Source of the DNA: Fragilaria crotonensis
Lineage: Eukaryota > Bacillariophyta > Fragilariophyceae > Fragilariales > Fragilariaceae
DNA: 64,000 bases
NCBI GenBank assembly: GCA_022925895.1
Contig: JAKSYS010000185.1
Coordinates: forward strand, 29,785 to 93,784
Direction: 5' to 3'
The notes below the pieces were generated by a model. It ran no database searches and was not told the origin of the DNA. It saw only the letters and a program-made list of their open reading frames with translations. The stretch's first letter is position 1. Every line of letters starts with the position of its first letter. Shown piece by piece: positions 1 through 64,000 of the stretch. The translations under genes and the position numbers were made by a program.

Positions 1-3000
1 CTGGTCTTGTCCGTGCTGGTCGTTCTTGCTGCTATGTTTACCAACCAGACCACCGCAACTGCTGACTTCGGACTTCACCCTGCCATTGCATTCTTCATCT
101 TCTGGTTCCTCATTGTCTGGCTCGCCATGATGGAGGGTGGACAAGGTGCCCTCATTGGTCTTCAACCCATTGACAAGGCCTTGTATGCAGAGTCCCATCC
201 CCGCTCTTTGATCAATACCAAGCTCGCACATAAGGGAGACAACATGGAGCGCTTCATCGTCGGACGTCAGTACCTCGTCGTTCTGGTCATCACCGTCATC
301 AACTTGATGGGATCTGCCATCAAGGGAGCCTCAGTCCTTGGTTTCCCAGGCTGGGCTGATGAAATCTTCCTCGCCAATGGCTTTGCCATGATCTTGACCA
401 CCATCATGGTTGGTCAATTGACAGCCCAGGTCAACGCTGCTAACTGCATGCTTGACTTCATCAACAACTATTTCATGCTGTTCACTTCCTACGTGTCGTT
501 GGGAATTGAGTTCTCTGGCCTTCTCCACTGCGTGTACCTTGTTCAGATGATCTTTTCCAAGATCACCGGCAAGCCCATCGAGTCGAACGAGCCACCACGG
601 AATGCTGCCCAAAAGCTCTTCTTCTGGGGTCGGGTTGTTATGTCTCTTGCAATTCTTGGATTCTCTCTTTCTGTCACTCTCGTCGCTCTCTTCGATGGAA
701 ACACCGGCATGTGGGCTGGTGTCCCACCGTATGTGTCAGTGATCCTCTTGTTCGTCCTGATGGCCGTTGTCGGAATGATGGAAGGTATGCAGATTGCTCT
801 CTTCGCACTCGTCAACCTCCCGGAGGAAGAACTTAAGAACTATCCTATTGCCCACGCCAACTGTCAGTTGACCTTCACCGGCCAGAACTTGCAGGCTTTC
901 TTGATCGGTCGTCAAATCTTCGTTGCCACCTGCATGTTCGTCGTTGCACGTATTGCGACCCCTACCTACACCAAGGACGATGCCAACATCTTCGGTGTTT
1001 CGGATGGATTCCAGGCGTTCTTGAACTCTGGTCTTACCGGCGCTGTTATCACCACCATCATTGGATCTCTTGCATGGCGTATCATTGCGTCGTCGTTCCC
1101 TGTTGCCTTCTTGTCCAACCCTCTGATCTACATCATCATCCGCGTTTGCCTTGTCCTCGAAAACTCTGGTATCTGTGCCGGTGCCTGGGTTCTTGGCCGC
1201 TTCAATAAGCTTATTGCAGGTTACCAGCCCGACGAGGTCTATCTTGAGGGTGCTGAACGCCACACCGCCGAACCTGTCACTCGTCGCGACGGAGACATTG
1301 ATCGCCTTCTGACTGTTATCAAGTTCATTTACTCTTCGGTCTTACTTGTGTTCTGTTTGATTGTTGTCTTTGCGGCGATGTTCACTAACCAGACAGTTGC
1401 AACTGCTGACTTGGGACTTCACCCTGCCGTTGCATTCTTCATCTTCTGGTTCCTCATTGTCTGGCTCGCCATGATGGAGGGTGGACAAGGAGCCCTCATT
1501 GGCCTTCAACCTATCGACAAAGAAAAGTATGCCGAATCCCATCCACGCGCTCTGATGAATACCAAGCTTGCGCACAAGGGCGACAACATGGAGCGCTTCA
1601 TCGTCGGACGTCAGTACCTCGTCGTTCTGGTCATCACCGTCATCAACTTGATGGGATCTGCCATCAAGGGAGCCTCGGTCCTTGGTATGCCAAAATGGGC
1701 AGATGAAGTCTTCCTCGCCACCGGTGTCGCCATGATCTTGACCACCATCATGGTTGGTCAATTGACAGCCCAGGTCAATGCTGCTAACTGCATGCTTGAC
1801 TTCATCAACAACTATTTCATGCTGTTCACTTCCTACGTGTCGTTGGGAATTGAGTTCTCTGGCCTTCTCCACTGCGTGTACCTTGTTCAGATGATCTTCT
1901 CTAAGATCACCGGCAAGCCCATCGAGTCGAACGAGCCACCACGTAATGCTGCTCAGAACCTTTTCTTCTGGACCCGCGTCATCATGTCCATTGCCATCTT
2001 AGGTTTCTGCTTGGCCGTGACACTTGTTGCCCTATTCGACGGCAAGACCGGCATGTGGGCTGGTGTCCCTCCTTATGTGTCTGTGATCATCTTGTTCATC
2101 CTGATGGCCGTTGTCGGTATGATGGAGGGTATGCAGATTGCTCTCTTTGCTCTTATCAACCTCCCTGAAGAAGAGCTCCGAAGCAGTCCGATTGCCTACG
2201 CCAACTGTCAGTTGACCTTCACCGGCCAGAACTTGCAGGCTTTCTTGATCGGTCGTCAAATCTTCGTTGCCACCTGCATGTTCGTCGTGGCTCGTATTGC
2301 CACCCCTGTCTACACCGCGGACGATGCCAACATCTTCGGTGTTTCGGATGGATTCCAGGCTTTCTTGAACTCTGGTCTCACCGGCGCTGTTATCACCACC
2401 ATCATTGGATCTCTCGCATGGCGTATCATTGCGTCGTCCTTCCCACTCGCTTTCTTGTCCAACCCTCTGATCTACATCATTATCCGTATCTGTTTGATCC
2501 TCGAGTCGTGCGGAATCTGCTCCGGCGCCTGGGTTCTTGGGCGCTTCAATAAGCTTATTGTTGGATATCAGCCCGACGAGGTCTACCTCGAGGGTGCTGA
2601 ACGCCACACCTCCGCTCCAGTCACCAAGCGCGACAAGGATATTGACGTTTCCATGACCACTGTTAAGTACTTGTACTCGATGGCGCTCTTGATCTTCTCC
2701 GTGATTGTTGTCATGGCCGCCATGTTTACCAGCCAAACCAAGGTTTCCATTGATGCCCACCCGGTTGTGGCTTTCTTGCTGTTCTGGTTCCTCATTGTCT
2801 GGCTCGCCATGATGGAGGGTGGACAAGGTTGCCTCGTTGGTCTCCAACCTGTTGACAAGGACTTGTACAAGGACTCACATAAGGTCACATACAAGAACAC
2901 GATGCTTGCCCACAAGGGAGACAACATGGAGCGCTTCATCGTTGGACGTCAATTCCTTGTTGTCCTTGTGATCACTGTTATCAACTTGTGCGGTGCCTCC

Positions 3001-3996
3001 ATCAAGGGTGCACAGGTGCTCGGACTCAGCAGTGGAGTCACTGAGGTCTTCCTCGGAGCTGGTGTTGCCATGATCTTGACTACAATTATGCTCGGTCAGC
3101 TCACTGCGCAGGTTAATGCGGCGAATTGCATGCTCGACTTCATCAACACCTACTTCATGCTCTTCACGTCGTACGTCTCATTGGGTATTGAGTTCTCCGG
3201 ACTTCTTCATTCGGTGTACCTTGTCCAGATCTTCTTCTCCAAAATCACCGGAAAGCCCATTGACTCGAACGAACCACCTCGCTCGGGTGCCCAGAAACTC
3301 TTCTTCTGGGCTCGTGTCTTGATGTCCCTTGCCATCCTTGCCTTTTCCTTGGCAGTAACCCTCGTTGCGCTGTTTGATGGCAAGACCACTATGTACGAGG
3401 GTGTGCCACCATACGCTTCCGTCATCATCTTCTTCATTCTGATGGGTGTTGTTGGTATGATGGAGGGTATGCAAATTGCACTGTTTGCGGTTGTCAACCT
3501 TCCTGAGGACGAGTTGAAGAGCTACCCTGTGGCCTTCAAGGTGTGCCAACTCACTTTTGCTGGAAGCAACTTGCAATCCTTCCTTGTTGGACGTCAAATC
3601 TTCGTCGCCACGTGCATGTTCGTTGTTGCCCGTATCGCGTCTCCGAGCTATGGAGAAGGTGATGCCAATATCTTCGGCGTTTCTGATGGTTTCCAAGCCT
3701 TCTTGAACACAGGATTGACGGGAGCCGTGATCACTACCATTATTGGGTCATTGGCATGGCGCATTGTTGCGTCATCGTTCCCAGTTGCCTTCCTCTCCAA
3801 TCCTCTGATCTACTTCATCATTCGCGTTTGCCTTGTACTTGACAGCATCGGTCTTTGCTCTGGTGCCTGGTTTATGGCGCTTATCCACAAGCAACTTGCC
3901 GGGTACCAAGTCGATGAAGTGTACATTGGTACTCCAGAGGAGCGTGCAGCCGCTGCGAAGGTGGTTGACGAGGAAGAGCCGCTACAAGAAGAATAG
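1..3996 (+). CDS. SIT: Multidomain silicon transporter (SIT), at least three fused domains, 5' end outside the window
   Basis: Silicon transporters move silicic acid across diatom membranes. The frame is open from base 1, so the gene starts upstream; the first ATG inside the window (34-36) lies within a membrane helix and is not a credible start. The protein consists of three homologous units. The same alanine-methionine codon recurs at 34, 1378 and 2722, an exact 448-codon period. Each unit has about ten hydrophobic helices and two copies of the SIT signature pair. In unit 1 these are EGGQ (residues 43-46) with GRQ (86-88), and EGMQ (259-262) with GRQ (301-303), counting from base 7. Units 1 and 2 are nearly identical over long stretches including synonymous sites; unit 3 is more diverged and two residues shorter near its start. 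The C-terminus is a short acidic tail. Known SITs are mostly single-domain; fused forms have been described in araphid pennates. Family call is very secure; the total domain number is unknown. Confidence 0.95.
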   Translation: MVLSVLVVLAAMFTNQTTATADFGLHPAIAFFIFWFLIVWLAMMEGGQGALIGLQPIDKALYAESHPRSLINTKLAHKGDNMERFIVGRQYLVVLVITVINLMGSAIKGASVLGFPGWADEIFLANGFAMILTTIMVGQLTAQVNAANCMLDFINNYFMLFTSYVSLGIEFSGLLHCVYLVQMIFSKITGKPIESNEPPRNAAQKLFFWGRVVMSLAILGFSLSVTLVALFDGNTGMWAGVPPYVSVILLFVLMAVVGMMEGMQIALFALVNLPEEELKNYPIAHANCQLTFTGQNLQAFLIGRQIFVATCMFVVARIATPTYTKDDANIFGVSDGFQAFLNSGLTGAVITTIIGSLAWRIIASSFPVAFLSNPLIYIIIRVCLVLENSGICAGAWVLGRFNKLIAGYQPDEVYLEGAERHTAEPVTRRDGDIDRLLTVIKFIYSSVLLVFCLIVVFAAMFTNQTVATADLGLHPAVAFFIFWFLIVWLAMMEGGQGALIGLQPIDKEKYAESHPRALMNTKLAHKGDNMERFIVGRQYLVVLVITVINLMGSAIKGASVLGMPKWADEVFLATGVAMILTTIMVGQLTAQVNAANCMLDFINNYFMLFTSYVSLGIEFSGLLHCVYLVQMIFSKITGKPIESNEPPRNAAQNLFFWTRVIMSIAILGFCLAVTLVALFDGKTGMWAGVPPYVSVIILFILMAVVGMMEGMQIALFALINLPEEELRSSPIAYANCQLTFTGQNLQAFLIGRQIFVATCMFVVARIATPVYTADDANIFGVSDGFQAFLNSGLTGAVITTIIGSLAWRIIASSFPLAFLSNPLIYIIIRICLILESCGICSGAWVLGRFNKLIVGYQPDEVYLEGAERHTSAPVTKRDKDIDVSMTTVKYLYSMALLIFSVIVVMAAMFTSQTKVSIDAHPVVAFLLFWFLIVWLAMMEGGQGCLVGLQPVDKDLYKDSHKVTYKNTMLAHKGDNMERFIVGRQFLVVLVITVINLCGASIKGAQVLGLSSGVTEVFLGAGVAMILTTIMLGQLTAQVNAANCMLDFINTYFMLFTSYVSLGIEFSGLLHSVYLVQIFFSKITGKPIDSNEPPRSGAQKLFFWARVLMSLAILAFSLAVTLVALFDGKTTMYEGVPPYASVIIFFILMGVVGMMEGMQIALFAVVNLPEDELKSYPVAFKVCQLTFAGSNLQSFLVGRQIFVATCMFVVARIASPSYGEGDANIFGVSDGFQAFLNTGLTGAVITTIIGSLAWRIVASSFPVAFLSNPLIYFIIRVCLVLDSIGLCSGAWFMALIHKQLAGYQVDEVYIGTPEERAAAAKVVDEEEPLQEE

Positions 3997-4453
3997 ATAT
4001 GATACATTTGCTTTGAGAGTGCGATGAATCTGCATAAATTGTATGTTGGACCCCGTCGTGGTTAACGATGAGGAGGTCCCTATGGATATAAGACTATTAA
4101 GTTTGTGATGATATTCAATTTTCTGTGCACTAAATGAAGCGGATGTTGTGAGAATATTATTTACTCGAGTACGAGAAGACTGACCGTGTCGTTGTTGAGC
4201 TTTACAAAGCCTTGATACGAAGAGCAATGCTGTTAGAACCCAACTTTGGTCTCCCTTAAATAGGTTCGTTGAAATAAGATTGCTCGCGTCGGATGTGGTA
4301 GCTGGCTCTTTCCCTTTCCCTATTTCTATGCGCATCATTCCTTTTTTGAGCTATCCGCTATCACCTTTATAATGGGACTTGTTCGATGGCAGCCGTTCGA
4401 TGGCACGTCGGTGTGCACTGCTGAGTACTCCGGGGGAATCGTGCAAGCCAAGT
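3997..4453. other. Intergenic region between convergent genes
   Basis: This 457-base stretch holds the 3' ends of the silicon transporter gene (+) and the glycosyltransferase gene (-). I see no coding signal or repeat here. It should contain both polyadenylation sites, which I could not place. Confidence 0.6.
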
Positions 4454-5818
4454 TTAGTTTTTGATCTGTATACCTTTGGATTTATAGGCAGATCCGTACT
4501 TCTGTTCATCGCGGCGCACCATCTCCTGCACGAGTTTGTGGCGCTCCTCCGAGTATGTCTTGTTAAGAAAAAAGATCTGTTTAGGGCCTTTGACCTTTCT
4601 ACCTTCTCGGTAGTATTCGCCAGAATTGCCTTCATTTCCCATTCCTTTGATGCAACGGACGAGTATGTCCAGATCCCCAGTAACACGAGAAAGAGGCTTC
4701 CCTTTTGTCATCAAGGTACCGTGCGCATATGTTACGTACTTATTTCGAAGCACTCTTAAATCGTCAAACCAATTATGTAGATGATAGGCGATACCATTTA
4801 CCGCATCGGTCTTGTCACCATCAATTCGTTTGAGACTGAAGGGAATGCCCCAATCGCCTTGAACGCGGCGAATATCAGGGGCGGTGAAGAGTGGATATCG
4901 GTTAGACTTCTTCACTACTTCTGGGTATTGGTCAATCTCGTCTCTTCCGTACGTCTCGTGACGCTCTCCATACATTCGTTGGTGAGTTCGTAAGGGAACG
5001 ACACGTTCGGTTGGATCCCCGATGCCATCAACACATTCACCACTAATAACGTCGGGGTGGAACCACGGAGTTTTCTTTATACAATATGGAGAGCTCTCAT
5101 AGGCAACGGTTGAAGGGGCGATTTTGGGGCGATGACAGCTTGGATCAGGGCGCAAGGCTGGGAAATCACAGGTCTGAACGGCTCGAAGGAAGTCACGAGA
5201 GAAGAATTCGTCAGCATCAGACATGATACCGACATCTTCCGGCAGCATTCCCGCGTCCTTCCAGCGCTTGACGATAGGATTGCGCTGTTCAGATTCGCGA
5301 TCCATCCACTTGAGATCTTGCCGATCTTCAAGCCAATAATCAATGTACACTTGTGTCTTGGGTCCAAACAGCGCAGAATGTGTCAAGAGATCTCCCTTCC
5401 TTGATTCCTTGTACCGAAGCGGTCGCGGGGAGGCCACGTGCGTTGTGTTGGACTCTACAAAGACAGCAACATGATAAATATCATACACCTCCATAGCATG
5501 AATCAGATGAACTTGCCAATTTTCATCAGCTACCATTGTTCCAAAGAAAATGCGACGCGGCGGACCACTATAGGGCTTGAGACCATAGCGATCGCATCGG
5601 ATGTCTATGCTTTCCCTGTCGATACGGGCATGCTCATCTTTGTACAAACTACTGACTTTGAACTTGGGAAGCGAAGCTGCAGTGTCGCGCCTTCTGACGA
5701 TGTCGCTGCCAGCTGGATTGATCGAGGTAGCATCGCATCGTAATGACGATTTCTGAACTGCCATGAGTGCATCCCGTGACATGGCCATGGATGCAAGGCC
5801 AACAATTGTTACAATCAC
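4454..5818 (-). CDS. GT17-like glycosyltransferase, type II membrane protein
   Basis: The family (beta-1,4-mannosyl-glycoprotein N-acetylglucosaminyltransferase type) transfers sugars to N-glycans in the Golgi lumen. The 454-residue frame has an FFGTMVADEN block (91-100), a VAVFVESN block followed by PRPLRYKES (about 117-139), and the acidic SDADEF motif (200-205) that matches the family's metal/nucleotide-binding DxDE-type site. A hydrophobic N-terminal stretch fits a signal anchor. The start is unresolved: the frame as given begins at GTG, the first in-frame ATGs are at 5788 and 5782, and these would cut into the anchor. The frame is also open a little upstream without an ATG, so a short upstream exon is possible. 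It lies tail-to-tail with the silicon transporter gene. GT92 or another related fold is an alternative. Confidence 0.65.
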   Translation of the reverse strand: MIVTIVGLASMAMSRDALMAVQKSSLRCDATSINPAGSDIVRRRDTAASLPKFKVSSLYKDEHARIDRESIDIRCDRYGLKPYSGPPRRIFFGTMVADENWQVHLIHAMEVYDIYHVAVFVESNTTHVASPRPLRYKESRKGDLLTHSALFGPKTQVYIDYWLEDRQDLKWMDRESEQRNPIVKRWKDAGMLPEDVGIMSDADEFFSRDFLRAVQTCDFPALRPDPSCHRPKIAPSTVAYESSPYCIKKTPWFHPDVISGECVDGIGDPTERVVPLRTHQRMYGERHETYGRDEIDQYPEVVKKSNRYPLFTAPDIRRVQGDWGIPFSLKRIDGDKTDAVNGIAYHLHNWFDDLRVLRNKYVTYAHGTLMTKGKPLSRVTGDLDILVRCIKGMGNEGNSGEYYREGRKVKGPKQIFFLNKTYSEERHKLVQEMVRRDEQKYGSAYKSKGIQIKN

Positions 5819-7075
5819 CAGGACAGTCGCAACATTCTTGAAACTACATTGTAATATCCATCAATTTGATTCTAATCGTATACACACTCTACTATAAGGT
5901 ATTACGACCATGGGCCTCCACCGAAATGTTGTGTCGTATCGACAAACGCGTCCCTGGCGCACGAAATGAGCGTGGGATTTAAGGCACGGGAGCACGGGAG
6001 TTCAGGAATGTCCGATGTCCATCTAACTAAAGAACGTTCACCGAGTGCGCCACAGCAATACACGTATGCATATGACATATGCATACACACTCCAATATAC
6101 TCCAGTACCAGTCACCAGTCACTGGTACCAATACATACTACTACTAGTACGAGTACCAGGGTACAAGTACTTCATGGGGCACCATATCATACAGTTCACG
6201 GGCTATGGGCTATGCGCTACAAAACAATGACGCGTGCCTGTGTATGCAAGTACTTCATATATGGTACCTGGTACCTGGTACCTGGTACTTGTACGCATGG
6301 CTCACCGCTCACCGCTTACCGCTCCCTTTTCTTTTTTGCAAAGCCTTTGGCTGGAATTTCACCTGACACGTCATTGACATAATCGACAAATAGGAAAACT
6401 TCACAATTTTGGGCGCCCAGATCGAATTTTAGATGACAAGAATTTCAAATGTCGTAAAACATTGAGAAGGTCACAATCATAGATCCACCACTGCTTTCTG
6501 GACTAAACTTCGATGGAAAAGCACCTGTGCCTAACTCTACGAATCGCTACTTTGGTAAGAAAAGCTTGTCCTGCTTCCCGGAAGTCCAGGGACATCCGGG
6601 AATTCATTCTTGACCCTCACTTTACCGAGGTGTTAGGGCGATCAAATCGAGTCACGTGAACACTGAACCATTCATTAAGCCCATTCATTATCCTAACACA
6701 TTCAAGTGACACAGCTACATAAATCGAGTGTGTCAAACACCGTCACGAACTGCGTGCTGGCATTTCCCCATACGTATTGTGTTTCAGGAGTTTTTTAAAA
6801 TCGTACGGTTCAAAAACACACTCATTTCAAATTCAAATGCTCCCACTAGTAGGGACTGGACTATATCATTGTTCCTTCAAACTCATTTCCCTCCAAAGCT
6901 CATTGTTTGATCGCCATCATGCCATGAGACTCATATTCTGATATGCAAACTTCCTTGCCTGAAGGAAATGCTCTTCCTGCTGCTGGAGTGACGCTCACGT
7001 TTCCAGCAGAGACTCCCGACGACAACCGTTTTTAAGACAATTACAACATGATGGAGGGCGAGAACGAAGACACGT
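5819..7075. other. Intergenic region with GTAC-rich short repeats
   Basis: No convincing gene. About 6060-6300 is dense in short palindromes and tandem heptamers, including three to four consecutive copies of ggtacct at about 6263-6290 and a perfect hairpin around 6064-6086 (gtatgcatat / atatgcatac). A 30-codon ATG frame at 6943 precedes the following RNase H-type ORF in a different frame and is probably not coding. Confidence 0.5.
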
Positions 7076-9214
7076 ATGTACACTCTTGGTGAGAAGATTC
7101 TCCACTATCTTGGTGGACACATCTGTCAACATCATTGGACAGCTATTAAGGCTGTCATTGTCTTTAAAGCTGGAGTGACTGTTTCGAAGTTGCCCCCCGA
7201 TGAGCAAGTCCGCAAAGATTTTGACTATTTACCACAACAGTATCAACTTCAGCGTACGGGTGAAAGAGATGTGGCGATACACTTCCCGCAACAATTCACG
7301 AGACCAGACGGCACCACGGGGTCAAGCACATTCTACGACTGCAAACCCGACTGGTTCTCGGCTACCATACCGAGGATGGCCGCACCCACTGACATAACGG
7401 GCCATCAGATTTTCCACGCATCCAGTTCAACTGTCTCGTTCCCACTACAAGCTGCGCCCTCAAAGTCCTTTCAAGAGTGGATTCAACAATTACCAGAAGC
7501 AGAACAATCGCTGATTTCGACAGTCTCTCTCGCAATGTGTGATGCCGAACATCTACTACTCCAGTATCTTCAAATAGCATGTACCATCCAGATTGGCACT
7601 GTTGGAGAAAACAAACATCACCGAGGAGCTTTCTCATGGATAATTTGCGCCCCTGGGCGAGAGCACCTTGTGCTAAATACTGGCACTGTGGATGGATGGC
7701 AGAAATGTCAGAACTCCCTTCGCAGCGAAATCACTGCAATTGCATCGGTGACCTTATATCTGACTGAGCTTGCCAAATTCCACTCTCTGACAATTCAGAG
7801 CAAACTCAAACTCTTTGTGAATAGCTCCAGTGCGATCCGAGAGGTCTCAAATGTCCGCGACATGATCCCCAAACGAAAGATGGCAAACAACGCTGATCTT
7901 TTGAGTATGTTGCGTGATGCACCTTCAGTTATACGTCACTTTCATCTGTCCAAAAGGCACCGACATAATGATGCCGACACCATCGCCGTTGAGCTACGCC
8001 CTTTCTCGGCACAGTTGAATGACCTATGTACCAGCATGGCGACAAGTCACCTGGCACGATTCCCGACACGTCAGGCAGAGAATACTCCATCTCGATACAT
8101 CTGTCCAAGATCCCTCCCGGTAGCGGTCTTCTTTCGGTCTCACCATGTATCATCGAACTACATTCCGATTATACGTGACGAAATCACCTCGCGTAGACAC
8201 CGTGCTTTCCTCCAAAAAAAATACAAATGGAATGATGACATTACAGCAACAGTTGCGTGGGAGGCGTTCTCCCTATGTGGACATCGCGTCCGAAATGACA
8301 AAGCTCCTACTCGGTCCAAGTTGGTTCATAACTGGCTCAATGTAGGTGCCCAACGGGCCAAACACGGGACCGTTGAGTCCGTCACTCTCAGGGCATGTCC
8401 ATACTGCGCTCTCCCTGAAGATTTCGTTCACCTTCTAAGTTGCCGCTCTCCCAAAGCAATGACGTCACGGTATGATGCAGTCATAGTTCTCAAGAAGGCT
8501 TTGGGAGAAAGTGCCGGCAATATCTCCATCTTCCGTGCAATCACCCAATGGACCCTGCACCCAACAGTCACCCCAACGCTTCCATCCGGCGTACCTAGTC
8601 TTCAGACATCAATCAATCGTGCTGTCCAATCCCAAACCGATATCGGCTGGCTGAATCTGTTTCGAGGTATCATAAGTGCGGAGTGGGGAAATGTTACTAC
8701 TGAAGATTCCTCATCCCCTATGTCACGCGGAGTACACTCGACTGCGGCTGTCCACCACCTTGCGGGGACTATACGAGCCCTCCAAGATTACTCGATTGCC
8801 ATCTGGAAAAGTCGAAATGAAGTCCTTCACCAGAATGCCGAACTCAGTAACGATATTCTCCGTGCGCAACTCCACCATGAGATTACCACCATGTACTCTC
8901 TTCAAAATACCTTCTCTCCCATCCTTCAGAGCTACTTCGCAAAGCCACTTGAAGACCAACTCCTATGCCAGATGCGACAAAAGCAGCGATGGCTTCGTCT
9001 TGTGCGACTCGCAACGTCGCATGCAACATCGAAAGGTTCGCGACAGCAAGTGATGTCAAGCTACTTTCCGCACGCGACGAACATTCCCGAGAATGTACAA
9101 CTGGCTACTGTACCAATGGAAACTATGCCACGCATCCAATCGGCTTCTCATCAAGTACCGATACTCCAGTATTTCCCACCAATAGTGAGGGCGACTACTC
9201 CCACAACAGACTAA
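7076..9214 (+). CDS. RNase H-like plus zinc-knuckle ORF from a non-LTR retroelement, catalytic site degenerate
   Basis: The 712-residue frame resembles the region downstream of reverse transcriptase in diatom non-LTR-type polyproteins. An RNase H-fold region covers about residues 180-330. The glutamate of the second motif is kept (SEITAI, 218-223). The aspartates expected at the first, third and last strands appear replaced: TVGEN near 175, VNSS near 248 and LNDLCTSMA near 314. A CxxC-H-C knuckle follows (C441, C444, H452, C456), inside a tryptophan-rich helix pattern typical of these elements. No reverse transcriptase is present upstream, so it is either a 5'-truncated element or a detached ORF. 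That a 2.1 kb frame stays open while the active site is lost is unusual. I chose the first ATG of the open frame; a longer spliced form cannot be excluded. Confidence 0.6.
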   Translation: MYTLGEKILHYLGGHICQHHWTAIKAVIVFKAGVTVSKLPPDEQVRKDFDYLPQQYQLQRTGERDVAIHFPQQFTRPDGTTGSSTFYDCKPDWFSATIPRMAAPTDITGHQIFHASSSTVSFPLQAAPSKSFQEWIQQLPEAEQSLISTVSLAMCDAEHLLLQYLQIACTIQIGTVGENKHHRGAFSWIICAPGREHLVLNTGTVDGWQKCQNSLRSEITAIASVTLYLTELAKFHSLTIQSKLKLFVNSSSAIREVSNVRDMIPKRKMANNADLLSMLRDAPSVIRHFHLSKRHRHNDADTIAVELRPFSAQLNDLCTSMATSHLARFPTRQAENTPSRYICPRSLPVAVFFRSHHVSSNYIPIIRDEITSRRHRAFLQKKYKWNDDITATVAWEAFSLCGHRVRNDKAPTRSKLVHNWLNVGAQRAKHGTVESVTLRACPYCALPEDFVHLLSCRSPKAMTSRYDAVIVLKKALGESAGNISIFRAITQWTLHPTVTPTLPSGVPSLQTSINRAVQSQTDIGWLNLFRGIISAEWGNVTTEDSSSPMSRGVHSTAAVHHLAGTIRALQDYSIAIWKSRNEVLHQNAELSNDILRAQLHHEITTMYSLQNTFSPILQSYFAKPLEDQLLCQMRQKQRWLRLVRLATSHATSKGSRQQVMSSYFPHATNIPENVQLATVPMETMPRIQSASHQVPILQYFPPIVRATTPTTD

Positions 9215-10763
9215 CTTGTACTCCGTACGAGTCATCCGTCAATCATCCCAGACACTACAACATCCGCCCGCCGTTGAGGCCAGCAACATGAAATGCAGTT
9301 GCCTAGAAGTAGACAACTGATAAACATGTAAGAAGAGTTTAGTATTAATATCAATGATTTGAATCCTATTGTATTCAGCAATGACTTGACGACCTTCTCA
9401 CCGGCTTATTTTGGGTGAAGGGCAAAGAAATGCAAGGAGATCATCTCTATCAATATTACCTTGACTCTCGGGGCAAAATGAGAAGCCAAATCATCCAACA
9501 CTTGCCAGCAAACTTTGTCAGCATGAGAAGTGGAAAAGGTTTCCATAAGGACTCAGCATTTATCAACTCAGCTCTACTAGATGAATGTTGCAAAAATATT
9601 GTTGTATTTCCTGGTGTCCTGACTCCACCAGCAACAAATGTACACACAACTGGCATGCAGACAGGACTCCGAGTCTTTGCTGCTGTGATACAGACATGTC
9701 ATGCATTCATTTTTTCTTGCTGGTTCTTTTAAAATTCATACGCTGTTCTTGTGCAGAATACATCAATCATATTTCTGAGAAGAACATCTTCACCTTGCCC
9801 CTGCTCACGGAGGATACTAGTCATTCCAGGTGCTGTTCTGTGTTCTTGTGTCATTGTTGATTTTGATGCAGCTTTGACATCGGACAACAAGACTTTTCTT
9901 GGCATGGTGAACAATTAACTACCACATCTAAGATAAACTGCTGTATTTGATCATTTTGGATCACTGTTGACAAGGAATGAGTGTCTCTGTTTGACTGATT
10001 AGACTCAAAGCATGTTCCTTGGACTTATTGCTATTACTGTTTGGCTGGGCAGAGTCAAGACTCCCCTGAATAATGTGCTCTTACTGATTTCTTTGGCTTG
10101 ATGTCCTGAAGTAAATGTACACAAAGAAGGAGACACCATGCCAAGAAATTCGGCAGGTAGCTGTCTCTCAAGGAATCAGTACATGAGCAACTTTTCTGTG
10201 ACTTGTCACTGTAGTCTTCTACTGTCACCATGATGAAAGTAGTAAGCACATTATGGTGCTCATAAGATAGAATGCAATCTGCAGCTTTTATGTAGATGAT
10301 TAGCCACTTAATCTTGAGCTTTGCAATGAAGAATGATGTGCACCTGGCGTGTTAAAACAATGCTATCAACAAATCACTGGAATATTGTTAAGCTTCTAAT
10401 TACCTTCTGTAGGTCAAATTAACATTTTTATCACATAAAGGCATCACCATCAACTACTAACAACTCACACCTCTAAGGAATTGCTCTCGTACGCTGATGA
10501 CCTAATACTCTGATAGACGTGAACCATGCATACAACTGTACCAGGTACCCTACTCCGGTGCTCCGGAGTATGTACTCGTTGTACTCCTAGCTCAGTTTCT
10601 GTTGTATGTTCATATGTACTAGTGGGTACTAGTACCTCACATTTGATCGGAGTGTGTACTGCTACAGGAATCTGGACGTACAGTACCCCAAACTGGTCGT
10701 ACTCCGTACCAATACTTTTTTCCCCTACAGTATGCAGTACCATGGTACCAAAGTAAGTAACTT
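9215..10763. other. Intergenic region upstream of the LTR element
   Basis: No gene is recognised. A 105-codon plus-strand frame at 9415-9732 has no recognisable motif. 10500-10760 is again rich in GTAC/ctccgg-type short palindromes. The region ends exactly where the LTR begins at 10764. Confidence 0.5.
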
Positions 10764-11260
10764 TGACAGTATTCGTGTAGACGGTACGCGAGTACTGGCC
10801 GACAGTACGCTGAAGGACGGTAGGTCCGGGCGTACGCATGACGGACTTGGAGCACAGGCCACTGGCGGACATGGCTTTGGGCGACGTAGTAGGGTTGACC
10901 ATGGTGAATGTAAGTAGTACAAATGTGTAGATATGTAGTGGAACAATAGGAGGGAAGTAAAGGCCTTTACTTTGTGTGTTAATGGAAGTTGTAGATGTAG
11001 AATAATGAGAATAGAAGTGGGGGAACCAAATGATGAAAAAGTGAGGTGCAGATGAGACTCGAGGCTAATGTAGATGGCATCCGATTTAGTACCAGGGTCG
11101 TGTAGACCGGTACGTAGAAATGAGATGGCATCTACATTAGTCCGGATGGCATCTCAAATTCAAATGGTTACGCGGGACAAGAGGTCTGATTCTCAGGAGC
11201 TAGTGTTGTGACGGAAAGTGGTCAGACGACTCATGACGGTGCAACAGTAGATCTCTATCA
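10764..11260 (-). repeat. 3' LTR (left copy), 497 bp
   Basis: Direct repeat of 21805-22305. It starts tgacagtattc and ends gatctctatca on the plus strand, so both ends are TG...CA. Relative to the other copy it lacks 4 bases in three places (one c, one g, and a tg pair) and has one t/g difference. It contains a copy of the first codons of the upstream ORF (ATG at 10902). Confidence 0.95.
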
Positions 11261-12847
11261 CCCTCTTGGATCAGATCTCAGGTCCCAAAGTTGGTGAAGA
11301 AAGCATGTGGTCAGGTAGGATGCAGAAAATCTTCTTGAGGTGTGGATCAATTTTGCCAGAAAGTTGTGTCTTGGTGAGAATATCAGCAAGTTGATAGTCA
11401 CAAGGGATCCAGTGAAGTTGGTGGATACCGTCTTGTTGGCCTTGGCGGACAAAATGGAAGCGTCGTTCAATGTGACGGGTCTTGCGGGTGAGTTTGCCAT
11501 TTTGGCAATCTGGACAGTGGCTTCATTGTCAATCATTAAGATTGCAGGAGTGGTTGGTAAGCGCTGGGTGGATTCACGCCATTGTTTTGTGCCAAGATAG
11601 AGCATGTCATAGAGGAGCATGCGGATGTGGGCAGTGGCCATGGTGGCAGAGCATGCAGCCATATATTCAGCTTCAGAGGTTGACATGGCAACTGGAGTGG
11701 GCATGGTTGAGTTTGCTTCAATAAGTGCTCCATTGTGGAAGATCATGTAGCCAATGGTTGAGCGGCCAGTGTCTGGGCAGTCTTGCCAGCTGGCATCAGA
11801 GAAAACAGTAAGATCAGCATAGGGAATGCGATGTTGTAGGCAGATCTCATAGATAGGATTGGATGTGCAATCAGGGTAGAACTTGAGTGCATAGTAGGGA
11901 CGGCGGCGTAGGTAGCCGATGAGCCAGGTGAGGGCACGGAAGTCAAGAATTCCAGGAGCAATACAGGCTTTAGCAAGTTTGCAGACAGCAAAGAGGATAT
12001 CAGCTCTGGTGTTGTATGCCAGGTAGAGGAGAGTGCAGACGGCGGAGCGAAAGGGGAGTCGTTGCTGCTTTTGTGCAACAAGTGCAATGTCTTGTTCTGT
12101 GACAGGACGGTTTTCTTTGCTGAAGGTGTAGTCTGGCGGGAATGGAGTGTCGCGTTCGGGGAATTCGGAATTCGGGTCATAACGTTGAAGGGTGTTCAAG
12201 ACATAACGGTGCTGGTCCAAGGTATAGGTTGAGTCTTGGTGCTGGTGAATGCGCATTTGCAGGAACCATTGTGCAGGACCAAGGAATTTGACATCAAAGC
12301 GGTTTTTGACGGAATCTTCAAATTGTTTTTCAATGGAATCATTGCTGCCAGCATACAGCATATCATCAACGAAGAAAAGGAGGCGGAGCCATTGGTTGTG
12401 TTTGTCATATCGGACAAAGTAGGATGGTTCAGATTGGGATTGGATAAAACCTTGGGAGTATAGCCATTCAGAAAATTCAATGTTCCAGTATTTGCCAGAG
12501 TAGACAAGGCCATAGATTCCTTTGTCCAGGAGAAGTGGTTTGCCAAAGAATTTAGCATATTCAGGGAAATGAAAAGCATATTCCAATGGGAGCTTGACAA
12601 AGTGGCGGCCAATGACTTTAGCTTGCAAGTAGGCGCCAATAAAGTCAGCACTTTTGAGTGTGCGTCGGGAAGCACAAATTGTGGAGAGAAGGAGCTTGAC
12701 CCCTCTTGAAGATGCACAGGGTGACCAAGTGTCCTCAAAGGGTTGAGGAATTTCAATTGGTTGGACTTTTGGTGTTGGGGAGGCAGTGGCATTAGCAATG
12801 TCTTGACGCTGTTGAAGGAGATGTTGCTGATGTGCGGCTTTTGCTTT
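11258..12847 (-). pseudogene. pol: Copia pol, 3' part: reverse transcriptase and RNase H, frame broken
   Basis: A 456-residue frame (11258-12628) contains the reverse transcriptase core with FVDDMLYAGS (D88, D89) and the Copia RNase H block with FSDASWQD and STSEAEYMA. Coherent pol sequence in the same frame continues upstream of the first Met to about 12845 (DTWSP motif near 12690). The protein shifts out of the preceding integrase frame at 12843-12850. Near 11498-11505 the conserved RNase H tail (KTRHIERR, then ADILTK) lies in another frame, which would end at the TGA at 11273-11271. Each break is one base. Either the copy is dead or the assembly has lost bases. Confidence 0.85.
11261..11267 (-). 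other. Polypurine tract next to the 3' LTR
   Basis: On the minus strand the seven bases AAGAGGG lie immediately before the LTR TG end. This is the position and composition expected for plus-strand DNA priming. Confidence 0.7.
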
Positions 12848-12849
12848 CT

Positions 12850-15207
12850 TTAAAGACGTTTCTCCAAGTCGCCTCGGGCGACCAGGCGAGCTTTAAGTTT
12901 CTCAAGTTTGCCAGTTGCTGTTTGTTTGGCTTTGAGAACAAGTTTGACAGGAATGATAGGGTCAGCTTGGGATGGAGTTTGTCCAAGGATGAATGTGCCA
13001 TGATCAATGAGATTCTTGATTTCCATGCGAATTGCATGTAGCCAGGCAGAGCGTATGTCATCATCAAGTTTGAGGACAGCTTTAAGAGATTGTGGCTCAG
13101 GAAGGTATTTGTCAACAGGTTCAGCAGGTTCTTCTTGACTGATAGTTGCATTATCAATGGTGAGCATGGCAGTGTGAATGGGATCAATGGAAGGAGGATC
13201 TTCATTACACTCTTGGAAGTAGAGGGTCATCATCTTTTGTAGATTGGAATGGCAGTGTTGGTGGCCAATGTAGTTCACTTGGTGTGGTGTTGGTGGTGTA
13301 GGGCCATGTTGATCATCATTATGGGAGGCATCAGGAAGTGCCACAAGTGATGTTGGGAGTTCGGAGGCATCAAGGAAATGTGATGGAGGATTGCCGAGAT
13401 CAGCGGCTGAGCCAGTTTGGTGAAAAGTTGCAGGTTCAGAGTTGTCAGCAGTGTTGCGGAGGCCATTGGGATTGAAATGGGAGCGTATAGGAACAGCTCC
13501 AGCAAAGGGCTTTGAATCAAAGCATAGGGCAGAGTTGAAGTCTTCATCAAAGTAGGCGTCACGTGTGATAATGAGGCTTTGCGGTTGATCAGGAGAATAG
13601 ATGAGCCAGCCTGCAGAGTTTTCAGGGAATCCAAGGAATATACCACGGGAAGCGCGTTGGAGTTGCTGCTTATAGGTAATGATCTTGTTGCGGAAAGTTG
13701 GTTCATAACGCTTGAAGAAGGTTGGGCAACCAAAGATGCGGAAATTGCCTAGATTGGGCTTGCGTTTGTAGCTGAATTGATATGGAGTTGTTGGGATTCC
13801 ATTGATGTCAGTGACATTCTTGGCTGGGCAGACATTGATAATGTGGACAGCATAGGCATGTGCATGGTGGAAGAAGGCACCGCCAAGTCGGGCATTGTTG
13901 AGGAGGGTATTGGCTGTGTTGTGGACTTCACGCCATTTAGCTTCACAGATACCGTTCATTTCTTGATGTTCTGGGGCAGCAGCTTCAACTTTTATGCCAA
14001 GGTTGGTGCATTCGGTGATGAATTTTGCAGAGGTAAATGCGGTTCCAGCATCGGTGCGGATGAAGCGGACGGATTGTGTTCGGCCAAGGAGTTCTGTTTG
14101 GGTCAGCCATGACTTGAGGGCTGTGATGATGGATGCTGTGCTTTCAGTTGGTAGACCAATCCAGCCAGTAAGTTTGCCAGGTGTTGTGACAATGAATAGA
14201 TAGGCAGAATAGTTGGTGTTTGTTGTAAGACCATAACGGAATGGGTTGCGCATCAAGTCAAGATGTAGTCGATGGAAGGGATCGGTACCTTCACGTTGCG
14301 GGGTCTTGTTTCGAGCACGTTTTTGGCTGATAGATATACGGAGAGGCCAAGTGTTTGGATCAATGGTTGGAGAGAGTACATGGTCATTCCAGGTTTGGTG
14401 AAGAGATCCAACCATTAGATTTCGGAAATTGCGGTAAGCAAGGCGTCGAGCAACAAGCTCGAGAGGTAGGGTGGTTACGGATCGTCGTTGATCAGGGTTG
14501 ATGGTGTCAACAGTGTCAGCAAAGTGGTCTTCTGCTGGTGAAGAGTCAGATTCAAGGTTGACATTGGGTAAAGATATGGCTGAGAAGGCTTGATGTGGTG
14601 GTAGTTCACGGCGTAGGATGGGCCACGTGTACGTAGAATTGTTTGGAAGTTGGATGGTGGTGGCACGATTGTGAATCAAGACACTGAAGTTTTGTGTGCA
14701 TGATAGTGCGGTCAAGGAAAGTAGGCGATGGCTGAGGCCTTCAACATAGTAGACATCAGTTAGGCCAAGGATGGATTTCATACCATCATCAGTAGTGAAG
14801 GGACATTCTGTGGTGCCTTTGTAGGTAGACAATTTAGTACTGCCATCAGCAAGGGAGACAGGTACACTGCAGGGTGTGACATCATGGAGGTCACTGAAGA
14901 CTGGTGTGTAGTGGCTGGTTGCACCACTGTCAGGAAGCCAATTTTCAAGAAGAGGTGGGCCAAAACGTTGATGAGGAGATTGTGGGTCATCAGGGAAATA
15001 GTATGTGGCTCCAGAATTGGGAGGAGAGTGATTGCCAGAAGGTTGAAAGTCTTGATCAAGGAGGTGTTGGTTGATCTCCATTTGGGGGGAGGGCTGGGTT
15101 TGGCCAAGGGATTGAGTCAGGAGTGTCATCCATTGGGTCAAGAGATGAAGCACGGAAAGCTTGGTGATAAACATTTTCTTGCATGTTTTCTCCTGAGTCA
15201 GTGACAA
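12850..15207 (-). CDS. pol: Copia pol, 5' part: protease and integrase
   Basis: This 785-residue frame carries the aspartic protease motif LPDSGATSHY (D93) and a Copia integrase with the D-D-35-E triad: D317 in HLDLM, D386 in RTDAGT and E422 in CEAKWRE. A KARLVARGD motif marks the start of reverse transcriptase just before the frame stops at 12850. The first 50 or so residues look non-authentic. A short overlapping frame ending at 15056 (with RAYFVTDSGE) looks like the real link between gag and protease, implying further one-base shifts near 15060 and 15240. Confidence 0.88.
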   Translation of the reverse strand: MSLTQEKTCKKMFITKLSVLHLLTQWMTLLTQSLGQTQPSPQMEINQHLLDQDFQPSGNHSPPNSGATYYFPDDPQSPHQRFGPPLLENWLPDSGATSHYTPVFSDLHDVTPCSVPVSLADGSTKLSTYKGTTECPFTTDDGMKSILGLTDVYYVEGLSHRLLSLTALSCTQNFSVLIHNRATTIQLPNNSTYTWPILRRELPPHQAFSAISLPNVNLESDSSPAEDHFADTVDTINPDQRRSVTTLPLELVARRLAYRNFRNLMVGSLHQTWNDHVLSPTIDPNTWPLRISISQKRARNKTPQREGTDPFHRLHLDLMRNPFRYGLTTNTNYSAYLFIVTTPGKLTGWIGLPTESTASIITALKSWLTQTELLGRTQSVRFIRTDAGTAFTSAKFITECTNLGIKVEAAAPEHQEMNGICEAKWREVHNTANTLLNNARLGGAFFHHAHAYAVHIINVCPAKNVTDINGIPTTPYQFSYKRKPNLGNFRIFGCPTFFKRYEPTFRNKIITYKQQLQRASRGIFLGFPENSAGWLIYSPDQPQSLIITRDAYFDEDFNSALCFDSKPFAGAVPIRSHFNPNGLRNTADNSEPATFHQTGSAADLGNPPSHFLDASELPTSLVALPDASHNDDQHGPTPPTPHQVNYIGHQHCHSNLQKMMTLYFQECNEDPPSIDPIHTAMLTIDNATISQEEPAEPVDKYLPEPQSLKAVLKLDDDIRSAWLHAIRMEIKNLIDHGTFILGQTPSQADPIIPVKLVLKAKQTATGKLEKLKARLVARGDLEKRL

Positions 15208-16592
15208 AGTAGGCTCGTTGTTGATTGCGGGGGAGCGGAATTTTCATTGTTTGAAGATGATCGAGAGGATGGGCCTCGATTGGAAGTTGCATTGCGTGCG
15301 GGGTTGGTGCAGTTGCGGGAATAGTGACCGAGTCTGCCGCAGTTGTTGCAGACAATGTTTGCAGCATTGGATTGGTTGCGGTTTTGATTGTTAGTGTTAC
15401 CGTTGGTAGATGGGCGGTGATTTGAATTCGGCAGTTGACGAAGAGGTGGTCGATTTGTACGCTGTTGTTGCGTTGATGGACGTGTTGACGGAGCGTTGGT
15501 GCGACGGTGGTTGTTGGTGTTTTGCGGGGTTTGTCGCTGGGCGTTCGGTAAGGGAGGTCCACGGTGTTGTCGATGCTGTTGTCGGGTGGGGTTGTTTCCA
15601 CCATTGTTGGTATAAGGACGTAGGATTGAGCTGAAAGCTTGTTGTTGTCGTTGAGTGAAGTTTCGAATAGTGGTGCCTTGTTGTGGACGGAAAGTCGTTT
15701 GGCGTGCAGAGTTTGCATGTTGATTAAAGTGGCGGTGACTCATAGATGGGATTGTAAGACCACGGGATTCATCGATGTTGAGAAGATGACTTTCAAGTTC
15801 GGAGAATTGTGGCAGAGCTTCGTCGTTTAGTTCGGCGCGGCGAATGTCGGCATCAAAACGTTGGTATGATGCAGCATAAAAGGAATGATTGCTTCCTCCA
15901 CGGACAGTTCTTTTAATCAGTTCGGCATCAGAGTTTGGTATTCCAGCATGGTAACAATCACGCGAGATGGTGCGGATGCGGTTAAGATAGGAAGTAGCAA
16001 CTTCGTTGTGCGGTTGTTTGATAGAGCAAAAAGCTTCGCGAGTGCGTTCGATATGATCTGGCGTTAAGGGAGCACAGTGGCGACGCAGGGTGAAGATAGC
16101 AGTTCTTGCATCTGGAGGTCCATCAATGATGTGTTTTTGACAGGGTTCACTGATGTTGGTGAAGATCAAGTTGTAGAGAGCTGTGCCAACAAATGGATGG
16201 GAGTAACATACTTGTTGGGGCCAAAGATCAAAGACTTGGCGAGTCCAGGGGGAAATGTTACAGACAATGCGGAGATTGTCCATAAAAGTATTGAAATGGC
16301 GTCGACGGGCTTGTAAATCTGTTGGATAGGCCAGTTTGCGAAGATTTGCATTTTTGGCGTACTTCAGAAGAGTCTTTGTTAGATCTTCAATCGGAGGATA
16401 GGTGAAATCAGTCCGGGTGGAAGATGTCAGCACATCAGGTGATGTGGGCTTCAACTGTTTTGGATCTTCTTCAGAGTCATGGTCAGTATCATTGTCAAAG
16501 AATGTTTCAATTGTTGGTGGATAGGAAAAGGTAGCGTGGGTCGCCGGGCGCGGAGTTTGTTGACGGGACTCAAGGTTTTGAGTTTTTGTCAT
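15198..16592 (-). CDS. gag: Copia gag with zinc knuckle
   Basis: The 464-residue protein has a capsid-like helical middle region (about 70-300), a Gln/Asn/Arg/Thr-rich basic linker, and a CX2CX4HX4C knuckle (CNNCGRLGHYSRNC, 415-428) for RNA binding. It begins at an ATG and precedes pol as expected. Its last residues probably reflect a frame slip, because the neighbouring frame continues with a plausible gag-protease linker. Confidence 0.88.
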   Translation of the reverse strand: MTKTQNLESRQQTPRPATHATFSYPPTIETFFDNDTDHDSEEDPKQLKPTSPDVLTSSTRTDFTYPPIEDLTKTLLKYAKNANLRKLAYPTDLQARRRHFNTFMDNLRIVCNISPWTRQVFDLWPQQVCYSHPFVGTALYNLIFTNISEPCQKHIIDGPPDARTAIFTLRRHCAPLTPDHIERTREAFCSIKQPHNEVATSYLNRIRTISRDCYHAGIPNSDAELIKRTVRGGSNHSFYAASYQRFDADIRRAELNDEALPQFSELESHLLNIDESRGLTIPSMSHRHFNQHANSARQTTFRPQQGTTIRNFTQRQQQAFSSILRPYTNNGGNNPTRQQHRQHRGPPLPNAQRQTPQNTNNHRRTNAPSTRPSTQQQRTNRPPLRQLPNSNHRPSTNGNTNNQNRNQSNAANIVCNNCGRLGHYSRNCTNPARNATSNRGPSSRSSSNNENSAPPQSTTSLLCH

Positions 16593-16784
16593 TTTGTTGA
16601 TTTATTTCCGGTCATTGAGGAGTTTTGTGTAGATTTGGGTATTGACATTTTGACGGTTGAAGAATTTCGTCCTCATGTTTTGGGAGCAGCGACGGATTTA
16701 GTGACGGATTTTGTTGCACGGGGTTCGAATCCGTAGGTGATGTGTTTTTGGAACGTATATTTTCGGTCGCGGTAGAAAATGTTG

Positions 16785-17483
16785 TCAAAACCGGGTGGTT
16801 GGGGTTCGAGTCGGTTGTAGCCGGGACGTGAGGTGTTTTTGCGTTTTCGGCGTTATGATGCTTGAAAATGCGTCAGAAATGCGCTGAAGTGGTCCAGGTG
16901 TTGCATTTGCCGATTGAGGTGACCTTGAGGGTGTTTCGGTGTGCGAAGTGTCGGTTTCAGGCGAGTTTTGCTGTGAAATCGCGAGATTTTGTTGTGTTCC
17001 GGGCAGAGATTGAGTTTCTTGCACTTGTTCCTCATACGTGGTTTCTTCGTCGGTTTCGAGGGGATTTTCAGCAGTATTGGCGTCGTTTTGCGTGGAAAAT
17101 TCGCGTGCAGTGTCGTTTTGTGCAGGAATTTCGTGCTGGAGGTCCGGGGTTCGAGTCGGGGGCTGATTTAGTGACGAACGTCGTGTTTGTACCGCTAGAA
17201 AAGCGTGATGTGTACCCGTAAACGTGTTTTTATCCTCTTGGAATTTAATTACTGGTTGACTTTCAGCTAAATCTTGCGCATTTGGACAGAAATTGCTGTC
17301 GTGCATAGAAATAGGTAAGTCACCAGTAAAATATCCAGGATAATTCAATTGAGGTGGACTAGACTCACCTGTTCCATCAAGATTGATGGGTGAGTCAGGT
17401 CCCCTTGAATCAATATATGGGTATTCTGGGTGGTTGTGTTTCTCTCGATAGAAATAAGAGAGGTGATTGTTGAAAAGTTGCAA
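16785..17483 (-). CDS. Extra 5' ORF of the Copia element, last segment (unknown function)
   Basis: This 232-codon frame continues coherently upstream of its first Met to about 17590 (with FPGYPLDPSLHHFPIWK), where it meets the frame of the next segment at a T/C homopolymer. A possible single protein therefore spans both. The tail is disordered and rich in Gln, Thr, Glu and Pro, and it stops 193 bases before gag. No known domain is recognised. Being in the same orientation between LTR and gag suggests it belongs to the element, either captured or an ORF1-type gene. Confidence 0.5.
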   Translation of the reverse strand: MQLFNNHLSYFYREKHNHPEYPYIDSRGPDSPINLDGTGESSPPQLNYPGYFTGDLPISMHDSNFCPNAQDLAESQPVIKFQEDKNTFTGTHHAFLAVQTRRSSLNQPPTRTPDLQHEIPAQNDTAREFSTQNDANTAENPLETDEETTYEEQVQETQSLPGTQQNLAISQQNSPETDTSHTETPSRSPQSANATPGPLQRISDAFSSIITPKTQKHLTSRLQPTRTPTTRF

Positions 17484-18520
17484 TTCGGGATCACGGAGGG
17501 CATCATTGAGATGCGGAGCGCCCAGGCTCGATAAACGTTGTTTCCAGATGGGGAAATGGTGTAAACTGGGATCAAGCGGATAGCCAGGGAAAATGGAATC
17601 TTTGTGGGATCACGGGCAATGTGATACATTTGTGAGTGCTCATTTCGCCAAAGTTCAGCAGGATTATGCTGAATCCAGTCTGGGTCATCCAAATTGTAGG
17701 TTTGGAGAGGCTTGGCAGCTTGCTTGTAGAAGAGGGACTTGACTGATTCCTTGGTGTAGGGATTTCCATCAGGATCAATGATGATTGGTTGTTGGTCATG
17801 ATCAAGGGTGACAGGGAAGATTCCAGCTCTTGCTGTTGGGATGGCCATTTCAGTTGGAGAGCCATAAGAATAGGTTGGGCCACAGAGTGGTGAACCTTGG
17901 AAGATAACACCATGTGAAGGTGGGCAGTTCTTGGGAAGGATGCCTGTTGGATCTTTTGGATCAATCAGTTGCACAACGCGGAATAGGATGTACTCAGAAT
18001 GCGGTAGAAAATCGATTGAGTCATTGGCAGAATTGGTTGCAATTGGGGTGACTGTCTGCAGGGCATCGATGTAACGTAGGGGATCATGATACTGAAGATT
18101 CATGATAGTTGTGATGTTGAATGGTTTGCAAACAACAAAATTGATGGCAAGGGCTGTGTCAGTGGAGTATGAAGTGGCCAGCTGAACATCTGAAGGTTTG
18201 GTAACCATTGGGAAGGAAACTGAGAAGGCAGTGAGCAGGTGGTCTGCTGGTGGTAGATTGCCAACAATGATCTCATACTGAGAGAATTCAGGGTCTCTGG
18301 AGATGCAGATTTTGTGGTGAGCCATGCCATGTTGAAGGATGGCGAAACGGATGAACTCTTGAGCAATGTGTAGTGTTGTGGCTTGGGTGTCTGCATGGGT
18401 GTCAAAGGTATTGACAAAGGCAGTTGTGAATGGATTTGCAGCTCTGAATTGTGATTCAATATGTGTGACACTTGATTGGAGATTTTCAAGTTGATGATGG
18501 GTTAATTCATCGGGTGGCAT
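17345..18520 (-). CDS. Extra ORF of the Copia element, globular segment (unknown function)
   Basis: This 391-codon frame looks like a folded protein: mixed hydrophobic pattern, few low-complexity tracts, and a region with GSPLCGPTYSYGSP near residue 210. It continues upstream of its first Met to about 18650 (HEIARDINSSAA), where an AAA run separates it from the next frame by one base. Downstream it passes into the last segment near 17590. No family is recognised. A structural protein of the element is possible but unproven. Confidence 0.5.
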   Translation of the reverse strand: MPPDELTHHQLENLQSSVTHIESQFRAANPFTTAFVNTFDTHADTQATTLHIAQEFIRFAILQHGMAHHKICISRDPEFSQYEIIVGNLPPADHLLTAFSVSFPMVTKPSDVQLATSYSTDTALAINFVVCKPFNITTIMNLQYHDPLRYIDALQTVTPIATNSANDSIDFLPHSEYILFRVVQLIDPKDPTGILPKNCPPSHGVIFQGSPLCGPTYSYGSPTEMAIPTARAGIFPVTLDHDQQPIIIDPDGNPYTKESVKSLFYKQAAKPLQTYNLDDPDWIQHNPAELWRNEHSQMYHIARDPTKIPFSLAIRLIPVYTISPSGNNVYRAWALRISMMPSVIPNCNFSTITSLISIERNTTTQNTHILIQGDLTHPSILMEQVSLVHLN

Positions 18521-19017
18521 CGGGAACTGATCAATATCCTGGAAGGTGTCTTGAATGAAGTAGGGTAGTTTTCGGAATGTTGTTGACTTGGGAAATAAAC
18601 TGAGTGCTGCAGCCGAAGAGTTGATATCACGAGCGATTTCGTGAAGATTTCAGGGTAGAAGAGATGCTTTGGGTATCCAAGTGTGTTGTAGTTTCTGTGA
18701 TGAACAAGGTACATCATTCTCAGAGCATAGATAAATGCAGTTGCACACTTTGACATGATTTCTGACTGATCATCATCCAGGTCATTGAAGGAAGATGGGA
18801 GGTTCTGCGGAAATAGTTCACGTTGTGGCGATCGCAGATGTGCGAGCAATAGATAGGTTGCCCGATTCAGTGTGTGGGTCATGCATTCGACTGATAGAAT
18901 GTCAGACAAGGGGCGTCCCATATGGTAGGGAGCTCGTGTGATGTGAAGGGATCGACTGTTGATTGAATAAAAATACCAGAAAAGGTGGTGCCGATTGATA
19001 TCACGGATGTAGTTCAC
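18502..19017 (-). CDS. Extra ORF of the Copia element, segment with conserved-looking core (unknown function)
   Basis: This 171-codon frame starts inside a coherent region. The same frame is open back to the stop at 19072-19074, with HCIFLPELFGCTPAVNYI upstream of the Met. The segment before it ends at that single in-frame TAA, so the two may have been one ORF. From about 18650 onward the authentic reading moves to the neighbouring frame. No recognised motif. Confidence 0.45.
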   Translation of the reverse strand: MNYIRDINRHHLFWYFYSINSRSLHITRAPYHMGRPLSDILSVECMTHTLNRATYLLLAHLRSPQRELFPQNLPSSFNDLDDDQSEIMSKCATAFIYALRMMYLVHHRNYNTLGYPKHLFYPEIFTKSLVISTLRLQHSVYFPSQQHSENYPTSFKTPSRILISSRCHPMN

Positions 19018-19071
19018 AGCCGGGGTGCATCCAAATAGTTCAGGCAGAAAGATGCAATGGTGATGCTTGTG

Positions 19072-20088
19072 TTAACGCAGATTGGCAAGTCGCGGAGGCG
19101 AATAGGGCCATTTTGTCATCATGTAGAATAGCATCTGGGAAGGATAGCTCTGCGGAGCATTGTAGTCCTCTTCTTGGAACATTCGGAAAGGGTTGAGATG
19201 AATTTCCGAAAGATTATCGTCGGGGCGATAGGGTGGGTCCGGGAATAAACTGGGTAGCATTCTTGCTGGTGGTTGGTACTCTGAAGGTAAGTCTTCTTCT
19301 TGGGCTTCATTTGCTGAGAGTAAGTCGTTGGGTTGGTCATCATCAAATGATTTGTTTTCCTCCATGCAAAGCATTGCAAAGTGTCCTTCATCATCATGTG
19401 AGTGAAAAGGAGGAGAAACAGGGTAAGCAAAACTGTTGTCATTACTAGGTAAATTATTACTGTCAGAGTAATAATTTATCCCAGTGTTGATTTCAGGGTT
19501 GTCCTCATCAGGTAAATCCTCAAGTTTGATTGGAACAGGGTGCTGGACTTCATCATGAAGAGTGGCTTGACTGCTTGTAGGGTTTGTGTTGGACAACGTG
19601 CAGTGGGCCAAGTGGGGAAGATTGAGTCCCGTATCGGTCTTAACAACTGTAGTCAAATATACAGTAGTGTCTCTGCGATGGTAAGGCGGGGAAGCACCGG
19701 TGGTTGGTGACGGCGTCCCAGGGCTTGGTGATACATCTGTACTGCGTACGGGAGAGCAGTAAGAGTAGGCTGGCGAACAGAAGGGGTATCGCGGCGTAGA
19801 AAGGTCGGAGAAGCATCGCGGTGTGTTCGCTGTATTGGAGCGCGGAGTGTAGCTCTCGGAGGAGCTCGAAGGGGGTAGGCTGATATTTTCGTCGACGTCA
19901 GCGTATCCGGGAATGATGACATCATGGTTCTCATCAATGACGTCAGGACGGTTCTGATACGGTTGGAGGGCGCTTTCCAGGTGAGCGAGTAAATTTTGTG
20001 GGTGACAAGTGTCCAGCGAGCGAAGAGATTCTGGGGTTGTCTGTTTCAGAATTTTGCAAAGTTCCAACGTCAAGAACTGCACTTTCAT
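19072..20088 (-). CDS. Extra ORF of the Copia element, disordered acidic/proline-rich segment
   Basis: The 338-codon frame is rich in Pro, Ser, Asp and Tyr, with SPSP/TPR-type motifs and acidic stretches (for example LEDLPDEDNPE). It overlaps the preceding frame by 146 bases in another phase and ends at a single TAA before the next coherent segment. It could be a linker or regulatory region of a long polyprotein. No homologue is recognised. Confidence 0.45.
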   Translation of the reverse strand: MKVQFLTLELCKILKQTTPESLRSLDTCHPQNLLAHLESALQPYQNRPDVIDENHDVIIPGYADVDENISLPPSSSSESYTPRSNTANTPRCFSDLSTPRYPFCSPAYSYCSPVRSTDVSPSPGTPSPTTGASPPYHRRDTTVYLTTVVKTDTGLNLPHLAHCTLSNTNPTSSQATLHDEVQHPVPIKLEDLPDEDNPEINTGINYYSDSNNLPSNDNSFAYPVSPPFHSHDDEGHFAMLCMEENKSFDDDQPNDLLSANEAQEEDLPSEYQPPARMLPSLFPDPPYRPDDNLSEIHLNPFRMFQEEDYNAPQSYPSQMLFYMMTKWPYSPPRLANLR

Positions 20089-21943
20089 CTCTTCGATTCT
20101 CGAATGTTTCGAGGATGGGATCCGTTGGAGTGTCTTCTTCTGGTTCTTCAGCGGGGGAAACGGCGGTTAATGCGGTGCTGACGAGGCGTAGGGCGGTTTT
20201 CAAAGTGTCCAAATCGCCATTGCCGTAATTTTCGGGCAGATTGCGAAGGAAGTGGCGGAAGAGCAGGAGTTTCTTTTGGGTTCCTTTCGGTGGCTCTTTT
20301 TCGGGATTGCGGTGAAGATCTTCAAGGGCTTCAACAAGGGAAAGCAGATCTTGGTGGAGGGTTTGTAAACCCTTAGAGTCGTCATGTTCGACGAGTGTTT
20401 CGACAAGGCGGGGAAGGTTGTATGTAACGCCTTCCGGGTTGCGTTCAAGGGCATGAGGGGAGCTTTGTTTTGGCGGCCATGTCAGGTTAATTTTCGAGCA
20501 AGCATGGTCGCGGGTGTTCTTCAAAATAGATTGCAGCTTCTTAAAAGGGCTTGTGTAGACCGTTTTTGGTAGTCCTCTGGTAGTAGTAGTGTCCTTCATC
20601 GTTGTAGTGTTGTCCATAGTATTCGTTGTGTCCGTAGTAGTTAAATCGTTTGTCGTTGTCGTCAATTCGGCCGCGTTGGGGGATCTTGATAGCAATTGTT
20701 TGCTCTTCGACCAGATGAGGGTCGGAATTCGGAAGAAGGGGAGCGCTGCGGGTTTTCTGTCATCATCTTGGTTGTTGGAAAGGAATGGGACAACACTCTG
20801 AGTAGTAGTATCTGTAGGTCGCTCATCTTGGTGGCGAACGGGATCATCCTCGACACGGCGAGGGAAAATAAAGAGTCTGCGCTTCGGAGGGGTCTGGAAT
20901 GCTTCATCAGACATGGGGTAGGCCGCAAAAGTAGGGATGGTGGGGTCGGGACAAGAAGCAATGTTGGTCGATGGACGGTCGACGGCGGCAGTAGTAGTCG
21001 TTGGATCCTTGGTAACGTTGGTAGTTTCTTCAGTTGGCATGCTTACGTTGGTTTCTTCTTCTTCTTCTTCTTCTTCTTCTTCTTCTTCTTCTTCTTCTTC
21101 TTCTTCTTCTTCTTCTTGATGATGATGATGCTTGGGCTTCTTGGAAGTCTTCTTGTCCATTTCAGTAGTAATCACAGTTGAGTCGAGGTCGCGAAATTCC
21201 TCGAGAATAGTATCGATATCGTCGTCGTTGGTGGCGCCACTTTTGTTGGAGAAAGTGCGCTTCTTCTTGGTAATGTTTGGGTCCTTCTTAATCTTCTGAT
21301 CGTCACCAGAAGTAGGGGTAGTCGGGAACATAAGGTTGGCAAGCTTGGATTTCTTTGGGGATCCGTATGCTAAGGCTCCATGGTAGAGGAAAGGGTGAGT
21401 GGGAGTGCCTTCAGGGACTGGACTACTGCCAAGGGTGGCAGGGACATCATTGATGTCATCAAAGGTCTCAGTGTTGACAGGCTTGGCCTTCTTGGGGCGG
21501 GTGGGAGTGGTAGTTGGGGTGTTGGTCTTCATGGTCAAGTCTTTGTTGTTGTTGTTGAACTTCAAGATTTGTTTTGTTGGGCTCTGGTCGTCAAGTTCCT
21601 GAGTTTTGGCGGGAGGTAGTTTCGTAGTTGCACTGTCGCATAACTGTAGTTTTTCAACGGCGTGTCCGAGTGCTAGTGCGGTAGACGTAGACGTTGTCGT
21701 AGTAGTAGTAGGTACGGTAGTGTCGTGCTTCTGGACGGTGCCAGTAGACGAGTAGACCTTCGACGGTAGTGTGCCTCTGATCGGTGGTACAAGGCGAGCA
21801 ACCATGACAGTATTCGTGTAGACGGTACGCGAGTACTGGCCGACAGTACGCTGAAGGACGGTAGGTCCGGGCGTACGCATGACGGACTTGGAGCACAGGC
21901 CACTGGCGGACATGGCTTTGGGCGACGTAGTAGGGTTGACCAT
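19943..21943 (-). CDS. LTR-initiated long ORF of the Copia element (unknown function, low complexity)
   Basis: The 666-codon frame starts at an ATG in good context (CACCATGG) inside the 5' LTR, reads through the LTR end and the primer-binding site, and continues into the internal region. About the first 45 residues are therefore LTR-encoded. The middle is Thr/Pro/Lys-rich, with a pure poly-Glu tract from a GAA microsatellite. The C-terminal third (LPRLVETLVEHDDSKGLQ, then LLSLVEALEDL) looks helical. No known domain. It is the most 5' of several consecutive ORFs that may once have been one long reading frame. Confidence 0.5.
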   Translation of the reverse strand: MVNPTTSPKAMSASGLCSKSVMRTPGPTVLQRTVGQYSRTVYTNTVMVARLVPPIRGTLPSKVYSSTGTVQKHDTTVPTTTTTTSTSTALALGHAVEKLQLCDSATTKLPPAKTQELDDQSPTKQILKFNNNNKDLTMKTNTPTTTPTRPKKAKPVNTETFDDINDVPATLGSSPVPEGTPTHPFLYHGALAYGSPKKSKLANLMFPTTPTSGDDQKIKKDPNITKKKRTFSNKSGATNDDDIDTILEEFRDLDSTVITTEMDKKTSKKPKHHHHQEEEEEEEEEEEEEEEEEEEEETNVSMPTEETTNVTKDPTTTTAAVDRPSTNIASCPDPTIPTFAAYPMSDEAFQTPPKRRLFIFPRRVEDDPVRHQDERPTDTTTQSVVPFLSNNQDDDRKPAALPFFRIPTLIWSKSKQLLSRSPNAAELTTTTNDLTTTDTTNTMDNTTTMKDTTTTRGLPKTVYTSPFKKLQSILKNTRDHACSKINLTWPPKQSSPHALERNPEGVTYNLPRLVETLVEHDDSKGLQTLHQDLLSLVEALEDLHRNPEKEPPKGTQKKLLLFRHFLRNLPENYGNGDLDTLKTALRLVSTALTAVSPAEEPEEDTPTDPILETFENRRDESAVLDVGTLQNSETDNPRISSLAGHLSPTKFTRSPGKRPPTVSEPS
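21053..21117. repeat. (TTC)n microsatellite, encodes poly-Glu on the minus strand
   Basis: About 21 uninterrupted TTC triplets, read as GAA codons in the LTR-initiated ORF. Its length is likely to vary between copies and strains. Confidence 0.95.
21787..21804 (-). other. Primer-binding site next to the 5' LTR
   Basis: The minus strand reads TGGTTGCTCGCCTTGTAC directly after the LTR. The TGG start matches the complement of a tRNA CCA end. The priming tRNA was not identified. Confidence 0.65.
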
Positions 21944-22305
21944 GGTGAATGTAAGTAGTACAAATGTGTAGATATGTAGTGGAACAATAGGAGGGAAGTA
22001 AAGGCCTTTACTTTGTGTGTTAATGGAAGTTGTAGATGTAGAATAATGAGAATAGAAGTGGGGGAACCAAATGATGAAAAAGTGAGGTGCAGATGAGACT
22101 CCGAGGCTAATGTAGATGGCATCCGATTTAGTACCAGGGGTCGTGTGTAGACCGGTACGTAGAAATGAGATGGCATCTACATTAGGCCGGATGGCATCTC
22201 AAATTCAAATGGTTACGCGGGACAAGAGGTCTGATTCTCAGGAGCTAGTGTTGTGACGGAAAGTGGTCAGACGACTCATGACGGTGCAACAGTAGATCTC
22301 TATCA
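21805..22305 (-). repeat. 5' LTR (right copy), 501 bp
   Basis: Direct repeat of 10764-11260 with TG...CA ends. It contains the start codon of the long upstream ORF (21943). It ends 200 bases upstream of the best methyltransferase start, so the insertion may have replaced that gene's promoter or 5' exon. Confidence 0.95.
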
Positions 22306-22504
22306 GAACCATACGTACTGCAGTGTTCCGAGTTACTGGGTACCGCTCACGGCGCTGACTCCCACCGTCGACCGTTACCCGTTTCGGGAGACGCAAGACG
22401 GCATAATGTCCAAGGGCGAACCAGACTTTTTCTCTCTCACTCTCAGTTGTGGATCAAGACATCATTGGCATCAGCACAAACATTGCCCTCCGCGACGAGC
22501 AATC

Positions 22505-23612
22505 ATGACAACCTTCTCTTCCACATCACGGTCATCCCCATCGTCTAGTGATGCTACACTTCGACCCTTTGAATGGCTCACTTCATCTCAGAGTGTACTG
22601 CCAATTATTGAATCCTTGAATTTGAACAAAAAAGATTGCACTTCATCTTGGTTGTGGTTCGTCGACCTTGGGAGAAACCATGGTAAATGAGTTGGACTTT
22701 GAATACGTCCTCAATATTGATAAGGATTCAGAGACGTTGGATCGAATGCGACGACGATGGGAGGAAAGGAATAAGAAGACTACGTCGTCGTCGTCGTCGT
22801 CCGCCAGTAGCAATCAACAATCACGTCACCATCAACAACAACGTCTGGAATACCAAGTGGTGGACTTTGGTTGTCCGCCGCCGGGTGTTGATGAAATGCC
22901 ACATTCTCCCTATCCTCTCATTGTGGAGAAATCAACACTCGACTGCACTCTCTGTAGTTCGGACGCTTCGACGGGATTGCTTTCCTTGGTCTACCAACAC
23001 TTGGCAGTCGGTGGATACTACGTACTCATATCCTTCAATTCCTTGGAATTGTTGTTGCCGCTGCTACGAGATTTGCCGGGTGCAAATTGGACTGTATCAC
23101 ATTATGAAATGGCGAGACAGGTGGAAGATTTGAATGGGTGTTTTATCAACACGAACAAGTCAGAGTCGGCGTGTGCCAGTATTGAATCTCAAGTACCCGA
23201 TACGGACCTGTCCACTCGATCACTACGTGTGATTGTCTGTCAAAAGAATGAATCCACAATGGGAATGTCGTCGTCGTCGTCGTCAGTATCGCATTCGAAG
23301 GACCATGATGTGTTGGATTGGGATGCTGTCCAACATCACATTGTCACGACCAACAACATTTGGTACCGAACCATCCATCCACTCTTGACGGACACCCGAC
23401 AACGTGAAATCGAAAACTTGTTCGGAGATAACTCATCACTTCGATCACTTTTGGAATGCTATCAAATCTTATTCAGTGACGCAGAACGACAGGACTTGAC
23501 ATACGATTTCTTTATAGAAGATTGGCATGCCTATCAAGAGAGTCATCCAAACATTTCCGTAACCGAAATGAACTTGACAACTGCATTGGATTTTTTGAAG
23601 GAAATGCAATAG
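22505..23612 (+). pseudogene. Class I SAM-dependent methyltransferase, METTL12/13-like, with one frame break
   Basis: These enzymes methylate lysines using S-adenosylmethionine. The first part (ATG 22505; also open from ATG 22406) has PFEWLTS and then FVDLGRNHG, the equivalent of the glycine-rich SAM motif. The second part, in the next frame, has YVLNIDKDSE (acidic end of strand 2), the EKSTLDCTLCS motif and LVYQHLAVGGYYVLISF, typical of the METTL13/CSKMT group. The frames meet at 22670-22690, where a one-base skip is needed; about 4-5 residues of the usual loop also seem missing. The usual N-terminal tyrosine/tryptophan motif is absent, and the upstream DNA is the LTR of the retrotransposon. 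The C-terminal region after about residue 200 of the second frame is not recognised. Confidence 0.6.
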
Positions 23613-23741
23613 GCAATTCGAACAAGTCTATAAGTGATTTACTACGAGCGCAGTCTTGATTTCAAAAGCATGGCGAGCGTGCGTTTTCATGCAAATCATG
23701 CTCTGCATCGGTTCCGAATTGTTTTTGTTCGCCTCGGCACT

Positions 23742-25816
23742 TTACGCCAAGGTCCTGCGCTGTGAAGTGCGTTGCAATGTCTTGCGTGGCTTTTTGGGAG
23801 CTTGACAGACTGTGGGTGGTGGTGACAATGGCTGTAATTCTTGGTCCAGGATGTGCGTCAAATGTCGAATTTTCTCTGATACCATGACCTCTTCTACGAA
23901 CGATGGTCTCGGCGCGACCGCAGGCTTTCTCGGTGTCATGAATTCCGAATGCGAACTGCCATCATCTGAATCAGCGTCGCTATCATCGTCGGCATTGCCA
24001 TAATAATCCAGGTAGACAGAGCTGTCGTCACTATCATGTGAAGCATCGTCGCTGGATGGGGAGGTTCCTCCAGTTTCAAACGACGCCGCAATACCGAGTA
24101 TACCTCCTTCTTCTTTCGCCTTGAGCGGAGATCCTTGAACCTTCCAACAATGAGCATCCTCGTAGAACTGTGACATGTACTGTTGGTATTCCTTGAATTC
24201 TCGCCGCGTCTCTTCCTCTCGGGTTCGTTTTCGACCACGGATGGTGGCATTGTACAGTGCCGCTCTCAGCGTCACCATGATGAGTCCAAGGATAGTAATG
24301 GCCATGCCGGATCCAAACATCCATGAGAGACCAGTGACTGCTTCATTGCACGGTGCTCCATAAAAGATACCATACATAATTGGAGTGATTGTGGCACAGT
24401 CAGATACGTCTAACGCAAGCTGAATGTTGGCTTGCGCCACATCCAAGCTTTCGGCAATTTGATCCAAACCGTCGACCAGAGGAGTAATATCCGCACCGCA
24501 TACAAGACTGACTTGATCGATACCCACCTCATCAATCACTCGCAACGAATCTTTTGCTTGAGTCATCGTCGATCGAATCTGTGGAACAAATGCCTTGACA
24601 AAATCAAATGGATTTTCGGTGGTGCAGTCCTGGCAATCGATAGAGTTGGAGTGTGAGTTTCAATCCAATGTGCGAGTAACGCATTGCACTCTCTAAAAAA
24701 AGAACGTACATTCATGTAGTAGTCAAATGCTTGATACATGACATCTGATTTTGAGGCAACATGGCTCAATACAATTTCCTCCATGGTTCCTTTGGGACTG
24801 AGGTTAATGGAACTTGCATTAACACCACGTCCAGCGCAAAAATCAGCATTTGCCGACGCCATGACGCCAAACGTGGGGGCTCCGACAGAAGCCACAATCA
24901 ATAAAACAATGAACAATGGCATCAAGAACCAAACCAGCATAAATCTCAAGGGAAAAAAGATGATATTGCAACGCGTGAGAATTACACCCGCCAAGAAAAA
25001 GAAATTGACAATAGCCATAATCATCAAGAAAAACTTTGGAATCCAATCATTGTCGTATATGAATTCGAATGTGTGATTGATCGATGTCGTCAAGCTGCTT
25101 ATCGTCGTCAATCCTTGTCGGGCGTAGACAACGTTTTCATCAACCAACCGATCCAGATCATCCAACGTACGTGAAAGGTGGTTGCCGACACCAACAAAGG
25201 CGACGGCAACCGAAGCATTGAAAGTCGGACTGGTGGTGCTGTTATTCAAGTTTGGACAGTGTCGATCCAGACTGAACATTCCTGCTTGATCCATTCTTCG
25301 GATCCTATCTCGTTCCGTCAAGAGCGTCTCCATGATCCCAAAGGCCCGGACCGTCAGTCGCTGAATATCATCGTTGATCACGTCAACACGATCAAGTCCC
25401 GTGACAAAGGTAGATAGTCCTCTCGTGAGGAAGACAAAAATCAAAACTGGAATCAATATAGATGACATGATAAAGCCTGATTGGATTCTCCAAGATTGTT
25501 TGACCATTCTTTCCAAATGCGGTTTGAGGTCGCGTCGATGTTTTTTAATGTATTGTACATCAATGACAGAACCTCCAGCAGCCCAGCCGATAGGTTTGTT
25601 TCTGTGTCTGATATCATTATTGTTTGCGATGACGTTTTTGGGATCCCTGACAAGCAATTTCAAGAGAAGTAAAACAAGGAGCCACAGGAGGAGCAAGGTT
25701 GTTAGGAAGAATCCGAAGGCAACAAGTCCTTGAGCGTAGTCGACTTTAAGTAACGGATCGGGAGAGAACAAATGACTGAAAGTATTCGAATGTCCCCATC
25801 GAAAGGTTCGGTGCAG
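23742..25816 (-). CDS. Tweety/prominin-like five-pass membrane protein, paralogue 1
   Basis: Two exons, 25816..24710 and 24629..23742, with an 80-base intron (GTACGT...CCAG). Splicing restores YYMNDCTTENPFDF, matching YYTNQC in paralogue 2. Topology is one N-terminal helix, a second helix near residue 100, a long Cys-containing loop, paired helices, then ADFCAGRG, a second Cys-rich loop and a final helix. The cytosolic-type tail is Ser/Asp-rich (HDSDDSSVY; DDDSDADSDD). The frame lacks an ATG: it opens at TTG 25771 and is coding-like back to about 25816, just after CCTGCAG, a likely acceptor. The first exon was not located. The five-helix, two-loop plan suggests tweety or prominin. Exact family and function are uncertain. 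Confidence 0.72.
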
Positions 25817-26523
25817 CTGCAGGACTGTTGCAGTGGGCGCCTAATGGTTGAAAAGGAGTGTAGACAAAAGTGAGTGTGATGATGAGATGCATGTTCTTGC
25901 AGCTTGTCACGAGTCATGCATTACTGTTGTAGCACTCCGGCATTGTACTGCTACGTGTGAAGTGAGAACCATGCCCTCGACAACGCCGATGATGGAATAA
26001 TGAAACCACTCCATGGCTTCAATCTCAGGAATCCTCGGATTACAAACTCACATGTGTTCGCAGAGTCGCGTTCATCGTTTGGTCTTGTTATAGCTGCTGA
26101 TCTTTGTGAATGGAGTGAAACGCAGTGGATGGCGTATGATCAAGGATCAAGGTTCTACTCGGAGTACAAATATTCCGCACAGCACAATTGCGTTTCCTAT
26201 TTTGCAATGGGCAACCACTGCAACAACGCAAACCCAACAAACAACTTTCATCCAGGATAGAAATTCAAAATTGGCTACATTTTTCAAAACAAACGGCTGT
26301 TCGACATCGGGGAACGGGAGGCCGTGTATGTCCCCTAATCGAGCCGATCGAGCTGTTATAAAAAAATCGACTCCATAAATTATATTGCAAATTAACTTAC
26401 ACGTCAACTTTACCTACAAACCTAAGACTGTTCCTCTGGGGACAGAAATACCGTACAGTGTACCAGTAGTAAGTAGAACTCAGTACTCCCGTAGAACACT
26501 GCAGGTGATGGCCGGCTCGCTTA
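25817..26523. other. Intergenic region with a dispersed repeat
   Basis: It should contain the 5' exon and promoter of the minus-strand membrane protein gene. 26325-26520 resembles 39440-39660 just upstream of the third KDEL-receptor-like gene: shared tracts include gtcccctaa, catcaacttt/cgtcaacttt and gacagaaatacc/gagagaaatacc. This is probably a diverged interspersed repeat. Confidence 0.5.
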
Positions 26524-27986
26524 GAGCATCTCTTATTTTTAATTTTTATGGTGGGGGGTGTTAAAGCAAAATTATATACCCCGGGTGTAAAATTTAGACC
26601 CTCGTCGAAAAGTAAAAAAACGCAATTCTTATGGTTAAAGCCGTGGTACGGGTACCGTTGGGGTATGGTACTATCGCTTTTAAGCATATACTGTACTACC
26701 ATCTACTCTAACGGTAGAATACTTCCTTCAAGTTTTTACACAGCATCTTAAGGCCGGTGCTTACAGCGAACGAAACGTCCCGCAAAACAGAACGCCGCGT
26801 CTATTCCGGGGAAAAATGGTCCTTACAGCCCCCAAAACTGCCCCCGAATGGCGCGCGCGTTTCGGGAATCCGGGTACTTTTGATCGAAACCACAGAACGC
26901 CGCGGGCGTTCTGTGTGAAAGCCGGGTTCGCACGAAACGCAACAACCGAGTTTGTATATGAAGTGCTACGTAATTAGAACACGGACTAAATGGGACCAGG
27001 CATGGGACGGTGTGGTACTACAGTATGCTGTGCCAATGGAGTATAATGCGAGTTGCGGTGCGCGGGCAGGCGGCTATTCTTGTCTTCGGAACTCATCGGA
27101 TTGTCACCGATAACCGCATCCGATAGATAAGCTCATCGTTTGATCCGAGACGGCAAATCGTAGCATCCGAACGAAACGAGCGCCTGCCTTTCTTTCACGA
27201 GCCGCGCGGCATGTCTGTTGAGTGCTTCTTGCGGTTTTTTGGCCCATTTGCTCATGGCGGCAAATTTGTTCGACGAACGAAGTGACAAGCGACAAACGAG
27301 ACGACTGATCCACATGATACCTTTAGTACATTTTTAACGCAACTACTTCCAACGCCTGATTTCTTTTACACTTATACATGTCAGAATAGTATATATAAAA
27401 TGCTCTCCAATTCTGCGGTTTTGTGGTTATTTCTAGGGAGTACGCCTGTAAGGACCATATTTCACGTTTTCACAGAACAGAACGGGACGTCCGTTCTGCC
27501 GAAAACGTTTCGTTCACTGCAAGCACCGGCCTAATCGAAGTGGATTGACCGACACATTGATGTTCTCACATGCATGTTTGCTTGCCTCTTTGTTGCTCCA
27601 ACAACACTTCCAGCAGCACGGGATTCGAGATCGTCGTTGCCTTCGTCGTGTTGCCCCCTTCGTGGGAGAGCTCGTTTTACGACAACTGTCAACGGTGCTG
27701 GTCTCTTCTTGGTGTCATGAACCCCTGGTCACTGGTTTCACACGGAATGAAATGGTGATGACAAGCAATCTTGTATAACAATGGTGTTAAAATTCACGTA
27801 GAAACTGATTTTTACCACCGAAGTAAATGATACAGTACTGACCCCCCAGGGTCAAATCTCGGAGATTTGACCCTGGGTATAAAAAAAAGTCTATTATTTG
27901 ACCCCCAAAATCCTTGTACCCCTCATAGAATTGCTTTTTAATTTTTATGTGAAACACGATTGAGTTATCCCTCCATAGAGATGCTC
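26524..27986. mobile_element. MITE with GAGCATC ends and TTA target duplication, disrupted by a second element
   Basis: Left end GAGCATCTCT at 26524, right end AGAGATGCTC at 27977-27986, flanked on both sides by TTA (26521-26523, 27987-27989). The 3 bp TTA duplication is typical of PIF/Harbinger-type elements. Without the 780-base inner insertion and its 3-base duplication it would be 680 bp, close to its 652 bp neighbour, with which it shares extended similarity at both ends. It encodes no transposase. Confidence 0.82.
26752..27531. mobile_element. 780 bp TIR element with GGCCGGTGCTT ends, nested in the larger MITE
   Basis: The ends are inverted repeats of about 84 bases, imperfect (GGCCGGTGCTTACAGCGAAC against GGCCGGTGCTTGCAGTGAAC). 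It is flanked by TAA on both sides (26749-26751, 27532-27534). It contains several cagaacg/cgttctg motifs. No transposase is visible, so it is non-autonomous. Its end sequence resembles that of the element at 48960-50904. Confidence 0.85.
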
Positions 27987-27989
27987 TTA

Positions 27990-28641
27990 GAGCATGTCTT
28001 ATCGTAAAGTGTAAAGTTAATTTTATACCCTGGGTATAAAATTTAGACCCTTCTAAAAAAATTAAAAGACGCAATTCTTATGGTAAACGCCGTATACCCT
28101 TGAGCGAAATACATAATCGAAGTAGTCGTATGGGTACCGTTGTACGACAGTACGACTACGTGTCAATGAAACATGACATCACCCTGATGACTATCCACGA
28201 ACAAAGTGCACTGTGTCATCACAACTTGTTCTTCATCAATCAAACTCCTTTCATTGATTGAAAAATCATCATTCACAATGGATGATAATGGGAGTGGTGT
28301 CTTGGTGAGGAGTTCCTGGTGGAGTTGCCATCTTGGTTGTGCATTCCTTGTGAATGTGATGAATCACTCGGAATGAAATGGTGACAACAAGCAATCTGGT
28401 ATAATGATGGTGTGAAAATTCATGTAGAAACTGTACATTTTACCACTGGAGCAATGATACAGTACTATACCCCGAGGGGTGCAAAAATTTATACCTAGGT
28501 ATAAATTTCGAGAATTTATACCTAGGTATAAAAAAAAGTCTAAAATTTGACCCCCAAAATCCTTGTACCCCCCCCCATAAGAATTGCGTTTTTGAAATTT
28601 TTCGAAACACGATTGACTTATACCCATGATAAGACTTGCTC
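27990..28641. mobile_element. 652 bp MITE, sibling of the element to its left
   Basis: Ends GAGCATGTCTTATC (27990) and GATAAGACTTGCTC (ending 28641), with TTA on both sides (27987-27989, 28642-28644). The interior is homologous to 26524-26650 and 27720-27960: shared tracts include ataaaatttagaccctt and atttgacccccaaaatcctt. It directly abuts its sibling, sharing one TTA. Confidence 0.85.
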
Positions 28642-30919
28642 TTAGGGGAAATACACGGGCTCCCGACGTTATTGCTCTCGAGTATGAGATCGGGTTAAAT
28701 GACATCATCGTACTGTACTCGGTGTAGACCGAGTTTCATACAGGACTGCATACCAACAAATCACATGATACTCCTTCTCTGTATGATATGTTCGGCCAGA
28801 AGAGCAGTTGTGACCAGGGATAGGGAAATAACTACTACTGAAACCGGTAACCAAAAACTGCGGTTATTTTGCATGACCAGTAACCAGAATTTTGGATATC
28901 AGGTTAACTGTAACTTTTTGCGTCTGAGTATCAATAACCACCAACTGCAACGTCCTGGTATACTAACCGTATACCGTAAGGTATGGTTAACAACCACCGG
29001 ACAGTGGCAGTAGTTATTTTGAAATCGGTATTGTTGGAATACTGTAGTGTACATTGAACATTAACCATGTGATTGCAGTCAATTAGTGATTGTAACATGA
29101 GGATGCAACTGAAAGAAGGTGCACTTTCTTGCATTTGAAGGATTCAGAAAGGCATCAGGGTGGTCCCCTTCAAAAGGCACAATCATCATCAACTGTGCCG
29201 GAAGATCCTGCTGCCTGCTCTGCAAGTTTTCCTTCTCCAGCACACCAGAGGAGGTATACCCAATTACCTGTACAAAAATGGCAGGAGGGATGAATTTTCT
29301 CAACCACCTTTGAAAATGCAATGGTGAGGACTTTGTCATTGTGCTGAGGATGTCCCTCAGAAGGAGTATAACAATAACAACAATGGTGGCCTCAGTAGTT
29401 ATGAATTGAAACATAATATAGTATAGTAATGAAGAACTCACCAGAAGGATTTCTTCTTAAGTGTAATTCTGTTTTCAAGGCATTATGAAAGCATATAATT
29501 GCACTCCTATCAAATGAGTCCATGATGGTTCTGGCTGAGCACACAAGAAGCAAGAAGTTCATTGTGGAATTTGATGGATAGAGAGATGACCTGAAGACTT
29601 GCTCCTTCTGTGTGATTTTGTGTCCTCTTTGTAGCCTCTGGCTTTCAGAAGATTTGTCACCTCCAATTATGATGTTCTTGACCAGCATTCTAACAACAAG
29701 AACTTCGGACTGGCTCTGGATTTAGCAGATCTTGGCTGGTGCTGTAGTAAGCCTGTGGTGGTCTTCCTTGGTTGTCTGCCTGCTTGCATATCTTTCTTTG
29801 GTGGCCACGGCCACAAAGTGCTTCTTTGTCCATGACTTTGGGAAGCTCCTCGGTGTGGTCAAAGTGTGGCGCATCAACATCATACTGCTGAATCAATGAG
29901 CTCATCACGTATACTGGTATATACCGAACTAAAATTAGAACAACAGTATACTACTGAATGTCTCAAGATAACAACGGTATTATAGAATACTGACCAATGA
30001 TTCAGGGGGCATTAAAGTAACTAACCAATATTGTTCTGGAATACTGATATCTGACTGATACACCTGAAAACCGATTTCGGAAGGCTGCAGTATAATTTTT
30101 CCAATCCCTGGTTGTGACGAGTGTGACCCTACATATTGGAATACGTTCCACAGAAGTACTCGAGTACTGTAGCACAAGGTTAACCATTGATTACCTGTCA
30201 AAGACACGAACTCACTCACTGCATACAAGTACCACTTTTTGTTATTCGAATTGAGTGGACCCGTCAAACGATGAGGGAGGAGGCAGTCCCTTTGGACAAT
30301 GGCAACGGCACATCAATCGATTGAATGTGTCAAAGAAAGTTGTGACTCAAGAACAACAAAAATTGATTGATACAATGGCAATGACAACAATGATGGCAAC
30401 AACTTGACGGCAAAAGAAAAATGACGATTGACACAGGTGAAGACAGCTTGACTAAGAAAACAAAAATCTATCATATGAAATCCAACAATTGATTGATAGT
30501 GTAAAGGATTACAGCTCAATGACCAGAACATGATGAGAGTGAATGAGAAAAAACGGGAACGATGACGCGAACACAAATGAGAATGAGCGATGATCCATCG
30601 CATGCGTTCATGATGGCAAGAATGGAAAAACAACAAGTTTGACGAGCACAAATCACGACAGCAGTCATGACTCCACCTAAATGATGATCAATAGCGCAAT
30701 AGCAACAAAAGGGTCAAATGTGAAAGGCGAGGTTGTTAACCAGCACTGTAATACAAATATGTACCAGGTTCAATAGCATATAGTACATAGATGACATACC
30801 GTCGTTACGAAACAAAATCATCGAAAAGTATGCTGGCACGTAAAGAACAGGTAATGCGTAATCGTACCACTCAATTTACTACTTCATTCATTGCTTCAAT
30901 CTTCAATGGTGTATGGTGC

Positions 30920-31065
30920 TCGTCCGAAATGATGTCAACTTTTTGCATAAAGATCACAGACAAACTGACATGAGTCACAGTGTGAATGTAGCATCAGTGA
31001 TAAAATTCTATTGGTTAGTTTTTTATTTGAATGGGTAGGACAAAACGAGGGGCGCGAGAATCTGG
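30920..31065. repeat. Dispersed repeat, related to 49415-49558
   Basis: Shares long tracts with the interior of the MITE at 48972-49740: acagacaaactgacatgagt, tgataaaattctattggtta and caaaacgaggggcgcgagaa. No terminal repeats are visible around this copy, so it may be a fragment. Confidence 0.75.
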
Positions 31066-33419
31066 ACCCGGCACCCGGCTCGAGAATTCAGCAATTTGGC
31101 TGTATTCGTAGTGCAACAGTACACGCGCATCTGCCCAGGTCGGGAGCGATACTCCTGATTCCTTTCTTGATGAACTAACCTTGCCCTTGTTGGTAAACCC
31201 AACAAGCGAAGGCGTCAAATGCAATGACACAACGAAACTCGCTCCATTATCCGATCCCAGCCACTGAATCTCAATCAGACTATGAACACGAAGATCCAAC
31301 AACACATTAATGCCACTCTGGGTTGTCAAAAAGACTAATCAGACTACAACAAACTAGTTGATCACTATGCAAAGATCTTGATGTACAACACTAGCGGCTG
31401 GTGTCTACTTAATGTTCCCACGTCAAGAAGGTCATTTGACTTTGTTCCGACTGTGCGGGATGGCGAAATAGTTATGAGTCATCTTCAAAATTCTGTGAGA
31501 CTGAGATTGCAAACAACTTGCACCGGACCACCTTTTGTTGAATGACTTCAATGCTCATTTTTTATATAGCTCTCCTTGGAAAAGACAATTATCTCCTTCC
31601 TCCCTCATTCACCAAAGGCATTTTTCATTACTATTTCTGCCACGTTCAGCAACCCAGTCACAATCAATGCCATCATCTTTTGCAGGTGAGAAACATTTTA
31701 TATCAAACAACAGTGCCAAGCAATCATATTCCTTTCTTCAACATCCACCATTGACATCTACCAAACATGCATTCAACATCCGTATGGAGACGCTCATGCC
31801 ATGCAGAGAATTGGATCTCCATCCTGCTAGCTGTCCACTTAATTGGGGATTGTTGTTGGACCTGAGTGGTTACCATTGTCAACACAAAGCCAGCAACCAC
31901 TAACATGATCATAGACATCGTCATGATCAAAGACATGATTGTTATCATCCAAATTTTTCCGAATGTTTTTTGACAACCTGAATGGATCAAACAATCACAG
32001 CATCTTGTCATTCCATAAATATGGTTGGCCACAGGCTGTTAGCAGCATGATATGCAGATGGTGGAGAAACGGTGATAGCTAATGTAGGATCTTCATGCGG
32101 CTGTGTGTGACGCTATTGCCACCAGCCAAACAATTCCTCGAGGAATAGCAATGATAATCATCTCTGACCATTTCACTCGATTATTGGAGGCACACAACTG
32201 GACAGTAGGCTTCATGATGAGAAGGACAACAAAGATTCAAGGGCTACTTGATCATCAACTGACAATGCAGGCGTATGATATTATTACAGCAGACCCCATT
32301 CAATACAATTTGATAATCGGCACTACCGCCGTGACAGATCCTTGCATGGAATACTGACTGGACCATCAGCAACAAGAACCCAAGAATGCAGGTGGCTAAG
32401 TAGAGTGTAAAATTTGTGCAGGCACAGTCGGAAAAAATTCACCGCAATCTCTCATTACTCTCATTACTTTGTTTTTTATGACTCTGGGTAAGGCATAACA
32501 TTTTTAGCATTCCTTGGGAGGAAACTCGCCGGGTTGGGGTTCACAGGTCCGGCCTCACAGCTAGAGCAGTGCTAAGAACCCTACAATTAGGTTTAGCTAG
32601 CTATATCATTATTATTATTTTTCACCACCTGAAAACCAGCAAGCAAGGTGATACTCACCCATGTGCTTCTGGCTTCTTTGCTACAGCATGATGGAGTGAT
32701 AGCATATCATTTGTAAAAGACATTTCCACCAGATTCAGGGGAGGTGTAAATAAACCCTTCTTGTTGAATTAATTTTCTAGTACACCTGTTGCCTCATGTA
32801 AGCAAGTCATCCACAGTCCTCGCATGCCCTTAATACTTCAGTGCCACCAATGATAGGGCGGATCATGAAGAAGATAGGTGTTACCTTGACACCACACCTG
32901 TCCTTAGCACCATCTTGCCACTTGAAGAAGGCCACACAGCCTTTGAGTTAATTGCACACTCCAAAAAATTACTGATATGGAACTTGAAGCCGACAACAAT
33001 GCACTTGCAAGAAACATGTGCTATCAACGCAAGGATGCTTGACATCAATCATGAATCATGAATCATGAATCATGAACCAAGTTTACCCAGTTGTATGCAT
33101 ACGGTTTTGCATTCGTCTCATTGACATTATTCGGAAACGGATTAGGGTTCAACCTTTCGTGTACGGTGACTATGTGTACTGTGATTTGATTCGTCCAGTT
33201 TCTTCTTTTTGCCGCCTAACGTTTCCTTCTAGTCTATACCAAGCCAACCTACGTTTCGTACTCCAGTATGAGATTGTCCCATGCAACTTATACTGGCGCA
33301 AAGCAATAGCGACCGCCCAGCTGTGTTTTATGATGATATGTTTACGGTAGTAGTGCTACTGCACCTGCTAGCTAGTAGTAGTACCATCACGGTATTCCTT
33401 AGCTCGAAATCTGATCTCC

Positions 33420-33512
33420 TGACTCCTGAGCCCTGAGAGCGAGTGAACTATGGTTTACGGAACAACACATCAACGCACCATTCTCAGTCGTCACATCGTT
33501 TTGCACGACGAC
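33420..33512 (+). promoter_or_regulatory. Conserved 5' flank of the KDEL-receptor-like genes
   Basis: The roughly 90 bases before the ATG of copy A resemble those before copies B (36170-36255) and C (39760-39844). Shared elements are gcgagtgaa or gcgactgaagtt, acatcaac and tctcagtcgtcacatcgtt. This may be a shared promoter and 5' UTR preserved since duplication. No TATA box was assigned. Confidence 0.5.
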
Positions 33513-34715
33513 ATGGCGTACAATGCATTTCGAGTAACTGGGGATCTCCTTCACGTTATTGCAGTATGCATGATTCTTTATCGGTTGTTTGTGAAGAAGA
33601 ATGCCCAAGGTGAGTCTTTGAATTAGTTTTTGAATTTGTTCCCCAGGCTCAAGGCTCTCATGTCACATGCGTTTGCTTTCACTGGGTAATAACTCACGTT
33701 TCAATCTAACACGATAGGAATTTCGCTCAAGACACAAGAAGCGCTACTCTTTGTCAGTGTCGCGCGGTATCTAGACTTGTTCACCACATTTTATGATGCC
33801 TACAACAGCATCGTGAAAATATTTTACATTTCTTCATCGCTCTTCATTTGCTGCTCGATTTCATGCCTACACCAACTCAAATCGACGTACAGACCTGATC
33901 AAGACATGGCTGCGGTTAAATCCTGGCATTATGTCATTGCAACGATTCTAACGTTCAGCTTCTCATACCTTATTTCGGATGCAACATTTGGCATTGATCC
34001 TTTAGAAATTTGTTGGACGGCTTCCTTTATCTGGGAGCCGCTTGCTTTGATTCCTCAAGCCATTCTTTACCGACGTTATCGACAGGTCGAGGGATTGACT
34101 GGAGCATCATTTCTGTTCCTCATGGGGCTGTACCGGTTCCTTTACATTATCAACTGGATGTACAGAGCCAACACAGAAAAACGGTATAAGCATCATCTCG
34201 TCGTCTATTTCAGTGGTGGCGCTCAAGTATTGATAGCGTGGTATGCACTATTTTGGCCAGATGGAAGGAACGAAGGAGACATGTTGGCAGCCCCCATTCT
34301 TGCGCAGATCATTCAGTTTTGCCGAGAAGTGTATTGTGGCATTCTTGGGCTTCTGCTGTTGTTTGGTCTCTTCTTATATGCTAAGACCACTGTTCTCGAC
34401 GAAGAGACTGCTGTGTTCGTGATCCTTGTTACGTTTGTGGGTCTTGCGCTGCTCCTTCTTACTCCTCCTGCCTGTTTCTTTTACATGTATTGTGACAATT
34501 CACGTACGTCTACCGACGTCGGGAGAGCTGATCACGGTGACGTCCTGGATGACCTGACCCTGCCCTTGGTGGAGCAAACAAGTGAAGAAGGCGCCGCAAG
34601 CGACGATCCAACGATCGTCGAGCTAACGTCCCAACCTGCTGAATTACAATCAGACGCTGAACACGAAACTCCAATCATCCCCCCGAAATACGCAGGGGGG
34701 ATTCAAGTAGTGTAA
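33513..34715 (+). CDS. KDEL receptor-like (ERD2 family) protein, tandem copy A
   Basis: ERD2 proteins retrieve escaped ER-resident proteins from the Golgi. Exon 1 is 33513..33609, exon 2 is 33718..34715 (108-base intron, GTGAGT...ATAG); 1,095 coding bases give 364 residues. Exon 1 encodes FRVTGDLLHVIAV. The junction restores the family block GISLKTQEALLFVSVARYLDLF, close to ERD2 signature 1. WEPLALIPQAI matches signature 2, and FLMGLYRFLYIINW is typical. About seven hydrophobic helices are present. Unlike canonical receptors of about 212 residues, it has extra C-terminal helices and a 75-residue acidic Thr/Ser/Glu-rich tail. Copies B and C lie downstream on the same strand. Ligand specificity is unknown. 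Confidence 0.9.
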
Positions 34716-34739
34716 TGGTGTGCTCTGCACCTGCTGTCG

Positions 34740-35460
34740 GAAAGCAAACAAAATCGTTCACTAAATTCAGTGGAAAATCTCAGGCGTTGAGCAAGTCCGT
34801 CACAGTTCATCCAAGATTGATCGATTTCCATCCATCCATGAAAAGCTTGTGTATATATGCTGCCGATTGTTGGCTGTCTTCGTCCGAACAATTACCATGG
34901 GTGTATCGACAGCATTAAAAAAATTAATCCTCGTTGCAACAACCCCAATTAACACCAACGTCAGTCGTCCTAATGCGATGAAGCAGTCGACTGAATATGA
35001 CACTCCAGTCCACATTTGTTTCTGACTATAGTGCCATTCCCTTTGAACGACACAGTCCATTTTGTTGCAAAAGTCTCAGGGCAGTCTGCAGTCAGCTTTT
35101 AAGTACAGTCCTAAGTATCATACCGGTTGCGCTTCCCCAATGACTCAGTAGCAGACAAGAATTTAAGGTCCGCAGCGGTGGGCCTCCAGATTTGGGTTAT
35201 GTTGTTATGACCGACGTGGTTGTGAAATACCTCAGTTGCGCGCGAGCACTCTTGTCCTGTCTGGTGAGAAAAAGTTGATTTGCTAATACGTCATCTTGAC
35301 TTCATTGGGTGTGCTTAAAACTTGAAATTGGAAATGATATGGCGTTATCATAGACGCATTGGAAAGCAACGATGACTGTGCGACTCCAATCAGGTGGAAG
35401 TGCGATCTAGACTCAATTTACAAACGAATTTCAAAAAGAGCAACCAAGACCTACATCGAG
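34740..35460. repeat. Duplicated 3' flank of KDEL-receptor-like copy A
   Basis: Matches the 3' flanks of copy B (about 37520-37745) and copy C (about 41090-41850). Shared tracts include aaaatctcaggcgttgagca, gttggctgtcttcgtccgaa and agcaaccaagac. The duplicated unit is therefore larger than the gene. Bases 35461-35789 continue without a gene and show a weak match to 39020-39150 (gtggcgcggcagg, atgaagcacgacg). Confidence 0.7.
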
Positions 35461-35789
35461 TGGGAACGACGGTGGCGCGGCAGGGTTCAAGCTTCCATAA
35501 AGATTGAGGCATGAAGTATGAAGCACGACGACTTCGATTCTTCGCTTACGCTGCAGTCCAAGCGTCCATCCAGTTGACTAAAAAACCGAGCCTGTTTTAT
35601 CACGCGATTGTAGCAGTTAAAACAGTTAAATAAACTTCGCTCGTGAAAGAAAATCGGAATGTCTTCAAAAAGAGGCAGTCCAGCAGCACATCAATGTTGT
35701 AAAGTTCCTGAAGTGCAGAATTCTCGACGTGCTTGTTCATGTACTTGAGTACTGGTACTCTAGTGCATTGTCATCGGAATACTCTATAC

Positions 35790-36110
35790 CAGAGACGGGA
35801 ATTTCTGAAAACATCAAACCCATGGGTACCCACGTAAAGCTACGTTCACGGAAGTACCAGCCCAAACCCACCCAGAACCCATACGATCTACCAAGACCTA
35901 CCCAAACCCACCCAAACCCAGTAGGGAGTACTGGAGTACATGGTTCTACTACTACCGGTAGCAAACATCTACTGTCATTTTTTGCTATGATTTGCCGGCC
36001 CACCCAGACCCACCCATGAAATCCTGAGCTCACCCAAAACCCACCCTTAACCCAATGGGTTTGGGTGGGCCGTGGGTTTGGGTGGGCTGGGTTTGAAATT
36101 CCCGTCTCTG
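35790..36110. mobile_element. hAT-like MITE, 321 bp, with 8 bp target duplication
   Basis: Terminal inverted repeats CAGAGACGGGAATTTC are followed by aaaccca-type sequence. Perfect 8 bp direct repeats CTCTATAC flank it (35782-35789 and 36111-36118). Eight-base duplications and a CAGAG start are hAT hallmarks. The interior is CCCAAACCCACCC-rich and self-complementary. It sits upstream of KDEL-receptor-like copy B. Confidence 0.88.
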
Positions 36111-36255
36111 CTCTATACTCTAGATTCGTTTTTGTTGCGAGGATCTTTTGTATCACTACACGACCCAAGATGACTGCGCGCGAGTGAAGTTGCGATATGT
36201 TGGGCACATACATCAACACACCATTCGCAGTCGTCACACCTTGCTCTACGACAAC

Positions 36256-37475
36256 ATGACATTCACTGCGTTTCGAGTATCCGGGGATCTCCTGCGCGTT
36301 GTTGCAGTATGCATGATCCTTTATAGGTTATTTGTAAAGAAGAATGCTCAAGGTGAGTCTTACATAGTAGCAGATGGAGGAGTTGGAGACGTACACCGGA
36401 GTCTTCAGCATCCAGCATGTCCTTGCACTCAGTCTTTCTCACGAATCTTTTGCTCAAATTAAAATCCAACACAAAAGGAATTTCGCTCAAGACACAAAAG
36501 GCTCTTCTATTCGTCAGCGTCACACGGTATCTAGACTTGTTCACAACATTTCATAGTACCTTCAACACCATGATGAAAATATTTTACATTACTTCATCGC
36601 TCTTCATTTGCTGCTCGATTTCATGCCTACACCAACTCAAATCGACGTACAGACCTGATCAGGACATGGCTGGGGTGCACTTCCGGTATTATGTCATTGC
36701 AACGATTCTAACCTTCAGTTTCCCATGCATTCTTTCGCTTAGTGTTGGCGCTGACATTGATCCTATGGAAGTATGCTGGTATGCTTCCATTCTTTGGGAG
36801 CCGCTTGCTCTAATTCCTCAAGCCATACTGTACCGTCGGTATCGACAGGTCGAGGGCCTCACGGGAGCATCATTCTTGTTCCTTATGGGGCTATACCGGT
36901 TCATTTACATTGGCAACTGGATTTACAGAGCCAATACATCAACAATCTTTAAGCATCATCCGCTTCTCTATTTGTGTTGCGGAGCTCAAGTATTGGTAGC
37001 GTCGTGGGCACTCTTTTGGCCTGATGGAAGTAACGAAGGCAACATGTTGGCTGCGCCCATTCTTACTCAGATCTTTCAGTTTTGCCGAGAAGTATACTGT
37101 GGTATGCTTGCGCTTCTACTGTTATTTGGCCTGATCGTTATTGCTCAGCCCGCTTTTCTGGACAGAGATTCTGCTGCGTTAGTGGACTTTGCTATGTGTG
37201 TGGGTCTTGTGCTGCTCGTTCTTACACCTCCCGCCTGCTTCTTTTATATGTATTGTGACAAGACACGCGCATTTGCCAATCTCAGGGGAGACGATCATGA
37301 TGAAGTCCTTGATGAACTGACCCTGCCCCTGGTGGAGCCAACAAGTGAAGGCACGGCAAGCGACGACCCAACGCTCGTCGAGCGTACGTCACTTCCTACT
37401 GAATCGCAATCCGACACTGAATATGAAGCTCCATCCACATCGCCGAATGACGCGGACGGGATCGCAGTGGTCTGA
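36256..37475 (+). CDS. KDEL receptor-like (ERD2 family) protein, tandem copy B
   Basis: Exons 36256..36352 and 36478..37475 (125-base intron, GTGAGT...AAAG) have the same exon lengths as copy A (97 and 998 bases) and give 364 residues. The junction again restores the GISLKTQ...RYLDLF block. It differs from copy A in the luminal loops, for example SLSVGADIDPMEVCWYAS and IYRANTSTIFKHH. The acidic tail is kept (DELTLPLVEPTSEG). Conserved intron position and length-matched exons prove tandem duplication rather than retroposition. Nothing suggests it is inactive. Confidence 0.9.
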
Positions 37476-37943
37476 TGATGTGCCCTCTAGCTGATGCCAT
37501 GCACGACATTCAATCGAAAATCTCAGGCGTTGAGCAGGTCCGTCATTGCTTGTCCAAGAACGATCCATTTCCGTTCATCCATGAAAGGGTGTGCATGAAC
37601 TAGCAAGTTTGCAGCAAAGGATAAATCCTCGTCGCAAGAACCGCAATCAGTACCAAGGTCAGTCCTTCGTATCCAACAAAGCATTTTATTAAATACTGGT
37701 ATGTCACTCCAGTCATCTTAGTTTCTGACTTTCATGTCTTTCCCTTTGAATAATACAGTCCATTTCGTTGAAAAAATGTCAAGGCAGTCTGCAACAGTTT
37801 TATCAAGTTTGCAATCTGCTATTCTACTCAGTACTATGTACCTGTCAAGCTTGGAATAGGCCATAAACCAGGAATGATTCGTAGAGTACTCGGGAATAAC
37901 GTCAAACTAGAGTCCTCAAGAAACCTAGTCATTCTCACAAATT

Positions 37944-38150
37944 TCAATTCAACGTACCTGTTAACGTTCAGGTGACGCCTTTCATGGAATAATTGCATGT
38001 ACAATCATAGATAGTGCATGTGTGCGTAGGCACAAGAATATCACAACCGAAAGACCTATATCGCGTTATCTGAACTTTTCCCAATAAGGTCTTACAAACT
38101 ATTCGTTTTCGGGCCCGCATATTTCCAGGTTTTCGATAAGAGTGGTTCGC
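37944..38150 (-). pseudogene. Fragments of the tweety-like gene inside the KDEL-receptor array
   Basis: 37944-38085 matches 42268-42420, the exon 3/intron 3 border of the tweety-like paralogue 2, including caggtgacgcctttcatgga next to the old splice donor. 38112-38150 matches exon 2 of the same gene at about 43211-43255 (tttccaggttttc...agagtggt). The roughly 800 bases between are missing. It is a deleted segmental copy, not functional. Confidence 0.75.
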
Positions 38151-38157
38151 TTACATT

Positions 38158-38590
38158 TTGCACGGTGGAACAAAGGAAGGAGACCTGTTGGCTGCCCCCT
38201 ATTCTCGCTCAGATATTCCAGTTTGCCAAGAAGGGTACTGTACTGTGGTACACTTGGGCGCCTGCTGCTGTTTGGCTAGATCTTTTATGATAAGTCCAAT
38301 TTACTCCGTGGATATTCTGCTGCGCATGCATGGTTTGTTACGTTTGTGGGTTTTGTTATGCTCATTCTTAAGCATCAAGTCTGCTTGTTTTTATTCAGAT
38401 TGGGACAATACATGAGCACATGCCCATCCGGGGCATGACTTTCATGACTATTTGACCGTGCCCTTGGTGAACCCAACAAGCGATGACGTCGAAATCGATG
38501 ACCGAACGATCCTTGAGCTAACGCTTCGACCAATTGACTCGCAATCAGAATCTCATCGCATTCAAATGTCGCTCACAGTTGTCACCATGA
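38158..38590 (+). pseudogene. Decayed 3' fragment of a fourth KDEL-receptor-like copy
   Basis: Starts with a match to the loop GTKEGDLLAAP, continues with frameshifted remnants of the last helices, and ends with a recognisable tail (PLVNPTSDDVEIDDRTILEL, then SQSES). The 5' two thirds are absent and several frames are needed. It follows immediately after the tweety-like fragment, so the two arrived or decayed together. Confidence 0.75.
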
Positions 38591-39844
38591 CTTTCGGACT
38601 TAACGATGATAAAAAACATTTTCTTTCGCGTCCCACAAGTCTTGCTCTTTTCACTAGTGGCTTCGTAGGCATTACTTACTCGATAAGAGTTTTGGCGACA
38701 TTCTTGATGTTCACGCCCACAGTGACCGCCTTTTAAGCTTCACCACCTCGCTGAGAATTGCGGTTGCCTTCTCAAATCCCCAAACGAAGCAAACAGAGTG
38801 GAAAATTTCGACGAGGATGAGCCATGCTTTGTCCCGCTCCTTTATGGACTGAAAAGGATTTATTTCTTTTCAGTACACTCGCAAGTCGCGATAGGGTGTC
38901 TTGGAGTAGACGAACAAGTATGTGTTCATTTGTTTGTAATTGATGGTGATTCTCGGGCTTTTGTTGAGAAGAAAGGGTACTTGTACGAGCTATTCAAATC
39001 ATCGGATCCACATGACGAAAAGGGAACAAAGTGGCGCGGCAGGATTCAAGCGTCACAATGATTGCCGCATGAAGCATGAAGCACGACGCCGTCTTCGTTC
39101 AAAGTTCAGAACAGCAGTCGAGTTGTCGAGTTTACAAGAGCCTGTGGCGTTTATTTTGTGCTAATACATACGACGTAGCTCAAGTTTGTACATAGCAGTT
39201 TTAAAAGTTCAATTGAATTCTCGAAAAGAATATTTGTATTCAAATTCTAGACGTGTATTTAATGGAGTACTGACGAGGTCCTGCTCAAAATTGTATAAAA
39301 TTACTGAATGGGAGAATTCCATACCGGTATGTAGTCGTACAGTACGAGTGTAATTCAGTCACTGAAAGTAGACAGTAGATATTGTTCGCTCAGTATCAGG
39401 AGATTTGTTTCCCGTGGTACGACACTACTACTAGATTGTGTATGAAATAGATGTCCCCTAAAATCAAGCCGACTGAGCGTTCTAAAAAACATTTTATATC
39501 TTTGAATATAGTTATTACAAAATGTTCGAATTAGACGTATGAAATTACACATCAACTTTTCCTACGAAATATTCAGGTTGCTCCTTTGGAGAGAGAAATA
39601 CCCGACGCCGTATCAGTAGTCAGTAGAAGACAGTACTACCATACACTACTTCAGCTGATCCGGCGTGATCCGTGGAGCACATACTTCAGACGACTCCGGA
39701 CGCGTTTTGGGGGTGAGAATCGTTCAAGTTGTTTCGACACCACGCCGACCCAAGAGGGACCTGCGCGCGACTGAAGTTTGGTTTTATTGAACAACAAATC
39801 AACAGATCGTTCTCAGTCGTCATCACATCGTTTTCCACGATATC
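38591..39844. other. Intergenic region between the fragment and copy C
   Basis: Contains duplicated flank sequence (39020-39150, like 35460-35560) and a dispersed repeat (39440-39660, like 26325-26520). A plus frame at 38798-39061 has no recognised motif. The last 85 bases form the conserved 5' flank of copy C. Confidence 0.5.
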
Positions 39845-41060
39845 ATGTCACTGAACCCATTTCGAGCATCCGGGGATCTCCTTCACATTATTGCAGTATG
39901 CATGATTCTTTATAGGTTATTCGTAAAGAAGAATGCGCAAGGTGAGGAACAAGTCGTTGTGTGTATACTATACTAGTCTCAAGTCACATGTCTCCAGCTT
40001 TCGCAGCTTTCACTCGGTCATTCTAACAATCTTTTGCTCAAAATAAAATCTGACACGATAGGAATTTCGCTCAAGACTCAAGTGGCGCTTCTATTCGTCA
40101 GCGTCACACGGTATCTGGACTTGTTCACAACATTTTATAGTATCTACAACAGCATGCTGAAGATATTTTACATTACTTCATCGCTCTTCATTTGCTGCTC
40201 GATTTCCTGCCTACACCAACTCAAATCAACGTACAGACCTGATCAAGACATGGCTGGGGTACAATTCCGGCATTATGTCATTGCAACGATTCTCACCTTC
40301 AGTTTCCCATGCATTCTATCGCTTAGTGTTGGCTCTGACATTGATCCTATGGATGTGTGCTGGACTGCTTCCATTCTTTGGGAGCCGCTTGCTCTGATTC
40401 CTCAAGCCATTATGTACCGTAGATATCGACAGGTCGAGGGACTGACCGGAGCATCATTCTTGTTCCTCATGGGGCTGTACCGGTTCCTTTACATTATCAA
40501 CTGGATGTACAGAGCCAACACAGAAAAATGGTATAAGCATCATCTCGTCGTCTATTTCGGTGGCGGAGCTCAAGTATTGATAGCGTCGTGTGCACTCTTT
40601 TGGCCAGACGGAACAAACGAAGGAGACCTGTCGGCAGCCCCTATTGTAACTCAAATATTTCAGTTTTGCCGAGAAGTACACTGTGGTATGCTTGGACTTC
40701 TGCTTTATTCGGCATGATCTGTTATGCTTCGACCGCTGTACCCGACGAAGAGTCTGCTGTGTTCGTGATCCTTGTTACGTTTGTGGGTCTTGCGCTGCTC
40801 CTTCTTACTCCTCCTGCCTGCTTCTTTACATGTATTGTGACAATTCACGTACATCTACCGACGTTGGGAGAGACGATCATGATGAAGTCCTTGATGAACT
40901 GACCCTGCCCTTGGTGGAACCAACAAGTGCAGAAGGCACGGCAAGCGACGACGCAACGATTGTCGAGCTAACGTCCCAACCAACTGAATTGCAATCAGAC
41001 ACTGAATATGAATCTCCAACAACACCGCCGCATGTCGCAGTCAGGATTCAAGTAGTCTAA
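39845..41060 (+). pseudogene. KDEL receptor-like (ERD2 family), tandem copy C, two single-base deletions
   Basis: Exon 1 39845..39941 (97 bases) and exon 2 from 40062 match copies A and B, with GISLKTQVALLFVSVTRYLDLF intact. The frame breaks near 40704 (one G missing relative to copy B) and again at about 40827 (TTTT reduced to TTT). Downstream the normal tail resumes (DELTLPLVEPTSAEG) and ends in TAA at 41060. With both bases present the gene would encode 365 residues. Everything else is well preserved, so either it is a very young pseudogene or the assembly lost two bases. Confidence 0.8.
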
Positions 41061-41868
41061 TGGTGTGCTCTGCGCCTACCAGGAAAGGAAGCAAATCGAA
41101 AATTGCAGGGGTTAAGCAATGCTGTCACTGTTCATCCAAAAATGATCGATTTCCGTCCACCCATGAAGAGCGTGCGCACGTATGGTTTGATGCCGAGTGT
41201 TGGCTGTCTTCGTCCGAACAATTATTCTCTCCCCCATTGTCTCTTCTGCGATGCGTACTTCAACAGTGTATAACTGAGTTACCACTCGACCCGTTATTGT
41301 CATTTACATCATCGTGTATCGTTTAGCATCAACATACTTAATCCTCGTTGCAATGACCACAATCAAAACCATCGTTAGTCCTACTAACGCAACAAAGCAC
41401 ATATGAGTGAATATGTTCATACGGTATCGTCTTCCAGGTGAATAATACAGTCTATTTCGTTGCAAGCGTGAAAGGCAGTCTGCTTTTTTACTACAGTACT
41501 GTGTCATACCAGTCGAGCGTCCTCCCATTTCACAGTTGTGCACCAGCACTTCAAGTTCCGCAATGATAGTGGTCCTTCAACCTTTGGTGATGTTGTCTTG
41601 ACGAGTATCTGTGCAAAGCGGTGGTGCAATATATCTGCTGCGCGAGGGCTCTTTCTCATGTGTGAAACGACCATTGACACTTTGGTCGTTCAACAATGTT
41701 TACTTCAGTAGATATACATCACATTGACCCTTTGCTAGGCTGCGTTGACTACGTTACACAGTACAGAACGTTAATGCTCAACTCAGGAGGAACTGCGATG
41801 GAATCAATTTACATATGATTAAAAAAGGACAACCAAGACTTATATGAACAATAAAACGCGCACGCATG
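41061..41868. repeat. Duplicated 3' flank of copy C
   Basis: Diverged copy of 34740-35460, sharing gttggctgtcttcgtccgaa, taatcctcgttgcaa and gacaaccaagac-type tracts. It runs up to the 3' end of the tweety-like gene on the opposite strand. No gene is recognised. Confidence 0.6.
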
Positions 41869-43903
41869 TTAAAACGAGGTGTCTGGGGGTGCTGTTGCCC
41901 TGCTCTGGTTGCGGGCGTATTCCTGTTCGAATCTGTACCGATCCTCATCGTCGTCGTAGCCAGTACTTGTGTAAACGTCATCATCGTCCGACCGGAAACC
42001 CGACGCGAACGACCCATCATCAGGATCAGTGTCACGAATGTGGCCTGTGTAAGAACGTTCCACGCCTTCATCGTAATCGTCATCGTCCACGTCACGATCA
42101 TCCTTGTAATTGCTTTCGTCGTCCTCAAGCTCGTCAACGGCCAAAAAGGAAGAGCGTAACATGATCATCAATGTTCCCATGAAGCCAACCACCAGGAATG
42201 CTATGTCGAATAGACAGACATAATGTTAGAATAGAGTACGAAAAGAAACCATGACAGTAATACAAATTGCAATTCAACGTACCTGCAAACGTCCAGGTGA
42301 CGCCTTTTATGGAATAATTGCATGTTCCATCGTAGACTGTGGATGTATAGATAGGCACCAGATTATCGCAACTCAAAAGCTGTATCGTTTCTTCGGAACT
42401 GTTCTTCAAAATCCCCAGGTTGGTGGACATTTGTCCAGTCAGAGCAGCGATTTCTCGAATGTTACCACCACACACTAGTTCCAAGCGATCCAATCCAATG
42501 GTATTAATTGATGCATCGAGGGTGGCAACTTGAATATCGGCGTTGGCAATTTGTTCAGCGTAGCCCTCAATGAAATAAAAGGGGTTGCCGGATGCGTCTG
42601 TGCACTGATTCGTGTAGTACTTAATGGCCTGGTATAGCACATCCGATGTACTGTATCCTTGATTGATCAAAATGGCATCGACGGATTCGTTGGGTGTCAT
42701 AGTGGTACCACCCGAGCAGAAGTCTGCAAGCAAACAATGTAAGAATTCTTGATCGAGAATGGCAAAATAATGTGTGCACTGCATGTCGGGAATGGTACGA
42801 AAGCCGCCGCCACGTACCTGCGTTGCCAACGGCCGCCAAGGAAACGGCAGAAGCAAGGCCGATCGAGAAGATTGTCATAACGATAAGTAGTGGTGTGAGG
42901 AACCAGCTGAGAATGCATTCGAAAACCTCATTGGATACATAGCATGTTGCCATAAGGACTCCGACAAGCATGAACGAAGGGACCAGTATCCAAGGAATGA
43001 GAATGAGCAACGATTGCCAATCGTAGATAGCAATGTTGTTTGTAGCGGTGTCAATATCTTCCGTTAGCGCCTTGGCAGTGGCGATACCTTTTTGAAGACT
43101 CTGCAAGTCCCCACTGACGAAATCATTAAGTTGCTGTAGCAAATCAATGGCTGTTTGTGCCTGCGCTTCGAGGTCAATGTCAAACAGCTCTTGCAGACTA
43201 TTCGAATTAGGGCACAAATTTCCCAGGTTTTCAATTAGAGTGGTACGAATAGTTTTGGAACTGTCACCCACTACTTGTAAAGAGGATGCAATACGTTCCG
43301 CGCTGGATACGATTCCAGAAATTTCCTGGGGGAAGGTGAAAAAGAAGTTAGATGTAAAGGTTGGGTCCAGTATTTTTGAGCAAGGCATGTTAGAATGGCC
43401 ATGTGCCATGTATGTACTCCGAGTAGCACTAAACTCCATTCGTAAGTACTCCAGTACAAACGTCAACAGTACACAAACTGTCGCCGGTCCATGATTCAAA
43501 AATGCCGCGATTGGTACAGGACAGTCCAATACACAAACATGCACCACCACCAGAAACAACTTACTTGGTTGCTATTGTCGACAGTTGTGAGAGTGTCTTG
43601 CAAGTTTGTAATCCCTTCCGTCACCAACAAGATTGTAAATAGCATGGATAAGACCGCCGCCAGCGAAAAGACAATGCGGACGTGCGACGCTCGGGTGCGA
43701 TTGGTGAATCGATGGCCGGCTAGAAATCCAGCACCTGGGGTGCATTTCAGAACCAGTAGAATAATGAACCAAATAACAAATACCGTCAATAGAAAACAAC
43801 CAATAAAGAGCAAACCTTGTGCATAATCCGATACTTCTTGTTGATTGGAACTAAAGAGATCAGAGAAATCCGAAGAGTGACTGAAGCGTGGAACGGAACG
43901 CAT
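41869..43903 (-). CDS. Tweety/prominin-like five-pass membrane protein, paralogue 2
   Basis: Four exons: 43903..43565, 43325..42818, 42723..42283 and 42200..41869. Introns of 239, 94 and 82 bases all have GT-AG ends (GTAAGT, GTACGT, GTACGT donors). The coding total is 1,620 bases, an exact multiple of three, giving 539 residues. One N-terminal helix (DYAQGLLFIGCFLLTVFV), a second near residue 85, a Cys-containing loop, paired helices, ADFCSGG, a second Cys-rich loop and a last helix (AFLVVGFMGTLMIML) match paralogues 1 and 3. The tail is acidic (RDVDDDDYDEG). A further 5' exon is possible, since paralogue 3 has one before the equivalent RSxP motif. A membrane scaffold or anion-channel-like role is only a guess from topology. 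Confidence 0.8.
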
Positions 43904-46103
43904 ATATGTAGTTTCTGGTACCTGTCGTTTACATGTGAGATGTGAGATTACGGATTAGCGACATTGCAATAGACAAAGCAAGGACGCAGCTTGAAGGAGT
44001 GAAGGTACAGAGTAATGCCGCAGTGCATTATGTGCAATGCCTTGTCTTATGAGCTTGGACACGGACATGGACATGCGAATCATCATGGAAGCATACACTG
44101 TACATGTTCTTCAATCCTGCCAGTGACTCACATCTTGATACGGCACAAACTTTACTGTGCTACCGAAGCCTCCCCCTGTAGTATTCGTTGTCGACATGAT
44201 TTTGTTGCAGCAATGACCTTTCAGTAATCAGCAATCAGCAATCTCAAATGGTAGATCGGGAGACGGCGGCAGGGCGAAACAGCAAGATTGATGAAGTATT
44301 ATAAAATGTCAGCAAAGAGGTGAACAAGCGCGTTCCAACCAATCACGAAACTTGAGTCCAAACTTCAAACCTTGTTCGTGGAAGGTTGAACTGTGTGTGG
44401 ACTTGAAGGCAGTCGTCGTTCCGACAAAAAGGGAATGCGCAACAACGCAAGGTGAGCTGCCCATGCGTTTTAGTATACCTACAGTGTCACTCGTACTGGT
44501 CTACTACCGGTAGAGTAATGGAGTACTACTGTACCAGATTATTACTGTTGCAATGAATGCTCTGCTGCAAGCCATATGTCATACACGACTTGTCGCTCAT
44601 TTCTGACGACTCCACGAATGACAACGAGGCCGCCAACCACCAAACCGTTAAAGAGAAAAACATATTGTCCCATCAATTCCATACATTTCAGTTTTTTGTT
44701 CATCAACGTCACCATTTCGTTGGTATTCAGCAAAACAATCCAATTTACAAACCTTAATTCGTACGACAAGAGGACCTTGCAAAAGTCATTCCCGCGCATT
44801 GTTAGATGGGACTCGTCAGAATATGTGTTTCAAAGTTTGAAGTGGTGGTTCATGCATGTATTACAATTCCCAATGCTAGTCAGACGCCCCTTCAATAATC
44901 GGAGTATTACGTATGGAAACTAGAAACACATACTCCAAATTCCAAATACTTCCTTCCGATGGGTGGACTGAACGTCATACACAGTGTTACTAACAGAGTG
45001 CCATTTTCGTCTGTACTCAACTTCAGTACATGTCGACTGTTTGTTCTTGGCGCCATTTCTCTAAAGTGAAACAGGGTTTTGAAATTGCAGCCAAGCGGAG
45101 CACATATTAACACACAAAGAAATGGATTGAAAGGACACAAAAAAATGTTTAAAAATATAGCTTTTTATAGGAAGACATGCCAAGCTTGTTTCCCACATAA
45201 TGAGTCAGATCGTATTCCCGCCCCAATTATGTTTGCCCTCAACGGCAGATGCTCCCATTACTTTTGGAGTTTGCAGTTTGCACTACGCGGTACTAATACA
45301 CCTGTACTGTACTACTTGTACTACATGTGCAACAACGCCAATTTAGTCGTGACGAAAGCCACCATTCCGTCACATTGGCACAGCCAAGTGCTGGCAGGTC
45401 GCAGGTCGCAGGGTCGAAGTCCAAATCGTTGGACCATCGTTATTGAGCGTCAGACATCACACTACGTGTACCGGTATAGTACCTGGTAGTACGACTCATT
45501 CATCCACGTTTGACAAGGGAACACGCGCGCGATTTTTCTCTCCAGTCGTGCGTCCCTCCTCGTTCCGCCATGTTTCGAGCACACACCCGATCCGATGTAG
45601 ACATCCTACTGATCACCAACATGATCTTATGTTGGATACTATGCATCACATCAAAGGAATGAAGTGTCTACAGTCTACAGTACGAATTTGACATGGTGAT
45701 GAGTGGCAAGAAACTACTCAGCACTACGGGTATTCGTCATTTTTGAAGACTATTGAACTCAGAGTAGGACCAACAACAATATACCAAGGGCTGAGAGTCC
45801 CGTCCTCCAAATGATAAACTGACGAAGGTCAACGTATTGGACGGCTGATTATACTGTCTAATACACACCTGCAAAGTCTTGACACGTGCGGCTGTCTATT
45901 CTGCTGTTCAATGTAGGACTAGACGCCAAGGGCACCCCCGTTCATCAATTATTCAAAGTAATCGGCAGAGCATTTGAGAGTCGATTAGGAAATCGTCACC
46001 AAACGAATGAATGAACATGATGTTCCTCATAATATTGATACTTCAAACTATGATAATCAGTTCGTTTTAAGACTCAATAGGAACTTGAGCAGCACGCCTG
46101 CAA
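43904..46103. other. Intergenic region, no gene recognised
   Basis: Only short frames without domains. The palindrome ctaccggtag occurs at about 44508 within GTAC/TACT-rich sequence. The 5' part should hold the promoter of the minus-strand membrane protein gene. Confidence 0.5.
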
Positions 46104-48676
46104 TCAATTAACCTGTGCAGGAAATTTTCTTTTCCAATTAAAGAAAAACTTGAATGGATTTCGACGCTTCTTTCGAACCGCCACTGGCTCTTCGGCCGAT
46201 GTACAGTTTCGTTTGCATTCTTCTTCGAGGGCTGCAACCTTGGCCTGAAGCTCTTCTACAGATATTGTCGATGCGTGCAACTTATCGCCGCACGCCTTCT
46301 TTTTGAAGATTTCATCCTTCACGTCCGACTTGCAGTGCTTCCAAACTGCAGTCGTGTCAGCGTGCGCAAGTTGGGTCTCGCGCAAGACCTGCTTCAACGA
46401 GTTCATTTCCGACTCCTTGCTCGCAACAACATCCTGTAACGGAACCAGGACACTGGTGCATGCCTGTACTAGATCTCGATTGCACTCGCCTTCAAGGGCT
46501 GCAACCTTGGCCTGTAGCTCTTCCACAATTATTGTCGATGCGTGCAATTTATCGCCACAAGCCTTCTTTTTGAAGATTTCATCCTTCACGTCCGACTTGC
46601 AATGCTTCCAAACTGCAGTCGTGTCAGCGTGCGCAAGTTGGGTCTTGTGCAAGAGCTGCTTCAACGAATTGATTTCCTGTTTATCCCTGGCCGAATTCTT
46701 CATCAACGCATCGATTTCCGACTCCTTGTTCGCAACAACATCCTGCAACGGCTCCAGAACCCCAGCGCATGTTTGTGATTGGTCTCGATTGCACTCGCCT
46801 TCGAGGGCTGCAAACTTGGCCTGGAGCTCTTCCACAATTATTGTCGATGCGTGCAATTTATGGCCACAAGCCTTCTTTTTGAAGATTTCATCCTTCACGT
46901 CCGACTTGCAATGCTTCCAAACTGCAGTCGTGTCAGCGTGCGCAAGTTGGGTCTTGTGCAAGAGCTGCTTCAACGAATTAATTTCCTGTTTATCCCTGGC
47001 CGAATTCTTCATCAACGCATCGATTTCCGACTCCTTGTTCGCAACAACATCCTGCAACGGCTCCAGAACCCCAGCGCATGTTTGTGATTGGTCTCGGTGC
47101 ACTCGCCTTCGGGGCTGCAACCTTGGCCTGGAGCTCTTCTACAATTATTGTCGACGCGTGCAACTTATCACCGCATGCCTTCTTTTTGAAGATTTCGTCC
47201 TTCACGTCCGACTTGCAATGCTTCCAAACCGCAGTAGTGTCAGCATGCGCAAGTTGGGTCTTGTGCAGAGATGCTTCAACGAATTGATTTCCTGATTATC
47301 CTGGCCGAATTCTGCATCAACGCATCGATTTCCGCCTCCTTGCTTGCAACAACATCCTGCAAAGGCACCAGAACCCCAGCGCATGATTGTTCTAGATCTC
47401 GATTGCACTCGCCTTCAAGGGCTGCAACCTTCGCCTGTAGCTCTTCCACAATTATTGTCGACGCGTGCAACTTATTGCCACACGCCTTCTTCTTGAAGAT
47501 TTCGTCCTTCGTCCGACTTGCAATGCTTCCAAACCGCAGTAGTGTCAGCATGTGCAAGTTGGGTCTTGTCTGAAACTGCTTCAGCGCATTGATTTCTTGT
47601 CTATCCTTGGCCGAATTCTGCATCAACGCATTGATTTCCGACTCCTTACTTTCAATATTGACCTGCAGCCTTACCAATTCGCTTGATCCTGCGGGCTCGT
47701 CACGTTGGCACTCAGCTTGCAGTGCTGTAAGATTTCCTTGAAGCTGCTCGACTATTCGTTCTAGGGGATACAGCTTACTGCCACACGCCTTCTTTTTGAA
47801 GATTTCATCCTTGACATCCGACTTGCAGTGTTTCCAATCGGCAGTGGTGACTTCAAGTTTGGAGGTAGTGTCTGCAAGCAATCGCTTCATGGTCATAATA
47901 TCTCGTTGGTACTGGATGGAATCCTTTTCAAGGTTGGATATTTGTGATTGGTACTCCTGCGCACCCTTTTGCAGATCAATAACATGAAGTCTGTATTTTT
48001 CACTTTCGTCCTTGGATAATTGTAATTCGTTCACTAGTTGCTTGTTTTCGTCAAGCAGTCCTTTCATTTTGTTTTGCAAGTCGGTAATTTGTCGATGTAG
48101 CTCCTCCATGTCCTTGGTTGGCACACCAGTACTAGCGCCGTTTGTGCCATTTGCCGCGCGGCAGGCATCTTCGGTTAAAGGCTACTGTCGACCATGTCGC
48201 CTTGCAGAGTGTCAAGTCCTGAATCAAATAACACTCGTTGCCAGAACAGGGTGACATGCCGCAGATGCTGTAGCTCAACCCAATCACCCAAACATTGCCA
48301 AAGTGGAAAAGATGTAAATGGAGAGACACCACTTTTCTCGGATATTCAAGTTCCCAACGTTGCTCAGAGCGTTCCAAGTCTTGCGACGACGGGAGACCTC
48401 TGTTTTGACAATGAGCGCATTCTTCGATGAGGTACTTGTAATTATTGAGTCATCTCGAGCTTCCGAAACTTTAGTCATGACTTGAAGAGGAGTATTTGTC
48501 GTTTTCTGTTTCTTTTCCGCATAGCCTTCCGCTCCAGAAGGTCTCTTATTCTTCATGAATTCATCCATCTTTGTGCCTTTCCCTGGAAGTATCAACGAAT
48601 TCTTCTGGCGATGTTGATGTTGTTGCTGCTGCTGCTGTAATGGAGTTCGTCTCTTGGTTCTCGTATCCACAACCAT
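46104..48676 (-). CDS. Membrane-anchored coiled-coil protein with about 102-residue tandem repeats, several frame breaks
   Basis: Starts at ATG 48676 with a Gln-rich, basic N-terminus (KRRTPLQQQQQQHQHRQ). A hydrophobic stretch (CLSIYIFSTLAMFG) then a Cys-containing region suggest a type II anchor. From about 48130 downstream the protein is coiled coil (MEELHRQITDLQNKMKGLL). It then carries five to six repeats containing KSDVKDEIFKKKACG and EELQAKVAALEGEC. The C-terminus is basic/aromatic (RKKRRNPFKFFFNWKRK). Frame breaks of one or two bases occur near 48288, 48177, 47510, 47270-47300 and 47096-47115, the last three inside the repeats; several change homopolymers. The remaining repeats, 46104-47096, are in frame for 338 codons. 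Function unknown; a tether or scaffold is plausible from architecture. Confidence 0.6.
46275..47800. repeat. Coding tandem repeat, about 303-309 bp unit
   Basis: The same anchor (gtgcaactt/gtgcaattt followed by cgcc and tgccttcttttt-type sequence) recurs at 46275, 46542, 46851, 47158, 47465 and about 47768. Spacings are 267, 309, 307, 307 and 303. The 267 unit lacks 14 codons in frame, whereas 307 implies missing single bases. Confidence 0.9.
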
Positions 48677-48959
48677 TACGAATCAGGTATTGCTGAACTT
48701 GTATAGCTGCAAACAGATCGCGTCTGGTGGCTGGTTGTATCTTCGTTGTCGTATGTTAAACGACAGGTGTAACGAAATAGTTGTGAATGTGTTGCCAAGG
48801 CAAACGTCCATCATTCCCAGTGTCGTACTCAGAGTGTATAAAATATAACTGTAACGGTCACTTTTTGGTTCGACCAATTGGAGTCGAGTCCAGGTTCGAA
48901 TCACTCGAATCACGTGTCGAACAATGGTCGAATCGGGATTTATCTGCGCACGACGTTCA
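48677..48959. other. Short region between the coiled-coil gene and the transposon block
   Basis: Probable promoter side of the coiled-coil gene; no further feature seen. It ends with the tca duplication at 48957-48959. Confidence 0.5.
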
Positions 48960-48971
48960 GGCCCACCCTTA

Positions 48972-49740
48972 GAGCATCCTCACCGCTGGAGCTAAATCTG
49001 AATCGGACAAATTGGTCTCGCGCCCTTAGAAACCTATTTTGGACATATTTGTGGTATCTTTCTCGCACCGCTTTCATAATTTTTTCGAGCAGCAGGATTA
49101 AAATCTGACACGCACTCTGTAAATTAGACTGCTTTTTCTGTACGACGCGGTGGTAATGGAATGTGGAACTTGCGTTGTATGCACTACCTTTACCTGGAGT
49201 AAGTAGTACTACCAGTACCGGTAGTGGCATCAAGAAATTCTACAAAATCATGGAAGAGGACAGGCGAGAAAAAACCGGCAAAGCACCAAAGCACCTCTTG
49301 TTGGGTGTTATACGACTAGTAGAAACCCTAGTAGAGTACCTGTACTACTGGTACCAGAAGAAATCTGCTTGTGCCGGATCTCGTCATTGTTTCCATGGTG
49401 TCATCATCCTCTTCCGAGATGATGTCAATTTTTCCAATCAGATGACAGACAAACTGACATGAGTCACGGTGTGCATCGGCATCCGTGATAAAATTCTATT
49501 GGTTAATGTTTTATTCGAATGGGTCAAATAGGACAAAACGAGGGGCGCGAGAATCTGGCGCCGGCGCCAGAATTCATCGATTTTGCTGAATTCTGGCGCC
49601 CCAATTCAGATTTCGCGCCCCTCGGGCGCGAAATCTGAGGTATCGAGCCCAAGCGGTGCCATGCATTTTGGACAAAATTGTCGACGCAAATGGTCCTATC
49701 GGGTCATATCTCAGATTTAGCTCCAGCGGTGAGGATGCTC
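48972..49740. mobile_element. 769 bp MITE with perfect 30 bp TIRs inserted in the left end of another element
   Basis: Perfect inverted repeats of 30 bases at 48972-49001 and 49711-49740, starting GAGCATCCTCACCGCTGGAG. TTA target duplication at 48969-48971 and 49741-49743. Same end motif (GAGCATC) and target as the elements at 26524 and 27990, so PIF/Harbinger-like. The interior contains the repeat shared with 30920-31065 and a GC-rich palindrome (ctggcgccggcgccag) near 49555. Confidence 0.92.
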
Positions 49741-50049
49741 TTACGGTAGTGAAAAGTTGAGATGAAAAACTGACCCCCCAACTTTTTTTTAGAATATACT
49801 GCTTCCCCGGCCTTATCGTGAACGCAGAAAAAGTTGTGCTTTCCGGGTATTTTTTGTCCTTACTGTCGCATTTTATTCCATACTACGAACTCCAGTACTA
49901 TTATTAGAGGCAATTCCACTACAAGCCGTCATTGCTGGTGACCATAGCGATACTGCCAACATCATCGTTGAAGGCGAGTGATTACAACAAGGTACTGTAG
50001 TGGAAAACAATACACAAGTAGCATTTAATTTTTCAGGAGTGTCGCCATC

Positions 50050-50620
50050 ATGGTTGCTAGCATCGTCGTCGTTGCTACCGTCTAGTGTCGCCGTTGTCGC
50101 TGGTGTTGTCGTCGTCGCGAGGTCTAGTGTCATTAGTGTTGCCGTCGTCTTGTCGTCGTTAGCGTCTAGTGTCGCTTGCGTCGTCGTCGTTGACGACGTC
50201 TAATGTCGCCGTCGTCGACAACGCCAAGTGTCGCCGTCGTCTTCGTCGTTGCAAGGTCTACCGGTAGTGTTGTAGTCGTCGCTGTCATGGCTGCTACTCT
50301 AGTCGCAGTCGTCTTCGTCATCGCTAAGATCGCTCGTTGTCGTTGCTAGCGCCTCTCGTCGCCGTCGTCGTCTCTAGTCGCCGTTGTCGTCGCTTGTCGT
50401 CATCGTCGCGAATTATAGTGACACCGTCGTCGTCATGGTCGCTAGTGTTGTCGTCGCCGACGACATCAAGTGTCGCATCTCTACTCGCCGTCGACTTCGT
50501 TGTCGCTAGTGTCGTCGTTGTCATCGAAGATGTCTGGTGTTGCCGTCACTAGTGTCGTCGTCGTCGCCGTCGCCGTCGCGAGGTTAAGTGTCGCCGTTGT
50601 CGTCGTAGACAACGACAACG
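50050..50620. repeat. Degenerate GTC/GCC triplet tract inside the TIR element
   Basis: Irregular tandem blocks of gtcgccgtcgtcgtt-like sequence separated by agtgtcg or tctagtgtcg. Several frames on both strands are open only because of triplet bias and are not genes. Confidence 0.8.
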
Positions 50621-50907
50621 CTTGACATGACACCTACATACATTTACTCGAATGGTGTGACAACTTGACACTTGGCGACAAGATCTCGTTTCACGCAGCG
50701 ATGATTCAATCGACTCGAAGATCTCAACTTTTCATCGAAAAGTTGCTGTTAAAGTTGGGCCCCAACACAAGCAACTTTCGATGAAAAGTTGAATCGAACA
50801 ACAGTTTTTCATGCAACTTTTCACCCATAAGGCCGGTCAACACGAAAAAAAAAGTTGGGGGGTCAGTTTTTAATCTCAACTTTTCACTACCGTAAGGGTG
50901 GGCCTCA

Positions 50908-53658
50908 AGTACTACATCTTCAGAGCGAGGCGATGCTATCGAGTCGACAGTACCTCTGACGTATCTTGAGTGCTGTCTCCTCGCATGATATGTTCTGTAG
51001 ACCTAAGTGCAACCAGTACGATTATCCATCAAAGGTCAACATGCATGATCACAATATGATGATTTGTTGTCAGGAATCCTCTTCTGACAGCACATCTAAA
51101 TTCTACCACCAAGCATGCGATGACAATGTTTCTTGGATTAAGCAGCAGATGACAAATTAGGGCGGATCTCTGCAGGATACAAAGGCTGCCATCATTCGGT
51201 AGTTAACTTGTTTTTCCATATGTTTGGGCCTGCTGGCACCAGTTTACAAGCTATATCGAGCTATTTAACCTCCTCCAGCAAGCAATTGCTGCTTGCTTTT
51301 GGTTCTCTTCAAGAAAGTGTGTGTAGTCGTCACACAAGAAGGTTGTTTTGGTAGTGGTAGGTACCCCTGTTAGCTGCTGGTGTCTTGTTCATGAAACATG
51401 ATGACAAGTTCAGGATGGGACAATCATCTACGCATCTTTATGCAACAAAGTAGCTACTTCTCCGGTGGCCATCACTGTTAATGTGCTCTTGTATCACTAT
51501 GAAGAAGCAGATTGACAACACCAATTAAAGAAAAAGACGAGGATTCTAGCAGGCTCCCTGATTCCATTGGCAGAATAGACTGCACGTATTGCTAATGGAA
51601 AAGTTGCATTGTTTCCGGGGCATGTTCCAAGTCTGGAGGTACTAGTACTAAGTCTGGGTGTGCTATTGTACAGAGCTAGCTACTCATCTCTTTCCACATG
51701 GTTATCCTTGAACTACTTAAACCCGCAATAGGAAGGCAGATGTGTTCTGTGACAGAGCACTTGAGCATGTGGTTCATCCTGAAGGGAAAGGAAGCTTATT
51801 ATATCTTCAATAGCAGAAGAAGGCGATGCTGCAGAGCAGCTGTAAGAAGACAGCTATAGTATGTGGACACGTGATTATTGTAATGTTTGACTCATGGTAA
51901 CGGATGCTAGGGAATTAGTTAGGAAAACTGGAGCAGCCAGAGTGCACAGTAGGTGCTGACGTATACTAGACATTACTGTGGACAAAAGGGATTGATAGAA
52001 CGGCGGCGGTATTGGGGGTTTAGGGGAATATAGCCTGAGGTGTACTGGGTAGCATACAGAAACTATGCAGTGACAAGTTGTTGCTTTAATCCTTGAGAGG
52101 ACGCGTAGAAGCAATTTCAGTCACTTAAAGCCAGCATTGCTTGTTGGTGACAGCAGGATTATTTGATTTGATCATCCAGCATGGCAGCACAAAGTAATTC
52201 TGAAAACAGGCAACAAGAATGACAGATGGATGTCATAAAAAAGTCTCAAGATATCTTGTTGAATGATAAGAGTTGCCTCCAAAATACTAGCCTGTTGACT
52301 TGAACCAGAGTTGGAAGTGAGGAGTTAGTTCCAGCGCTTTCATAATTCCAGTGCTGAGTACTAGGCCTGAAGCACCCTTGTGACTCGGCCCACGTAAGCA
52401 GTAGTAGCTCACCGGATCCGATTATCGGCAGGCGAAATGGAATCATCCAGTGACGAGTGTTGGTGTAGCCCCTTGCTGGAGTCTGGGTATCACGGTGTCG
52501 TTGTATTGAAGGAAAGCACAGACCGTACGTGCCGTTAGTGGAACTTCAACTTTGGATACCCGGTTTCAATAAGCAATTCCTATGTCGACCAATACAGGGC
52601 TCTAGCTAGAATGACTTGAAGTCGGAGTTGGCCTACTAGACTGCAAGTTGAACATCAAAGAAAGATGGACATTGAACTCTGTTTTTTTTTGGCACTACTA
52701 CTCTATGGTCTACAAAGACCTCCCTCTCTCTTAGTTCTGCAGTACTCCAGTAGACCACAATGCGCTCCAGTTGTGGTATAGCGTGTGTAATAGATAGGGC
52801 AGCCCTTATGGCAAACTCGTTCACTTCTGATCAGAACACTGGAATTTCAATTCGAGTATGACCCCAAACAATGACTTCGCTGTTGCAAGCTTTGTTACGT
52901 TGTGGAAGTGTGAATGAAACCTTGCCCAGGACATCCAGAAACGTCATGATGCTCAGAAGACAATAAACGTTTCAAATACTATCCGCAATTGGATGCCGTA
53001 CTATAAGAAGGGTAAACTAAGTTCTATTGTCAGACATGTCAGTTCCAGCGCGATCCTCTGAAACGTTTTCAATCGGAGTATTCCCCTTCACGAAAACACA
53101 TGTAGCTTTGACGTTTTGGCGACATAAGTCTGGCATGTCATTCCTTGTTTGTGATAGTGAAAAGTCCTCTGCGTGCTCGAAATTAGCTCCTGCGTTCGTC
53201 GTGGTACAATATACAAAATGGGCAATACTGATTTTCGCGGAGACATTTGCGTCAGGAAGGTCCGGCCACGCACCTCTGCTTGGTATTAATTGCATGTAGA
53301 AGCTACGAGAAGAAACGTCATTTTACCGGACCTCCCAGTACTCGTGAGTTCAGTAGGATTTTGTCCATTTTTCTGCCGGACGCACTGTACTTACAAGATT
53401 CCTTGTCCTGGACTTCTCCAGTTCTGTGGACTTCGTCTGCTGATTCCTACAGTCTGCCATAGTGCCGCATGTTTGCAACATGAGTTTAGGCTACGCGTCA
53501 TCTACGCGCGATCAATCTGCCACATAGACGTCTCGGACAGCGGAGTGTGGGCACAATAGTAATGAAAAGCACCTTTGCATTTTCGGTTTTTCAATCCAAC
53601 CACGGTAGAGTATACGTTTCATCAAGCGTTCATTAACACCTTGTTGTCAAAAGTCATC
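50908..53658. other. Long region without recognisable genes
   Basis: Frames here are 90 codons or shorter, without domains. The stretch ends with the 5' flank of the kinase gene. I see no inverted or tandem repeats of note. Confidence 0.5.
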
Positions 53659-55111
53659 ATGTCTCGTCGATCTGAAACGGGAAGAAATGGTAGCATAAGC
53701 GACTCTCTCCCGCAGACTCTGTCCGAACGCGGAACAGACATCCTAAAGGACGTCTTGAATTCTCCAATCTTCTCGTCAGGCCTTGTCAACGAGCAGGTTC
53801 CGTCATTCGCTCGCGATGGTAAGTTCGAAACAATCAACATCGGCTCATTCATTTCATGGAGGTCTCATTGATTCTTAACACCATCATTACTCACAGACAT
53901 CAAGCTCGGCGAGGTGCTTGGATTCGGAACCTTCGGGGTCGTACGAGAAGTCACTGAGATTCGATGCAGTCACGCGGTCATCGGTAATGGCATGCCAAAC
54001 ACAGAGGCACTAGTTGATTCTTCATCCTTTCTTTACCTCAATGACACTCTTTCTGGCGATGCCCCTGCTGGAGCATCAGTATCGCCGACTGGGGTGTCGC
54101 AGCATTTGAACCAAAATGATAGATTCGCCGTGACACGACTGCAAATGTCGACTCGATGCTTTCGAGGTGGTGATGCACGATACGCCCTGAAACACTTATT
54201 GCTCGAGGATGCCAACGAGAAGGAGAGTGATAACGCCCGAATTGATCTCGCAATTGAAGTCAAATATCTTCAAGTTCTATCCCATCCTCACATCATTAAG
54301 TTGCGAGGACTTTTCCAGACTGATGATCCATTTCATCTAGCATATTTCTTCATTATGGATCGGCTTTATGATACACTAGAAGACAAAATGAAAGAATGGA
54401 CAGGTTGCCAGCGAAGCTTATGGAAAGAAACGTTCTCTTCTTGTTATGGAGATCCGATGGATCATGAGTATATTCCGGAGAAAGATTTGATGACGCAACG
54501 ACTTCTAGTTGCCCACGACATCGCTTCAGCCTTTGATTACATGCATACCAACAAAGTGTTGCACCGGTGAGTCAAAATATCGTAAATTCAGGATCATCAT
54601 GTCGCATACATCGACATGCATTCTCACTCTTTTTGCTATGCAGTGACATCAAACCTCAAAATATGGGATTTGATGTTCGTGGCAACATTAAGGTGTTCGA
54701 CTTTGGTCTCGCAAAGTCACTCGTCCCGGAACTCCAAGCGCAATGTGGACTGCTATATAATTTGACAGCCAAGTCCGGCTCGCTACCGTACATGGCACCA
54801 GAGGTGGCCATGTCAAAACCATACAACGAGAAATGTGACGTGTATTCGTTCGGCATTCTCTTCTACGAAATCGTCGCATTGAAGCCTCCATTTTCGCAAC
54901 ATGTACTGAAGAATTATACTGCCAAAGTCTTGAAGGGTGGAGCGCGTCCTCCTATCAAACGCACTTTCCTCGTGCACCAAGAAAATTCTCAAGAGTTCAT
55001 GGTCCGTGTCGCACTAACCGACCAGACATGGCAACGATTGTCAAGCTAATTCAAAGCGACGTTGAGCTCTTGGAACAGGAGCCCTCGTCCACGCCCGGTC
55101 AAACCATATGA
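53659..55111 (+). CDS. Protein kinase with large N-lobe insertion, one frame break near the end
   Basis: Exons 53659..53818, 53897..54566 and 54644..about 55111; introns of 78 and 77 bases (GTAAGT...ACAG, GTGAGT...GCAG). The second intron splits the arginine codon of HRD. Catalytic features are the glycine loop GFGTFG (62-67), lysine in YALKHL, glutamate in IEVKYL, HRDIKPQN, DFGLAK and APEV. An insertion of about 80 residues lies between the glycine loop and the lysine, and another acidic one in the C-lobe. The first frame stops at 55049, but the conserved subdomain XI motif (NRPDMATIVKLI) lies in the next frame, ending at TGA 55109-55111. A one-base shift near 54990 is needed. Serine/threonine or TKL-like; substrates unknown. 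Confidence 0.85.
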
Positions 55112-57142
55112 TGAATCTTTCCAAGCACAGTTTAAATGGTGGTCGTGATGACAAGAAGTCGTCGTCACAAGGATTCGATGACGATAAACACCCGGTGAAG
55201 GTACTTTCCGTGTTCTAAACGGAGACCCTTGACATCGTTGCAATTAACCGCGCAAACCCAAGTCTTCATACCCAACACGAATAAATAGATTGCATTGTGA
55301 GCCTTTCTCCCAGTCAGTTTATGTACTTCATTTGGTTTTGTGCTTACGTAGGAAGGCATGAGTACACTTTTGTACCTCCGAGACAGATGCAACACAACTC
55401 CTATCGTTGGAGAGTAGTCACTCTGCTGTATTATGTGATGAATCCCTGAAAAAGACAATTCGCTCGATTTCTTGTCGTGTCGACATTTTCTTATGCTGGC
55501 CGCATTATTCCGAGCGGATTAAATCCAAAAAGTACGTTGTGCTTTACATATGCGTCTCTGTTTGTGCGGGTATGCACTGATACTCTGATGCCATGGTTGT
55601 TCGTCTGATCTTCCATGATCGTGGGAGACCAAGCATTGTGGGCAGGGCATGAATCAATGCCTGCATACATCTATAGCTCGTATAGTCGGTCAACTACTCG
55701 CAACAGTACTGGAATATGTCAGGTGCTTCAAATCTCATAGTTTAGGTATTTACTTTCATCGAAGCTCTGAAAGGTGAAATGAAACCCTTTGCCTCGTCTG
55801 GGGTCAGTTGAACACACGTATCCCTTCGTTGTCGCCGTCGCTGTTGTATCGATAATGGATGGTGATAATATGAGGTCCATGAGCTCAGAAAATGATACAT
55901 CTTGGAGGCGCAAGGACGGCCTTTTCGACAAAGGAATGGAGACATGCGCACTGCTGCTAGTCAACGGAATGGCAGGTTCATGGCGTCGACTGGCGAACTT
56001 TCGCCGTTTGCATGGTCGACACTGACAGTCGTTAGTGGCAGTGCACACTGTCAACGATACGCGACACTTTGATTTGTTTTCTTAATCTCCTGTTGCCTTT
56101 GGCCGTGACAGTTGTTTGATGGAGAATGATGAAGTCCAGATTGTCAAGTTCCATTATCATGTTGGTGGTTGCTGAAGGTCAGATTTGCGATTTTGATTCG
56201 TTTTGACCCGATTACATTGGATAGAAATTGTGATTCGAAAATTTTCAATACCAGGTGTGTCTTGTTACGATTTTTGGTGTATGATGAGACATGGGGTAGG
56301 AGTGTTTTATGATCACGTAGTTTTCGTGTGTTCGACGTTTCTCCAGAATTCCAATCATGTCCATGAGCCCATGTCTCGCAGAAGTCGTACGTTTCATCAA
56401 AACAGGGTCGATTCAGGCGCGATGTGCAATATGCAGCACTACCAACGCCGCACAACGAGAAGTCGGAAGTTTTGAGTGATGGTTCACGGCATTTAATTGC
56501 TGATGCTGAACAGAACGATGTGCAAGTTGCGCGGAGTACTTGTACTCTAATGGCCATGGTGTGTTTGCACCATGAAGTGGCGGGTTTCATTGTTTCAATG
56601 TGGAGATCAGAGTCTGCGGAACACGAATCGCGTCACACTGTGACGTCACGGTATAGTCTCCTCGTGGTTGTTACATATCATATGTATATCATATATCATT
56701 GACATATGACCAGTGACATGTGACATGTGACCATGACGACGGTGCTTTGTGCTTTACCCTGCCACAGTGTGGCTTGTACAATACGGGATACGGGGAACTG
56801 TGGTACTCCAGTACATCGGAGATCTTGGTAATAGTACATGTATATGAATGTATACTGCACAGTACACCGAATCTACCGGTAGGCATGGTATGGTAGTTCT
56901 TGCCGAGTATTCGGCGTACAGTACCATTAACCACTGTACGCCAGTATGTCGTATGTTGCGTTACTGTATGCATATGCGTCTTGCTTTGAGCAGTTTTCCA
57001 CAAGTAATGGAAGGGCGAATTGCGTGACTTCCGTATCTTCAAGCAATCTCGACACTAAGGCGAGGTCAGTCGACACTCTCAACTTGTTGACATTGCCACA
57101 TTCCTGGGAACTAACCTCGTCTCAACCAGGAGAAAGACTATA
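55112..57142. other. Intergenic region
   Basis: A 108-codon minus-strand frame (56054-55728) begins with ATG and contains CxCRPCKRRK followed by a hydrophobic SELMDLIL motif. It might be a small gene but has no recognised homologue. 56640-56730 is rich in catatg/acatgtgac short repeats. ctaccggtag occurs at about 56874. The 3' end should contain the promoter of the next gene. Confidence 0.45.
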
Positions 57143-60100
57143 ATGGATAATTTTACCATGGATAATTCTACCATGGATAGCTTGACAATACCATCACAGG
57201 TGTACTCACCGGTACGTCGTGAGCTTGCCGGATCTGTGTAAGCTGCGTCTCATTCTCATGTGGGAGTACGCATTCTGTCCTGCGTCTCCTTTCCCATAAT
57301 TCTGTGCCCTTCCTACTCTAACTCGTCCTTGCCGTCTGCTATCAGAATCCTGCCATCGAAATCTTGCGAAGTGCTCCAAGTATGGGTAGGAATGAAGAGT
57401 TTGCGCTCTTGGCCTCTGAGGATCAAGAAATAGATCGAATATACATCGGGACTGATGTTTCTCGGGTACTTCTATCTTGCCTTCTTTTTCGTATGGACTG
57501 GAGTCGTTTTGATGTTCAAATGCATGGGACCAGAAAAGGTTGGGTTCTGGTCAGGACACGCCATGCAGCCGATCGAAGTGCAACCCAAGTCATTCATCCG
57601 ACGATATAGGATTATATTGGTTCGATCCGTCGTTGGTAAGGCAGCTTTGGTGTGGATAGCCTTCGTCATTGTCTTTTTGACTGTGGGACTGAATGGTCTA
57701 AACGAAGCCAAGACGTTGTTCAAGGAGAGCTTCATTGTAAGTCAACCTCGAAATGCATTTGCAATCTCATTGCTCCTAGTGACTATACCGTACTGAAAAT
57801 CCTGCGACATAGGAACTGAATACCGTGATTGATGCAGCCGCTGCGGCCAAGCAGAACTTCAATTCCAGACTGACGAAGCTATCGTGATGAGGACAACGTG
57901 GTGTTGGACATGACAAGCTTTGCCGCTTACAGGACATCAGAAGGGCAGCAACGAAAGCAGCAGCATTCCACTCAGCATAGGGCTCGACGCACAGCTCGCA
58001 TCACATCTTCTGTGCGTCGGGCGAACACTGACGAGGAAACGGCGAGTAAGCTAGATGCTCTGTTTGCAAAGTTAGCATCTGAGTCCGCTGCAACCGATGC
58101 TCAAACTCCCACCCCAAGTCCAGTCAGAACAGCATCGAATCGTCCTGAAGGCAACGTGCACGGCAGAAATACGAATCGACCTATAAGTTTGAATCTCGGT
58201 TTCCTTGCTAACGCTCCTGTCGCCAATGTGGATGGCGCGAATACGAATCAACCTACAATTGTCTTGAATCTCGGTGATCTTGCAGACATTCCCATTGCCA
58301 ATGTGGATGACGCGAAAACGGATCAACCATTACTGGATCTAAGTTTTCTTTCAGTTACAGATGCACCCGTTGCCAATGTGGATGGAACGAATACAGATCA
58401 ACCATCAGATTTACGTTTGGCTTCCCCGACTGATCCTCCCGTGGCAAACTTGGGTGGAGCGGATACTGATCAACCTGTGTTTGATACTTCCTTCAATATC
58501 CCTTCTGAATCAGATCAGGCCTCGCCCGTTTCGACTGTTACCGTTTCTACCGAATTGAATCAGACGTTGGATCTCAGCGTCTTCGGCGACTCTACAGGAC
58601 TATTCGTCAACTCGACTGAGGATTTCGCTAATTTGATTGGTTTGAGTAGCTTTGCGGGAGATGACGCGTTCAAGGCCTTAATTCTGAATGCTCTATTCTC
58701 CTTGATGATGCTCGATGACTTCATGGCAGCCGAACTTGAGGAGGGGATGAATGGCATCAATGCTACAACGGAAGTCGCCGAGATGTTGAACGCAACAGCT
58801 TTGACTGTGAATCCTCCCAACGCTCTCGCGTATGTACTTGCCATTCCATGGTTGTTGGTGCCCTTCGTTTTGTTCATTGTTGTGGTGATGGCTGGGAGAT
58901 CGAGGGCCAACGCGAAGATTTTGCCGCGTATTGCACGATATACGATGCCATTGCTTTGTCTCTTGACCATGGCGTCAACCGCTCTGGCAATTATCATGTT
59001 AGCCTATGCGACCGCCAATGCTGGTAAGTCGTGTTTGTCATTGATCTATGGATATCCATTGTCATTGCTGTCGCGGCTCACTGAATGACTACACGCATGT
59101 TCTTAGACTTTTGTTCGGGTGGTCAGAGCAACACTCCTGACGAAACAATTTTGGAAATGGTCTTAGCAAGGGGCTTCGAAGCAGACAGCTTGGTCTTCTT
59201 GGCAACAGAATACTATGTGTCACAATGTGATGCAGAATACCCATATGACTTTGTAGACACGTTCATGAAGGAACTTGAAACTGCCAGTTTAGCAATTTCG
59301 GCTGTGGAATCCGCCATTGCGACGAAAACTATGGAATCTATAGTTGCCGAATGCGGCTCTGACGCCGAGGGGATCGATTCTCTCCTGTCGGCTATGAAGT
59401 CTCGCCTACTGGAGGTAGGGAGCGCTTTGGATGATGCTCTATCAAGTTTGTCGTGTGATTCGGTGGTACCGACGTTTACTAACACAGCCTACGATGATGC
59501 ATGTGATGTCAGTGTAAGCGGTCTTTACTACTGTTATGTGTGTAAGTTTCATCATGAATGGGTGGTTTCTTTCTCTATATTGACGCAACCTTTTGTTTTC
59601 GCTCACCAAATGTTCTGCCTCTCCTTTCGGACGTTAGCATTCATCGTGATGGCGTTCACAGGCATGATAATGATAACCCTGCGCACGGCGTTTGTCCCCG
59701 TCACAGGTACACAACAAACGAAGGACGCTAAAGGTAATCTCAAGGGAAGGGCAATAGACGATATGGAGACTGGCAATCTTGACCAATCAGATGAGGATGT
59801 TGACTTTTCTGAGAGTGAATCAGATAGTGACGAAGACAAGGCCATTGATTCCGATTCAAGAGGGAAACAGAAAAGCGATTCTGATGAAGATGACGGTTCA
59901 GAAAAGGATGAGAACTCAGATGACGATAATGGCAATTCGGAAGATGGTAATGACTCCGACAATGATCAAGATTCTGAAGAAGACGCAGATTCGGAGAATG
60001 ATGCCGGGTCGGAGAAAGATGGAACTTCTGACAATAAGGAGTCCTCGGATCAAGACGAAAGCTCTGACGATGATGAAGATTCAGGCGAGGAGGACTCCAA

Positions 60101-61838
60101 AACACATCAAGATTTGGACAAGGAAAAGGTCTCATCGAAGGATGATTCGGACAACGAGGAAGACTCAGACAAAGAAGAAACGTCAAGTGAGGAAGAGGAT
60201 TCTGACAAGGACTCTGACAAAGATGACGATGATGAGGACTCTGACAAAGATGACGATGATGATGAGGACTCTGACAAAGATGACGATGATGAGGAGGACT
60301 CTGACAAAGATGACGATAAGGACGAGGACTCTGACAAAGATGACGACGATGAGGAGGACTCTGACAAAGATGACGATAAGGACGAGGACTCTGACAAAGA
60401 TGACGATGATGAGGACTCTGACAAAGATGACGACCATGATGAGGTCTTTGACAAAGAGGACCATGATGAGGTCTCTGACAAAGATGACGACGATGATGAG
60501 GACTCTGACAAAGATGACGATAAGGATGAGGACTCTGACAAAGATGACGATGATGAGGACTCTGACAAAGATGACGACGATGATGAGGTCTCTGACAAAG
60601 AGGACGATGATGAGGACTCTGACAAAGATGACGATGATGAGGTCTCTGACAAAGATGACGATGATGAGGACTCTGACAAAGATGACGATTCTGAAGATTC
60701 GGAGGATGACGGGTCAGAGGAGGATGGTGATTCTGACAACAGAAGTCCTCGGACCAAGACGAAAGATCTGACGACAATAAAGTTTCAGACGAGGATTCAA
60801 AGAAGAAAAAGACTTCCGATGATGACTCGGACCATGATAAAGATGACGATTCTTCGGAAGACTCTGACAACCATCAAGATTCCGACGACGATGAGGCTTC
60901 TAAGAAAGTTGACGGGTCGGAGAAAGATGGAGATTCTAAGAACAATAAGTCCTCGGACCAAGACGAAAGTTCCGATGATGATGACGATTCAGAGGATGAA
61001 GAGGAATCGAAAAAGGCTCAAGATTCGGACAATGACGACAGGACGTCAAAAGAAAATGATGCCGACCACCAGGAAGACTCTGACGAAAAAGTTTCAGCTG
61101 ATGAAGGGGGTTCCGATGGTGACAAGGACTTAGTCAAAGATGATGACGGGTCAGAAGAAGATAGAGATGCTGACAAGTCCTCGGATCAAGGCGGAAGATC
61201 AGATGAAGATTCGGACGATGAAGAAAACTCCAAAAAGGCTAAAGATTCGGAAAATGACGAGGGCTCGTCAAGAGGTAATGATTCGGATGACGAGGAAGAC
61301 TCTAGCAAAGAAGAAGTTTCAAAGGGGAAAACGGATGCCGATGCTGACACGGACTCAGACAAAGATGATGATGCTGATCAGAACTCCGACGAAGATTCGG
61401 AGAAGGATGCTAGGTCGGAGGAAGATGAAAATCTTGACAAGAATAAGTCGTCAGACCGTGACGAAACCTCTGACGATGATGAAGATTCGGCCGACGAGGA
61501 CGGCTCCAAGAAGGCTGAAGATTCGGACGAAGATGAGAGCTCATCTGAAGATGATGGTTCGGACGACGACGAAAGTTCAAAAGAAACGGAGGATGCCAAG
61601 GACTCAGACGAAAGTGACGATGATGATGAAACGAACTCTAACAAAGATGACGAGTCGATGACTCTGCAAAGAATTAGCCCTCGGACCAAAACGAAAGCTC
61701 TGACTATGGTGTAGATTCGAAGGACGAGAAGACTCCAAGAAGGCAAAAGATTCGGACGAGGAAAGGGGATTATCAAGCGACAACGATTCGGATAACGAAG
61801 AAGACTCATATGAAGACGAAGATTCTAAGAAGAAATAG
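57143..61838 (+). CDS. Tweety/prominin-like membrane protein, paralogue 3, with long Asp/Ser/Lys repeat tail
   Basis: Proposed exons are 57143..57199, 57346..57736, 57813..59023, 59107..59541 and 59638..about 61838; all introns are GT-AG. Intron positions before the ELNTV segment, within ADFCSGG and before the last helix match paralogue 2. Helices: LMFLGYFYLAFFFVW, ALVWIAFVIVFLTVG, a pair around 58830-59010, and SFIVMAFTGMIMITL. The first loop has five 25-residue repeats (PVANVDGANTDQP-like). The tail of about 700 residues is almost only D, S, E and K. Frame slips occur near 57430, 57882, 60742 and 61660-61730, each one or two bases. The acidic reading frame then resumes; the true stop is probably the TAG at 61836. 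The function of the tail is unknown; it resembles acidic biomineral-type sequences only in composition. Confidence 0.7.
58150..58490 (+). repeat. Coding tandem repeat of about 75 bp in the extracellular-loop segment
   Basis: gccaatgtggatggcgcg-type anchors at 58219, 58294, 58369 and 58441, with a diverged first unit at about 58150. Spacings are 75, 75 and 72 bases. Encodes units of the form VANVDGANTDQP plus a hydrophobic LDLGFL segment. Confidence 0.9.
60033..61715 (+). repeat. Higher-order repeat of about 200-270 bp in the acidic tail
   Basis: The anchor aagtcctcggaccaagacga (encoding KSSDQDE) recurs with small changes at about 60038, 60744, 60948, 61176, 61446 and 61674. After the minisatellite, spacing is about 204, 228, 270 and 228. 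Two anchors (60744, 61674) appear to have lost a base, which shifts frame. Confidence 0.8.
60208..60690 (+). repeat. Minisatellite encoding SDKDDDDED units
   Basis: About 17 units of 27 or 30 bases built on gactctgacaaagatgacga, with gatgatgag or taaggacgag endings. It encodes 9-10 residue units such as SDKDDDDED, SDKDDDKDED and SDKDDDDEV. It is inserted between two higher-order anchors. Confidence 0.95.
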
Positions 61839-62286
61839 AATTCTGATGATGGTATGGACTCATACAAAGATGACAATTCTGAGGTCCTTCCTACACGAGG
61901 ATTGGGGAAAGGATGAGGGTCAGAGATTAAGGACGTTGCAAAAATTCAGATTCTGATGATTCAAAGTTATTGGAATGCTTCGAAAGGACATCAAATCCGA
62001 CTCAGAACGGAGGAGAGGTTCGATTCTGACAAATTTCGCAGTCTCACGAATATGCTGCGTCGGTGATGAAAGGCGAAGATTCAGACAAAGAGACAGACTA
62101 CAATTGATATCTTGGAAAGGCGATGCGGACGGCAACCGGACGTCAAGGGCTCCTCTGGATGTGATACACCCTGAGATGAGATAGACGCTGCGATTGGTGA
62201 AGCTTCTTTTGAAATTAGGATAGTCATTTCATTGCATGCGTAACGTGACGCACCAGTTGCTTTGAAGAATGACCACTTGTGGGGTT
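61839..62286. other. Short intergenic region between convergent genes
   Basis: Continues with decayed acidic-repeat-like sequence to about 62100 (for example agattctgatgat), then unique sequence up to the stop of the fucosyltransferase. Acidic-tail repeats may have extended further in the past. Confidence 0.5.
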
Positions 62287-63651
62287 CTAAGCCGCCGAGA
62301 CTTCCCTACCAACTACTTCAGCATAGTAAGAAGCTGTGGCAACTTCTGGTTGAGCTGCCCATCTGTGCCACCACCGACCAAAGTCAGGGTAGCTATGAGG
62401 ATTGTCATCTTCGTGTAACTTCGCGCAAAGGTCACAGAAACTCAAATTGTAAACGTCTCTGCCACCCACAACATGGTAATGGTCTTTCCACCAAAGGTAG
62501 GAGAGATATTCAGTAGCATTCTTGTCGAGTCTGTGGAGGAAATCAGCAAGCGCTTTCGGACTGCTATAATCGAGAACATTAATGAATGAATGGGGAGGAG
62601 CTTGGAGGCTGTAATTGGCTTGTCCCAAAACGATAGGTACCAAGGTATCATTCATTCGCGAAAAGAACTTCTCCGTCACGTAGTCCTGCGCAAAGTTGTT
62701 CTCAAATGCCAAATAGAACTTGTAATCACGCATAACTTTCGAGTTGCAATTTTCCTCACCATCAACATTATCGCATGGAAAACTTCCACACTTTCCATAG
62801 ACATCGACATCAATGTATTTCTTCAACTCTTGGACGAAATCTTCTCGATGAGAGTTGCTTACACAGCGCGATACCACCCATGCCACCTTCTTTGGTCGAC
62901 GTGCTAGCCTACGAAGCTCTCATCTTTGTTTGGCAAAACATTTCGTACGAAATGCGTCTCATTGTAATCGATAGGCCACGCAGATTGTTGAATTTGGATA
63001 CCTTTCGGATTCCCTTCTTCCACTGGATCTACATTGGGGCAATGAATGCATACGGTATTGGAACATCACTATCGATTCGATACGTCATGGTATAGTTCCA
63101 GAAGGAATTGTAGCTCGCAGATGTCAATAGTGGGCCGTTTGGCGGCGGTTCCAGCATGAAGAATACAAATCTTTGATGTGGTTGTCTCCAAGTTTGAATG
63201 TAATCCATGTCCCCAGGGCTGAGATTGGCTTCGACTCCATGCATGACAATTGCGTCAAACTTAGGCATTTCTTCAACCGAAGGAGAATGCACAGCCTGCT
63301 TGATGCAACACAAGATGTAATTCGGCATTTTGCAAATGAATCTTGTTCAAAGCCGACATGGAAATCTGTCCAATGCCAAAAGCTGTTGTAAAACAGGATT
63401 TTCTTGATTGGAGGGACCAGGGCCTCGTCCTGTGTGACCACATTCGGAGGAGCCGAGCTCCTATTCAAGGCATCTTCTTGACTTGCAATGACAGGTAGAG
63501 GTCTTGCATTTCCAGATGCTGCAGATGCTCCTGATGTTGATTCATTATATTGCAGTTTGAGAGGAGAGGATCCTCGGCTGGCACGCCCTTGGGAACAACA
63601 TCCAGGGTGGCAATATCTGGAAGGACAGCTCCTATTGGTGGCATTTTCCAC
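62287..63651 (-). CDS. GT10 alpha-1,3-fucosyltransferase, several one-base frame breaks
   Basis: GT10 enzymes transfer fucose from GDP-fucose to N-glycans in the Golgi. The C-terminal 199 residues are unmistakable: WVVSRCVSNSHRE, VDVYGKCG, YKFYLAFENNFAQDYVTEKF, PIVLGQANY and PPHSFINVLDYSSP. Upstream segments in other frames fit the same protein: ILFYNSFWHWTDF (63400s), then FDAIVMHGVEAN and FWNYTMTYRIDSDVPIPYAF (63330-63040), then a linker with VRNVLPNKDESFVG. Junctions lie at about 63327-63331 (A run), 63035-63039 (C run) and 62907-62909, each one base. The first part starts at GTG with no ATG; an ATG in another frame at 63645 is a candidate. The signal anchor was not found. Active gene with assembly errors is my preferred reading; a recent pseudogene is the alternative. 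Confidence 0.82.
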
Positions 63652-64000
63652 TCGTTACAACAGGTTGCGCCTCGTTGAATTTGCCAAGGCGTTTACTATT
63701 ACGAAGGGTGAGACAAAGGAGCAATCCCGCAAACACTGTCGCTGATCAGGTTCTTCTATTTCCTTTCATGTCGTATTATTCGCAGGGACTAATGGAAATG
63801 AGCACGAATCACTTCCCGCTCTCAGTGTAATGATACACATGTACTTCAAGCGAACCCTAGTGCTAATCGTACAGTAGTAGTAGTCTAAATTAGTAACGAA
63901 GAACAGCTTAGCATTCGCGAGTATGGGCGTGGGCGGATTCTGCGCTTTTTTCCCCCCGTTTGTACTGGAGTTTGGAGTACATGTACTCGAGTAACAGTAC
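63652..64000. other. Upstream region of the fucosyltransferase gene
   Basis: Probably holds its 5' exon or promoter. The last 50 bases are again rich in gtactggag/agtacatgtactcgag palindromes. Nothing else seen. Confidence 0.5.

Follow-up and report, generated by a model that had tools for sequence, protein, structure and literature searches.

The window, a 64,000-nucleotide stretch of Fragilaria crotonensis DNA, carries on its minus strand an 11.5-kb Copia LTR element with near-identical LTRs and TG/CA ends. The preliminary description had called it a giant Copia element at 10764–22305, and the coordinates are right, with LTRs at 10764–11261 and 21805–22305. The same window encodes a three-domain silicon transporter, which fits a diatom host, although transporters of this type have also been reported from organisms other than diatoms. 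The features of the element are as follows:

10764..11261, minus strand: 3' LTR
11258..12628, minus strand: pol, second frame, with the RVT_2 reverse transcriptase and the part downstream of it
12850..15207, minus strand: pol, first frame, with Pol_BBD, a weak integrase match and a retroviral SH3-like domain
15198..16592, minus strand: Gag, with a capsid-like region (named by position) and a CCHC zinc knuckle
16593..17429, minus strand: tail and linker of the extension (HPEYPY...LAVQTRRSSL...), frame lost and then regained before Gag
17430..19240, minus strand: conserved core (about 630 aa in relatives), ends set by homology and approximate
19241..21943, minus strand: N-terminal half of the Gag extension, low-complexity and rich in S/T/N/Q/P
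21053..21117, minus strand: (GAA)n tract encoding poly-Glu (TTC on the plus strand)
21793..21804, minus strand: primer-binding site TGGTTGCTCGCC, complementary to the 3' end of tRNA-Met(CAT)
21805..22305, minus strand: 5' LTR (TG...CA), with the opening ATG of the frame at 21943

The LTRs, 498 (3') and 501 (5') nucleotides long and both with TG...CA ends, align with 496 matches and 1 mismatch, and integrase precedes reverse transcriptase (RT) as in Ty1/copia. Pfam places Pol_BBD at 90–168, rve at 356–412 (weak, E 0.2) and SH3_retrovirus at 480–556 of the first pol frame, and RVT_2 in the frame that follows. The primer site adjoining the 5' LTR matches tRNA-Met(CAT) over 12–13 nt, the CCA end of the tRNA being assumed, and together with the last LTR base gives a second in-frame ATG. 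The window copy is a dead, decayed member of its family, and its flanks, AACTT and GAACC, form no 5-bp target duplication. Other full-length copies, for which the preliminary description had proposed a search, were recovered with LTR pairs in five siblings; as the outer spans are 11.46–11.55 kb in four of these (C218, C430, C450 and C10; 9.1 kb in C602), we take about 11.5 kb to be the usual size of the family. Matching 5-bp target duplications flank C218 (GTATC), C450 (GTAGA), C430 (AACAT) and C10 (CATAC); C602 reaches a contig end in this comparison.

Upstream of Gag, the window copy shows minus-strand frames of 666, 338, 189 (171 from a start codon), 391–434 and 232–274 aa between 21943 and 16785. 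When aligned with the undamaged relative C840, they read as a single protein interrupted by a net three changes of frame and by one in-frame stop, which bears out the earlier proposal of a single long ancestral ORF of up to about 1,700 codons. The core is broken by one in-frame stop and twice by a change of frame; the linker before Gag contains three stops, leaves the frame and regains it, and differs in length by one base at three places from C430, C218 and C602. The original estimate of three to four single-base events and one TAA was close but slightly low. The relative C658 encodes the extension, Gag, the CCHC zinc knuckle and Pol_BBD at the start of pol in a single natural frame of 2,498 codons. 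At five of the eight loci examined (L059–L063), the core sequence reads in frame into at least the first part of Gag; at L059 this applies to the core beyond about residue 208. In undamaged copies the frame is already open ahead of the primer site, its ATG lying within the LTR or at the junction of LTR and primer site. Since relatives at about 30–57% identity retain the open frame and synonymous change exceeds nonsynonymous change, the frames are not a product of chance.

The approximately 5-kb region thus adds about 1,700 aa, in frame, to the N terminus of the Gag polyprotein in a Copia lineage abundant in this genome. A separate ORF1-type gene, as first suggested, is not supported: in the undamaged relatives the frame runs without a stop from the extension into Gag and, in C658, on into pol. 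Three parts make up the extension: an N-terminal half that evolves fast and is probably disordered, a core of some 630 aa under selection, and a linker. The N-terminal half carries basic clusters resembling nuclear localization signals (PKKSKL, KKKR) and an acidic tract, although the basic clusters are absent from C354 and from one of the two C254 pieces; its dN/dS of 0.47–0.53, close to 0.5 in comparison with C840 as well as in other pairs, indicates weak selection.

The core matched at least 110 places in one genome search (27–100% identity) and at least 77 in another, the two sets overlapping. Between diverged subfamilies its dN/dS is 0.12–0.32, with one pair saturated, and that of Gag is 0.07–0.10 in the same comparison. 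All measurable dN/dS values, which are whole-segment averages, are below 1, and by this measure positive selection was not seen in the extension or in Gag. Between C840 and C658 the core is 30% identical and Gag 64% over a longer stretch and 84% over a central one. Four young copies of the window family (C97, C218, C430 and C450) have one common frame break inside the core, which could reflect either a core that these copies can do without or the use of ribosomal frameshifting.

The middle part had been described as belonging to no recognized family, which our searches support; it is conserved among relatives. The extension gave only sub-threshold Pfam matches with the window frames, two whole proteins and 54 members, and the core gave no convincing match in Pfam, among PDB sequences or by fold. 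AlphaFold models of the core were poor, with a mean pLDDT of 39.7 for 765 aa with 54 alignment rows and 52.7 for 358 aa with 31 rows; the first half of the core is predicted helical at low confidence. All matches in the PDB fold search had E ≥ 1.2 and all those in the viral fold search E ≥ 0.22. A search for relatives in viral contigs returned two stretches matching a pattern, neither of them confirmed. The end of the core resembled armadillo repeats in 24 sequences (best E 0.0046, about 30–50 residues, mostly designed ARM repeats); as the rest of the core matches nothing there, we treated these matches as chance, and a longer profile had no match at E up to 1.

A related family lacks the core at no fewer than 22 loci, 19 of the 22 having no stop where the alignment crosses the junction. 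At one of them, C354, the N-terminal half, the tail and the start of Gag lie in one frame. The tail of C354 is 69% identical to that of the core-bearing C25, 40% to B and 28–34% to A, and the in-frame junction, read at one locus, corresponds to a 7-base repeat, ATCACCC, found at both ends of the segment in C25. Given this closeness to a core-bearing subfamily and the repeat-flanked junction, the core-less state looks like a secondary loss by short-repeat deletion. Copies without the region had been proposed as a sign of an unrelated insertion; such copies exist as far as the core is concerned, but the position of C354 nearest to a core-bearing subfamily argues for secondary loss rather than insertion. 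The 137 merged Gag loci divide into 94 preceded by the core, 21 with a core-less junction and 22 with neither. With 150 of 430 RT candidates scored, the RT of the lineage was found downstream of 84 of the 94 core-bearing loci (10 had no match), 17 of the 22 with neither and none of the 21 core-less loci, which are not independent events and were counted irrespective of their distance to contig ends. As the scan scored 150 of the 430 candidates, a diverged RT of the core-less family would escape it.

The best overall explanation, which we consider probable, is a Gag extension with a selected core that would serve an accessory role, be supplied in trans and be lost from some derivatives. The likeliest function is that of an extra Gag-linked protein, provided in trans and lost along with RT in nonautonomous derivatives. 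The element's protease would separate the extension from the Gag particle protein, the basic clusters would direct the extension to the nucleus, and the core would assist the particle, or steps that follow, as an accessory factor suppliable in trans like pol. Cleavage, particle role and nuclear role are suggested by position and short motifs, and we propose protease cleavage, nuclear steering and a trans-supplied accessory core, taken as a set, tentatively, at somewhat less than even chances. In that case, derivatives that keep Gag but have no RT of the lineage could drop the core by short-repeat deletion and still multiply on the products of full elements. We consider it nearly an even call that the giant Gag polyprotein of this lineage is organized around a trans-acting orphan domain of about 630 aa, and that a nonautonomous offshoot lost this domain and pol but kept Gag and the other parts of the extension. 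If true, the offshoot would be a natural deletion experiment separating cis-required from trans-supplied parts.

A structural core, matrix-like or forming a second capsid domain and needed in cis with Gag, would also account for its being in frame with Gag, for the purifying selection and for the tentative helical prediction of its first half. We consider this unlikely, though the most serious of the alternatives, as the core-less family exists at its 22 or more loci, largely stop-free across the junction, C354 continues in frame into Gag, and the core diverges faster than Gag. The faster evolution of the core and the N-terminal half, and the absence of the core from one subfamily, could alternatively reflect host pressure on an antagonist of silencing or antiviral defense; however, nothing resembling a known suppressor emerged from motif, fold or sequence comparisons, the fold models being poor, and the averaged dN/dS values give no sign of positive selection, so that we regard such a host-interaction factor as rather improbable.

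Capture of a host gene segment by the ancestral element is more doubtful still. The core does behave as a module that can be lost cleanly, but 90 of 108 core places have the lineage's RT 4–9.5 kb downstream and are for that reason taken as element copies, and no host homologue was recognized among the core places of this genome. An unrelated insertion or noncoding sequence in a single copy would fit the absence from one family, yet it has a negligible chance of being right: dozens of diverged copies bear the core, several in frame and under selection, and these copies together with the dN/dS values refute both an insertion and chance frames.

Ogre/Tat elements of plants, which are Ty3/gypsy, also have one extra coding part upstream of gag. 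They belong to a different superfamily, and in the window lineage the extra coding part is fused in frame to Gag; in place of the Ty3/gypsy RT and domain order, RVT_2 follows integrase and the SH3-like domain. TR-GAG elements are Gag-only, nonautonomous LTR elements of plants, and the core-less family may resemble them, as it keeps Gag and shows, among the scored candidates, no RT of the lineage at its 21 loci. The Burro elements of planarians encode a giant Ty3/gypsy polyprotein with extra domains beside Gag, in one species also with an upstream accessory ORF (PMC6431247); as described there, they are gypsy elements with Gag at the polyprotein N terminus, whereas the lineage here is Copia with the extra part before Gag. 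Additional ORFs of plant LTR elements are sometimes upstream of gag-pol and most common between pol and the 3' LTR, and the account consulted describes no in-frame giant Gag extension, unlike the diatom lineage here (PMC7264820). Among diatom Ty1/copia elements, CoDi1–CoDi7 have the same Copia domain order and, in most families, TG/CA LTRs, with published full-length elements of 5,182–8,062 bp (Maumus et al. 2009, PMC2806351). At 11.5 kb the window element lies outside this range of 5.2–8.1 kb, which is descriptive rather than strictly defining. That study searched for an upstream ORF1 and attributed missing target duplications to recombination; the passages compared describe no core domain, although a related ORF1 may be among those tabulated in its Additional file 1. 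Among the papers listed in literature searches, judged by titles and the starts of abstracts, no diatom Copia element with such a Gag extension was recognized.

What distinguishes this lineage is a large in-frame extension ahead of Gag, under selection in an abundant lineage, and a core that a sister family lacks in its entirety. Core-bearing and core-less families thereby provide a natural comparison for what an extra Gag domain does. Annotation that expects Copia elements of 5–6 kb could split an element of this kind or miss it.

A genome search with the middle frame of the window element gave at least 110 matches at 27–100% identity, and eight of these places were fetched for reading. Five of them (L059–L063) have a single open frame that joins core sequence to at least the beginning of Gag, and in the other three (L064–L066) the frame is broken. 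On contig C658 (subfamily B), a single 2,498-codon frame spans the extension, Gag and its CCHC knuckle and reaches into Pol_BBD. The window pieces are collinear with the copy on C840, from whose frame they depart by three net switches and a single in-frame stop; in the window linker the frame is lost and later restored, and the length there differs by one base at three points from C430, from C218 and from C602. The 5 kb of coding sequence that the preliminary description had set between the 5′ LTR and gag is part of Gag, a selected extension fused to it in frame. The C840 frame is already open ahead of the primer site, in the expected LTR, as is that of the window from 21943, and the window, C840 and C354 share an in-frame ATG (window 21793–21805) made up of the LTR end (CA) and the directly adjoining primer site (TGG).

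Terminal features of the window element
10764–11261, minus strand: LTR
21805–22305, minus strand: LTR; 496 matches and 1 mismatch between the two
adjoining the 5′ LTR, minus strand: primer site TGGTTGCTCGCC, matching a tRNA-Met(CAT) gene of the same genome at its 3′ end

The exact primer site was found in 14 of the 74 loci examined and is absent from the subfamily B loci L061–L063 and L066. We class the element as Copia: its Gag carries a CCHC knuckle, and its pol shows Pol_BBD, a weak integrase match, an SH3-like domain and then RVT_2, which is the Copia order. The window pol is also broken, and C218 covers the same two pol pieces with one 1,394-codon frame; the RT segment is 93% identical to C840 and likewise to C658. 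The element's length is typical of its family, as the outer-LTR span is 11.46–11.55 kb in siblings on C218, C430, C450 and C10, with a shorter sibling of 9.1 kb on C602. Diatom Copia elements in the available text of PMC2806351 measure 5,182–8,062 bp, and the giant LTR elements with extra coding sequence in the accessible part of PMC6431247, Ogre and Burro, are Ty3/gypsy, unlike the Copia element here; we regard the giant N-terminal Gag extension as what is new. The 5-bp target duplications match in C218, C430, C450 and C10, and the flanks of the window copy do not (AACTT vs. GAACC). The simplest reason would be recombination between two elements, which the available text of PMC2806351 reports for Phaeodactylum; an assembly error is possible.

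The N-terminal half of the extension is rich in S/T/N/Q/P (38–42% vs. 31% in the core) and poor in hydrophobic residues (27–34% vs. 40%). Basic clusters of the form K[KR]x[KR] occur in the window, C840, C430, C658, C53 and one of the two C254 pieces and are absent from the core-less C354. The core, roughly residues 861–1500 of C840, shows the strongest conservation within the extension and is followed by a tail of ~100 residues and a linker leading to Gag. Searches with the core gave nothing above the cut-off in Pfam, no convincing match among PDB sequences and no match by fold; both predicted models were of low confidence, so the core may still have a known fold. The motif QLKITEFF, fitting the PCNA-binding (PIP-box) pattern, appears in both subfamily B copies scanned (residues 242–249 of L061:375–7868 (+) and 207–214 of the 1,884-residue frame of L063) and in none of six other pieces; being short, it may be there by chance.

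By the Nei–Gojobori method, and with several dS values near saturation so that all figures are rough, core dN/dS was 0.28 for C840–C254 and 0.12 for C658–C548; for the window piece, it was 0.17, 0.26 and 0.32 against C840, C254 and C658, respectively. The C840–C658 core comparison was saturated. Close pairs (C658–C53, C658–C368 and C840–C180) gave 0.13–0.19, and two very close window pairs, resting on a handful of changes, 0.32–0.42. The corresponding values were 0.07–0.10 for Gag and 0.47–0.53 for the N-terminal half. All deep pairs showed more changes at third positions than at first and second ones. C840 and C658 share 30% identity in the core and 84% in the central Gag stretch.

One group of Gag sequences, at ~70–74% identity, showed no core match. 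The locus of this group that was read, C354, has a 966-codon frame, open at both ends, that runs from ahead of the primer site into Gag and holds the N-terminal half and tail without the core. The same contiguous junction was found at 22 listed loci, plus C470 and C31; 14 of the 22 align over the whole 301-residue query without a stop, and the aligned stretch is stop-free in 19 (C306, C510 and C133 have 1, 9 and 4 stops, respectively). In 11 core-bearing loci showing both flanks (C340, C330, C613, C25, C203, C113, C636, C869, C376, C198 and C278), these lie 2,035–2,049 bases apart. By DNA alignment with the C25 copy, the missing segment measures 1,874 bases and has ATCACCC at each of its two ends, and ~150 more bases are absent just ahead. 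The C354 tail shares 69% identity with C25, 40% with C658 and 28–34% with subfamily A. Because subfamilies A and B and the C25 type all bear the core, the simplest history, read from one sequenced junction, would be its loss in the ancestor of C354.

We merged the 150 listed of 152 Gag matches into 137 loci and sought core matches upstream and RT matches 2.5–7 kb downstream of each. Among the 150 of 430 RT candidates scored, RT was found downstream in 84 of the 94 core-bearing loci, in 0 of the 21 loci with the core-less junction, which are family members rather than independent cases and were taken in whatever their distance to contig ends, and in 17 of the 22 loci with neither; some of the latter (C198, C278 and C376) do have a core-sized gap between the flanks. 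The core-less family, read at one locus from ahead of the primer site into Gag, thus has no detectable lineage RT near Gag, and the core was probably lost in this sister family.

These patterns would fit a polyprotein from which a protease releases the extension, with basic clusters that may serve nuclear targeting and a core that could have an accessory role in trans. The pattern fits a parasite family that retains the parts required by its own RNA and Gag and sheds those that full elements can supply. The window-family copies on C97, C218, C430 and C450 (L009, L010, L011 and L013) have a common frame break inside the core, close to residue 208 in the C840 numbering of the core, absent from C602, C697 and C10; the core may therefore already be dispensable for trans-mobilised copies, or a frameshift (recoding) may be in use, which tempers the claim of a role in trans.

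Elsewhere in the window, a 1,329-residue frame at 7–3996 (+) matches the silicon-transporter family over three stretches (Silic_transp, E 0), in agreement with a diatom host; the frame resembles the fused multi-SIT genes reported for Synedra (PMC6114903). Strong strand asymmetry at 60001–62000 (GC skew ~0.26, AT skew ~0.35) covers the end of a 682-residue frame at 59085–61133, for which the Pfam search gave no match. Frames matching glycosyltransferase family 17 (4454–5818, minus strand) and the ER lumen protein retaining receptor (36417–37475, plus strand) are probably ordinary host genes.
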